Below are positions 1-64,000 of a stretch of 64,000 bases of DNA, piece after piece. The notes under the pieces are model-generated. The model saw nothing but the letters and a program-made list of their open reading frames with translations. It did no database searches and had not been told where the DNA came from. Where the stretch lies: positions 28,689,989-28,753,988 of the forward strand of contig NC_092572.1 in the NCBI RefSeq assembly GCF_037975245.1, read 5' to 3'. This DNA comes from Apostichopus japonicus. Its lineage: Eukaryota; Echinodermata; Holothuroidea; Aspidochirotida; Stichopodidae. The position numbers and the translations under genes were made by a program. Numbering within the stretch: the first letter of the stretch is position 1; every line of letters starts with the position of its first letter.

Positions 1-600
1 TCATAATAAAGCAAAGGGTTCGTAATCCATAATAGACAAAAAAGGTTCGCTATTCTTAATAGGAGGAAAGGTTCGATCTTCATAATGGAACAAAGGGTCC
101 GTTATTCATAATAGGCCTAGCCAAAAAGGTTCCGTATCATTCACAATGAGGAAAAGGACCCCTTTAGGAAGCGTACAAGTTTATGTCGTGAATATGTCGA
201 AAATGTAGGTTTTGCTGCAGGGGTAGGGTGAAGCATGGTCTTGATAGTTTGTGGCTCATATTATCTGCAAAATTATGCATCCCCCCACCATCTGGTGGTG
301 CCCCCATAGGACTGTTGTGCCCCCCCCCTTTGCCCTACCCCCTAATAAAAAGTACGTTGAGGCCACTGGTTGAACACTATAGGCGTCCGCGAAAATGGAG
401 GACGTCGTTTGTACTTGTATGACGCACAACGAATCTTTTTTACATTATGGATTACGGACCCTTCGCTCCATTATGAATATCGGACCTTTCTTCCTATTAT
501 GAATAACGAACCTTTTTGTTTATTATGGATTACGAACCCTTTGTTCTATTATGAATATCAAACCCTTTGTCCCATTATGAAAAACGAACCTGACCCTGCA
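1..600. repeat. Foldback-like element: inverted arrays of about 26-bp units
   Basis: The segment 443-590 holds about six direct copies of a 26-bp unit beginning ATTATGGATTACG or ATTATGAATA and followed by ACC plus a T/C-rich end. The segment 1-150 holds the reverse complement of the same unit (CATAATGG, AAAGGGTCCG). A spacer of about 290 bp lies between. Long inverted arms made of short tandem subrepeats are the architecture of foldback (FB-type) elements. The left arm runs off the window, so the outer end and any target duplication cannot be seen. No transposase is visible in the spacer. Confidence 0.6.
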
Positions 601-3600
601 GACCCCCACCCTGCAAACCTCTGCAAACCTCTGCAAACCCCCACCGCTAGTTCCCCAATACCCATTCCAAATTAACACAGTACATTAAAGAAAACATTAA
701 CGTCAAAGTAAGATTTGAAAACTGTCGTGTGTTAACCTTTTCGAGTAAACAAAGGCCTTAATATATATAAATATATATATAAATATAAATAGATTACTTT
801 TAAAACAAATAAGTAATACCCAGAATCATGAAATGAATATAAAGGCATGGTTAATCAAGGTGTTAACGGACGGATAGCCTACTGAAAGATCAACTGTCTA
901 ATACAATGGGAAAAATTACAAAAGCAAGACAATACAATCTCCTAGATGACGTGATCTTGTCTACGGATAATGCTAAGCCTTCCTCCAGGAATTTATTCAT
1001 TATTCATTCTTCAAAATTTCTACTTTTAAGAAGAAACTGGTGATGGTCTTGATTGGTAAAGACTTGCAATGTATGTCAACTGAATATTCATTGTATGCAA
1101 TAACACACTTGTATATGTCCACTGAATAAACCTTTGTCTGCATTAACACATATGTGTATGTCCACTGAATGTTCATCTCTTTACAACAATGTACATATTC
1201 ATGTCTTACTGTGTTCTGCCTATGCATATACCCAATGGGGACAAAGACTGAGGAAAAGTTGCAGCAAATTCACCAAACCCAGAACACAAAAATGCACTTG
1301 ATAAAATAATAAATACATGTTGAAAATAAAACAATTTGTCAGCCTCTGTTAGTACAGGTATTAAGTTATCATGATATAATGGTTATTACAAATGTATGAA
1401 ACAAAATACGTTAACATATTAAAACCCAAAAACCTTCAGCCTTGCTTGGGTTAAATAGCTTTGTCAAACATACTAAAATTTTGGCGAATCATGTATGACT
1501 AAAATTACAAGGCTTTTTTCCCTTCTTTCTCAAAAACAATGATCCCCAACATCAAATGGAATAGTACCCTGTATCTATCTATGTACGCGGGGTGCATAAA
1601 CTTCATTCACACTGAACTCATGCATTTTCTACACCCTTATGTCATTTCAAACATTATAACAATAGAACATATAAATAATTACTTTTTAATTCTTGATTTC
1701 TAACTATAACAACCAACTTTAAATCATAATAAAAAATATTTTAAGAAAACATCCTTTAATGTTTCACAGTTCTTTGGAGTAATAGTTGAACAAAGCTCCA
1801 TTTTTATGACTGCTTTAAAGAACCTTTTTGAGTTTTGTAGAAATTTTTTACCAAACTTACAGAGTATTTTAATTTTGAAGAAAGGATTGCAACTGAGCAT
1901 TCTAAAACACCACCAAAGCGCATTCTTTTTTGACTGAAGGAAGTTCAAGGAAGGAGGACTTTATCAATTCCCTACATATCTTAACATTACGTCACTCAAA
2001 CCACATGTAAAAGGAAATAAAAACAAAAAAAAACGGAAATCGAAACTTTAAATTCCAATCTAATGAACTGTATATACTGTTACAGGACTTTAAATGTGGA
2101 ATCGCATCGAAGAGTGGCTCAAATATCAGCTCAAACTGCGACTTTGAACATTTCAAGGCATCCGTAAGTTTAACACTTTCTAATGAACTGAAAGTTGAAT
2201 ACAAAGTATGGTTTCCTGCCTGAGAGAAAGTATTTCCACTGAGACTTATTAACAGTTAGGTCAACCTTGGCTTGTCATAAAGAAATACAGTACCCAGGAC
2301 AGGGTTCACTGTCTGGTCAAGGAATTGATTAGCTCGTAACTCAGCTATTGTCATAAACTACTTCATTGTTTTATGACTAAAAGACAACAAAGAGGACACA
2401 ATTACATGACAATCCGTGGATAGTGGTGGGTCTCTAGCAACAATTTAGCAGTATGGTTGGAGGCATACGTATTTTATTTATTCATAAGAAAACTTATTTA
2501 TTTCATAAGAATGAAATGAAGAATTCAAAACACCTGTTTCTTCTGTGACTTGTTTTGTGTATACAATGTTAGCATCAAATGTGTCTACAGATGCATTGGA
2601 ATGAGAGTGGAGATTTAGTGAGTTTAGCAACGTCCACATAAAAATATAAACAAAGGCATGGGTCACATATTATATCTTTGGGTTCAAGCTGAGGTCGACT
2701 GAAGTTAGGATATGGGATATAAACTGATTCTTACCCCTGACAGACTTCTAAAGATGAGAACACGTCTCCCCCCATCCCCTTCCCCAACCTGATCTACTGT
2801 TATAGACAGTATACAATGTCACCCAGCTATTCCAACCGGCCCCTGTCTCCTTTTGAAGAAATTTCTTCCCCACATAATCATATTTGTATGATTTTTAATA
2901 CAGCACTGACCAATGCAGGCAGCACCTACTCCATTGATACAGTTTAGCATACACATTCTACTAATGTATTATCATGTTATATACAAGGGTACTAAATAAG
3001 CAGGGGCAGAGTGGCCTGGAGAGTATGTGCTAAACAGCCCTCTTAGAGTTCTGAGGAAATATACCAGGAGTTGTTTTCTGTGTTTTGAAGCACCCAGTAA
3101 AATTAACACCTCTTAAAGTGAAATGTTTGTTCGTACAGATGTAAACAGAAACCAACAACATATAATGTACAGATCAAAAGAACTTCAAATCCACTGTCAG
3201 CAAGCTATAAGGTGCGACCCCCAAGAGCAGGGGTTGCGAACATTTTCAGTGGGTGGCATGTTGTTTTCCCCAAAATATGCCTACAGTTTTTGGAGCTTTC
3301 CAACAAAAATCAATGAGGTTAGTTTTTTTACTATTTCAAGTCTGAGCAAAATGTCCTGAGGGGGTGTGGTGGGGTGGGGGTCTGACAAGTCATGGCATGG
3401 TCATCCTGGAAGATTCTGCAAACTTCTGGGTTTAGATGATAGCAAATGGCCCTTGTTTACACTCAAGTGATCCTTGGCTGTTCCACTAAAACGCTTATGA
3501 ACCAAGGGACACTTTTCACAGATATTGGCCCCTGGTCCAAAAGATGGGTCCTGTTATGAATGCTTCCATGTTAAACCAGTTATTACAGTACAAATGTATG

Positions 3601-6470
3601 TTTAAGGTTATTATACACATATTACAGCGATTGAGAGTGTGCTGAATGGAAAAGAAAAAGGCAATATGTTTCTAATTACCTTGTCATACTTTATAAGACA
3701 AAAACCTTCAAAGCAGTTTGAGAAAGTTTACATAATGCTGTTTGACCACATATCCAAGCAAATGATTTCCTGGGTGAGTAAACTGGACCGGAAAACCATT
3801 TTTAGTATCTATTGCCCTTCTAATGATGACCATGCTTCACGACTTTTCTTTTTCTTCCTTTTCCCAAAAAAAATAACATAAAAAAATAAATAGAGACTTG
3901 AGAACATTCTACTGTGAAGAGAGAAATAATTGATTCCCTCGTTGCAGTGTCATCATTAATTTCACCATGATGCGATAATCAGCAGATCTGGATTAGAGTT
4001 TTGCAAAATTTGGCAAGAAATGTTTAACCTTCAAGCATCTTCATTTTAGCCTAGATATATAATTGGCCATCAGGTGCAAGCTTCAAATTCCAAAGATTGA
4101 ATATAGCTTATTTTAAAACATTTTGTGGGTGTTCTGTTGTTTGTGCACATGTATGTAATACAATGTGTCTGTGCCTTGTAGTCTGCTACTGTGTACAATT
4201 TTATACACAGTCTATAATACATACAATATATAATATATTGTATGATACAATGTCAAATACCCCAGTAAGCCCCTTTCTTCAGCCACCCTCACCCCTATCT
4301 CCACCTCCCTCTCTTATCACAACTGACCCAACTTAAAAACCGACTCACTAGGGAAGTCTTTCGCTAATCTTTCTGGCGATCACAAAAAGTGCAAAAATAT
4401 CTGAGAACATATAAAAGCAACATGAAAGATCTTTCACCTGGATTTCTCACCAGTTTACCAAATTATCGTTCTAGCGTTACGATTATCTGTCAACGTGCAG
4501 GGACAAGTTTCCTTAACACACGGAAAAAGAAGAATAATGCAGCAGACGATATAGACCCTAATTGCGTCGACAAATAACCCAGATCAAACAGTCTAAGATA
4601 ATGAGAGTTGACTGTGACCCGACCGGGGTCATATCTGTTTCCTGTTAGGAAATTGTTAGTGCCTCAATTTCATCGCTAAATTACTCCATGACGGACGGAT
4701 TTGTTGACATTCCATGTTTTAACAACCCACTCCTCACTTTCAATTACACGTTGCCATCATATCTGTGACTTCCTCATAGAGCAGGTTATCATTTTTCTTG
4801 CAGAAACCCCTGGATTTCGCCAGCAGAAACCTTAACCTGACGCTGATATTCTAGAAGTAACGAATGAAAGCTTGTGGATGACACACTCCTTAAACACTGC
4901 ATTTTATGATTAACACAGACAGCTTTTACAGGCCATGAAGATCAAATTCTAACAGCTTACAAGAAAAAAACTTGTACGTAGAATTTGGACATCCCTCCAC
5001 CCCACCCCAACCCCACCCACCCACCCTCATGCTTACAGGTGTCATGATCCTACAAGCCCTTAAGTAGTCATGGCACAATTTAAAACCTCTCACTATGGTG
5101 TTTTTTGCAATAAAAGTTAATTTGGCAGCATATTTTGAGTGAATTTTAAATAGATAAACATTTTAACTGCAGAGAAACTTTGTGTCGCACAGACAATATA
5201 AAATTTTATCGATTTGATCAGAAACCTTTTAACTTTGATGGGTAATACTTTAGGCACGATCGTCCAGGTATGCACCATGCTTTCTCGAGTCAGGCTCCTA
5301 TCTGTGGTAATAAACTGACACAACTAAGCCTAGGATTTATTGCTGTTCATAGATACCCTATACATATACAGATTACAAGACAGTCTTCAGATGAAGGAAC
5401 TTGACAAGATTAATACCGGATATCGGTTTTTCAGATACCTAAATTGATAAGCTTTATAAATTTTTAGTTGTTTCAGTTTTATCGGTTTTTTGTCTCTCAT
5501 GTTATCTTGCAAGTTCATCTATTTTGTAATCAATTACAAACTCGTCACGTTGGATGGGATATTCATTTTTGTGAGATCATGTTACAGTGACAGACATGCG
5601 GAAGCCGATACCGGAAAACATCTAATAAACGTTGACAACTCCACTTCCCCTACCACCCCTCCTCCTTAAATGTTATCCACAAGTGATATTACCAAAAGGC
5701 TGTATAAATATTGCATTACCATCTCCAAGCTGGATCTTTAGGATCGAATTCAAACAGCTGTTTGTGTCTAGTCTTCAAGTTTTATTCCATAACTAAATGA
5801 CGGCATATTGACTCAAAGTTAGATTATGACCGAGCAAATTGAAACACCTGCTTAGATTTCTTAACCGCGTCCAAGCTACCGATCAAAGTCAAAGTTAAAT
5901 CAAAGCTAAACGAGGAAGTCTTTATTAATTCCATTTTTTTCACCATGTTTTATTTTGTATCCACATATCAAAGCCAAAATTGGAATTTTTGTTCACATTT
6001 TTAGTTTATTCTTGCAAATTTGAAATGAAACTGGACTTTTCCAGTTAGTGAAGGTCATTTTGCTATTAGATATTTTATCACTGAGCTTGGCCAAAATTTA
6101 TCAATACCAATCAGCTGATTGTACTTTTAAGTGTATTTTCCATTTTTCACCTCATTCTCATATTACTATGGCAACGTGCTTGTAGTATTCTGACAAGTAG
6201 GTTTCCCCTCTCATCCACTAAGTACAATAAGCTGGTAAATACTTACTTGTATGTGGTACTAAGTGACACTGAATCTAATAGGAAGCAAATTCCTTGTGAA
6301 ATTCTATTCCCCAAACTAGCAATACGGCTTCTGTTGAGTTATCAAGTATGTTTGTTGGGGAGAGGAGTTACCCTCCAAACAATTCCAATAGTTTCGGTAG
6401 AAGTCCAATGGCAATGAAAATGCAAATACTGAAAGTGCTACAGTGTAGTCAAACAGATTGATTTTTTTTA
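601..6470. other. Intergenic DNA, no recognisable gene
   Basis: Only short, AT-rich open frames of under 105 codons occur, without recognisable domains, splice structure or codon bias. A degenerate tandem repeat of about 42 bp (core ATGTCCACTGAAT) is present about three times near 1073-1170. The interval lies downstream of the ANKS3 stop codon and must contain its 3' UTR near the right end. The exact poly(A) site was not identified; an AATAAA on the minus strand near 6005 is one candidate. Confidence 0.6.
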
Positions 6471-6472
6471 TC

Positions 6473-6645
6473 TAGAATTTGGAGAAAAATTTTGAGTTTG
6501 ACCTTCGAACAATTGATCCATGTTATTCGTGGCTTTGATATTGATGATCTATGTCTGGTATCATGGCAGTGAATTACCGCTAGAATTTGGAGAAAAATTC
6601 TGCGTTTGGCCTTCTAATAATTGATCCATGTTATTTGTGGCTTTG
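6473..6645 (-). repeat. 108-bp tandem duplication over the ANKS3 terminal exon
   Basis: Bases 6581-6645 (coding, last exon) and 6473-6537 (3' UTR) are near-identical and lie exactly 108 bp apart. The UTR copy still reads as the C-terminal peptide ([20 protein letters not shown]), ending at its own TAG. The functional frame now stops earlier, at TGA 6563-6561, inside the spacer. The original C-terminus may therefore have been the downstream copy. Confidence 0.8.
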
Positions 6646-7044
6646 GCCACTACTCTAGCCATCTGGTGAGACATTTGACCAAGATGGCTCATCAAATCTT
6701 CCATACTAATATTCTGAATATTCATAGCTCTTGTACTTGCTTTCATATCCATCTGCAGCTGCTCTGTGGTTGGACTGTCCTGAGGACCTTTTCTATCGCT
6801 GTTTGTGATTGGCTGTGATGAGGTGTATGCCATGCCTCCATGCTGTGACAACATGTTCGCTAATGAGGTAGGAGGTCCGGTGAGTCCAGATACGGGTGGG
6901 AAAGAGGTCCCCTCCAGGGGAGGAAACTGAGCGTCCAAGATGAGGCCAATCTGGAGATTCTCTGCCAAGTTTTCAGGGGATAAAAGAATATCACTTTGGG
7001 GTTCTTTCTCCTTCAGCCTCTTTAGCAGTTCACTTTGGTAAAAT
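6561..7044 (-). CDS. ANKS3: ANKS3 terminal coding exon
   Basis: 484 bases with acceptor TTATCTTGTAG|A, ending at TGA 6563-6561. It starts [20 protein letters not shown], passes through a Pro/Ser-rich middle, and ends in a helical block ([20 protein letters not shown], then [14 protein letters not shown]). This block aligns with the conserved C-terminal helix of human ANKS3. The downstream 108-bp duplication repeats the last roughly 20 codons. Confidence 0.88.
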
Positions 7045-10000
7045 CTACAAGATAAACATTTTTTTAGAGAACATTGAAACAATACACTAGGGCTTTGGCA
7101 TCATCGCATCTCCCATCAAATCCAACATGGCAAGTTTAAAGTTCTGAGATATAACTGTGACCACATATATATCAACATCAATTTCATCTCGCAAGTCTTT
7201 GACATTTTAAAATTTTTGCAGCAAACCTTAAAACCTGACTTGATAGTTGCAGATTAGAGTTCAAGCTCTTTAAAATGTAAACTAGTTTTTTGAATTTTTA
7301 CTTTTGTTATATTGATATGATTCAATGATACAACACATCCTTCCCTTTAAACAGGCAGGAATCAGTTCAATGATATAAAGGTCTGTCCAGGTATTTACCG
7401 GTTCATCAACGATTTTACTCAACTGAGAAATATATTGATCATACAGAATTTGTTCATTTTGTAAAGCTTGGACTTGTAGGTGACCACGAATCCCAGACAA
7501 GTCTACATGTGAGGTTCTTCGTAATGTTATATTATCTTCCGATGGTAACCAAGAAGGATTTTTGAAATTTGCTAGTTTAGGTCAGCTTCCAAAATCCATG
7601 TTATGTTGTCTGAGTTGCAATGAGGCTCTCCGGTCATGCCCAAGATCCACAGAGGGCGCTGTCACTTCGGTCCTATCTAGTTACACGAAACTTGACAGGT
7701 TGCAATCTCTAACTGCAGATCGTAACAGTACCAGCATCCATATATTTTGTTTAAATTTTCCAGATGCTGGAAGCAAAAGCAGTTCCTACTCTGAATGAGC
7801 TTTTATTGAACTCTATGTTTTTGTTTAACCAGCTAATTAACATGGTGAGACCGTTTTCAGTGCAAGCATATAGCTACAGGCATATGAATTCTGTGACAGA
7901 GGGCCTTGCGTCTGTGACCCATCGCAGCATCTGTTAATATGTCTTTGAGTCCAATTCCCTGACTTACCTAACATGGTCTTACATTTTTCTGATTCTGTGA
8001 CAGAGGGACCTTGTGTCTGTGACCAATCACAGCATCTGTTAATATGTCTTTGAGTCCAATTCCCTGACTTACCTAACATGATCATACATTTCTCTCATTC
8101 TGTGACAGAGGGACCTTGTGTCTGTGATCAATCACAGCATCTGTTTATATGTCTTTCTGTCCAATTCCTTGACTTACCTAACATGATCATACATTTCTCT
8201 CATTCTGTGACAGAGGGACCTTGTGTCTGTGATCAATCACAGCATCTGTTTATATGTCTTTCTGTCCAATTCCCTGACTTACCTAACATGATCAGACACT
8301 TCTCTCATTCTGTGACAGAGGGACCTTGTGTCTGTGATCAATCACAGCATCTGTTTATATGTCTTTTAGTCCAATTCCCTGACTTACCTTACATGATCAG
8401 ACACTTCTCTCATTTTGTGACAGAGAGATCTTGTGTCTGTGACCAATCACAATATCTATTAATATGTCTTTCTGTCCAATTCCCTGACTTATCTAACATG
8501 ATAATACATTCCTCTCATTCCGTGACAGAGGGACCTTGTGTCTGTGACCAATAGCAGCAGCTGTTAATATGTCTTTCTGTCCAATTCCCTGACTTACCTA
8601 ACATGATCATACATTTCTCTCATTCTGTGACAGAGGGACCTTGTGTCTGTGACCAATCGCAGCATCTGTTGGTATGTCTTTCTGTCCTCTACTAGACACC
8701 CCTCTACAACACCTCTTAGTTCTTTCTCTTGCAGCAACTGGCCCGCCAACTCATCCTTCTTCAAGGACATCTAAGTAAAAACAAAATGGAGGATGAAGGT
8801 ATTGTTAACAGCAGCTGTTCCCACTCTATTACCAACATTATCTAGCAAAAACTCCATTACCTACAGAGATTACAAGAAATTTCCTAATTACCCCCAACAC
8901 TGTACCTAGCTGGTAATTAGTTTGACCAAGAGAAAATGACAACTGCACCCCTTACATAGACTAGTCCTAAGTGAATGTGACGTCAAAGGGTAAAATGCTT
9001 TGAACTAAGTCATTGAAATGTGTGATGTGGAAATTGTTAGTAAGTGTTTCAAGTATTTTTAACCATTTGTTACAACAATAATGCAACAACTAAAATACCC
9101 TGCTCATGTACCTGTGAGGCTAAACAAGAATTCAAACGACCTGCTGTAACCTTTAAGGTCAAATGAGAGGTTTGCCTCCATGACGACCAGAATAGCTATT
9201 CCACGGCAATGTACTGTTCAATATACAGTGAGGTTTACCAATGTGGGGAATAGCTCCACACATTCCCCTAGGCCACAGTAAGGTTGACTGTACATTATGA
9301 AATTGTTGAGTCTGCGGCTGACACAACTGGAATATTTCATTGACGGTGCCAATAATTATCTTCAAGTGGATTGCCCATGAACAAGAACCAATGTGAATAC
9401 GGATGGTCTTGGGGACTTCTACACATAACTGGTTGAACTGTTTGTGTATCACAGAAGACCGAACGACCATGTTATGTTTGTTATTGGTAAAAAAAGATAC
9501 AAATGTATGAGTATGTACCAGGCAATGTACACGTTTGAGCTTGGGGTATACCCTTGAGACTTTCCCTAAATCATAGGCAAATGTTTATTTAAATAGCATA
9601 GGTGGAGGGGTGCTGTAGCATTTAGAGTGTCTGCCCCTCAATCATTCAGGTTGCAGATTTGAATCCTCAACAGGCACTAGATTCTCTCGACCTATTGACC
9701 TATTGAAAATTGGGCACTGTGCAGTGTTGTTCAGTGGAATCTTCCGTGGATCTGGTATTTCTGGTTTTTGTCACAACTGGGGATTGATTCTGTTCTTTCA
9801 ATGGTTCCAAAACCACTAAGCAACTTTGTTAACCATAGCCACACTGCAGGGACGATGAATGGGGAAGAGGGAGGGGAGGGCCTTCACATTCCTCAGTCTT
9901 TGAGGTGTTCCATCCACTATCATCACATGGTTAGGCTTTCAAGTGAGCTTCTGTTGGCTTTCTAATCCAAATGGGAAATCCTAGACTAAACTCAAACACA

Positions 10001-13000
10001 GGGAGATTTTCAAAGAGAATTATTCCCAGGTTATCCAAAAAGATGAGCAATGGTCATTAAATCTGTTACCTCCTGATATTGCACAGCCATCTCTTGCAGA
10101 GCTGTCTCCATTTTATCGGCATAGATCTGCTCCAAGTCTGTGGAGAACATGCGGGCCTCGCTGTGCCATCTGGCGATGGCATTGGTCATCTTTCTCCTGG
10201 GGCCCATCAATCTGACAACAAATGATAGAACGTTTACGGTTTGTATTTCTGTTACAAGTTTATTTCATGACATCATCAAGGATTTCCTGACAAAAGGAAT
10301 ATGTTGTTTATAACTTTGATTTAGCCAAAACGGTGCACTTCGATATCACCATAGCAACACAATAGCCTAATCTCTAGTAGTATATCAGGACAGGACATGC
10401 AACATGTTTCCTTTTATGATGCGGTTTGTATTTGACCCAAATGTTACAAATTGTCCCGGTTTTCCCCCTACGATCTTATCTTTAAGGAAACTGTAATGCT
10501 GTTGAAGGATCAAATTTCTCTTACAATTGAAGTTAAGTCACTCTATGTGAGGTGTTGTATGTTAACTCACTGTTATACTGTTTATATACACATTGTCAGC
10601 ATATATACATGGAATGTCCATTTAACGTTTGGACTCTGGTTTTATCCTGGAGGTTGTCAAATTCCAGAACAAGTTCAAACAGTAAAGTGCTTCTTCCATA
10701 GCTTTTTTTTTCTTTCAAATTTTTTCTTTTCTCTTTCAAATCAGATTTGACCAGTTCTGACATCAATTTTGATGGTTTCCATTCAAGGTTTCCATTGAAG
10801 GCTTTGAAGCAAACGTTCAATGTAAACAGGTTAAATGTGCCCTTTTCCATATAACCATGCTGCTATCTTAACTATTTTACAAAAAAATGAATCGTCAAAT
10901 GAGAAATGTACACAGCACTTTAACAGAATACCAGACATAAACAACAAACCACATGGAATCAAACTTGATGCAAAACTTTTCCCCAAAAATTTGAACTGAA
11001 GGAAGCAAACACTCACTTGATGCCGACTTCCTTGAGGTCACTGTCAGTCAGCGTGAGGAAGACACGGAGGTCCACGTCCTGTTCCTCAAAGACAGAAATA
11101 TACTTGGAGAGGTTTAAACTCTTGAGAAGGCCTTGTAAATCATTAAAGGGATACACAGGACTATGACCTACAGTGTCACCCTCGGACGGGGGATGTACAA
11201 CAACCCTACTCGATAATGGAAGAATCGAAGGGGTGTATCCTATACTAGAAGCAGGAGGTACGGTTTGGTTTCCCTGTGGCTGAACGATGTCCGCATCTTT
11301 CGATGTACGTCCAGTCTGGTACGGTAGATGGTCAGCTGGTAGCATCCGCATGGGTTCAAGGTCAAAGGTCACATTCTTTGATTTTGAGTCGCCCAAAGTT
11401 CTCTGACCGGCAGGGTCACAAGGGGTTCCTCTGGGGTTCTCTTTGTGGACGGTAACGTGTCTAGAGTCTTGATCGGGTAGCCTCCCACCGCTCAGGTGGG
11501 TGACAAAATCTGACAGGGCTGTAGAATACGACGAGTTTGGACTGGCAAAGTGTTGACTGAGGTTAGGTAGGAGGTGCTCTGCCTCCCCATCATTACTTGA
11601 TATACTGCCCTCTCTGCTCAATCCCAGGGCTGCGGCTAACCCTCCCCCTCCCCCACTGCTGCTACAGCTGGATCCCCCGCTGCTTCTGACCGTGACCGCA
11701 TCACTGATGCAGAAAGGGTTAGTCTCTTCCCTCTCTGCTTCTCTCCCTCTGGATGAAGATGACCTCTCATCTGGTACATCTGGGAAACAAAAACAGAGTT
11801 TCATTTTGTGAGTAGCAGTAAATATTTAACAGCATTTGTGAACATAAACATACTTATTGTCTCAATACTTCAAGTTGCTTTCTTTTTCTTTGTCTGTAAA
11901 CTACTTTTTTAATTTTTAACTAATTTTACAAACCAGCCTGTTATTGTAATATCCTGATATAAGAGAATTGCTTGATCTGATGTCACTCTGTAAATCAATC
12001 CATCATAAAACTCAAACAACAATCTATAGTGGTTTCTTTTCTTCTTTTTTTTCCCTGCCAGATGAGATTAATCTTCTTAGAATTTTTATGATATATGCAT
12101 GGAGAGTATTTTGCTTTCAACATATTGTTTTCAACATATTGGTTTCAATATGTTTGACCACATTGATACAGTAAGTCCTGATACCCATGACCCTCTGCAT
12201 GATATGATCCAAGGCGCCAGATTCTGGTACAAGGATTAAATTAGCATTCAAATGTTGCATAGCAGTTTCCATAGCTCTGAACTTTGTCTCTAATTAAGTA
12301 TTATGGTTACTGTGTACAAAGACTCCAGTCCTATACATCTTTTGCACTTGTTTGTACAGCAATTAGCCCAGTTTGCATAGCAGTTTGCATGGGATGTGAC
12401 ATGAGATAAACTATTCTCTGCGGTGGTTACCATACTGAACCATTAGAGGAAAGATAAAATACCTGAAACCATCAACTACCATTTATAGTCCTCCGAAAAT
12501 TGCACCTGCCACAAATTATGAAATTAGGCGTCAACTTCAAATGCTTATAATGAAAATATAGAATGTCTCATTAAATTTGTAGGACACAAATTTTCTGTAT
12601 TGAACGAAGCCATTTGAGACCCTAATAATTTTATTGTGGCTTTTTCATAATATCATCTGACAAGCAAGGTTAAAAGTAAAGTTGGAAATTATATAAATGT
12701 GCATATTTATAACTACTATGACAGCATTGTCCAGGGAGACCAAATTGTTGAACAAAATCCAGGTGGGAGCAGATGGGGGGGTTTCTAAAGTTGAGTTCTT
12801 ACTTTGAATAATCACTCTATAAGTTTGGAAAACAAATTGATGACATATAAACACAATTATTAACAAACCTCTGCTTTGACTTCCTATTCATGTAATTTGC
12901 TCCTTGACTTACCTGAGCGTTTCTTCTGAAGGGTCTGCATCCGAGCAAACATTGCCGGTCCATCCTGTATACTTGGTCCCTTCCCTCTCGCAGTCCCACC

Positions 13001-16000
13001 CTTCCTGTGATGAGGACGATTCGGTGGATGAAAGCTCTCATCTGATGAGCTCAAGTCAAGGTCTGAGAAAGCAAGTTTATGAACCAAAATTTGTTTAAAT
13101 CATTTAATAATTAAAAGAGAAAAAAGAAAAGAGACGTAGTAACTTTTTCATTTCAGTTGTGGATGTGTTTAATGTCAGGGGTTCCCTGGTATTCATTTTG
13201 TGAGGTGACGGATTCTTTGATTTTTTCCGAAAAAATATTACCAACATCGCCACCTCACTGTTTTCAGAGGAATAAAAAAAATGCAATGATTTGCAATCCA
13301 ACTTGTTAAAACCATCCCATCACTGAAAAATTGGCTGTGAGTAGTAAATAATAGCAACAAATGAAAGTTCTTCTGCCTATTTAACATAGCAATTTTATCT
13401 AATTTATTGAGATGATCATGATTGACATTAGGATGTTTCAGAAACTTTTCTGGGCAACCATGCCTACACCAGGCTTGGAGAGTAGAGGTACAGCAAGAGT
13501 TTGAGTACGAGCTCCCCTTGGTGTGTGTACCAGCACTAGTACAATGGTTTAAGTACAATAATTTTGTGTTAGCTCATATTTAATTACTGGAAATGAGTTC
13601 AAATCAACAAGTCCAAGTACAGAGCAACAATACTAAGAATAGGGGTAGGAGTTTGCAAGGCTTTACCTCTGAAAGTTGTCATGATCTATCAATGTAGTGC
13701 TTCGTTTGGGTTTGTCATGGTCGGCAAGTTCCTTTTGATCGTTGATTAGCATTTATCTCTTTTAGTGTAACAAACCTGTAATATATCGCACTGTGTGTGC
13801 TTGCAATTAAAACTTATACAGTTGTAGGTATTTTAATGCTGAGTAATGACTGGAAACATTTCTCCAAAGTTCCCAAATCTCTCAAATCCAAAGCCCATGG
13901 TAGAGGTTACTGTACCTGAAGGTTCATACCTTCCCTATCGATTCATCATTATTAGACTTTCGTTTTGCCTCTGATCCTACAGTTTAAGTTGTGATAGGTA
14001 TTATTGAGTTATGAATATTCATGAAGATGTAAATACAAACAGCCATTCAAAAAGTTTAATCCCTTCCATGATTGCATATCACTCACTTAAGTCTAAAAAC
14101 CCCACGCGACTCTTAATCCCTGATCACTCTACATGAAGACCTGTCATATACTGGGGGTTTTCCCTTGATTTTGAGATTGTTAGTTTGATATTTACCTGGT
14201 TCAGATCTATGAGTAGAGGGTGTTACATTAATGTTATCGATCAGGGCTACCACATTCATGTTTCCATTCAACTCCCCCTCCCCCACACTGGTTTGATATT
14301 TACCTGGTTCAGATCCAAGAGTACAGGGTGTTACATTAATGTTATCGATTGGGGCTACCACATTCATGTTTCCATTCAACCCCCCCCTCCCCCACACTGG
14401 TTTGATATTTACCTGGTTCAGATCCAAGAATAGAGAGTGTTACATTAATGTTATCGATCAGGGCTACCACATTCATGTTTCCATTCAACCCCCCCACTTC
14501 CACCCACTATTTACCTGGTTTGATATTTATCTGGTTCAGATCTAAGAGTAGAGGGTGTTACATTAATGTTATCTATCAGGGCTACCACATTCATGTTTCC
14601 ATTCAACCCCCCCCCACACTATTTACCTGGTTTGATATTTACCTGGTTCAGATCTAAGAGTAGAGGGTGTTACAGTTATGTTATCGATCAGGGCTACCAC
14701 ATTCATGTTTCCATTCAACCCCCCCTCCCCCACACTTTTTACTTGGTTTGATATTTACCTGGTTCAGATCTAAGTGTAGAGGGTGTTATCGATCAGGGCT
14801 GCCACATTCATGTTTCCATTCAGCCCCCCTCCCCAACACTATTTACCTGGTTTGATATTTACCTGGTTCAGATCTAAGAGTAGAGGGTGTTACATTAATG
14901 TTGTCTATCAGGGCTACCACATTCATGTTTCTATTCAACCCCCCCCTTCCCCACACTATTTACCTGGTTTGATATTAACCTGGTTCAGATCTAAGAGTAG
15001 AGGGTGTTACAGTAATGTTATTGATCAGGGCTACCACATTCATGTTTCCATTCAACCCCCCCCTTCCCCCACTTCCCCACACGATTTACCTGGATAGATA
15101 TTTACCTGGTTCAGATCCAAGAATAGAGAGTGTTACATTAATGTTATTGATCAGGGCTACCACATTCATGTTTCCATGCAACCCCTCTCCCCTCCCCCAC
15201 ACTATTTACCTGGTTTGATATTTACCTGGTTCAGATCTTAGAGTAGAGGCTGTTACATTAATGTTATCTATCAGGGCTACCACATTCATTTTTCCATTCA
15301 ACCCCCCCCCCCCTTCCCCACACTATTTACCTGGTTTGATATTTACCTGGTTCAGATCTTAGAGTAGAGGCTGTTACATTAATGTTATCTATCAGGGCTA
15401 CCACATTCGTGTTTCCATTCAACCCCTCCCCACTCCCCCACACTATTTACCTGGTTTGATATTTACCTGGTTCAGATCTAAGAGTAGAGGCTGTTACATT
15501 AATGTTATCTATCAGGGCTACCACATTCATGTTTCCATTCAACATAGCCAACGATCTTGCTGTGTCACCTCTTTTGTTCTTGACCTTCACATCCACACCC
15601 TTTAAAAAAGAGGGGAAAATATGAAACAGAATTAAACAATGAAAAACAACATGTGAAAGGAAGATGACAATTGATTAAAACAAAGGAAAAAGTGGAAGGT
15701 TTATGAAAAGTTCAAGCAGCATGAAAAGTGTTTAGAGAGAAGAGCAAAGATTGCAGTCAATTTACATTTAGTTTTGTAGCTTAAAATTCCATTTCCAGGT
15801 TGAAGTTTATATGATTTCCTAGTATAAATGGACACCCATTTTGTCTGTCTAAAATTTATGTCTTTATGTACTGAAAGAATAATCTCGAGTTCAACAATCA
15901 ATTACATTAGTCCGCCCCAGATCTGTTAAACACACAGTAAGAGACTCTTAATAAAAATTTTAAAAATCCATTAATTTTTGTTATTCTTTATTTTTTTAAT

Positions 16001-19000
16001 CTGAATTATTTTTTTTTCTCCGAAAATAATGATTTGACCAACAATATGGCATTCAATAAATTAAGACCAATTTTTTTTCCAGCACAGTTTATGCCACTAA
16101 ATTTGACACATTTTGGTCATAACTAATATAATTCGGTTCAAGGCATATTAACTTACAATTCCCTGTAACTATTGGTTAGCTTCACTTGTGTTGTGGTGAA
16201 TTTTTCGATGATAGATTTATAATAGAGTGCAATTGTCAATGGCTATGACAACAATTTATTTCCAGCAATTGTGTACAGTACATGAATGTTTAACAAGGTA
16301 TAAACGAATATTTTGATAATCAATACAATCTAGAGAGACAAGTACAAAGAAGAAAAAAACATTCATCATGTTAATTGATATGCAATATTAAAGCTATACA
16401 AATGCATGGAAAAGGAGCAAAATAGAAGCGCAATGGTTAAAAAATATTTTCCCCATTTGAATATTATAAATATATATATATATTTACTGGAGAGAAATTG
16501 GTAAAAGGAAACAAAACTCCAAAACAAGAATTAAATAATATAAAAAAAAAATATATATAAAAAAAATGAATTTGTCACAATTCAATACAGTAAAAATTGT
16601 AAGAAATTAGTTTTGGCATTGATAAGTTGACAATAGACTTTTTCATATCTATTTTTAAAAGAGTTCAAGGTTGAGGCTGACTTAATTATAATATCTAATG
16701 AGTTCCAGAGTTTAACCCCAGATATGGAAAACTGTTTATTCCTTGTCCTCGCATAATTTACATAGAGTGCAATTTTGTCTTATCATGCAAAAACAATATA
16801 TTGTAAAATCGTCAGTAGTACCCCAGTATAGTTTATGTCTAGTGCCACCAAATTCTGTTCATGCCTTTAATTTGCATGTTATGCTAATATACATCTAGCA
16901 TTAAGTTTTTATTCTTTGTAAAAACCGAAAGTAATCATTTAGAACTATCAGAGCTGTCACGATGAAAAGACTTTCCTTTTTGTTGTCATTCATTATTTCA
17001 CATTCTTCTTTACGATCCAGGGACCGATGCTACAAGCCAATTCTAATGTGTTTGTACCATGTTTGTGCTGCAAACATCAAACGTGTGAGATTATTTTTGC
17101 TTCGTGCATGAGCGATGTTATGAAGAAAAAACGAACAGTTGAATACTGAATCTGGATGGTAACAGTAACATATATGGTAACAGCATCACAGATGGTAACA
17201 CCATCATTGATAACCTTGGTTTTGGTTGATATGACTTATGTAATGTTAGAAATAACAAATAAAATAAATAAATATTTGCTTTTTATATAGCGCTTTATAC
17301 CAGCGATAGGTCTGAAAGCGCTATACAGACATTATATTACCCCTGGTCAATGATAACCTGTCCCAGAGACAATCCCTCCAGTCGGCAGCAGTTATATACT
17401 GTGCCCAATGACAAGTTACCTCACAGGTACCCATTTAACCCCTGGGTGGAATGAGGCAAGTGACAGGCTTGGATCACAAGTCCGACGCCTTAGCGAATTG
17501 GCCACCACGCTCTCACGCTCAATAACAGCCAGCTAGCTCATGAAAACCCAACTTAACACTTTCATTTATTTATACATTTTTTCCTCTACAACATCAATAC
17601 AGAAAGTGAAAGAACATACAGTATAAGCAATGATAAACATCGAAGAGGAAAGATGTTAAAAAAAGAAAGGAAACATGTTTAAAATTTAAAAAAAAAAATC
17701 TTTGTGCATGAGCTTGACATGTGTACACTCCTGAAGCAAAATAGTAAGCCAAGAAAAGATATAAAACATAAGCAAAAATAAGAAAGAAAGTGAGGAATAC
17801 AACTAATACAGTTAACCCCCCCACCACCCCTATCCACCCCCTTCCCCATACCCTCCCCTGAAGAAGCAACCTGGATGGTCTTTTGCATTAGCTTAAAGAG
17901 GTTTCTTCGTAAAGGTTTTCTTCTACAAACTAGGAACTATAAATATATCTGACTCAACATTCTTGTAAATGACTTTCACAGAGAAACTTGTACGGGTGAG
18001 TTAACATCATTGCTATGCCTTCAAACTAACAGCGGAAATGGACGGAAAAAAAGAAAAGTTGAATAATTTTCACTTTAGTATTAAAGGAATGCTTAAAGCA
18101 TTATCAATATGCGGGAAAGATGATGTGACCCGCTAATGTCTTTTTTTGGGGGGTTTTCCTCTTTTCATGCGCAATGGAAAAAAAAAGAGTGCTCAATTGA
18201 TAACATTGTGGATAGAAAGAGGGATGAAAATAGACACATCAAACTAATACCTTTTCTAGTAAATAATTGACAATGGTTTCATGACCTTCTGCTGCTGCTA
18301 GCATCAATGGCGTGACTCTCAGATTAAATTCCCTGTCGGAAAAATAGAAAGAAAAGAAAGATATAACGGATTAAGCCTTCATTACAAACAGATACCAAAG
18401 ATGAATCTTCCATCTGCTCCACCAAAATGTGTTCTCTTTACCTACAACAAACAACACAAAATCTTCCAAATTAAGTAGCAGTAGCAACATACAAACAGAT
18501 ATTAAATAGCTAGCTAGTCCTTTAGCTAGTTTTTTTCTTCTTTTGTTCATTATGTGCTATTACTTTTAACACTATACTACACAAAAGATTTCAAGGATTA
18601 ACTATTGCTCATTTAAATTTTCAAATCTTCTGTCATCATGTTTACACAAGAGTTTCACTATTGACCTCTGTTGACCTCATGTGACCATAACATGCACACA
18701 AACCATTACATGCACAAGCCATTGCCATCGCATGGATTCATGTGGCTTTTTTCTTGCAATTCTCTTGAACGGTTCATAAATAGGAGCACTCATGATGTAC
18801 AGGGAATTTAATACTGGTCAAAGCTTAACTGATCTTGTTTGTCTCAGGAAAAGACAGGGTAACATAAAAACAATGTGTTCATTGCACACGGAGTGTTCAA
18901 GAATCTATTGATACCACTGTTCCAGTTCACAGTTTCCTCAAAATACCTACGTTCTGTGGATATATGTTCTGTTAAAGGAATCTATTACTGCCGTCTAATT

Positions 19001-21641
19001 TCACAGTTTCCTCAAATACCTACGTTCTGTGGAAATATGTTCTGTTAAAGGAATCTATTACTGCTGTCCAATTTCACAGTTTCCTCAAATACCTACGTTC
19101 TGTGGAAATATCTTCTGTAAAAAGAATCTATTACTACCGTCCAATTTCAAAGTTTCCTCAAATACCTACGTTCTGTGGATATATGTTCTGTTAAAGGAAT
19201 CTATTACTGCCGTCTAATTTCACAGTTTCCTCAAAAACCTACATTCTGTGGATATATGTTCTGTTAAAGGAATCTATTACTGCCGTCTAATTTCACAGTC
19301 TCCTCTAATACCTACGTTCTGTGGAAATATGTTCTGTTAAAGGAATCTATTACTGCTGTCCAATTTCACAGTTTCCTCAAATACCTACATTCTGTGGAAA
19401 TATGTTCTGTTAAAGGAATCTATTACTACTGTATAATGTCACAGTTTCCTCAAATACCTACGTTCTGTGGATATCTGCACCCAGGTCTGCCATGAGCTGT
19501 ACAACTTTCAGGTGTCCGGAGTAGGTAGCGTGGAAAAGAGCCGTCCAACCTCGTTCATTTGGAATGTCTAATTTTGCCCCATTCTGGACAGATAAAACAG
19601 GAAAAACAATCAGCTTGTAACCCCTTTAAAGCATGTCTTTCACATGTTTTGACCACAAGACCTCCAACAACCAAGACCTCCATCGCCACCATCATTTCTC
19701 ATCAATAATAGTTGCCAGACCAAATTCAGCACAAGAATAGGCCTAGCATAGACCTTTGACAAACCCCCGAATAGTTACTGGTTTGGGGATTTACGAGCAA
19801 CGATATTTACCTGTCTGCCTCTGCGAATCATCCGCTTTGAAAACACTTCTGTGATAGAATTTTGGATTCCACACATCCACAACACATGGATGCTTTTAAT
19901 TTATCATATTCTTCAAGTGAAAATGAAACATTGTGTTGCCTCTGTTCAACGCATCTCCTAACGATTGAAATTGATACTTTTGTTAAAACTAATATATATA
20001 TATCTATTATACTCTGGTTCACTTAAAAGAAGCGAAAGTAACACTGCTACTTATTTAAGTCCTTCTATCAATTAGGTGTCTATGGTTGTTCTAACACTTA
20101 ACTTTTACTTCATGTGGCACACTGATATCCATACTAAAGTTTTAATAACAAGTTGTTCCGTGTCTCTTATAGAAGTAAAAATAATCATCTTCAGTAAGAA
20201 ACTACAGTATACTGTATATGACAAAGGAGATACTTTAATGACGGTGTTCCCCCTTGATGGACCCCTCTGGCACATGCCTAACAAACTCTCCCTAAGTGTG
20301 TAAATCATGCATGTTTTACAGGTACTTTCACCCTTTGTTGATTCTTGGATGTTTAGATTCCTTCTGCATACAGAGAGAATAAGCACTGTGTATATTAATG
20401 TCTGTGTAAAAGTAAAAGTTGGCCTGACGTTTCGATCCTAGCAGGATCTTCTTCAGAGGCTAAATGACAAGTAACGGTAACAGAAGGGACAAAAACATGC
20501 ACAGAATACAGACAGGTTAATTAGCATGGTGAACACAAAGAGATAGATGTAAGGGGATTAGTAGACAAGGGATGGAGAGGAGAAAGATTATATATATTAA
20601 TTCCTATTAGGATTCATCTCTCCTTATGTTAGTGTGGGCTGCATATTCCAAAAGCTAAATCACATCTGGATATTTACAAGCTATAAGCTTACCTGTCTCC
20701 TCACAACCTACATAGCACACAGATCCGATGGAAAAACAACGTCCACACAAAAAACACGTTGAGGCACTTCTGGTGGTACAGTAGAATGTAGTGGTATCGT
20801 AGAACCAGAGTGCTAATGTTGTGGGTATACAGGTAAGCGAGACGAAGTACATGATGCTTTCCTATACCTATTATTGCTATGTCTTCTAATCTTTGTTTCA
20901 CATGAACTTTGACATCAGTGCCAACAAACCCTCTACATTCATGAATACCCTAGTGTTCTTTTCCCTTTACTTGCCTGGTGTAGGAAGTAAGCCACACTCT
21001 CATTGCCGCAGCTTGCCGCAAGCATCAGTGGTGTTGTGCCAGACTCCGTTCCTATGTTAACGTCCACCTTAGTGTCCAGGAGTAGGTTTACTATGTTGTC
21101 GTGTCCAATGTAGCTGGCATACATCAAAGGTGTCCACTCCCCTCTGTTCTTTCTGTTTGGGTCAGTGTCTGGCCTGAAAGGAAACGGACAAACCTCAGAG
21201 ATGTAACCCAATTGGAGGTGGGACCTTGGTGTGAAGAGGTGGCTCCTGAGAGGAAGGGAGTGGAGGTTGGGTGGGGGAGAGACCTGTATGTAGCTTGGGT
21301 GGGAAAAGTGAAGAACATTCACAGCTCAGGAAATGTAAGCTTACATGCACAAGCACAGATCAAGAAATGTAAGACTACAGGAGATTTCTGCCAGCTTCCG
21401 CTACCATGAGTAAAACTGATAGAAGACAAAGAATGGATTTGGTTTATTACCTTGCAAGCAGCTCTTTCACAAAGTCATAATCACCCAGAGAAGCTGCTGT
21501 GTGCAAGTCTAATGGAATGGGGTCAAAGGTCACATCATCATGGAGTGATTCATTCCAGCCAATCCACATTGAGAGGCTCTTATCCAGGAAGTCTGACTCA
21601 CTGCTGGCTTCATCACTGACGGTATCCAGAGGTTGCTCCAT
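6561..21641 (-). CDS. ANKS3: ANKS3 orthologue, ankyrin-repeat and SAM-domain protein (whole coding span)
   Basis: About 850 residues in about 11 coding exons. Six ankyrin repeats (about residues 45-235) are followed by a conserved LSSSDES block, a long Ser-rich low-complexity linker, a SAM domain (about 503-568, [20 protein letters not shown]), a coiled coil (about 570-690) and a helical C-terminal block. Human ANKS3 (about 650 residues) has the same order and closely matching blocks; the extra length here is mostly linker and C-terminal region. Known family role: a ciliary scaffold that binds ANKS6, BICC1 and NEK7 and is linked to left-right patterning and nephronophthisis. The ATG at 21641 is chosen because it precedes the conserved SDEAS...SLSMW block and an in-frame stop lies upstream. 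Exons 1-9 join in perfect phase; the exon 10 joins are uncertain. Three introns start with splice-donor minisatellites. Confidence 0.93.
7399..7516 (-). CDS. ANKS3: ANKS3 probable coding exon 10 (boundaries uncertain)
   Basis: An open frame codes a coiled-coil-like stretch ([20 protein letters not shown], then QLSKIVDEP) before a plausible donor CCG|GTAAAT. The acceptor CGAAG|A is the one compatible with exon 9 (phase 2), but its polypyrimidine tract is poor. The donor leaves phase 0, whereas the strong acceptor of the last exon needs phase 2. Either a small exon is missing between them, another donor is used, or this exon is not in the main transcript. Confidence 0.5.
7891..8687 (-). repeat. 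105-bp minisatellite carrying the exon 9 end and splice donor
   Basis: Seven to eight direct units, each 105 bp (start marker CTGTGACAGAGGG at 7891, 7995, 8100, 8205, 8310, 8415, 8520, 8625). The unit at the exon side is genuine ANKS3 exon 9 sequence plus donor AG|GTAAGT. Six further donor boxes lie at exact 105-bp steps down to 7961; five keep the core AGGTAAGT and the one nearest the exon (8491-8500) reads AGATAAGT. Because 105 is a multiple of three, long spurious open frames appear on both strands. Confidence 0.92.
8598..8770 (-). CDS. ANKS3: ANKS3 coding exon 9 (coiled coil)
   Basis: 173 bases; acceptor TTTTTACTTAG|ATG and donor GTTAG|GTAAGT, phase 2. Encodes [40 protein letters not shown] and a final helix ending MYDHVR. 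The ELR.VVE.CL.E.R block matches the human coiled coil. The last roughly 90 bases are the first unit of the 105-bp array. Confidence 0.9.
9612..9695 (+). repeat. tRNA-like SINE head
   Basis: A box A-like TAGCATTTAGAGTGTC is followed about 35 bases later by a box B-like GATTTGAATCC. This is the internal pol III promoter arrangement of tRNA-derived SINEs. It lies in ANKS3 intron 8, on the strand opposite to the gene. Box spacing resembles the head at 21838-21925, which may be the same family. Confidence 0.5.
10070..10211 (-). CDS. ANKS3: ANKS3 coding exon 8 (end of SAM, start of coiled coil)
   Basis: 142 bases; acceptor TTGTTGTCAG|A and donor CAGGAG|GTAACA, phase 0. Encodes [20 protein letters not shown] and then a heptad-like helix ([20 protein letters not shown]). 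The GPRRKM..AIARWHS stretch closes the SAM domain and matches human ANKS3. Confidence 0.93.
11017..11779 (-). CDS. ANKS3: ANKS3 coding exon 7 (Ser-rich linker and most of the SAM domain)
   Basis: 763 bases coding residues 294-546. It opens with an acidic/Ser-rich segment ([18 protein letters not shown]), runs through a low-complexity Ser/Gly stretch, and ends in the SAM domain with [20 protein letters not shown] and [14 protein letters not shown]. The donor is ATCAA|GTGAGT, phase 2, splitting the SAM domain at the same Gly-Ile as in the vertebrate protein. Confidence 0.93.
12913..13062 (-). CDS. ANKS3: ANKS3 coding exon 6 (conserved LSSSDES block)
   Basis: 150 bases; acceptor CTTTCTCAG|AC and donor CTCAG|GTAAGT, phase 1 to phase 1. 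Encodes [20 protein letters not shown], then [20 protein letters not shown] and [10 protein letters not shown]. The SSSDES motif and the basic stretch with GPSIQDGP match the segment following the ankyrin repeats in vertebrate ANKS3. Confidence 0.92.
14165..15545 (-). repeat. 104-122-bp minisatellite carrying the exon 5 end and splice donor
   Basis: Twelve units in tandem; the unit nearest 15.5 kb is the genuine 3' end of ANKS3 exon 5. Each unit repeats about 75 bases of coding sequence (encoding [15 protein letters not shown] and then SEPG) followed by the donor CCAG|GTAAAT and a poly-C/poly-G tract whose length causes most of the unit variation. Donor boxes lie near 14195, 14302, 14411, 14529, 14641, 14757, 14861, 14979, 15095, 15215, 15341 and 15461. 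Most units carry a second CCAGGTAAAT 16 bp further on. Confidence 0.93.
15467..15599 (-). CDS. ANKS3: ANKS3 coding exon 5 (end of the ankyrin array)
   Basis: 133 bases; acceptor TTTTTTAAAG|GGT, phase 0. Encodes [20 protein letters not shown] followed by [19 protein letters not shown] and LRSEP, matching human ankyrin repeat 6 and the segment after it. The donor is CCAG|GTAAAT, phase 1, which completes an Asp codon with exon 6. About 75 coding bases of the exon 3' end plus the donor are repeated eleven more times in the following intron. Confidence 0.93.
15601..18250. other. ANKS3 intron 4
   Basis: AT-rich intron with no additional coding signal. It contains the SINE at 17262-17520 and, near 16640-16800, a segment (AATGAGTTCCAGAGTTTA) typical of dispersed marine-invertebrate repeats. 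Confidence 0.6.
17262..17520 (-). repeat. tRNA-derived SINE, box B region deleted
   Basis: On the minus strand it starts with GTGGTGGCCAATTCGCTAAGG (box A-like) and GTCGGACTTGTGATCC, continues through TTGCCTC..CCACCCAGGGG and TAAATGGGTACCTG, and ends with AGCGCTATATAAA before a TAAATAAATA tail. It shares the module order of the SINE at 61680-62050 but lacks the box B segment. It lies in ANKS3 intron 4. Confidence 0.65.
18251..18332 (-). CDS. ANKS3: ANKS3 coding exon 4 (ankyrin repeat 5)
   Basis: 82 bases; acceptor TTCCGACAG|GG and donor AAAAG|GTATTA, entering in phase 2 and leaving in phase 0. Encodes [20 protein letters not shown] and then VNYLLEK, a canonical ankyrin helix pair. Confidence 0.9.
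18920..19475 (-). repeat. 73-bp minisatellite carrying the exon 3 end and splice donor
   Basis: Eight units at 72-74-bp spacing (CTACGTTCTGTGG or its variants near 18950, 19023, 19095, 19168, 19241, 19313, 19387 and 19460). The last is the genuine ANKS3 exon 3 end with donor AAC|GTAGGT. Each unit contains about 12 exon bases, the donor, and on the minus strand a tract TTCCTTTAACAG resembling a 3' splice site 18 bases before the donor. Confidence 0.92.
19462..19583 (-). CDS. ANKS3: ANKS3 coding exon 3 (ankyrin repeat 4)
   Basis: 122 bases; acceptor CTGTCCAG|AAT, phase 0. Encodes [20 protein letters not shown] and continues with [20 protein letters not shown], collinear with human ankyrin repeat 4. 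The donor is AAC|GTAGGT, phase 2. Using the next GT, 4 bp downstream, would place TAG in frame. The exon end and its donor recur in the adjacent 73-bp array. Confidence 0.92.
20400..20480 (-). repeat. Fragment of a dispersed retroelement-type repeat
   Basis: On the minus strand it reads CTGAAGAAGATCCTGCTAGG followed by ATCGAAACGTCAGGCC, a phrase found in many dispersed elements of marine invertebrate genomes. It is a short fragment within ANKS3 intron 2, and its class cannot be fixed from this piece. Confidence 0.4.
20975..21173 (-). CDS. ANKS3: ANKS3 coding exon 2 (ankyrin repeats 1-3), GC donor
   Basis: 199 bases coding residues 65-130, with the ankyrin signatures [20 protein letters not shown] and [14 protein letters not shown]. 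The acceptor is CTTTCAG|G. The donor that keeps frame and protein homology is CAG|GCAAGT at 20974, a GC rather than GT donor, phase 0. The other option, the GT four bases further on, gives the wrong phase for exon 3. Confidence 0.9.
21451..21641 (-). CDS. ANKS3: ANKS3 coding exon 1
   Basis: Encodes residues 1-63 plus two bases. It contains the conserved N-terminal block [18 protein letters not shown] and the first ankyrin helices ([19 protein letters not shown]). The donor is AAG|GTAATA, phase 2. A possible splice acceptor (TTTGCAG at 21704-21698) lies 57 bases before the ATG, so the 5' UTR may be split. Two out-of-frame upstream ATGs occur in that 56-base leader. Confidence 0.9.
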
Positions 21642-21837
21642 CCCCCAGACCACTCTTTGGTAACCTACTTGACAGATTTTCCCATGAGAACATCAGCCTG
21701 CAAATGGGAAATGTACAAGAACATTGGTGAAATATGAAACTTTCACAATTGTAGAGACTGTGTAATTAATCTCCCACCTATGATGCACACTGATATGCAT
21801 GTATATAAATTTAAATCGTAATGAGTTGGAAAATCCA

Positions 21838-21925
21838 GAACTGTTAAAAGCCTTCCAGCCTCCACCAGGATTCGAATCCGGGCCTCCAGCTTTATATGCA
21901 GACACCCTAACCACCAGGCTATGGA
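21838..21925 (-). repeat. tRNA-like SINE head or tRNA pseudogene
   Basis: The minus strand carries box A-like TAGCCTGGTGGTTAGGGTG and a perfect box B GATTCGAATCC at typical spacing. No convincing full cloverleaf closes around it, so a SINE head is preferred over a functional tRNA. It lies about 200 bp upstream of the ANKS3 start codon. Confidence 0.55.
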
Positions 21926-24536
21926 TGCTGATTGAGTGTCCAGAGGTTCAAAACTGGTAAGGAAGGTCTAAAATCCACTGTAGGCGTTTGTCACCTGTAT
22001 CGAACATTACTAGTTCTGCTTTGGTGACATATACCTTACTCTAGAGATCAAACATGATGCTAACCAACTCGAAATCATTTGTGATTCCTAAAGCCGGATC
22101 TCGAAAGAGATACTTTGAACAGACTTTGTTAAATGAAATGGAGTAAATGACAAAGGCAAATGAATAAAATTACAATCGTAGTGAGTTGGAAAATCCAGAA
22201 CAGTGAAGAAACTTCTTATATAACTAATTGAAATTGTAGTGAGTTGAAAATATATATTGCATAGTACAGTCTCTTCAAAAGAGCCTACTACCAGCTTCTA
22301 TATTCCTTCTCTCCTTTTCCAGTTGACACTCTAAAGGATGCATTTCCTTTTCCTTATTCTTAGCAAGAGTTCACCAAACTAAACGTCATCATAGGCACCT
22401 CTTCTTTATAAACTTTGAAATAATCACTGATGTGTATTACTACAAATGAAAGCATCAGTTTGAGGTTTGATGGGGTAGGGAAAGATGCATAAAGCTGGAA
22501 TTACTTACAGTAGCAACATGGTCTACTCATTAGGAAGAGAATACATTTTATTGCCCATTTAACTCGAGGTGCATTGTGTAATGACAATGACAAAGGGGCT
22601 CAATGGGTGGGGGGGGGCATCATGTCAGGACAAGCACAATGGAAGTCAATGGGGGCATTTTGGAAGGACAATGCCAATGGGAGACAATAGGTGGGGAGAT
22701 GAAGGACATGGTAGGGGATAGCTGAGAAGGTAACAGACATGCTGTGGTCTGTTGTAAAAAATGCCTGAACTGGCCACCATTAGGACAATTCCATTTGCGA
22801 GCTAGTCTTGGGTTTTGTGTAATGGTCCAAAACTGTCTGCCATAAATGGTTAGTTACAGCTGCAAAGTTCTACAGAACCCATATACTGAGATGGACTCTT
22901 ACTCCATTCAGACGGAGGCAAATCACCAAACAACAAAACAATTTAGTTTCTTGAATCACAATTTATTAACAGCAGGCACTTTAATAAAAGATTAAATGGA
23001 CAAAGTATTATCTACAGTACAAAGAATAAGACAAGAGGTGAGTTTCCCATAAGAAAGAGATTTGATAAAGTGAAAGAGAAAATGAAAACGGAGAAAATTT
23101 GATTTGAAAAACAAACGGTACATTTCTGTTTCTGTTCTTTTCTTTGAGAATGGAAAGGTAAAAAGAGACATCTTTACAGGAGTAGATGTAAACACTTCAC
23201 TTCTACAATATGGTTTACTTTGTTACTTTTGAATAACTTGAATGCCTCCAATTGGAGAACACTCTGGGTTTACAAACATGGCTTTTAAAAAAAAAAACAG
23301 CTGGAAATGTGACAGATCAAAATGTGAGAACACAATAGACAGACAAAATTAACCCACTCGAACGTTAGTTCAAACATTCCAAAATATTTTTACTACGTGA
23401 TAAGAGTTTTATGGGATTAAATCGACTGCAATTGTGCTTTGTTCATTTTACCTGTCTTCAACTCTTTTTGTCAGCGTCTGAGACGAACAAAGGATAGATT
23501 GACAGATGGTTTACATCGAAAATAGAATGATTTCTTTTCATAAAGTTGTGACAAATATTCCTGGATTGAATTTGAAGAATTTTTTTCAAAAGAAGATGCG
23601 GATATTGATCCATTTCAGGATAATGAATGGTCCTTGTTTAGTTTTAAATCAAATATTTAAATGAGCTAGGCTAGATATCATTTTGTACAAAATCATATTA
23701 ATAGAGATGATATATAATTGATAATTTTTTACAGCAGAAATTATGCGGCATTGAAATAAAATAGTTTTGTGAAATACTTTTTGAAATTCAATACTCACTG
23801 ACAATCATTAAACTTTTTCATATTTTGCCTTCTTCTACATAGATGTTGTTTTCATGATTCATGTGAACCCAAAAGATCCATCTATTTACTTCCTCTTTGA
23901 CCATATTTTGTCAAGAAACTACAGTTATTTTGATCTACTGTCATCTTGATTTGAATAGTAATCTGTCCATTCGGTAAATCTGTCGACACGCAACAACGTG
24001 AGAACTGCTTGATTAGGTGGCAGTAGAAGACATTAACAAACTAGATCCCTGGTGACCATTTTTTGGATGTCTAGCATATTTAGGGGTAATACTGACCAAT
24101 GACCATTGCATTGTTATGCTGAACCTTTAAAGATTATTGGCATTCAATAATCTCGAATGGGCTAATAAATTAACTCAATGATGGTTAAAAAATTAATACC
24201 CATTTGAAATCCTGAGATAGGCATGTGCGTTGAGATTGCCTAACATTTTGGGTTATTTGGACACAAAAGTTTGGGCAGAAATGTTTGTGTGTGCAGGGTG
24301 AGGATTAAATAATTTGTCAGATCGACTGTCTTTAAAATCCACTATGAAATGATTACATCTGTTATTCTGAAATTTTCTTGTTAATTACTGTAATTCTAGG
24401 CAATGATTTTGAGAATGAGAACTAGCAATAACTAGAAATAAAAAATAAAAATATTCAAAAAATGACTTAATATACTGGTTGGTGATAAAGCAGAAATAAA
24501 TAATAAAAAATTAAAAAAAACAGTCACCAAACTCTA

Positions 24537-24550
24537 GATGCCATGGTAAC
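24537..24550. promoter_or_regulatory. X-box-like (RFX) motif
   Basis: GATGCCATGGTAAC differs by one base from the idealised RFX palindrome GTTGCCATGGTAAC. RFX factors drive ciliary genes in animals, and both flanking genes are cilium-linked. The site is about 2.9 kb upstream of ANKS3 and 20 kb from DNAAF8, so a role is only a possibility. Confidence 0.3.
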
Positions 24551-26070
24551 AAGCTCCAAGATGCCAAATGAAAAATAGGAATAAATACTATTTATCAGGA
24601 AGAAGGAAAACAATACTGCATGATTAGTGAAAAACTTCTATACAAAAACAATATTAATACTGTGTCTGAACATAACTTATGATCAAAGGAAAAGTTGAGT
24701 TTAATCTTACCTTTTTTTCTCTTTTTTTTTTTATTGTGCTAACTTTCTCTCTTAAATATTTACATCTTGTAATAGGAAAATGAATATTCATTCAAGGTTA
24801 TTCTGATGAATGTGACTTGACCCAAACACGATATATCCTGAACGATATGAACTTTGTAATAATATTTTTTTAAGAATCTGCGATCACTGCCGGTGAAAAT
24901 TTTGTCATGCTGTGCTTCCATAGATATACACTGTAGGGAATAATTCAGTGTTTAAATCTTGAGTAGCAAAATGATAAATCAACCACATAATGCAACATTT
25001 TTGAAACAAAATGGTTAATTAACAAATTATAATGTCAACATTTCAACAGTTTGCAGCAAAATAATGATTTACACAAAATTGCAGAAAAAGATCCTAACAA
25101 TTGGACAGCAACTTAATAAAAAAATAAAAAAACATAAAAGTTCCTTCCTTAAATTTAACTGTACTTTTTTGAGCTTGTTTGAAATTTTGTTATTTATGTA
25201 CTTCCTTTCAAAAGAATAAGATATTAAATTGCTTCTTTTTTTTAAAGAGGTAGAGATGCCGAAACTCTGTAAACTCTAGTAAATTTTGACATGAAAGCGA
25301 CCATCAATTTAACTGAAATGGCGGGGGTAATCAAAGTAGTGAAATTTGAATCAAGTATGTAATGTCACTTGGAATCCTTCCGTTAGAATATGTTACAAGC
25401 AGTAATGGAAATTAAAACTTACTTTAATATAAAATATCCACACAGTATGAATGATTGCGTGATTTGTACACATAACTGTCGAAAAAATATGTGCAGTGCA
25501 ATGTCATCCTAAAAGACATTTTAAAATAGTCAATACTATGCAGTGAATTGTCATAAATGAAATATTTATTAGATTAAATGCTTAATAACATTAAAAAAAT
25601 AAAAAAGCAAAAAGGAAAAAAGTAAGAGGGTAAAAAATAAAAAAGTTTAAATGTTTAGTACTACCCAAAGTTATACAAAGTACTCGCTGCAGCATAAAAG
25701 TACATGGAAGTGTATGAAATCAGCGTATGCGGGCCACATTGGTAGGCTATATGGTTAGGACTTAAAAAATTGTACTAGATAACAAAATGCCCCCCTCACC
25801 CTCTTCATCCACTACTTACTAAAAGAAATTCTCTAAAATAATACTGAAACACTGGCTGATGAAAATACTTTTTCACTTGTGCCCTCTCCCCTACCCATCC
25901 TCAACCCATGCCCACTCCCCCAACCCCAAAGTAAAGCATTTGGTCACTAACAGTTTAACGGTTAAGTTTTGGATATCGTGCCAAATGTAATGATCACTGA
26001 TACAAACCTTCCGAAGCCAAAGTGTTAAACTTATTATTGAAAAATCACAACAAAAAAAATTCCCTGTTGT

Positions 26071-26735
26071 GGGGGGCAGGGTGGGGGAGGGGGGAGTATG
26101 TACTGTAAGAATGAGTAATATTCAAAACAGTTTCCATCAACGATTTTCACATCTGAAATAAAAGGTCCTTATGAATGTCCTTCTGAGTATTTTTGTTTTG
26201 TTGGGTGGGTTGGGGATGGGGGGATGGGGGGAGGGGTTTGAATGGGCAGAATTGACATCTTTTATTGAATGATTTGTGTTTGTTTTCACCTTACCCATCA
26301 CATACTCCTCCACCTCCCCCCCCAGGTCCGCCCTGCCACCCCTCCCACCCCTCCTTTTCTGCTAGTTGTATTATCAATTGATACTGAGTCATATTAGTGA
26401 TCAATACTCTTTAAGAATTCGAACACAAAGAGAATGCATAAAATTTATCTTTTGATTCATTTACATATTATGATGGAACAAGACAAATGGTGAATACTCA
26501 CTTTAATACATTGCTTTGGCACTTTGCACTTAAAACCTATACAATTACTGTACACAACATCATAACAAAATGTAGTGCAGTATACAGTGTCCAGAACAAC
26601 AGATATTGTCATGCTTTTTCAAAGTGTATGTACAAGAAAATCCTGTGTTTTTTCTTCTTGTTGTTTTCATTCTGTTCCATCTGCTTTGTTTTGGCTTTTT
26701 TTTGGGGGGGGGGGTGGTGGGGTGGGGTGTGGGAA
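26071..26735 (+). other. Cluster of G-rich runs with quadruplex potential
   Basis: Three separate stretches on the plus strand contain four or more runs of at least three G within about 35 bases: 26071-26094, 26203-26237 (GGGTGGGTTGGGGATGGGG and onward) and 26704-26733. A C-rich tract lies at 26310-26350. They sit just downstream of the Tigger ORF stop. Confidence 0.55.
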
Positions 26736-26889
26736 GGTTGGTTCGATTTTTCACAACACCAACAATTTAGAGCTGTAGCAGGCTCAGAAACAAACAACAA
26801 TCATAAATTTGAAGTTTTCCTACTCAAAGCCTGACGGAAGTTAGCCATATCAATTTACAGTAACTTCACACACTTAAATCTACAGTATC

Positions 26890-29814
26890 TTACAGACAAT
26901 GATGACAGAACCATTCGACAGAATGAATTTCTCTTTCGCTCATATCATGTATGTCTGCAATATCAGTGCATCCCTTATGGAACCAGCGAGGGCACCATTC
27001 GCAACCCACCCAGTCGTCATCATCGTCACGGTAACACTGCTCGCAGATGTCGCAGATATTTTCGTCTACCAGGGTCCAGTCGTCTTCCTGGCCCTTCCCT
27101 TTTGTCTGTCCTGTAGGATCTTCTTCATAATAACTTTTTTTCTTCCCACTCTTTTTCATAAACTTCAATTTGATCTTCTTTTCCATTGGCCTGGTGTCTG
27201 TTTCCTCTGTTCTCTCAGCTTCCACCTGGTTGCTGGTCCCTTCTCCATCCTCATTACTGGCAATTAGTACCCCTTCTAGTGCACCTGAAGCTTCTGCTGC
27301 ACTTGGTGGTTGCTCTCGAACTTCAACTTCTATTGGCAAGTCTCCATCTTTTGAGAGACGTGTCACTTCTCCATCCGTGGCAGGTCTTTCCCCTTCACTG
27401 ACATCTACGTCATCACCCAACTCCATCACTACATCTCCTGTGTGCTGTTCCTCCCAGGTCTCATTCACCATTGCCAATGCCTCTTTCATGTTGCTTAACA
27501 ACTCAGCCTCTTCCCCATCAGGTAATAATTCATCTGTTGCCAAGGAGGTTGGTAGCACTTCCATTTGCTCTAGACTAGGCATTTCTAAACTTTCTGGAGT
27601 TTCTGATGTACTGGGTGGACTTGGAAATTTCAAACTATCATCCAATCCCAACTGTACCAGAGTGTTCGCTATCACCGGACTTCCATCTGGTGGTTTGCTG
27701 AGTGCTGGCCCATCTTCTGATCTATCTGGAGGTTTGCTGAGAGCTGGCCCCTCTTCTGATCTATCTGGAAGTTTGCTGAGAGCTGGCCCCTTTTCTAATG
27801 CTGCCTCAATACCCTGTTCCTCTTCATCCATCACCTCAGTAGCAACACTTTGCTGTTGATCTCTCCCTACACTGGTAACTGTTGCATGGACAACTCTCGC
27901 ATCATTCTTTCCTGATGCTGTCTTTTCTGCTCTTTCTGGTAAATCAGCCATCAATTTTCTACAGACTGGTCGTTTCACTCGACTTTTCTGCTTTGCGTCC
28001 TCCAATCTCTTTGCCCTTTCTTTCTGCAGCCTTACTTTCTCCACTTTCCTGGCCTCTCTGATAACCTTTTTCTCCCGTCTGGTCCTTTCGAGTTCTGCCT
28101 TCGCAGATAGCTTGTCTTCCAAATACTGCCGGTACTTCTTTCCTGAGATGGCTTTTGGTAGCTGTTTGGTGGCTTTGGCAGGACGGCGTGATTCTGGAGC
28201 CTTTGGGTACCGTAAATATTTGTCTAAAGACGGACTCACATAAGCAGAGGTTAGTACTGGTCGTCTAGTCGGAGAAGATGGAATGGCGGGAACTGCTGCT
28301 GGTGGAACCGTTTCAGAATCTTTGTTGGCTTCTTGGAGTTTCAATTTTTTCCAAGTATTGAACAACTCGTCCGTCTCGATATCAAATCCCTCACGCAACC
28401 GTCGCTCAAACACCCATATTTTCTCTGGGGTGAAGGTGCCTTCGAGTGCTTTCCGGGCCATAGTAGCTGCCACATTATTTACTACCTGGACTGGAACACG
28501 TACCCTATTGTCAGGCTGTTGGTGGGGAGAGGTAGCTTCTTCAGAAAATTCACCTATTGGAGACAAGATTGGCATATCATAATCAGAGATGCGAGCTATC
28601 TCTTGTGAGCGGAAAATTTCGGACGGTGCCACTTTGGCTTTGTCAAATTCTTTAGTGAAAGGATACAACCCTGCAGCTCGGAACCCATTGGCAGCAATCT
28701 TGGGCACTGCACTTTGCCTCCAAGCTTTGTAGAATATGCAAGCAAATGTTTGTTTCGTCACATTTTGTCCAGGGTTATCAATTTGCCATTGCTGGACTTC
28801 CTTCTTCCAGTATGTCTTGACACTCTTGAAGAGACTGAGGTCGCACGGCTGCAGGATGTGGGATGCATGAGCCGGAAAGCAGAATAGAATCACTTTGTTC
28901 TCTGAACAGAAATTTGCAGTCTCCAGGTTGATGTGGCTCCTGTGTCCATCCATGAAGAGAATCACAGGAAATTTGATATTAGCTTGCTTTAACACCGGCA
29001 CAAAGTGGTTTGCAATCCATTCATAGAAAACTTCTTGGTCAATCCATCCCGATTCACTTCTTCCGAGAAACCAGTTGTCAGGAGCTCCTCTCAGGGGATT
29101 GTACTTGAAACGTTGGCCAGGGAAAATTAGCATTGGAGGCACATACATTCCTGCTGCGTTCATGCAAGCCAGGACCGTTATCTGACTCTTATCAGAGTTT
29201 GTCAGCTGGTACACTGTTTTACATCCTGTAGGTGCCAAGACTTTCATTGTTTTGCCATTCAGAGGGAAGCCACTTTCGTCGCAGTTGAACATACGGGATG
29301 GATCATCCATTATATCAAGGCCACCTTCTTCCTCCGTGAGATAATTCTCCAACTCTACATACCAAGCCTCCAGTTTTTGTACTGTCAGCATAGCCCTCTC
29401 TTTTCCCAATGATTCTCCGAGGCGCTCACTAAGCCCAGGGTGTCTTCTTTTAAATCTGCGAAACCAGTCATTTCCTGGGGTGTTATTTGTGAATGGATTT
29501 TGCCTGCCGTCTTCATCCAGTATTTTCTTTACCATCATTCTTAGCTGTTGCCTTGTCTGGCCATATCCAATCCTGGACATATTCTTCAACCACTCTGCAA
29601 GTTTTTTCTCTTCCGCTGTTGTGAGGACGGGACTGGGACCTTGGGTAGTAAACAGAGGAGACCTACCACTGAGTTTGTCTATGAGGGTAGTTCGTGGTAT
29701 ACCATAGTCTAACGATGCTCTACGCATGCTACATTCTTTGTTCCTCACTTTCAGTACGGCGGCCTCTAAACTCTCCCAGCTGTAAGCTCTGTATTTCCCT
29801 CTGCTTCTTGGCAT
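26890..29814 (-). CDS. pogo/Tigger-type transposase with C-terminal PHD finger
   Basis: A single uninterrupted 974-codon frame. In order: a Psq-type helix-turn-helix (about residues 10-50, SWESLEAAVLKV..RRASLDYGIP), a CENP-B-type DNA-binding domain (about 65-135, NDWFRRFKRRH), and a DDE_1 catalytic core with candidate acidic residues D179 (NCDESGF), D289 (LFMDGHRSH) and D325 (ILQPCDLSLFK). A basic coiled region, an acidic Ser/Pro-rich region with three tandem GPALSK-type repeats of 13 residues, and a PHD finger follow (C921, C924, C938, C941, H946, C949, C970, C973). Pogo-family transposases cut and paste at TA sites; several have been domesticated in animals. A splice-acceptor-like TTCCCTTCTCAG lies directly before the ATG. 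No terminal inverted repeats were found by eye, so an active transposon and a domesticated gene are both possible. Confidence 0.9.
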   Translation of the reverse strand: MPRSRGKYRAYSWESLEAAVLKVRNKECSMRRASLDYGIPRTTLIDKLSGRSPLFTTQGPSPVLTTAEEKKLAEWLKNMSRIGYGQTRQQLRMMVKKILDEDGRQNPFTNNTPGNDWFRRFKRRHPGLSERLGESLGKERAMLTVQKLEAWYVELENYLTEEEGGLDIMDDPSRMFNCDESGFPLNGKTMKVLAPTGCKTVYQLTNSDKSQITVLACMNAAGMYVPPMLIFPGQRFKYNPLRGAPDNWFLGRSESGWIDQEVFYEWIANHFVPVLKQANIKFPVILFMDGHRSHINLETANFCSENKVILFCFPAHASHILQPCDLSLFKSVKTYWKKEVQQWQIDNPGQNVTKQTFACIFYKAWRQSAVPKIAANGFRAAGLYPFTKEFDKAKVAPSEIFRSQEIARISDYDMPILSPIGEFSEEATSPHQQPDNRVRVPVQVVNNVAATMARKALEGTFTPEKIWVFERRLREGFDIETDELFNTWKKLKLQEANKDSETVPPAAVPAIPSSPTRRPVLTSAYVSPSLDKYLRYPKAPESRRPAKATKQLPKAISGKKYRQYLEDKLSAKAELERTRREKKVIREARKVEKVRLQKERAKRLEDAKQKSRVKRPVCRKLMADLPERAEKTASGKNDARVVHATVTSVGRDQQQSVATEVMDEEEQGIEAALEKGPALSKLPDRSEEGPALSKPPDRSEDGPALSKPPDGSPVIANTLVQLGLDDSLKFPSPPSTSETPESLEMPSLEQMEVLPTSLATDELLPDGEEAELLSNMKEALAMVNETWEEQHTGDVVMELGDDVDVSEGERPATDGEVTRLSKDGDLPIEVEVREQPPSAAEASGALEGVLIASNEDGEGTSNQVEAERTEETDTRPMEKKIKLKFMKKSGKKKSYYEEDPTGQTKGKGQEDDWTLVDENICDICEQCYRDDDDDWVGCEWCPRWFHKGCTDIADIHDMSEREIHSVEWFCHHCL
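26890..29814 (-). mobile_element. Tigger/pogo (Tc1-mariner superfamily) element, ends not located
   Basis: The coding part is intact and free of stops, suggesting a recent arrival or purifying selection. Its insertion lies between the divergent promoters of ANKS3 and DNAAF8. Element boundaries and TA duplication could not be assigned, so coordinates are those of the ORF. Confidence 0.7.
27680..27800 (-). repeat. 39-bp coding repeat in the Tigger ORF
   Basis: Three in-frame 39-bp units each encode a 13-residue motif of the form GPALSKPPDRSED. This is a recent internal expansion in the linker between the catalytic domain and the PHD finger. Confidence 0.85.
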
Positions 29815-30769
29815 CTGAGAAGGGAATGAAGAACAAGATGCTTAGGTGTTACAAATTAACCAGAAAGAGGAGCGTTTAGTGAAAGGTACCAAGAATCACT
29901 TATCATGTTGACAAAGTTTAACTCTGTTTAGTGTCATAGTTTAACCAAACAGCCAGTTGGGTTTGTGATTCCTTGGGATACAATGTACTAAAAATTCAAA
30001 ATAACTATCTGACTTAGGTAGAGCAAGTGAGTTAAATTTGTACAAGAATTAAGTGAGAGTAAGAAAAGATTAGCAATATACAGTTTTTTTTGTTGTTGCA
30101 CTCCCTTGTGGGCATCAACCAATTCAATCCCTGGTACGGATTTTACAGTAAAGAGTTTTATTTCAAAATGTTTCAATAGCCAGTAAGAACAATCTTCCTA
30201 TGTGAAATATAGATAAAGTAAAAGTCATGTAGTACTAATCACAGAGAAAATGGCCAATGTTGAACCACTTTGAGATAACTTGTTGACCCCTTGAGGCAAA
30301 TTTATGCCCATTTGAGATATCCTGTTGACCCCCTAAATAGCTCAGAAGGTGAAAAGTGATAGTTTGACTGCAGGTTTAAAGCAACACTCTCAAAGCAGAT
30401 TTCATTTCCTGGAAGATTGTATGTTTTGTGCAACTCCTCCAGAGACCCTTAATTCACAAAACTAAAATGAATTTGACCATTTTTTAGCCCAATTTATGGT
30501 TTTTGAGCTAAAATTTTAACCCCTACCAAAAAAAATGGTCCCAAAAACATTTAGTGCACACAAACTGGCTCAAAAATATATTTGCCCCCAAAAAATTGAG
30601 TCCCAAGAAATGGTGGCAGAAAAAAATATTGGGCTTCACAATTCCAGGCCTAAAGAATGTGTCCCAACATGCATTTGAGGTGGAAATGAAATTTGTGCCC
30701 ACCCTGTCCAAAAATGAACGGATTTCTGTTTGGCCCACATTGTACCAATCAATGTAGGCCTGCCTAATT
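29815..30769. other. Intergenic DNA upstream of the Tigger ORF
   Basis: No gene is recognised. Probably contains the 5' end of the Tigger element. The stretch 30530-30720 gives overlapping open frames on both strands, but neither shows domain signatures. Confidence 0.5.
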
Positions 30770-31510
30770 GTTGTACATACTATATGTACATGTAGTTACA
30801 CCACCATACCAAGTATAAACTCAATCAGACTATACAGCTGCAGAGATATTGACCTTTAACAATTTTCTGTTAAGCCCAGCCCACTCACTAAATATTCATG
30901 AGATGGAAACCAAAGCTAATAGGGCACATCTACTTATCATGGGGTACCAAGTACAGTAGGATGTGATTCAACTTGTGTTTCTTGAGATATCATGTTTACA
31001 AGAAGTTCTCGACAATTTCCCATTAAGCCCCACCGCTCATGAATATTAACGAGGTAGAAACTACAGTACTGTTGCAAAGAACATACATACTTACTATGTA
31101 GTTACATCACCATACAGTACCAAGAATGAACTAAATCGGACATATGATTGCAGAGATATTGACATTTTACAAATTTTCTGTTAAGTCCCCTCATTAATAT
31201 TCAAGATATGGAAACGAAAACAGAAGGGCCCATCTACACATAATGGTGCATGTACCTACCATGTGTGAGATTGACTCAACTTGTGGTTGTTGGCATATCA
31301 TGTTTACAAGCTGTTTTCCACAATTTTCAAGCCCCATCCACTCATGAATATTAATGAGGTAGTTGTTGTTGCAATGAACTTGTACTATACTTGTACTTAC
31401 ATCACTATACCAAGTACGAACTTATTCGAACACAAGGTTTAGCTGGATATTACCATGATAACAATTTTACATTAAGGTACGCCCATTAATATGCATGATG
31501 ATCTCATAAC
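30770..31510. repeat. Dimeric tandem repeat of about 305 bp
   Basis: Two related monomers of about 150 bp alternate. One has TGTAGTTACACCACCATACC followed by GCAGAGATATTGAC and TTTTCTGTTAAG; the other has GATATCATGTTTACAAG followed by CTCATGAATATTAA. The first monomer recurs at about 30789, 31098 and 31400, giving about two and a half dimer units. No coding potential. Confidence 0.75.
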
Positions 31511-33290
31511 TAGTAAGTAATTTTGGGCTCTTCTTTTTGATGTGCCACATAAGATCAACGTGTTTGCATACAGATAAGGTTTAGAGACCACCTTACTTTT
31601 GTAATTTAACCTGTAGGTCAATGACAGTTATGTTTAGAATACCACCAGACCATACAAACATACTCTTGTGTGACTTTATTTAACCGTGATTTTATTGGTT
31701 AATGAACTCTTCACTTCAACAACAATGGAAACCATAGTAGTACGGTAAATTCTCCCCCTCAACTTGCAATAAGTGCACAGATACTATATTATGTACAGTG
31801 AATCAACATGCATCATCAATTTTACAAGAGAGCTACTTGAAATTCTCAAGTTCTACACTAGAAAGATATTATATCACAGTGTTTTCACAATCAGTTTTCT
31901 AAAACTGTGGGCTCTACGATATTCCGAAATCTTGTGGAAAGACGATATTTTTCCTTGAAATTAAATGTGCCATTTTCTAACGTTTCACTCATGATCCTGA
32001 AACATGAGGGTAAGTTATAGTACACTGGAAGGACACACAGTAACAAGTAAAACTGATGAAAATAATTACTACTTAAACCATTAAAAGACCTTAATAATTA
32101 AGGCTATTAACTGGATAAATGCAAGTACAGTTCACCATTGGCTAGTATACTTCATAGAAGAAAGAAGGAAACAACCCTTTTAGTTGTACGGTGAGTGGAA
32201 AGGGAAACTTGATTTTAGCAAGTACTCGATCAGATGTTTAAGCACGAGTTAACACTGAATTATTGTGGAAGTTTAGGCCTGGTTCTTTTCATCACAAATG
32301 ATACTGTAAATATATCATACTGTTGTATGAGCATTTCCAGAGTACAGTGAAGTCCAACTGTCAGTATGGTACATACAGTACAGTATACAGTGTGGTATCG
32401 TAATCATCAAAACGGTTTCAAATTCAATGAATTTAAAATGAAAATAAACTTTACCAAGTTAATACAGATTGGTTTACAATAATGGATCTGAACCAAATTT
32501 TGACTTTTGCAACAGTCTATCTAATACTGTAGTATAGATCTACTGTATATTCTTGAACTTCTAATTGCACCACAAAAATGCACCAAATATTTAACTGATT
32601 GCAGTTAATCGCTGTGCGATGTGCTCAGTCAGCCTAAATTATCCAATTAATAAACACCCATTAATATGCAAATTTATGGTAAGTGTACCTTATGCAGTAC
32701 AATCCTTTCCTATGAAATACTTTTAATTTACTGACATTAATTTCAGAAAATAATAAAAGCAAAAACAAACGAAACAGCTGTTGTACGAAAGTTTGCAACC
32801 TAGGTTAAGAATTTTAAAATCCATTTATCACTGAGTAGAGTGATCAGGCTCAGAGAATGCACACTCTGACATAGTGATCAATTAACTAATTAAAAGTGTG
32901 TAAGTTTCGAATGGATATATTATCAGTTTCCTTATAACGATTCAACTTTAACACAGGTCTGACAGTAATTTAAAGTATCATGCCACAGTAAAATTGTGAA
33001 ATATTTTCAAAAGTGACTTCCCTTGGGGTTCTAACCCCCCCCCCCCCATGATTGTGAAACTGAATATAATTGGATAAATGTCATTTTTGAGGCTGGAAGT
33101 TAGCCCTGGAAGTCAGTTTGAGTTAGCTATGCTCAGCTGTAGCCACATACACATGGATGCATGTGGGAGAATTCAAATATATATCTGATAACTTGGGTCA
33201 GTCCAAGTGTTAGCAGAGTCTATGTAATTTGTATCATTGCATGTTTTACCATTTCAAAGACCAGTTTCCAAATGAGAAAGCAATACATTA
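31511..33290. other. Intergenic DNA, nothing recognised
   Basis: AT-rich sequence with short frames only, plus a run of C near 33040. A sequence near 32343 (CAGTGAAGTCCAACTGTC) looks like a DNA-transposon terminus, but no partner was found. Confidence 0.5.
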
Positions 33291-33715
33291 CTCATAGGTT
33301 CTTCTGTGTTAACATTAAGGTACTAACTACTGTAGGCTTATAACATAACACTATACTTCTGTGTTAATATTAAGGTACTGTACCTACAGTACTACATGAA
33401 GGCTTATAACATAATACTGTACTTATGTTTTAATATTAAGGAACCTATTACATGAAGGCTTATAACATAATACTGTGCCTATGTGTTAATATTAAGCAAC
33501 CTTCTACAGGAAGGCTTATAACGTAATACTGTGCCTATGTGTTAATATTAAGGAACCTGCTACATGAAAGCGTATAACATAATACTGTGCCTATGTGTTA
33601 ATATTAAGGAACCTGCTACATGAAAGCGTATAACATAATACTGTGCCTATGTGTTAATATTAAGGAACCTACTACATGAAGGCTTATATCATAATACTAT
33701 AATTCTGTGTTAACA
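33291..33715. repeat. 57-62-bp tandem repeat, about seven copies
   Basis: Units contain GTGTTAATATTAAGGAACC, then a CTACATGAA..GCTTATAACATAATACTGT segment. The central copies are near-identical and the outer ones degenerate, as expected for an array expanding from the middle. Confidence 0.85.
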
Positions 33716-35308
33716 TCTCACCAAACTCTCACCAAGATAAATGAAATAAGCACTTGCATTTACTTCAGAGGTTTCCCAATGAAGCTATAAGGTTAGTGCA
33801 TGTAACTACAAAACTTGGCCCACCTATGTAATTATCAAATGTTTCAAAAGCAAAAACCTTTTAGGAAAACATATCGTACACTAGTCTTACAATGAAAGAC
33901 ATCAAAGGTTGCACTATTTACCCACAGTGCTACTTAAATAAAGAATAAAAAACTGTTAGTGAACTGCCCTTTCTCGAAGTCTGCATAAAAAGCCTATGTA
34001 GAGTAGGTAACGATATAAAGTGATTTGAATCATAAGACCCTCTAACTTTGACATATAAACCTACAGTACAGTACAGTATTACTGTACTTGAACTATTCAA
34101 CTCACCTTGCTGGAAATTTTCTGGGAATTGAAGAAACGTCTTGTCAGGTCGGCAAAGGAATAGTGCTGCAGTTGTACTTCCTTGATGGCCCCCCTGTGAT
34201 TGCCATGTGCAGGTACTGTACAGGTTCTGCAACTGCTCCACTTAAGTAACAGGCAGTGTGCACACAGCTGGATGTTTAAACCAGTAAACACTCACCAAAA
34301 TTGTATGGTTTGCTCAACCAAAATTCAAGAAAACAATGTCGTGTGTTCGATCCAAAAGGGCTTGTCAGCTTTCGCTTTGTTTCAACGTAGTGTTGAAAGT
34401 AAAAGTACAGGTTGAATATCAGTCATGTTTTTATGATTATCCAAAACAAGTTGAAAGCTGAGTTAGTTGTAAAACCTGAAACATTATAATTGAAAGTCCA
34501 CTTAACGGATCCATAACAATTTAGCTCTGTCCAAGCTGATTTAAAAAATTCCCACGAGATGAACGAAAAAAAAAAGAAGAGCATCAGAGCGACTTAAAAG
34601 TTCTCATTGTTTATGTAAATTACATTTCATAGGATGCCAGCTACTGTACATGAAGAAGTACAAAGCAGACCTTTTAGCCTACCTATCTTTGTTTGCCAGA
34701 TTTAACAACTTTAGTTCTTACTGAACATTAACAAATCATCAAAAGTGAAGTACTGTACTTTACTGAACTTTGCATACTGCTGTAATACTGTAGATGGATT
34801 TATAGTGTCAAGTGCATTTTTTCAAAAGGATCTGTCTATGGCTCAACAACCTGAAAATAAAAATTCAACTAGTCTCACACTACAATTAAAGTTGAACTGC
34901 AGTGAATAATTATCCACAGCTGCTGTCAATAGTAACCAAACTCACTGTTTTACAAAGTGCAAGCACCACCCATCATTATGCTTAAATTTACCTGCAATTC
35001 AAAATCTCTGAGTAAAACTAGTTAAACAAAGTATAGATCTCCATAAGAACCTCAACAGATGACATGAGAACAGTGTACCCATCTTGCATGCACAGTATGG
35101 CACCAACAATACACATGTATACAGAGTTTAACAATGAATAAATACAAATTTGAATCCGTGTACGGCACATTGGTGAACATTAGATAATCATTATCCATGG
35201 CTGCTATAGTGATTTGCATGATGTCAAAATAACATCTTTGGGCAAGTTATTATTAAAAGGAACCTGACAAATTAAATGGATTAAAATGTAAGATGAAAAT
35301 GAGTACTA
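33716..35308. other. Intergenic DNA, nothing recognised
   Basis: Open frames near 33.9-34.4 kb overlap on both strands and show no known domain or splice organisation. Confidence 0.5.
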
Positions 35309-35316
35309 GCGAAATA

Positions 35317-36151
35317 TAGCGTTGTGCGGTAGTCGGATTTCACACAACCGGTAGTGTTGCAACATGAATACCGGTATCCTAACTACAACCGGTATTTTCC
35401 TTAACTTTCATCTATGGTTGAAAGCACTTAGTTACGAGACTGTCAATATCATAAATTCAATATGCATAGCCTAAGATAACTAGAAATGACATCGTGGAAC
35501 CCCCCGCATTAATAAACGAATCCAATTCATTACAGCATCAAATCTCAAGTACCGTACTGCACTGTGTACCAGTACCGTACCCTAGGCTATAATAATATAT
35601 TGTCCCGTGCGAAGATGGATTTAAACTGGGTATACTCCCTTCAGTTTTGGCTCAAAATTTATTAAATCGTTATATTTATTATAACAAAATGTGGTGAAAT
35701 GCATAAGGGTAAGATTTTGTACATGGGAACCTTCACAATCATCGTTTGAAGGAAGAATAAATCATGAAAATTTCAGAATAACTTTGAGGTCCCGTAACAT
35801 GCTGAGCGCAAGTAACGTTCGATATTTGGTGTAGCCTAGGTCCAAATTACTACGTGAAAAGTTGATTCGTTAATATATAGGTCTAGGCCAGTGCTTAAAT
35901 TGATCAGATATTATTCAAACTAAGAACACAGAAACCAGAAATAAACGTGTTTTCATTTCTTTATTTCAAATAGTAACACGTAGATATTTTTATTATGTCC
36001 GGGATTCCCGGGAATGATACCGAAACAAATGTAATAACCGGTTGTTTCCCAATACCGGTAGTAGTTACACATTGCACTGTGATCGGGATAAGTGAATACC
36101 GGGATCGGGATTCCGGGATTCACTTGACTACCGGGATCCCGCACAACGCTA
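35317..36151. mobile_element. Non-autonomous hAT element with 8-bp target duplication
   Basis: 835 bp bounded by inverted ends TAGCGTTGTGCGG (left) and CCGCACAACGCTA (right). It is flanked by an exact 8-bp duplication GCGAAATA at 35309-35316 and 36152-36159. An 8-bp duplication and TAGCG ends are hAT hallmarks. The sub-terminal regions are rich in ACCGGTATT/CCGGGAT motifs in opposite orientation. No transposase frame is present, so it depends on a partner element. Confidence 0.9.
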
Positions 36152-36159
36152 GCGAAATA

Positions 36160-38048
36160 TCATTCATTTAGCCAGAAAAGCGCATAATAAACGCCAAGTA
36201 TATATATTTTGTGATATAAAGTGAATATTTATTTTGATTGGAATACAGTATCTGCAAAATAAATTATTAGGAAAGAAATGTCTTCGTTTTTCCTTTCATG
36301 CTTAGCATATTTAGATATCAACATAAAACTTTGGCCACTGGTCATCCTTTAAAGAATGATTCTTAAACATCAAATTAATTTTGACCAAAAAAAACACACT
36401 GATATCAGCCCTGGTTAGAAAATACATGCATTTTAAGTTATAAGAAATTACCTTTTAAAGAACTAGGATTCATCAACTAAAATGACTGCATTATACAATA
36501 CATTGTCTTCTACACAGATCATTAGTTCTCAGAGATCAGAACTGACAAAACTGAAAGGAAAAACACTTAAGAGACACTTATAGGCCTTAAATAACATGAT
36601 TACAATACAAGTGCTACTAATAAGTCAAGCACAAATGGCATTGAATGTTAACCTATGTGCTCAGATGTTGTTTACAAGATGATCTTGCTAATTATGAACC
36701 TGTTTGGGTTGAGTTTATCATAGAATTTATTAAAAAAAGGATTAGCATTGAAACTAAGGTCTGCAATGAGTAGACCAAGTAATCATCTAATTAGCCTTAA
36801 AGGACTGTTCCAGAGCTGAAACATATTCAAAGGTGGATATCTGAAAAACCCATAATAGCCATGTCAACACTCACATTGTTCTCTCTTTTTTCTCTTGGAA
36901 AATGACATAATTATAACTACTACTACTCTCCATGTCATCCTTGAAGTGTGCCTACAGTATGAAGAACTTCCTATATATGAAAAACATTACCAGATGAAAA
37001 CTTTGCAACTTGCGTTACTGTTCCAAATGGTCACATCCTAAACTTCTGTACCACAACCCTCTACGATTGATTTAAGCAGAACAATTGGCTGTCAAAGCAG
37101 CACAAATGAACTTGACTGAAAGGAGAGTCAGAACTAACTATTGTTTCATCGCTAATCAGCAATTCATATGTGACAAAGATTCGATAGTGAAAATATCACT
37201 GCTCAGGTGACTTAAAATAGCTTTGAGCAAGTCTGACACGTGTAACAGTGATAAACACCATGTGTTTTCACAATTAAACAAAGTTTAACTTTCCTTTAAG
37301 GCTAATTTGATGATTACTGTACTTGGTCTATTCAGTGCAGGCCTAATAGTTTCAATGTTATTGTTTGATGTTTGCATTCTTTCCTTTTCTTGAATAAGAG
37401 ATAATTATTTAAAACATTTAAATAAAAGCAGATTTTGGACTGAACTGTAATAGAAGACTCAAATCTTAATTGCTGCCTTATTGCTAGTGGATTTCAGACC
37501 TACAGTACATAATCTCACCTATGTAGAGTAAGTAGATGAAATTGCCATCATCAAACCAAAGTCACTCTTTTTTGCAGACAGGATACATCTTTTAACAGTT
37601 GTCTGGTTTTAAGAGACAACTAGATTTCTGATTGGACTACCACAATCAGCTTTGACAGTGTTCAGCCAGTGACTAGTTGTTTACATCAATTGATCAGACT
37701 CAGATTGCATTTTAATAAATATCCATTCAATGATAAATTGGTAGCAGCCTCTAACACTGTGAAGATACTGCAATAAAGCAAAAATAGTATTACTAGATAT
37801 GCTATTCCCACAACTCAAAGGGTAGACCTAGTTGCCCATTGGACAACCATAAATAATTTCTTAACAAGTTGCACTGTCAGACATTTCACATGCAGTAGGA
37901 CAATGAAGGTAAAGTTTTTATGGTTTTGAAATCTATCAGGAAAAGCATACCCTGCCTTAAAACTTATAATCTAGTTTGTTCAACTGTGGAATATCAAACC
38001 TTAAAACTGTACTCAATCTTCTCTTCATCTTCTGGATTGTAATACATA
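36160..38048. other. Intergenic DNA, nothing recognised
   Basis: AT-rich sequence with no ORF above about 60 codons and no evident repeat array. Confidence 0.55.
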
Positions 38049-38056
38049 CTGTAGCA

Positions 38057-38917
38057 CAGCGGCGTAACGATGAGTCTGGGGGCCCCAGGGTCCAGGGAAG
38101 GAAGGGCCCCCCTGGCTGCTGCGGAGAATCAACCGATGTGCGCGCAGCGCACACCACGAGCGCGGAGCGCGAAATCCCAAAGGCGTGGGTCCAGGGCCCG
38201 CCTTAGGGCCCTGGAAGCTCTGGGGTTCTACAAGCTCTCTGGTGCAATCTATAAGTCGTATATATATGGAACATTTCGTGGTGATTTTATCGACTGAGAT
38301 TTTGGGGAAAATCTGCGTTCATAGACACATTTTTGGTCCCCCTTGTCTGTCATACTGAGAACATGAAAAAATTTGTTGCAACTTGCTAGAATTAAAAGGA
38401 CAAAGAGATTGAAAGGACAATAAGACCAAATGACCAATGTCCAATTAACATAAACATGTATATTTCCACCCGTGGCGTAACTCCTGTGGACAAATGGTAT
38501 CCGAAAGGCAAGTGCTTGAATTTACTGAGGCATCGGCGATTTGGCCGATAGCTGAGGTCAAAATATGCCAAATTTGTGTCACTTGGCCAGTTATCGGCGC
38601 TATTTTGCTATAAAATGTACCAGCGTAGCCTATCAAGTTCCAGTGTGTACCTCAGGCTCTTGAGTCAGTCGTGTGGAAAGAATGATACGAAATTTGCAGT
38701 TGCAGGGGCATATGATTTATGACGAACGTATTCACACACAGACAAATATGTCCATTGTCTCGTTTAAAGTTTCTTTTCCAACGAAAACGTGCCGTTTCAA
38801 AAAAAAGAAAAAAAAGGGTACCCCTCTTCTAAGTTCTGTACATCAGTGCAGCGGGGCCCCCTTTGATCGGGGGCCCCGGGGTTTGCCCCGTCCCAGCCCA
38901 TAGGCGTTACGCCGTTG
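38057..38917. mobile_element. Second non-autonomous hAT element, GC-rich ends
   Basis: 861 bp with inverted ends CAGCGGCGTAACG (left) and CGTTACGCCGTTG (right), differing at one position. It is flanked by an exact 8-bp duplication CTGTAGCA at 38049-38056 and 38918-38925. The first roughly 170 bp and last 70 bp are strikingly GC-rich (GGGGGCCCC runs) compared with the surroundings. No transposase is encoded. Confidence 0.9.
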
Positions 38918-38925
38918 CTGTAGCA

Positions 38926-40325
38926 ACTACTCAAACTTGTCTATTGCAGACTTACCAAAGTGAAATTGTTGAACCAATCTGCAGGCAGCAACACTGCAAG
39001 AGTGTGCCTACTCTCGAGACAAAAATTTGAAGTCTATGGAGAAAAAAAAAGATCACAAACTTCAACATGCGCACCTTGTTAAAATATCCTATCAAAATTT
39101 GGCCATATGTTATATCAACACTCAAAAGTGAACTTATTCCATGCTTTTGTAGCGAACAAATTTCAGCAAGCCACATGCAGGAAGTCCAAAGAAGTGTTAA
39201 CTGAAGTCATAAACAACAGAGAATAATTTAGTGTTCAATGTATTACATGGCTCTGAATATTGTCTCTTATACTATATGATGGTTCCTTTTTGCAAAACCT
39301 GCTGTACATCTTTACACTGTAGGAATTTATCCACTTTGCATCGCATTTGGCGAAGCGATACTGGATAAAATATGTATACCAATGGTATTTAAAGATCTGC
39401 TTTATTGGCTCCAATTATAACACGCTATAGCTAGGAAAGTTTTGTGATTACGTAATGGACCTGCCACTGTCGTAAATCGGCCCCAGGCTTCTCGACAATT
39501 GGCCTGCATAGCATCTTAACACCATTAGGCTATTTGTGTCAACACTGTTTGGAAAGATGTTAATGTATACAGTGTAGTTAATCATACAGCGTTCACACAA
39601 AGACCCTCATACCAGAAACAATATGTGGCAGGCTTTGCAGACTAATTGGTAAAAAGAGGTCATTTTATGACCAAGGCAGGTCGATTAAGTAATTTTCAAG
39701 AAACTTTTCCATGATATGATGCTATAGTTGGGGTCTATACAGCAGACCTTTAAGTATAGTGTCCATGCCTTAAAATGATCTGTACACGGCAAGACAGTCA
39801 TTTGTAAACATTTATAAAAATGGAACTTATATAATTATTATGCATCCTGATGAAATTTACATTCAACTGAGTGTTAGCCGTCTGTTTGTCATGTTCTCTA
39901 CAACACTTACTATATAGATCCATTTTGGCATCCTCAACAATGCACAAAGATTAAAATTTTCTCGTCTTGTTTGTTAGAATCACAACTCAGGAATTCTCTT
40001 TCTCTCTTTCTACTGGTAAGCTATTTGTTTCTTCATATTAGTCACATAACTGGTACTAATGTCTGCATATCAGTTTCAACTTCAAGCCTACAGTAGCTCA
40101 TTATTCAATCAATCTATTTTTGGCAACAATTTTGTAGTAAATAATCATGAAAAGTACTTTTTTGACAAAAGTTTGGCCCATTCGCAGAGTTTGATGAAAT
40201 GAAAAATTTGGACGATAACATCACCTTTGTTTGAACCAAACTCATTAATTGGCCTCATGAACAAGCAGGTGCTTGAACAGCTTTTGGCTCATAACTAAAC
40301 ATTAGGCTGTCTCTTGCCTACATTA
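38926..40325. other. Intergenic DNA, nothing recognised
   Basis: No gene, array or transposon end could be identified in this stretch. Confidence 0.5.
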
Positions 40326-40670
40326 ATAATAATAATAAATGGTACTTATAAGGCGCCAAATCTTCCGAAGAAATATCTATGAATCGAGGAAAAGCTTGAC
40401 GGAAAAGATGTGTCTTCAAATTGCTTTTAAAATGAGAAAACGTAGGAATGCTACGAAGGCTATTTGGAAGTGAATTCTAAAAAGCCGGGCAGCAAATTTA
40501 AAAGAACCTACACCGGCAGGCTTAAGGTTAGCCCGGTGAATTTTGAGCGTGATGGTTGGTAAGTACGAACACAAAACGGACGAGAGATAAGGTGGAAGAA
40601 TTCCCTCAAAATAACGGTTTACATACGAAAACAGCCAGTTTATATAGTGGATACGGAATTTGATAGGCAG
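40326..40670 (+). repeat. Dispersed repeat with (AAT)n edge
   Basis: Begins with (TAA)n, then GGTACTTATAAGGCGCCAAATC, and continues with AGATGTGTCTTCAAATTGC, a phrase resembling GATGAGTCTTTAAGTTACA in the repeat at 50935-51310. It resembles the 3' modules of SINE/LINE-derived repeats in marine invertebrates. No coding capacity. Confidence 0.5.
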
Positions 40671-43600
40671 CCAGTGAGAATGGGTGTAATATGCCTAATG
40701 CAATTACTTATGACATTAAGTAATATCTGGCTCCCTCCCTCAAAATTATGTTTCTGTAGCAGCAGTGAAATCTGTTCCAAGGAAACATTCCAAGGCACAC
40801 TCGTGTCATTAGATCTAAGTCCACCAGTATAAATATTCACTGTGTACACTAGTCTACATTGCTTAATTTGCTTGCCAATTCACTGAAAGATCAATCAATA
40901 ATTTGCACAGGGTCCTTGTGTAATTGGTACTAGCTTCTGTAAACTGTACGTTAACATTTCTGTCCTCCATTACCTCCACGTTAACCCAATAATATGTGGA
41001 GTTTTGACCTAGACTACTTAGTACTTAACAATATCGGCTATTATGTAGTCTAGACTGATTACTTTACAGGCCTAAGCTTAACTGTTGTAAGAAAACGCAA
41101 CATACAATATATCCCAAGCTTCGAAGAAAGTAATTACTTAATAATGAGTGGTTACAAATATAGAATCAGGACCTGCATTTTGCATAAGTTACGGTTCAGT
41201 ACAAGTTTGTGTTACATGTTGTGTGTGTAACCCTTGTAATAGTTACACAGTATACTGTTATGTAGGGCTAGGGTCTAATGTTGTTAGTTGCTCCTACATG
41301 GAAAGACTACTCAATAACCTAATGTTGTTTAGGCCAAAGAACCGTTCCCGCTTTGCTTCTGAAAGGCAGATGACATTGTTCAAACGATGATAATCCTAGT
41401 ACTTTACAACAATATCTTTCTGGAAAAACTCACCAAGTCCAGAACGTGCGTACTACAGACTTAGCTTTGTGGTATAAACTTTGAATTACATCACATATTC
41501 ATAATTCATCTCACTTTCTTCGTAACTTCTACAGTGTTGTTAGACCGTAGCAGACGTACATTTATTGGTCCGGTGACCAAATGGTAGAGTTCAAAGATTG
41601 TTAGGAAGGAAACTCCAAATAAGCTAAGGCTGTTGCCATTATCAAACACATCATTATATTATTACACTTCAATGGCTTTCTCAATTTCTGCTAGAGCTGG
41701 GCCAATTATATTCGCGGAGGGCGGGGGGGGGGGGGGGGAGAGGGGATTCGTATTGAAATCTTTCGCACGCTTGATGTGACTGGCCGGTACGGCTATCCAG
41801 AAGTCATGACAAATAGACGGTATAACGGATAAATCGACAACCTGACTTCGCTTGCAAGTGACGTTTTGTTCGTGTCGCTACAAGATGTAGACAGTAATGA
41901 AACGTGATACCTTGTTATGTTTAGCTGGACCTGAGATGTCCATCGCTGTACCTTGTGTGCGTACACTATGCTGTGGGTATTGACCGCAGCTTTATGTACT
42001 GACTGTACACTAGCGTCTAATTTACCGACGGTAGCGAGCTGTGTGTGTAATTTCTGGGATAGATGGTGGTGTCTAGCACTTCTGTTACACCTCATTCGAA
42101 ACTAGGTCAGATTACCGGCATGAGACGTTTCTTTTTGAGCGAGTCTTCACACCCTCCGTGACAGAATTAACTCTATTCTCTATAAAAAATATATATATAT
42201 GCTTTACGTTGTTTTACCGGTTTACGATTTTTGCACATATGAAATTTGGAAGTACCCGACCTTGCATGCCTGAAAAGGATAGAAGGGCATTGCAATGTGA
42301 TATTTTGAAGTAAAAAATATTTTATATACGTGCAATATTTCCATATCAAAATAGAATTTATCATACAAGATGTCTACAATCTCTTTCTTCAAGTTTGTCT
42401 TTTCGAACATAGCCTATTCTCAAACTAGGCTAAAACTTACACCTTTCTATACCGATATTTCCTCGACATTTCGATTTTATATGTTCAAATGTTAACAAGT
42501 GACTACCAAAATATATCAGTGTTGCATCGAAATGTTCACTTTACAAATAAAAATTCTTATATGTCGGAATTTCTGGGGAAGAAAATAATGAATAGAAAAT
42601 TGATCATTTAGACGGGGGCCCATATTGAAGATGATTCTTTTTTAATGTTCTACTATGACTAGAGATTTTCAGTTAGTTCCATCTTGTCTCTTTTCGGATT
42701 AATAGAACATGTTTGGGACCATGGGGACCTTTGAGGCTGCTGTATGGGCTCTGTACAGGAGATATGTTGCGCACATATTTTTGTTTATCATCCTCATGCG
42801 CCTGTGTAATGGTTCCAATGCAATAAATATCAATCCGTGTTTTCCTGAATAATAACATAAAGAAATGTCAAGGAGGGGGAAATGAAAGTAGCTTCCCACC
42901 GCCCGAGGGAAGTCACTGCTTCTGTCGGGAAAATGGTGTCATTTTCTGACTGGGTCCGGCTGTGTCCTCTTATCGGTATAAAGGAACTCTGGGTAGGGAA
43001 CAGCTGTATTTCATTCGCCTTCACCGGTACGTCTAAATATATCCCATAATGCAGTAGCAGCTCAACGCACTTTTACGCGCAAGGCTGAAGTTAGAAAATT
43101 TGGGAATCGGATTGGAACAATTATATGTGTGTTTTCAATAGCAATACATGACATGTAAATTACTAGAGTGGAAGTAGGAAGGCAGTCCTTGGCAAGGATT
43201 CTCCTTTACGTATAATCTCCCGTCGCTTCCCGGTTTCAATGAAGCATGCACAACTTTCTCGTAAGAATCTAATTAATTGTTGAATATATCAGAGAGATTT
43301 ATAAATAAATTTAGCCTTGCTCATGTGTGGTACGGTAGTCAAGGACGCTTCAGACTGATTGAGAGGCCTAACCGTTAGGCTAACATTGACGCTATGTATA
43401 ACATCCTAGGCCTATGTTAGGTTTAGGCTAGCTTAAGTTACTGTAGGCTTTGCTTAGCAATCGAGGCCTGACATTTTGTTAGGATAGGTTCTAGCTTAGT
43501 AATAGTAGTGTACTGTAAGATATATAAATTACTTTTGGACGTAAGCAAGTCGGTTCTCTTTATAGCCATCAGGTTGCAGTAGGGGACAAAACATGCCTAT

Positions 43601-44289
43601 AGGCCAAGGCTGGCCAACAGTCCGTAGCACTAGCACTTTAGCAGCATAGGTAGCCTAGGCTAACACGAGAACACAAGGATATTACTGGTATTTGGTAAGT
43701 TCATTGCAGCAATTAGTTTAGACATATATTATCTTGAGAAAGAAATTACCTAGGAGTATCAAATTCATTTTTTTCCCAGCCATATGCCGAAAAAGTAAAA
43801 GTATTTCATATCCTGGAACTGAAATTTTTCTGGTTAATTTTTGACAAATCACAGAGATATATGTTATTTCTCTAGTTGTGTAGCCAGTAGCTTGAAATGC
43901 ATATAAATATTTGTTCACAAATCATGGCAGTTTAATAGTAATAAAGAAGTTGTGTTGTTGGATACATTTCTGTCTGACTGAATCACATTAATATAATCTA
44001 CAGTCATTTTGTAAAATATTGATGAGGCCTACTCTACTGGTTGATGAATTTGAAGTTCCATTCATCATTTCAGTAAAAATAATCATAATAATCAGCAGTT
44101 ATTTTTACGATGCTTAAGCCACCACCACTGTGGAAGAAACCTGCAAGGGCTTATAGATTGCGACTTGCACCAGGTGACTTCCAACTCAACATTTTAACTC
44201 TAATTTGGAATCTATCCAATTTAAAAAGTCATTTCAGATGGGAAAACCGTAGATTGCTCTTGGATGAACGACTCACTTTACTATGACCC
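40671..44289. other. Intergenic DNA upstream of DNAAF8
   Basis: No coding exon is recognised. A poly-G run lies at about 41723-41745. The DNAAF8 promoter and non-coding first exon probably lie here, because the first coding exon is preceded by a splice acceptor. The exact transcription start cannot be read from the sequence. Confidence 0.45.
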
Positions 44290-44380
44290 AGCCTGGTATC
44301 GTACCCGGAACCTCCCAATTACTAAGTTTCATTGCTTCAAATGCCACCGCCTTTATCCACTCGGCCACAGCACCGGTATC
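44290..44380 (-). repeat. tRNA-Ser/Leu-like SINE head or pseudogene
   Basis: The minus strand reads GCTGTGGCCGAGTGGATAAA followed by GGCGGTGGCATTTGAAGC, a class II tRNA-like 5' half, and later GGTTCCGGGTACGATACC, a degraded box B. Stem pairing in the anticodon arm is poor, so it is not a functional tRNA. Confidence 0.6.
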
Positions 44381-44723
44381 AATCGCAAGCAATATTACAA
44401 CTTAGCATGTCAATGTCTGTGTTAACATGACCTGCTTGATGAGTGTAAATTTATGAGTATTAATTAGTCATTTGGGAATACAGACCTCTTCAATATAAGG
44501 AGAAATAATAGTTTGCTGAAAACTAAGGTTCTAGGTTCACCCGACCAACTAGAAATGGAAATAGTTACCTTACTACATATTCAGTCTGTAATCATCGTCA
44601 AAATTACCCACCACCTTGCTACACCAATGAAAACATCGCCCAGTTTACGTTAAATGTTACTGTCTTTCCTCTCTTACAAGTTTTTCTTTTTATTCTTGCT
44701 CTAGACTCTTCATTGTTAAGTGC

Positions 44724-44945
44724 ATGACTTATGTCAGAGAGATGTCAGGCCCAGGAAGTTTGAGTCCGCCATCAAGGACAAGAAGTTCTACAGAGGAGGA
44801 AGTGCTACCGCTTAGCCCTCATGAACTTGATTCTCCTTTTGAGGTTCCAGCACTACCGGATGGGGTCGGGTTGAAGCCACGCTTAGATTCCATATTTGCA
44901 GACGTGCAAGCCAATCTCCCATCAATAGATTTTGATGTCTCAGAT
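44724..44945 (+). CDS. DNAAF8: DNAAF8 coding exon 1
   Basis: 222 bases, 74 codons; donor CAGAT|GTGAGT, phase 0. Encodes a Ser/Pro-rich N-terminus, then LDSIFADVQANLPSIDFDVS. This corresponds to the N-terminal helix block of the human protein. Confidence 0.85.
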
Positions 44946-47900
44946 GTGAGTCGCAAATAAAAAAATAGACCATATTTGTGGAACTAGTTCATATCGTAAA
45001 AGGGACTCTATGTGAATCCAAATTTGCTAGATATGCTAAAATGGCCATGAAGGCCTCCACTCTTGGGGTAACATGGTATGAAACTGGAGTGTCGGACGTT
45101 AATACAAGGCACTGTAGCCTCTGACTGGCACCCCACCCCCTCCCCACCCCTTCCTTCTCAATCCATGCTATAAATGATTATGTAGTATGCTTACTAGATA
45201 GCCTGGATGGCAGAGCAGAGGTATGTGTAATCTGGAGGTTACTTATTAAATTCTGTTGTAGCTATTAATTTCCCTGCTCTTTCAAATGTGTTTTATATAA
45301 AGCTTGCTAGTCCTTTTGCAAAACTTCCAAGTGGTGATACAAAGGCACAAAAATAAAACAAGGCAGTCTTTCAATAAATGTACCATCAAGAGGGGGGGCT
45401 TTCTTTTCTTCCATTATAATCTCTTTAACTTTGCTACAACCTATGCTCTAATTGTATTCCTGTATGGAAGCACACTGGAATGAGGACATTTATAGCTGCA
45501 TGTTTGATATCCATTCTGATCTTCATAGCCTTCATGGCCTTCATATTTTATTTATTTTTTATTTGTTTATTTATTTATTAATATTTTTTTACAGTCTTGC
45601 ACGACTTTACAACTTCATAGTCCAAAAAGAAAGAAAAAAAAGTAGGAAGAAACAGGGACATTGATAATTTTTATGATAAACTTTTTACGGTAATATTCTT
45701 GTTTGAACAGCAAAATTTTCCACATTTTCTCTCTCAGGCTAGCTCGGATGAAGATGTTCAGATTCTCACACGAACTGTTCCAAAGGCTAGAGTTGGTAAA
45801 AGGCAGAGAGCGCTCACGGCACAGTCTTGGAAAGCGGCCGTTAGCAGAGCCGACTATGACGACTGTGTCACAGAAGAGAACAGATATGAATACCAAGACT
45901 TACTCTCCTCGTCGGATAAGATCACCGATGGGAAAGATTCCGGACTTTCGTCTTCCAGCAATAACGAGAAAAAGTTTGATTTCACTCATCTTGCGCCATC
46001 ACAGTCCGAGGACGATGATTTTCATCTCAGCACGAAAGAAGAGAGAGATTCTGGTAGGGTCACATCGAGTGCCGATTCGGTCAGCTCTCACTCGGACGAC
46101 GATACCCTGGAAGTCATAGAAGAAATCATTGGTTTCAAAAACATTCCTCTGAACCTCGAAACTGGTGACGACTCCCAAAGAGCTCCACCGGAAAGAGGCT
46201 CAGCTAGCCACCGGTTTGGTGCAGCTAGTAAATCATCTAGGCGAGAATTGCAGTTTGTGGAGAAACAAGAGAAGTCACCTGTCGGGGCCGTAGGAGGATC
46301 CGGATTTGAATCTTTCATCCCATCGGGGGTACCACATCTGGAGACTGGACCGATAGACCACATTGATCTGGACCTTCTCCTTGATGCCTTTCCACAGAGA
46401 AGGCATCCACCTTTACTAGGAGCTACTAATGTGGTGCAGGTTATACCTACGCACGGTGCCGGCGATGTTATCAGGAATAAAGGTGAGATGGAGTTTGATA
46501 GTAATAATTACATCCACAAATTGGATCTTTCACTGTTCTGGGTGGGTCTGTCCACCCTAGGTCAAATGGTCAATGGTCCTCCGGTGGTCGGAGAGATGAC
46601 CAAATTTCTCTTCGGACAACCAGAATCAGCTGTGGAGGTCATCTGAAGGACAACTAATTGTTCACATCAAATTCAAAGTTTGGATATTTGAAGAATTTGT
46701 TTACAATTGAAAGGACAAGTAACAGTTGTTGAAGTAAATTTTGAAACTCAATTGAAATCAAAACCTGTAAGATGTATGGACCAATAACCCAGGGCAAAGA
46801 CAATGATTAGAAGCTAAATGTATCTCCAATACAGCTTGCCTATAAAGTCTCATTGGAATTGTCCAACATTAATTTAGTTTAGTTCTATAGGAAGGCTTTG
46901 ACAATGTTGTATTGATATTTTACTTATGTACCTTTAAACAAAAAAGGAAAACCATAAAAAAATTGCAAGCATATATAAAACCTGCTGATGTCATATTTTG
47001 ACTTGCTCAAGTCGTCCATCTTGTGTTCTATTACAAAATATGTACCCATATATGGTCATATATGGAGTTTGCATGTCTTATAAAAAAAAGCATCTATCTC
47101 TCTATCTGTCTATCTATCTGTCTGTCTGTCTTTCTGTCCATCTATATCCGTCTATATATCTATCTACTTATCTATCTAGATCACATTCAGTTTCTTAAAA
47201 TCAATGCAATTTTGTTTACTTTCTATCATTTCTCTTTGATTTTCATTCTTATCTGACATAGATGAGGACTCCTTGAGTTTAATGACCCAACTGGCACATC
47301 TCTGTGTGGAGCAGTCTGGAGGGACGATCAAAACCGAGGACCTCTCCCAGTCTTTTCATACAGTGCAGAGACAGGTCTCCGATAGACCAGCCATCAAAGT
47401 AGCCTGGCAGGAGGGTTCAGCAAGGTATCACACACACACACACTGTTTATTGTGCAGCAAGGAATGAATGGGATGGTAGAGACAGAGAAAGTTAGGGGAG
47501 GGAAGGAAGGAGCTGGATAGGACATTCCTCCCAGATTTTCCTTTTTAGATGACTGCCACATAGGGTTGATTGACAGACAATCACAAAAAATGGCTGGTGT
47601 TAAAGGCTATGCCAACCCAAGCAGTATTAATTATTGATCTGTGGGATAGAGAGAACTGTCATGAACTGATTTAATGTTTCTTCACATGTAAGGCTGAAGA
47701 CTTGATCAAGTCTAAATACTGTACTTATTTGTTTATTTTTGTTGCTATACTCAATATTCATGGCGCCCAAAAAAAATTAGGACTAAGAAAAAAAATGGCA
47801 AAAAATAAAGAACCAAAATGACACAAGCAAGTAGGCTAAATGTGACTACTCTGGCATGGCAGGGGTCTTGTTTTCAAGATCGGGAAGTGCCATTTCCTGC

Positions 47901-50900
47901 AATCTGGGAGGCATTTTTTCAAAATTTTCTCCATTACGCTACGCGCCAACCATGGTGGCGCGTAGCGTAGTTTGACCTACCAAACGTCCCCCCGGTAATT
48001 ATTATAGATGGCCACACTCTGATCTGCCGTACCAATCCCAAATAGCTTCCGACGCCTCAGTATACTCTATGTAAATACTCAATGTATATATGCTATGTAT
48101 ATATGTGTGTATACTCTATAACAGAAGTTTTGAAATCAAATCTAAAACATTGACCCCGGCTACAATAACCTAATGATTACATTGATTTCAGGGTCAACAC
48201 TGTTAACATTCATTAACATTGAAAATATGAAAACAAAAACAAAGAGAAATTAAAAAGTTTCATAACTAGGGGCATTATGACATCACAGATTTACAAACGA
48301 TGGCATCCGGACACGACTTTTCAAACTATGATACCTCTCAAGCAGAACAAGATGTTGCTGGGCTGTGTGGGGTAGAAGTTCCTCCCAAAAGTTTCTATCA
48401 TATAAGTTCAAGATGATGGTAGGGTTTGTCATCCCTTTAAGGAAATTTTCAAAATGTCCATGAGAAGACCACTTATATTAGAAGATGGATCTTGAGTCAC
48501 TAGTTGTACCCATTGGTGTAACCCCCTCCCACCACACAAACGTATGTAGTCACAAACAAGGTTCGTCACATATGTGTCACTCAGAAGGTTAATACGTTGA
48601 GGTAGACTGCTAAGTTTTCCCAAAAGAGTTTACACTTTAATCACTACACGGGTACCCTCTACAACTTCATGCACTGTCAGGAGAAATACTTTGCAAACTT
48701 TGTATGAAAGATTGTACAGTCATTAGACTTTAATTCTTTTGGGATTTACATTCTTGTCAATGTATGACAGGGTCTCTCCTTTAGCTCAGTTTACTCTCGT
48801 GATGTTCATCTTTCTCTCATAAAAGCTTTGAAAGGATCACCGTTTGTCAAGCTCCTTTCTATTCTGTGTCTGTTCGCATCTTGCTCACAAAGTGTTCGTC
48901 TTTTCTTGCAATGACAGCTCGGATTCCGCCAAGATGAGCTCTGAGCTTTCGCTGAATTTGTCTTCCCTGAGCGACAAAGACACCCTCATTCCGTCAGACA
49001 GGATCAGCCAACAGGAGAAAGATCCCGCAAAAGAGAGAGAAACAATATTTCTTGACTTGAGGAAAGAAGAAGCAAGCAAGGAAAAATTCATAGAGGTAAC
49101 TGTATTTGTCTGGCAGAAAAATAACATTGAAAGATATTTGAGGTTAAGAGATGGCTATCGGCCCAAAACTTCCTTTTAAGTATGTGGCATATCAGCACAG
49201 CCAGGATACATTGCAAAGATCATATGTATATTGTTTAGAAATTCCTTTGATGGACTTTGTACATGCATGAGCTTTTTCCACGAATTCGCAGAATATCCGT
49301 GATTTCTTTTCTACCTACAAGATTTACACCTCACATTTTCCCTGAATTTCTAACAACGGCGTTGTATCATTTCATCCGTCGTTTGCATGTTTTTAATTTT
49401 TTATGGAAATCCAACCTGTAGGGGGACAAAAACTATTATCCTAACAAACTGTAGAATACGCAAAGTGGAGCCTATACCGCAATTTTTGCAAAGTTCCGTG
49501 ATTTTATTTTTTACCCCAGGCACATCCCTGTTCATAGTTTTGTTAACAAAACCATTTGAGTCAGTACCACAGATAAATATTAAAACACAATTTTATAGGA
49601 AATTTAAATCTTTCTATTATAGTTTCAAACAAGTTTCAAACATGTTCAAATTTTGAACATGTTCTTTTAAGGTGAGACAGATTTGATGGATTTTAAACTT
49701 GCCTGCCCTGTTGTTAATATTAAAGCAAAGCCTTTTTTTGTTTTTTGACAACACTTTTGACAACACTTTTAGTTTTGATGAAATTGTTGTAGCTCTTGCA
49801 ATCACACTGGCATGTATATGTATGTGTTTGTGTGTACCTGTGATCCCTTTCTTATGAAATTTACAGTGTATCTTTAGAAGAGAAAGTTGGATGGAACTCT
49901 ACAAGTGTGTAACTGTGTGGAAGCAGGATACTTAATTTAAAACTTGTTTTTTGTGTAGCGAAGGTCAAAGGTAATTTTAAGTCAGAAAACATAGTTGAAA
50001 ATGTGGAAAACTTGTAAACATGATAACTCAAGAGGGAAACTTTTGGTTTATATCATAATTTGTATATATGTGCATGCCCATAGTGAGCAGATGAAGCCTG
50101 TGGTTGTTTGCTATACTCACTTTGTGGTCAAGCATAGTTAGAAATATTAAAATATTGTTAACACAATATCTCAAAAAAGCAGAGTCCATGCCCATGCCCA
50201 ACATTGAGTAGATAGAATCTGTTCGTAATGCACATGTCATAGGTCATTGGAGGTCAGCAATTTGTCAAACTTTGTCTTCATGAATATCAAATTTGAAGAA
50301 AAGTCAACAAATTCTGTCATCAAAACCGTAAATGCAATCTTCCTTTACTGCTTACAAAATCATTTACATGTCAATGGATAAGTAACTGAAACTGAGCTGA
50401 GGAGCTTTTGCTGTTTTCAAATTTGCTTGTTACATGAAAGAGTGCTTCGAGTATATAACATTTTGTAAGGGCTAGAGTGTGTGTGTGTGTGGGGGGGGGG
50501 GGGTATTCTTGCAAGCCAAGGTAGTTGCAAAGCAAGTGCTAGCTATCTTTGTTCTGTGGACTCTTACCGACTTATGCAGTATTCCAACAGGGTCAGTCTT
50601 ATTGAATAGGTGAAGACAAGCTGTCATTTTTCACATGGAATTATCTTCCCTATTATGTATAACGGGTAGGAATTTCCCTAAAAGTCATAAATTAAGCAGT
50701 GAAAATGAAAGTTAGGTTGTCGTTTGGATGGCGAGTCCAATAGTCCTACTATTATTTGTTTCGCTTGGGGTATACTATTGTCTGGATTTTATGTGAATAG
50801 TTGTCTTTGTATGTTTTGAATTCTTATGTTTCAGCAGGAAATGTTTTAAGTTTATTTAGCAGAACCTTGCGTGCAAAGAAGCCATGCAGCATCGTGAAGC

Positions 50901-53900
50901 TGGACTCTTGAACCGATACTGAACTGTTATCATTATCATTAATATTATTATTAACATTCATAAATTACATTTACAAAGCTCACTTATTCTTAAAGTAAGC
51001 TCTAAGTGCTCTACAAATGAAACAAACTTTCAAAATTTCATAAAAGAAAATAACAATGAGATCTTAAATAGATAAGACAATGAAAAACTGTAAATGTAAA
51101 TTGAAAACAATAGGAGCACACTAGAGAGTTACTGTAAAATCCAAACTAACAAGAGCAATGTCAAAGTTAAAGGCTCACAGAGAAACACAACAAGGGGGTG
51201 GAACAAAGGTAGTGGACATTATTGAAAAAAATGCGTGAAGAGATGAGTCTTTAAGTTACATTTAAGGGAACAAAGGGAAGTATTAAATCTGATTTGTACA
51301 TACTACGCAGCTTTGATGCTACGTCATAAGCCTGGATACTTCACAAGTCCAGGGATCTAAGAAACATTCACCACTCTCTCCTTGTCTCTTTTGTAGTTGG
51401 AGCATCCAGAAGCAGTTCGTAGGATTCTTTGCCTTCAATCACCCAGGTAAACCAAGCTATGCAGTACCATTGAGGGTTGTAGGCCATCTAGTCATTACAC
51501 ACTTTACTTTTGTATGGTAGCTTAGGCTATAGGCTACTTACTGTACATGGAATTCAATGTTATTGTACAGTCTGATATGTAATAAGTAAGTACCCTTATA
51601 GCATGGTGCAAAGTTTGCTGCATGTTGCCTGATGGTCTGGTTTTGTATCCACGATTTAGTATGTTAGCTGTAAAGGTGCGTGTGTGTGTGTGTGTGTGTG
51701 GTAAAATGGCTGGTTTAGTATTCTGCATGGTATAATTGGAATGATCTGATTTAGCACATGGTGTGGCAATGTGGTATACCTTGCTAGGGTTTGATACAGG
51801 CAATAAGTCCTGATGCATGAATATATGGTAGCATGGTGTTGTGTGTGGTACATTTCAGTATGGTGCAAGATTTAGTATGATATGGTGTGCTATGCAGCAG
51901 GGCATGGTGTGATAGGGAATGTCACATGGTTTGCTATGGTGTAGGAGTTATGATTTATAGTATGTACATATGGCATTCAGAATTGTTTGGTATGGTGCAA
52001 TGTGTGGTGTGGTTGGGTGCCTGGATAGATAGGTGTGTTTGATAATGTGCATTGCATGGTGTTATACATGGTGCTGTGATGGTGAAGTATTAGTATGGTA
52101 TTATTCAGTATGACTCAGTGTGTGTTATGATTGGGACTGCTGACTGGTTTGATTTCATTAAGCTTGTATGTTGGTATGTCTGGTATGGTAGTTGGTATTG
52201 TACATGGTGCTGTGATGGTGAAGTATGAGTATGGTATTATTCAGTATTGCTTAGTGTGTGTTATGATTGGGACTGTTAGCTGGTTTGATTTCATTAAGCT
52301 TGTATGTTGGTGTGTCTTGTATGGTATTTGGTATTACACATGGTGCTGTGATGGTGAAGTTTGAGTATGGTATTATTCAGTATGACTAAAGTGTGTGTTA
52401 TGATTGGGACTGCTGACTGGTTTGATTTTATTAAGCTTGTATGTTGGTGTGTCTGGTACTCTGGTATGGTATTTCGTATTGTACATGGTGCTGTGATGGT
52501 GAAGTATGAGTATGGTATTATTCAGTATTGCTTAGTGTGTGTTATGATTGGGATGGTTAACTGGTTTGATTTCATTAAGCTTGTATGTTGGTGTGTCTGG
52601 TATGGTATTTGGTGCTGTACATGGTGCTGTGATGGTGAAGTATTAGTATGTTATTATTCAGTATGACTTAGTGTGAGTTATGATTGGGACTGTTAACTAG
52701 TTTGATTTCATTAGACTTGTATGTTGGTGTGTCTGGTATGGTATTTGGTATTGTACATGGTGCTGTGATGGTGAAGTATGAGTATGGTATTATTCAGTAT
52801 TGCTTAGTGTGTGTTACGATTGGGACTGTTAACTGGTTTGATTTTATTAGACTTGTATGTTGGTGTGTCTGGTATGGTATTTGGTATTACACATGGTGCT
52901 GTGATGGTAAGGTTTTAGTATGGTATTATTCAGTATGACTAAGTGTGAGTTATGATTGGGACTGTTAACTGGTTTGATTTCATTAGACTTGTTTGTTGGT
53001 GTGTCTGGTATGGTAGTTGGTATTGTACATGGTGCTGTGATGGTGAAGTATGAGTATGGTATTATTCAGTATTGCTTAGTGTGTGTTATGATTGGGATGG
53101 TTAACTGGTTTGATTTCATTAACTTGTATGTTGGTGTGTCTGGTATGGTATTTGGTGTTGTACATGGTGCTGTGATGGTGAACCATTAGTATGTTATTAT
53201 TCAGTATGACTTAGTGTGAGTTAAGATTGGGACTGTTAACTAGTTTGATTTCATTCGACTTGTTTGTTGGTGTGTCTGGTATGTTATTTGGTATTGTACA
53301 TGGTGCTGTGATGGTGAAGTATTAGTTTGGTATTATTCAGTATGACTTAATGTGAGGTATGATTGTGACGGTTAACTGGTTTGTTTTCATTATGCTTGTA
53401 TGTTGGTGTGTCTGGTATGGTATTTGGTAGTACACGTGGTGCTGTGATGGTGAAGTATTAGTTTGGTATTATTCAGTATGACTTAATGTGAGGTATGATT
53501 GTGACGGTTAACTGGTTTGTTTTCATTATGCTTGTATGTTGGTGTGTCTGGTATGTTATTTGGTATTACACATGGTGCTGTGATGGTGAATTTTTAGTAT
53601 GGTATTATTCAGTATGACTTAGTGTGAGGTATGATTGTGACGGTTAACTGGTTTGATTTCATTAAGCTTGTATGTTGGTGTGTCTGGTATGGTATTTGGT
53701 ATTGTTCATGGTGCTGTGATCGTGAAGTTTTAGTATGGTATTATTCAGTATGACTTAGTGTGAGTTATGATTGGGACTGCTGACTGGTTTGACTTCACTA
53801 GACTTGTATGTTGGTGTGTCTGGTATGGTATTTGGTGTTGTTCATGGTGCTGTGATGGTGAAGTATTAGTATGGTATTATTCAATATAACTTAGTGTGAG

Positions 53901-56900
53901 GTATGATTGTGACGGTTAACTGGTTTGATTTCATTAAGCTTGTATGTTGGTGTGTCTGGTATGGTATTTGCTGTTGTACATGGTGCTGTGATGGTGAAGT
54001 ATTAGTATGGTATTATTCAGTATGACTTAGTGTGAGTTATGATTGGGACTGCTGACTGGTTTGACTTCACTAGACTTGTATGTTGGTGTGTCTGGTATGG
54101 TATTTGGTATTACATGGTGCTGTAATGGTGAAGTTTTAGTATGGTATTATTCAGTATGACTGAGTGTGAGGTATGATTAGGACGGTTAACTGGTTTGATT
54201 TCATTAAGCTTGTATGTTGGTGTGTCAGGTATGGTTATTGGTATTACACGTGGTGCTGTGATGGTGAAGTATTAGTATGGTATCATTCAGTATGACTTAG
54301 TGTGAGGTATGATTAGGACGGTTAACTAGTTTGATTTCATTAAGCTTGTATGTTGGTGTGTCTGGTATGGTATTTGGTATTACACGTGGTGCTGTAATGG
54401 TGAAGTTTTAGTTTGGTATTATTCAGTATGACTTAATGTGAGGTATGATTGGGACTGTTAACTTGTTTGATTTCATTAGACTTGTATGTTGGTGTGTCTG
54501 GTATGTTATTTGGTATTACACATGGTGCTGTGATGGTGAAGTATTAGTTTGGTATTATTCAGTATGACTTAATGTGAGGTATGATTGTGACGGTTAACTC
54601 GTTTGATTTCATTATGCTTGTATGTTGGTGTGTCTGGTATGGTATTTGGTATTACATGTGGTGCTGTGATGGTGAAGTTTTAGTATGGTATTTTTCAGTA
54701 TGACTTAGTGTGAGTTATGATTGGGACTGCTGACTGGTTTGACTTCACTAGACTTGTATGATGGTGTGTCTGGTATGGTGTTGTTCATGGTGCTGTGATG
54801 GTGAAGTATTAGTATGGTATTATTCAATATAACTTAGTGTGTGTTATGATTGGGACTGTTAACTGGTTTGGTTTCATTAAGCTTGTATGTTGGTGTGTCT
54901 GGTATGGTATTTGGTATTACATGTGGTGCTGTGATGGTGAAGTTTTAGTATGGTATTATTCAGTATGACTGAGTGTGAGGTTTGATTAGGACGGTTAACT
55001 GGTTTGATTTCATTAAGCTTGTATGTTGGTGTGTCAGGTATGGTTATTGGTATTACACGTGGTGCTGTGATGGTGAAGTATTAGTATGGTATTATTCAGT
55101 ATGACTTAGTGTGAGGTATGATTAGGACGGTTAACTGGTTTGATTTCATTAAGCTTGTATGTTGGTGTGTCTGGTATGGTATTTGGTATTGTTCATGGTG
55201 CTGTGATGGTGAAGTATTAGTATGGTATTATTCAGTATGACTCAGTGTGTGTTATGATTGGGACTGCTGACTGGTTTGATTTCATTAGACTTGTTTGTTG
55301 GTGTGTCTGGTATGGTAGTTGGTATTGTACATGGTGCTGTGATGATGAAGTTTTATGTGTGTTATGATGGGAGAAGTGTGTGTTATGATTGGGACTGTTA
55401 ACTGGTTTGATTTCATTAGACTTGTATGTTGGTGTGTCTGGTATGGTATTTGGTGTTGTACACGGTGCTGTGATAGTGAAGTATGAGTTTGTTATTATTC
55501 AATAAGACTTAGTGTGTTATGATTGGGACTGCTGACTGGTTTGATTTCATTAAGCTTGTATGTTAGTGTGTCTGGTATGGTATTTGGTATTGTTCATGGT
55601 GCTGTGATGGTGAAGTTTTAGTATGGTATTATTCAGTATGACTTAGTGTGAGTTATGATTGGGACTGCTGACTGGTTTGACTTCACTAGACTTGTATGTT
55701 GGTGTGTCTGGTATGGTATTTGGTGTTGTTCATGGTGCTGTGATGGTGAAGTATTAGTATGGTATTATTCAATATAACTTAGTGTGTGTTATGATTGGGA
55801 CTGTTAACTGGTTTGGTTTCATTAAGCTTGTATGTTGGTGTGTCAGGTATGGTATTTGGTATTACATGTGGTGCTGTGATGGTGAAGTTTTAGTATGGTA
55901 TTATTCAGTATGACTTAGTGTGAGGTATGATTAGGACGGTTAACTGGTTTGATTTCATTAAGCTTGTATGTTGGTGTGTCTGGTATGGTATTTGGTGTTG
56001 TACACGGTGCTGTGATAGTGAAGTATGAGTTTGTTATTATTCAATAAGACTTAGTGTGTTATGATTGGGACTGCTGACTGGTTTGATTTCATTAAGCTTG
56101 TTTGTTGGTGTGTCTGGTATGTTATTTGGTACTACACATGGTGCTGTGATGGTGAAGTTTTAGTATGGTATTATTCAGTATGACTGAGTGTGAGTTATGA
56201 TTGGGACTGTTAACTGGTTTGATTTCATTAGACTTGTATGTTGGTGTGTCTGGTATGGTATTTGGTGTTGTACACGGTGCTGTGATAGTGAAGTATGAGT
56301 TTGTTATTATTCAATAAGACTTAGTGTGTTATGATTGGGACTGCTGACTGGTTTGATTTCATTAAGCTTGTATGTTAGTGTGTCTGGTATGGTATTTGGT
56401 ATTGTTCATGGTGCTGTGATGGTGAAGTTTTAGTATGGTATTATTCAGTATGACTTAGTGTGAGGTATGATTAGGACGGTTAACTGGTTTGATTTCATTA
56501 AGCTTGTATGTTGGTGTGTCAGGTATGGTTATTGGTATTACACGTGGTGCTGTGACTGTGAAGTATTAGAATGGTATTATTCAGTATGACTTAGTGTGAG
56601 GTATGATTAGGACGGTTATCTGGTTTGATTTCATTAAGCTTGTATGTTGGTGTGTCTGGTATGGTTTTTGGTAATACACGTGGTGCTGTGATGGTGAAGT
56701 ATTAGTATGGTATTATTCAGTATGACTCATTGTGTGTTATGATTGGGACTGCTGACTGGTTTGATTTCATTAAGCTTGTATGTTGGTGTGTCTGGTATGG
56801 TATTTGGTATTGTACATGGTGCTGTGATGGTGAAGTATGAGTATGGTATTATTCAATATTGCTTAGTGTGTGTTATGGTTGGGATGGTTAACTGGTTTGA

Positions 56901-59900
56901 TTTCATTAAGCTTGTATGTTGGTGTGTCTGGTATGTTATTTGGTATTGTACATGGTGCTGTGATGGTGAAGTATTAGTATGTTATTATTCAGTAAGTAAG
57001 TAAGTAAGTAAAACTTTATTGCTCCAAAAAAGGAAATTAGTGTCTCGCACATAAAAGTTCAAAACAGTACAAAAATAAATGAGCATAGGAAAATACAACA
57101 GAATATATATATATATACAGATGGAGATTAAAGAATAAGAATGAAAAACAGTAAGACAAGGACAGGATAAAAGATTATTGCAACAGCCTAGCGACGTAAG
57201 TTGACATTGAAAAGTTTGATTGCACGGGGAGTGAACAAGTTACGATAGCGATTAGTTCTCGTGTACGGCTGTCTCAGTCTGCCACTGCCTCTGTTAATTA
57301 CATTGTCATTAAGATAACAGTGAAGGGGGTGGCAACAGTCATTCCAAACTGAATCTAGCTTTGTTTGAAGCAGTGACTGGTACACCGAGTCGACTGTATG
57401 CTGTTGACCTCCAATGACTCCCCCAGCTTTTCTAATTATGTGATCGATACGGTCCTTCTCGACTTTAGTGACATTCCCACCCCAACATATAAGACAGTAT
57501 CTCCAAACTCCGCAAATAATAGAATTATAAAACATTTGCATTATATCGGTACGTACAGTATGACTTAGTGTGTGTTATGATTGGGACTGTTATCTGGTTT
57601 GATTTCATTAGACTTGTTTGTTGGTGTGTCTGGTATGGTAGTTGGTATTGTACATGGTGCTGTGATGGTGAAGTTTTAATATGGTATTATTCAGTAAACT
57701 TAGTGTGTGTTATGATTGGGACTGTTAACTGGTTTGATTTCATTAAGCTTGTCTGTTGGTGTGTCTGGTATGTTATTTGGTATTGCACATGGTGCTGTGA
57801 TAGTGAAGTATGAGTTTGTTATTATTCAATATGACTTAGTGTGTGTTATGATTGGGACTGTTAACTGGTTTGATTTCAGCTTGTTTGTTGGTGTGTCTGG
57901 TATGGTATTTGGTAGTGTACATGGTGCTGTGATGGTGAAGGTTTAGTATGGTATTATTCAGTAAACTTAGTGTGTGTTATGATTGGGACTGTTAACTGGT
58001 TTGATTTCATTAAGCTTGTCTGTTGGTGTGTCTGGTATGTTATTTGGTATTGCACATGGTGCTGTGATAGTGAAGTATGAGTTTGTTATTATTCAATATG
58101 ACTTAGTGTGTGTTATGATTGGGACTGTTAACTGGTTTGATTTCAGCTTGTTTGTTGGTGTGTCTGGTATGGTATTTGGTAGTGTACATGGTGCTGTGAT
58201 GGTGAAGGTTTAGTATGGTATTATTCAGTAAACTTAGTGTGTGTTATGATTGGGACTGTTAACTGGTTTGATTTCATTAAGCTTGTCTGTTGGTGTGTCT
58301 GGTATGGTATTTGGTATTGTACATGGTGCTGTGATGGTGAAGTATTAGTATATGGTATTATTCAGTATGACTTAGTGTGAGTTATGATTCGGACTGTTAC
58401 CTGGTTTGATTTCATTAAGCTTGTCTGTTGGTGTGTCTGGTATAGTATTTGGTATTGTACATGGTTCTGTGATGGTGAAGTTTTAGTATGTTATTATTCA
58501 GTATTGCTTAGTGTGAGGTATGATTGGGACTGTTAACTGGTTTGGTTTCATTAAGCTTGTATGTTGGTGTGTCTGGCATGGTATTTGGTATTGTACATGG
58601 TGTTGTGTCTGTGAATGGTTGACTTGGCATTGTATCATTAGTAGTATGATACGATTATGATATATGCACTACCAATTCATGCATTGAAACATCTCTGTGT
58701 GTGTATCACTGCAGGATTAACTTGACTTACCTGTTTCCCTAATTGACTGTACTGGGTGCTGTGTTAAAAGTTCTTTGCATGTATTTTTTAACTCTATGTT
58801 GGAACGGATCCACTTTGATTAATTTCTGTAATATTTTATTTATGACACCTTTCTAATTAGTTTAGTTAATTAGTTACTTCATGAAAGCTTTAACATCAAC
58901 TCCAGAGCTCCCCTCCCGAGATTTGGTTAAATACATTATGAATATGCATTGTAGACATTCAAGGTTAGATGAATGCAACAGTTTTCATCCATCTTTTTGT
59001 CACAGTGAATTGAGCAGCTCGGACGATGACAGTGAAGATGAGGATTCACTGGTTGCATGGCATCTCCACAGAAGGAGAGCCATGGAGAAAGCCAAAGAGG
59101 TCAAAGGTCAGGTAGACTCTCACGCAGTCGCTGAGAAGAAACGGTTGGAAGAGAACAAGTGAGATTAAGGGCAGCATTTTGTATTTTGCTCATGTTGGCT
59201 ATCTGCATATCAAACTTCCCTAAGATTGTTCAAACTAAAAGCGGTTTAAAATTGAGACAAGCTTCCAGATTTTTCTATCATTTTAGATTTTTAGCTCATA
59301 CCAGCATGCTGGTGTGAGCTATTGTTACAGTGCGGCGTCTATCACTCTATCACTCTATCCGTCAACAATTGGTAAAACCGCTCCCACTCGCACAGTGTTT
59401 GATGGAATTTCATGAAACTTGGACACAAGGACCATTGGGTATAGGGCCATCAGAGATGGTCCAAAATTTGGGGTCAAAGGTCACCTGTGGGCCGTAATGG
59501 GCCATTTTGTGGAAATACGCAAAATGCTTCTTCTCCTACAGATTCCATGGTACAATGTTGAGGGTTTGTCACGATAGTGCTATGGTAGTTTTACCTTCAG
59601 GGTGTTCATGAATTTGAGATCAAAGATCAACTAGGGGTCTTTTGTGGCCCGGGCCGCGGCCCTATATTTTCAAATTGCTCCTGTTCTTACAGTGTATGGC
59701 CAATTATAATGAAACTTGGTCACAATGTTCCTAGGGATGAGAGTTACGAGGGGTGTTCGGAAAATTGAGGTCAAAGGTAATTTAGGGGGTCATCGGGGGT
59801 CATTCTTTGTAATATTTTCAAATATCTCAATCTCCTCAAGATTTTGATGGATCATATTCAAAGTTGAACTGATGATTGTTGGATTGTGTATGAATAAGGT

Positions 59901-62900
59901 GATGCCTAAAAATTTTTGGTCAAAAGTTAATTAATTACAATTAATCCCCATTGTTTAAAAAAATCTGAGCCTTCACTTTTTGCCAAAGCTCCTTTAATTT
60001 GTCTCCCAATCCCTGCAGTGTTTGTTTACATTTGTGGTTAAGCTCTGCAGAGGCTGTTAGTGGAATTAAAGCAGGACTGTGAGTTGTTATTAACTGTTGA
60101 ACTGTAAGCATGAGAGCCCTATAGCCAATCAGCACTTGCCGATTCTTAGAAGTCTTTGAGCCTGAGGTATGTAGGCAGCTTGTGAAGTTATGTCTTGTAG
60201 GGAGTGCTTGTTATGTCTGCTAAGGTAGAGGGGAGAAAGTTGAATAGGGTAGGCCAGTGGTATTGTTTGAGAGAGTGGGTAAAATAGGATTTAAAGGGGA
60301 AAATAGGAATTATAGCCAGTGGTGTGGCCAGGATTCTGCTAACGGAGGGGGGGGGGGTTATCCCTCACGGGCCCAAAATTGGTTTTGTGGGCCCTACATT
60401 TTTCAGCTCGAAAAGGTATGAGCTTCTGCACCATTGGTGCTCTAGTTTAGCTCATACTAGCATGCTGGTGTGAGCTATTGTTACAGTGCGGCGTCTATCA
60501 CTCTATCACTCTATCCGTCAACAATTGGTAAAACCGCTCCCACTCGCACAGTGTTTGATGGGATTTCATGAAACTTGAACACAAGGACCATTGGGTATAG
60601 GGCCATCAGAGATGGTCCGAAATTTGGCGCCAAAGGTCACCTGTGGGCCGTAATGGGCCATTTTGTGGAAATACGCAAAATGCTTCTTCTCCTACAGATT
60701 CCATGGTACAATGTTGAGGGTTTGTCACGATAGTGCTATGGAAGTTTTACCTTCAGGGTGTTCATGAATTTGAGATCAAAGATCAACTAGGGGTCTTTTG
60801 TGGCCCGGGCCGCGGCCCTATATTTTCAAATTGCTCCTGTTCGTACAGTATATGGCCAGTTATAATGAAACTTGGTCACAACGTTCCTCGGGATGAGAGT
60901 TACGAGGGGTGTTCGGAAAATTGAGGTCAAATGTCATTTAGGGGGTCATCGGGGTCATTCTTTGTAATATTTTCAAATATCTAAATCTCCTCAAGATTTT
61001 GATGGATCATATTCAAAGTTGAACTGATGATTGTTGGATTGTGTATGAATAAGGTGATGCCTAATAATTGTTGGTCAAAAGTTAATTAATTACAATTAAT
61101 CCCCATTGTTTAAAAAAATCTGAGCCTTCACCTTTTGCCAAAGCTCCTTTAATTTGTCTCCCAGTCTCTGCAGTGTTTGTTTACATTTGTGGTTAAGCTC
61201 TGCAGAGGCTGTTAGTGGAATTAAAGCAGGACTGTGAGTTGTTATTAACTGTTGAACTGTAAGCATGAGAGCCCTATAGCCAATCAGCACTTGCCGATTC
61301 TTAGAAGTCTTTGAGCCTGAGGTATGTAGGCAGCCAGCCAAAATTTAGGCAAGGAGTGCTTCAGGTCTGCTCAGGTAGATGGGAGAAAGTTTAATAGGGT
61401 AGGTCAGTGGTATTGTTTGAGAGAGTGGGTAAAATGGGATTTAAAGGGGGAAAATAGGAATTATAGCCAGTGGTGTGGCCAGGATTCTGCTAACGGAGGG
61501 GGGGGGGGGTTATCCCTCATGGGCCCAAAATTGGTGGAATCTGAAAAATGGCCTGAAATTTGGTGGGCCATAAAGTTTTGTGGGCCCTACCTTTTTAAGC
61601 TCGAAAAGGTATGAGCTTCTGCACCATTGGTGCTCTAGTTTTTTTTTTTTTTTCAGTCAGATTTTTTTGTGAGGGTGTTGTGGTCATGAGGGCGTTGTGG
61701 TAAAGTGGTTAAGGAAGTGGACTTGTGATCTAAGGATTACAAGTTCAAGCCCTGGTCAGATCATTGCGTTGTATTTTTGGGCAAGGCACTTCATTGCCTC
61801 TCTTCACCCAGGTGTATAAATGGGGACTTGCGAGGTGACTTGTAAATATAGTTGTGTGCGCCGGTTTGTGGCTGCACCCTATGGGAAGTCCTCGAGGGGA
61901 CACGTGGCTGTGGTGCCCCAGGAATTGAATTGTGCGCACTTTGGTGTGTAGGTGTGACAAGTTACCAATGACCAGGGTTAAGTACAAGCGCATAGAACTT
62001 TCGGATAATGCGCTATATAAATAACGGGGTAATAATAATAATATTAATATCAAGTGATGAAGGTTCATGAGCAAGTGTCTCTTTAGAATTTGAATCAATT
62101 CCCAACATTTCATAGCCTTAGGCACCTATCGACACCATCGTCAATTTACAGGCTGCCGAAAGCACCTTTGAACGTTTTCGACTCTCACTTCCTTGGTTGC
62201 GGAGGGGCACTTGACTCTTCTCCCCCAAAAGAAACAATGTCTAAGGGTGGGAATTAGTTTGTTACAGATTCTTGTACCTCATTTAGTATATAATTGTTTG
62301 ACAAATTCTAATCACATTTTCAGTTTGTCTGTGCTTTAGTACGTGATAGTGTTTAAAATATTTCCGTCACATATATTATGCATCGCACGTTAACATAGTA
62401 ACATGCTTAAAGCATTTCTGTTTTAAAAATTATTCCTGTTTCAGAGATCGGTTTCATCGACCTGCCAAAGCCATCACAGTTTCCTATGAAACCAAAAGTC
62501 AATTCTCTCCACAGTTGTCAATACAGGTAGGGGTAAGTTCAGTCACCAGTGTCATTCATGTGCTGTCAATTTTTTTCCTTTAGTTTCAACAAAGTGACAT
62601 ACTTATAAATGTACAGTCTTTTCGACTGTACTTTTGAAAATGAAAGTAACTTCCCTAGGGAATTCAGAATGACTACAGTGTTTTTAAATTCTTAATCAAA
62701 AGCACAAGAATTTGTGATCTTGATTTAGTTCATGTTAACCATCCACGACCATTTTTTTGTTGGCATCTGTCATTCTTTAGAGAAGTCACTGATGTTGATA
62801 TACTATGATTTTCTGAGTGTGAATCAGTTTAATTGATCTTTGATATTATTCTTATTACTATTATCATTCAATTACATTTATATGGCATATATTCTATAAG

Positions 62901-63371
62901 TAAGCACTTAAGTGCTTTAAAAATGAAATAAACTTCAAAACCTAATAAAAGAAAATAACAATGAAATTTAATAGGTAAGACAATAAAAACTATAGATGAA
63001 GACAATATATAAACAAATAAGTGATAAGTACTGTGAAATCGAAACTAACAAGAGCAACATAAAAATTCAAATGCACTTGCTTCTTTCTCCCTGTGGGGTA
63101 TCTGGTGTCCCCATAGCAACCGGCCAGTGATGTCCCTGTAACGCCTCCCCAGTCTCCCGCCTCTGGGACACCTAAGAGAAGGGACAGTGATGCCTCCAGA
63201 AACCTGCAAAAACAACTTCAGAGGGAAATGACGAAGAGACTAAGAGAAGAGAGAGAAGCGGAGAGGCAGTCCAGAATGAGGCTACAAGGTCAGCTGAATG
63301 CAATGAAACCCACAATGGACTCTACAGGGAAGAACGCAGCGGCTGAGTCCACGCAAGTAATCTTTGATATG
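44724..63371 (+). CDS. DNAAF8: DNAAF8 (C16orf71) orthologue, dynein axonemal assembly factor; runs off the right edge
   Basis: Eight coding exons, 616 residues so far, all joining in phase. Conserved blocks in order: SIFADVQANLPSIDFDVSD near the start, a DHIDLDLLLDAF block at the end of exon 2, LMTQLAHLC (about 329-337), ETIFLDLRK (about 418-426) and an acidic SSSDDDSEDEDS stretch (about 455-470). These match, in the same order, blocks of human C16orf71 (about 520 residues). The last visible exon is a charged coiled coil. Known role: a cytoplasmic factor of multiciliated cells acting in outer dynein arm assembly. Its divergent neighbour is ANKS3, as in human. The most upstream in-frame ATG after a splice acceptor (CTCTAG at 44699-44704) is used; a second ATG lies six codons later. 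The stop codon lies beyond the window. Confidence 0.87.
45738..46482 (+). CDS. DNAAF8: DNAAF8 coding exon 2
   Basis: 745 bases; acceptor TTTCTCTCTCAG|GCT and donor AAAG|GTGAGA, phase 1. Encodes acidic, Ser-rich sequence (ASSDEDVQILTRTVP...) ending with HIDLDLLLDAFPQRRHPPLL. The frame stays open for 164 bases past the donor to a stop at 46646, so intron retention would give a short isoform. Confidence 0.85.
47090..47182 (+). repeat. (CTAT/CTGT)n microsatellite
   Basis: Imperfect tetranucleotide array of CTAT, CTGT and CCAT units in DNAAF8 intron 2, ending about 80 bases before exon 3. Confidence 0.9.
47262..47424 (+). CDS. DNAAF8: DNAAF8 coding exon 3
   Basis: 163 bases; acceptor TCTGACATAG|ATG and donor GCAAG|GTATCA, phase 2. 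Encodes EDSLSLMTQLAHLCVEQSGG and then IKTEDLSQSFHTVQRQVSDR. The LM.QLA.LC signature matches human C16orf71. Confidence 0.88.
47935..47969. other. Perfect 14-bp hairpin in DNAAF8 intron 3
   Basis: Arms TACGCTACGCGCCA (47935-47948) and TGGCGCGTAGCGTA (47956-47969) are exact reverse complements around a 7-base loop ACCATGG. It is GC-rich in an AT-rich intron. It may be the terminal hairpin of a dispersed element, since AATCTGGGAGGCATTTTTTC just upstream looks repeat-derived. Confidence 0.85.
48918..49095 (+). CDS. DNAAF8: DNAAF8 coding exon 4
   Basis: 178 bases; acceptor GCAATGACAG|CTC and donor ATAGAG|GTAACT, phase 0. Contains ERETIFLDLRKEEASKEKF, the most conserved motif of the family (TIFxDLR). 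Confidence 0.88.
49096..51396 (+). other. DNAAF8 intron 4
   Basis: Contains a (GT)n(G)n run at about 50479-50503 and the dispersed repeat 50935-51310. No further coding sequence is recognised. Confidence 0.6.
50935..51310 (+). repeat. Dispersed repeat, copy 1 (before exon 5)
   Basis: Shares long similarity with 62850-63080: both start with an ATT-rich run, then AAGTGCT and ATGAAA...AACTT, TAAAAGAAAATAACAATGA, GACAATGAAAA or GACAATAAAAA, and AAACTAACAAGAGCAA. It lies about 85 bases upstream of DNAAF8 exon 5. Confidence 0.75.
51397..51446 (+). CDS. DNAAF8: DNAAF8 coding exon 5 (50 bases)
   Basis: Acceptor TCTCTTTTGTAG|TTG and donor ACCCAG|GTAAAC, phase 2. Encodes LEHPEAVRRILCLQSP. It is short, but phase and context make it convincing: it joins exon 4 in phase 0 and exon 6 in phase 2 without a stop. 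Confidence 0.8.
51674..51701 (+). repeat. (GT)n microsatellite
   Basis: An almost pure GT dinucleotide run in DNAAF8 intron 5, just before the large minisatellite. Confidence 0.9.
56996..57556 (-). mobile_element. 5'-truncated CR1-like LINE inserted in the minisatellite
   Basis: The insert splits a repeat unit between CAGTA and TGACTTA, with CAGTA on both sides as a likely 5-bp duplication. On the minus strand it ends with CAATAAAGTTTTACTTACTT and a (TTAC)n tail. Only the last roughly 560 bases of the element are present. Confidence 0.8.
57188..57541 (-). pseudogene. C-terminal fragment of a LINE reverse transcriptase ORF
   Basis: 117 codons with the C-terminal pattern of CR1/Rex1/Jockey-like ORF2 proteins: YNSIICGVWRYCLICWGGN, then CCHPLHCYL, a basic RLRQPYTRTNRYRNLF and PRAIKLFN before the stop. 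The polymerase core is absent because the copy is 5'-truncated. The frame is intact in what remains, so the insertion is young relative to the surrounding array. Confidence 0.75.
59006..59158 (+). CDS. DNAAF8: DNAAF8 coding exon 6
   Basis: 153 bases; acceptor TTTTTGTCACAG|T and donor AACAA|GTGAGA, phase 2. Encodes ELSSSDDDSEDEDSLVAWHL and then a basic helix (HRRRAMEKAKEVKG). The Ser/acidic run corresponds to the human SSSDSEEE stretch after the DLR motif. Confidence 0.88.
59288..60444 (+). mobile_element. 1.2-kb element with terminal hairpins, copy 1
   Basis: Starts with a palindrome (TAGCTCATACCAGCATGCTG and its reverse complement) and ends with GCACCATTGGTGCTCTAG, a short hairpin followed by CTAG, next to a T run. 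The sub-terminal phrase AGCTCATACC recurs inverted near the right end. A 3' hairpin plus CTAG and head-to-tail arrangement are reminiscent of Helitron/Helentron-type rolling-circle elements. No helicase is encoded. Confidence 0.6.
59941..60170 (-). pseudogene. Conserved ORF inside element copy 1, possible captured exon
   Basis: On the minus strand an acceptor-like TACATACCTCAG precedes an open frame reading SKTSKNRQVLIGYRALMLTV and continuing to KVKAQIFLNNGD and a stop. There is no in-frame ATG before the conserved part. It looks like a helical protein fragment, not recognised as a known family. Confidence 0.4.
60445..61640 (+). mobile_element. 1.2-kb element with terminal hairpins, copy 2
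   Basis: A second, highly similar copy directly abuts copy 1 in the same orientation. It is slightly longer, mainly because it keeps a stretch near 61534-61572 that copy 1 lacks. It ends TGCTCTAG before a T run. Confidence 0.6.
61096..61341 (-). pseudogene. Conserved ORF inside element copy 2, possible captured exon
   Basis: The same frame as in copy 1, open over about 80 codons and differing at only one residue in the shared part (LQRLGDK here, LQGLGDK in copy 1). The acceptor-like CAG at its start is also conserved. This could be a piece of a host gene carried by the element. Confidence 0.4.
61680..62050 (+). repeat. Full-length tRNA-derived SINE
   Basis: Head with box A-like GTGGTAAAGTGGTTAAGGAA and box B-like AAGTTCAAGCCCTGG, a conserved middle (GGGCAAGGCACTTCATTGCC, then CCAGGTGTATAAATGGGGAC), and a tail ending GCGCTATATAAATAACGGG followed by (TAA)n. 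It shares middle and tail modules with 17262-17520. Confidence 0.75.
62445..62526 (+). CDS. DNAAF8: DNAAF8 coding exon 7
   Basis: 82 bases; acceptor CTGTTTCAG|A and donor ACAG|GTAGGG, phase 0. Encodes DRFHRPAKAITVSYETKSQF and then SPQLSIQ. A stronger donor, GGG|GTAAGT, lies exactly six bases on and would add Val-Gly in frame. Confidence 0.8.
62850..63080 (+). repeat. Dispersed repeat, copy 2 (before exon 8)
   Basis: A diverged copy of the repeat at 50935-51310 (shared TAAAAGAAAATAACAATGA and ACTAACAAGAGCAA). It ends about 35 bases before the acceptor of DNAAF8 exon 8, so it borders the polypyrimidine region. Confidence 0.75.
63117..63371 (+). CDS. DNAAF8: DNAAF8 coding exon 8 (last visible)
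   Basis: 255 bases, 85 codons; acceptor GTCCCCATAG|CAA and donor GATATG|GTAAGC, phase 0. Encodes a Pro/Ser-rich entry and a charged coiled coil (LQKQLQREMTKRLREEREAE). The gene must continue beyond the window because no stop codon is reached. Confidence 0.85.
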
Positions 63372-64000
63372 GTAAGCAGGGAGTCATTTATCCGGTATGG
63401 AATCATAAAATGATGTACAAAAACGCTCAACTTGCTGTACAAAGTCCAAAGTTGTATCACAATTTTCTTTACTCAGGAACACAGTATTTTATAAGATATA
63501 ATATCCAGAGCCTTAAGAACTGCTATACAAAGTGTTGTTGTACACTAAGGGAAGCCGCACAAGTATAACCGCCATGTCCAGGCCGGCGGAAGTCTCGCAC
63601 CACTCGCTCATAATGCATGTGCATATTGGGGCCCATGGCTGAATGCACACCAGCTGATAGCCATCCTGAGTAATATGCACAGTGTCATTACAACACAAAG
63701 CTGCTTATTGTTCACAAACAATGATCAAACCTGGCCAAGTAAGCGGATAAACTTTGGCGGTTTTAACAGACGGTAGAGCTATAGTTTATGTTGCAAATTG
63801 CCTTATACACTAAAATCCGCCTCTACCAAATGTCTGAGATTCAATGCTTTATTTAATTCTTGCAAATCTTCCATGTTATCAATTTCTTGGTCGTTTACCA
63901 ATGATCGATATAAGAACCACATTTTACTCCATAAGGCAGGACTTTTGGGGAGCATAGCGTAGGCCTTTAGGTAATCTTTTCACCCCAATGAAGGTTTAAC
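63372..64000 (+). other. Start of DNAAF8 intron 8
   Basis: No further coding exon is recognised before the window edge. A small open frame on the minus strand near 63.5-63.7 kb shows no domain signature. Confidence 0.6.

Follow-up and report, generated by a model that had tools for sequence, protein, structure and literature searches.

Tandem arrays across three exon-intron borders of ANKS3 in the holothurian Apostichopus japonicus, probably mirage-type minisatellites

In the ANKS3 gene of the holothurian Apostichopus japonicus, the introns following exons 3, 5 and 9 start with tandem arrays that contain 8, 12 and 7 donor-bearing units, respectively. The initial annotation of this locus considered repeated seeding at exon-donor junctions within one gene to be novel and proposed a mechanism acting at donor sites. 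The claimed novelty is wrong in kind: lancelet genes carry mirages, tandem duplications across either exon-intron border in which many units retain splice signals, as described in the accessible parts of PMC3087553 and PMC3902484. The question that remains is whether three such arrays in one gene call for a mutation process aimed at donors or could arise from ordinary local duplication. The window is the whole stretch of 64,000 nucleotides that was analysed (G000:C12:28689989-28753988, NC_092572.1), and all coordinates below are positions in it. The genome searched comprised 671,581,487 bases in 35 contigs.

ANKS3 is located on the minus strand and, in the corrected model, has 10 exons encoding 812 amino acids without an internal stop:

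6561-21641, minus strand: ANKS3 coding region of 10 exons (splice phases, alignment to starfish protein P0003, homologs named ANKS3, stop codon)
21641-21451, 21173-20975, 19583-19462, 18332-18251 and 15599-15467, minus strand: exons 1-5
13062-12913, 11779-11017, 10211-10070, 8770-8598 and 7044-6561, minus strand: exons 6-10
6563-6561, minus strand: stop codon TGA

Phases and splice sites form a consistent chain through nine exons, and the 812-residue product aligns with starfish P0003 over the whole length, to the last residue. The alignment is gap-free at junctions 3/4 and 9/10, and at junction 5/6 four additional residues follow immediately in the starfish protein. The donors that had been assigned to exons 3, 5 and 9 in the initial annotation are thus the true ones by the corrected model and the starfish alignment. 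P0002, an older predicted A. japonicus ANKS3, showed 95% identity over 42% of the query, the query being an 11-exon model. An extra exon at 7516-7399 was rejected, since it broke the frame to the last exon, and the frame and the orthologs join exon 9 directly to 7044. A 99-aa open frame inside intron 9 (7282-7581, minus strand) is exon-like but misfits the frame. Exon 2 apparently ends with a GC donor, which makes a GC-AG intron (20975-20974, minus strand).

The arrays are located as follows:

18926-19471, minus strand: array 1, 73-bp unit (TRF), at the exon 3 donor, first intron base 19461; GT in 8 of 8 copies
14183-15543, minus strand: array 2, unit of about 109-121 bp, at the exon 5 donor, first intron base 15466; GT in 11 of 12 copies
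7888-8687, minus strand: array 3, 105-bp unit (TRF), at the exon 9 donor, first intron base 8597; GT in 6 of 7 copies

The claim that the first unit of each array is the true exon end with its 5' splice site holds according to TRF, the splice phases and the recurrence of the donors. For each of these three donors, the surrounding 40 bp are found again at distances that are multiples of the period (73 bp for exon 3, about 120 bp for exon 5 and 105 bp for exon 9). The GT is kept in 25 of the 27 donor-bearing units, and in most array 2 units the donor is followed after 16 bp by another donor-like site. TRF reported array 2 in rows of 117, 120 and 241 bp; the unit lengths found are 73, about 117 and 105 bp (given before as 73, about 115 and 105 bp). 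Comparison of the TRF and self-match edges with the exon ends gives an exon share per unit of about 10-16 bp in array 1, 77 bp in array 2 and 90 bp in array 3. Array 1 is mostly intron sequence because of this small share.

A fourth duplication was reported at the 3' end of the gene, as a 108-bp duplication covering the last coding exon:

6472-6645, minus strand: two-copy duplication, 108 bp apart (self-match), pairing the end of the coding sequence in the last exon with a copy past the stop codon

The pair exists, with 60 of 66 bases identical (91%). However, 108 bp is the offset and the match is 66 bp long; it has no splice site and takes up only a small part of the 484-nt exon. It follows the same logic as the arrays, the first copy being functional.

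No similarity was detected at E<=1 among the three arrays and the 3'-end duplication. Since the arrays are unrelated in sequence, separate origins by the same kind of event follow, as had been proposed. A DNA search of the genome with array 2 and exon 5 matched only their own place, and array 2 was rejected as a dispersed element on account of this single location. An assembly artefact has next to no probability. One lancelet mirage was mis-assembled in a draft genome, according to the accessible part of PMC3087553; in ANKS3, however, the units within the arrays differ among themselves. Furthermore, the arrays measure 0.5-1.4 kb against a mean HiFi read length of 14.7 kb in the matching published assembly. 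The accessible part of its description (PMC10344927) gives an A. japonicus HiFi and Hi-C assembly of 671.6 Mb with 23 chromosomes and 34 scaffolds.

Past the true donors of exons 3, 5 and 9, an in-frame stop occurs at +2, +18 and +2 nt, respectively. Use of any later donor should therefore truncate the ANKS3 protein. The first donor is presumably the one that is spliced, being nearest to the exon and transcribed first, while the others lead to stops; with a stop within 2-18 nt past it, use of the decoys would be harmful. Tolerance of decoy donors, which the initial annotation had also considered, is evident, as the gene is intact with its 812-aa frame.

The tandem duplication might have given rise to the introns themselves. 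Intron gain through tandem copying of splice signals has been described (PMC4974935, with a model in PMC3087553, both as far as their accessible parts go). Such a route would make the downstream border a copy of an array unit, but the acceptor regions of exons 4, 6 and 10 had no similarity to the arrays at E<=1. Intron gain was rejected as an explanation on this ground and is considered extremely improbable.

The distribution of duplications over the borders bears on the proposed donor mechanism. In the 40-bp recurrence test applied to ANKS3, none of the nine acceptors was duplicated, and the six donors other than those of exons 3, 5 and 9 were not flagged. The test used the 11-exon model, which includes every junction of the corrected 10-exon model. 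The centre of exon 5 was flagged as well, because the unit of array 2 extends back that far.

To set these counts against the rest of the genome, exons were collected by Pfam searches of it, which score their best candidates only. The myosin head gave at least 70 matches, all of which were entered; 111 of at least 149 ankyrin matches and 85 of at least 95 SNF transporter matches were entered. Repeated copies, extra matches in one long frame, matches with several stops, weak rows and the window's own exon were left out by hand. Stretches with the most matches were taken first, so the sample of 279,940 bp, from which five short loci repeating others were omitted, is neither random nor large. The test used 106 exons with enough flank (63 myosin, 24 ankyrin and 19 SNF). 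Exon ends were set by a simple splice-site score, 98 of the 106 donors and 98 of the 106 acceptors being above the cut. A position was counted as duplicated if its 40 bp recurred at 75% identity within 700 bp. Other positions were sampled at 50-bp intervals, keeping a distance of 100 bp or more from known exons (4647 usable of 4698).

Four of the 98 donors and two of the 98 acceptors counted as duplicated; no exon centre did (0 of 106). For the other positions the count was 309 of 4647 (6.6%), and unannotated exons may be present among them. The comparison that the initial annotation had proposed as a check thus gave no donor excess in this sample, either over the other positions (Fisher p 0.41) or over the acceptors (p 0.68). 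Acceptors compared with other positions gave p 0.09; for donors and acceptors together the difference from other positions was a deficit (p 0.053). For exon centres, the comparison with other positions gave p 0.001 and that with junctions p 0.09. From the repeat rate of each stretch itself, 13.4 duplicated junctions were expected and 6 were observed. Four alternative settings, in which the other positions were thinned to a fifth, yielded 4, 6, 2 and 2 duplicated donors and 2, 3, 2 and 2 duplicated acceptors (each of 98), with 63, 69 and 46 of 931 and 53 of 933 among the other positions; none showed a donor excess.

All six cases, four donors and two acceptors, were confirmed by alignment as real border duplications. 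In the two acceptor arrays, L011 and L054, the last copy is the functional one. L028 is a two-copy case, the copies being 220 bp apart; clean two-copy cases were few for a look at microhomology at the duplication junctions. Three of the four donor cases (L017, L030) lie in what is apparently one myosin gene on contig C4, where five exons on the same strand with rising domain positions were scored. Several donor arrays per gene are therefore not unique to ANKS3.

The result also depends on what is taken as chance. The sampled 279,940 bp contain 41 arrays (period at least 30, score at least 100), or one per 6.8 kb. With arrays this common in the genome, any claim of "more than chance" hinges on the null that is chosen. 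In a model where each array grows from one randomly placed seed unit, 2.63 junction-spanning arrays would be expected in the sample against the 6 duplicated junctions seen (P 0.05), a mild excess at junctions of either kind. By the same reasoning, the probability that three random units in ANKS3 all fall on junctions is 0.0015, and on donors 0.0002. Three duplicated donors of nine have P 0.005 at the donor rate of the sample and 0.018 at the non-coding rate. These ANKS3 values overstate the surprise because the gene was picked as striking. At the repeat density of ANKS3 itself (17.7%), three of nine would be unremarkable (P 0.20), though this density includes the arrays and the comparison is partly circular.

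These figures may be used to argue that some process acting at 5' splice sites, such as R-loops, transcription-replication conflict or slippage at the border, seeds the duplications. Besides the seed-model excess, the counts of 3/9 donors against 0/9 acceptors in ANKS3, which bring the donor-to-acceptor ratio to 7:2 when added to the sample, are consistent with it. So is the sense-strand GC skew, which is 0.18-0.24 in the ANKS3 arrays, positive in all three, and 0.02 in the rest of the introns. In the sampled arrays the skew was positive in 24 of 41, with a median of 0.14; the skew is a weak sign of R-loops, and the two tests were inconsistent (Wilcoxon p 0.019, sign test p 0.35). However, donors in the sample show no excess over acceptors or other positions, acceptor arrays exist (L011, L054), and lancelet mirages are found at both borders. 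We consider such a process unlikely.

A ratio of 7:2 could also arise if mutation were unselective and survival biased toward donors. Transcription reaches the true site before the decoys at a donor and after them at an acceptor, an order that follows plainly from the anatomy of the arrays. Against this stands the unselected sample, where 4/98 and 2/98 do not differ (p 0.68), and the explanation appears more doubtful still than a process acting at donors.

The most satisfactory explanation, which we hold with considerable confidence, is that the ANKS3 arrays are mirage-type, that is, minisatellites which arose by ordinary local tandem duplication that happened across an exon-intron border and then expanded. 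After duplication across a donor, the first copy would stay joined to the intact exon. The exon, its frame and the donor would thus be preserved, with the subsequent copies sitting in the intron as decoys. Duplication across an acceptor would be the mirror case, with the last copy functional, as in L011 and L054. Expansion would proceed by slippage or unequal exchange, purifying selection would act as the filter, and some genes would lie in repeat-rich stretches. The pattern could arise from unselective duplication and selection, with exon centres duplicated in none of the 106 sampled cases. Frequent unselective local duplication, tolerated when one copy retains the exon and the splice site, is accordingly the best reading, and a mechanism aimed at donors is not needed. 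The need for such a mechanism that had been claimed is unsupported by the sampled rates (donors, acceptors and other positions as above), both borders being hit. On the other side of this judgement stand the small size of the sample, the seed-model P of 0.05 and the three of nine donors in ANKS3 itself.

Some array units might nevertheless have been put to use. P0002 has nine extra residues, DLNQVDIKP, after the end of exon 5. From the sequence, they read as a 27-nt in-frame exon made of an array 2 unit with one base different. In a searched form, three units of array 2 carry a full acceptor-like site and both donors. Both points are consistent with retention of the arrays for a function, for example regulation of splicing or supply of small exons. 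However, the base needed for DLNQVDIKP is absent from every array 2 unit in the window, and P0002 also includes a piece of intron 6, whose residues occur in a frame of the window at 12117-12293. P0002 may be pure prediction because it contains this piece. Retention for function is very improbable. A broader idea is somewhat less so, though it too is put forward tentatively and is rather doubtful: mirages may be widespread in this genome (6 of 196 sampled junctions) and serve as a nursery for exons. Units with an acceptor-like site and a donor would occasionally become small in-frame exons, of which the 27-nt piece in P0002 is a hint, and repeat turnover within an intron could in this way change a protein.

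Several other features of the window were recorded:

26890-29841, minus strand: intact frame of 983 aa containing DDE_1, HTH_Tnp_Tc5 and HTH_psq, with a PHD finger at the C-terminus; a transposase with a PHD domain
27685-27796: 39-bp repeat within this transposase frame
52057-58607: long array built from 136-bp units, reported by TRF in rows of 136, 267, 272 and 408 bp, with an interruption near 57 kb
21856-21929, minus strand: tRNA-Tyr-like gene (ARAGORN, Rfam)
59941-60210 and 61096-61344, minus strand: pair of open frames with almost the same sequence, separated by about 1.1 kb

We take the transposase to be pogo/Tigger-like. The tRNA-Tyr-like gene has a related stretch 359 bp away, in 21805-22215, and is perhaps a tRNA-derived repeat. 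The two open frames are probably copies of one repeat.

Among the papers listed by a limited, open-licence literature search, titles and the opening parts of abstracts contain no report of border arrays in echinoderms. The echinoderm case and the rough rate of duplicated junctions appear to be new. Mirages are apparently extended in this way from lancelets to a second deuterostome phylum, together with a first rough rate per splice junction. The arrays offer natural tests of splice-site choice, with as many as twelve nearly identical donors following one another and presumably the first alone in use. Should array units sometimes serve as exons, new coding sequence would come directly from repeats in introns. 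At present, the evidence does not indicate a donor-seeking mutation process.

Among known systems, the lancelet mirages are the closest; they are reportedly the subject of Canestro et al. 2002. The accessible parts of PMC3087553 and PMC3902484 name as mirage genes Adh3, the globins BflGb6 and BflGb9, and troponin C, with similar repeats in PGBD5; the border concerned is the donor in BflGb9 and the acceptor in BflGb6. In the same parts, splicing is reported as undisturbed and the origin is called unclear. The ANKS3 arrays likewise are minisatellite-like tandem units across an exon-intron border with the authentic border at one end. Many of their units keep the splice signal, the gene is apparently intact, and the sample from this genome has both borders hit. 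Unlike the lancelet mirages, they are found in an echinoderm and are known from the DNA of one assembly, with three donor arrays of up to 12 copies in one gene. Intron gain by tandem duplication of AG/GT-bearing sequence, said to have been treated by Rogers 1989, Zhuo 2007, and Gao and Lynch 2009, shares with these arrays a tandem duplication carrying splice signals inside a gene. The ANKS3 arrays differ from it in lying at the intron start and in having dissimilar acceptor regions. Ordinary intronic minisatellites resemble them in unit sizes and copy numbers, which are as in other arrays of this genome, whereas the ANKS3 unit includes coding sequence and a splice site.
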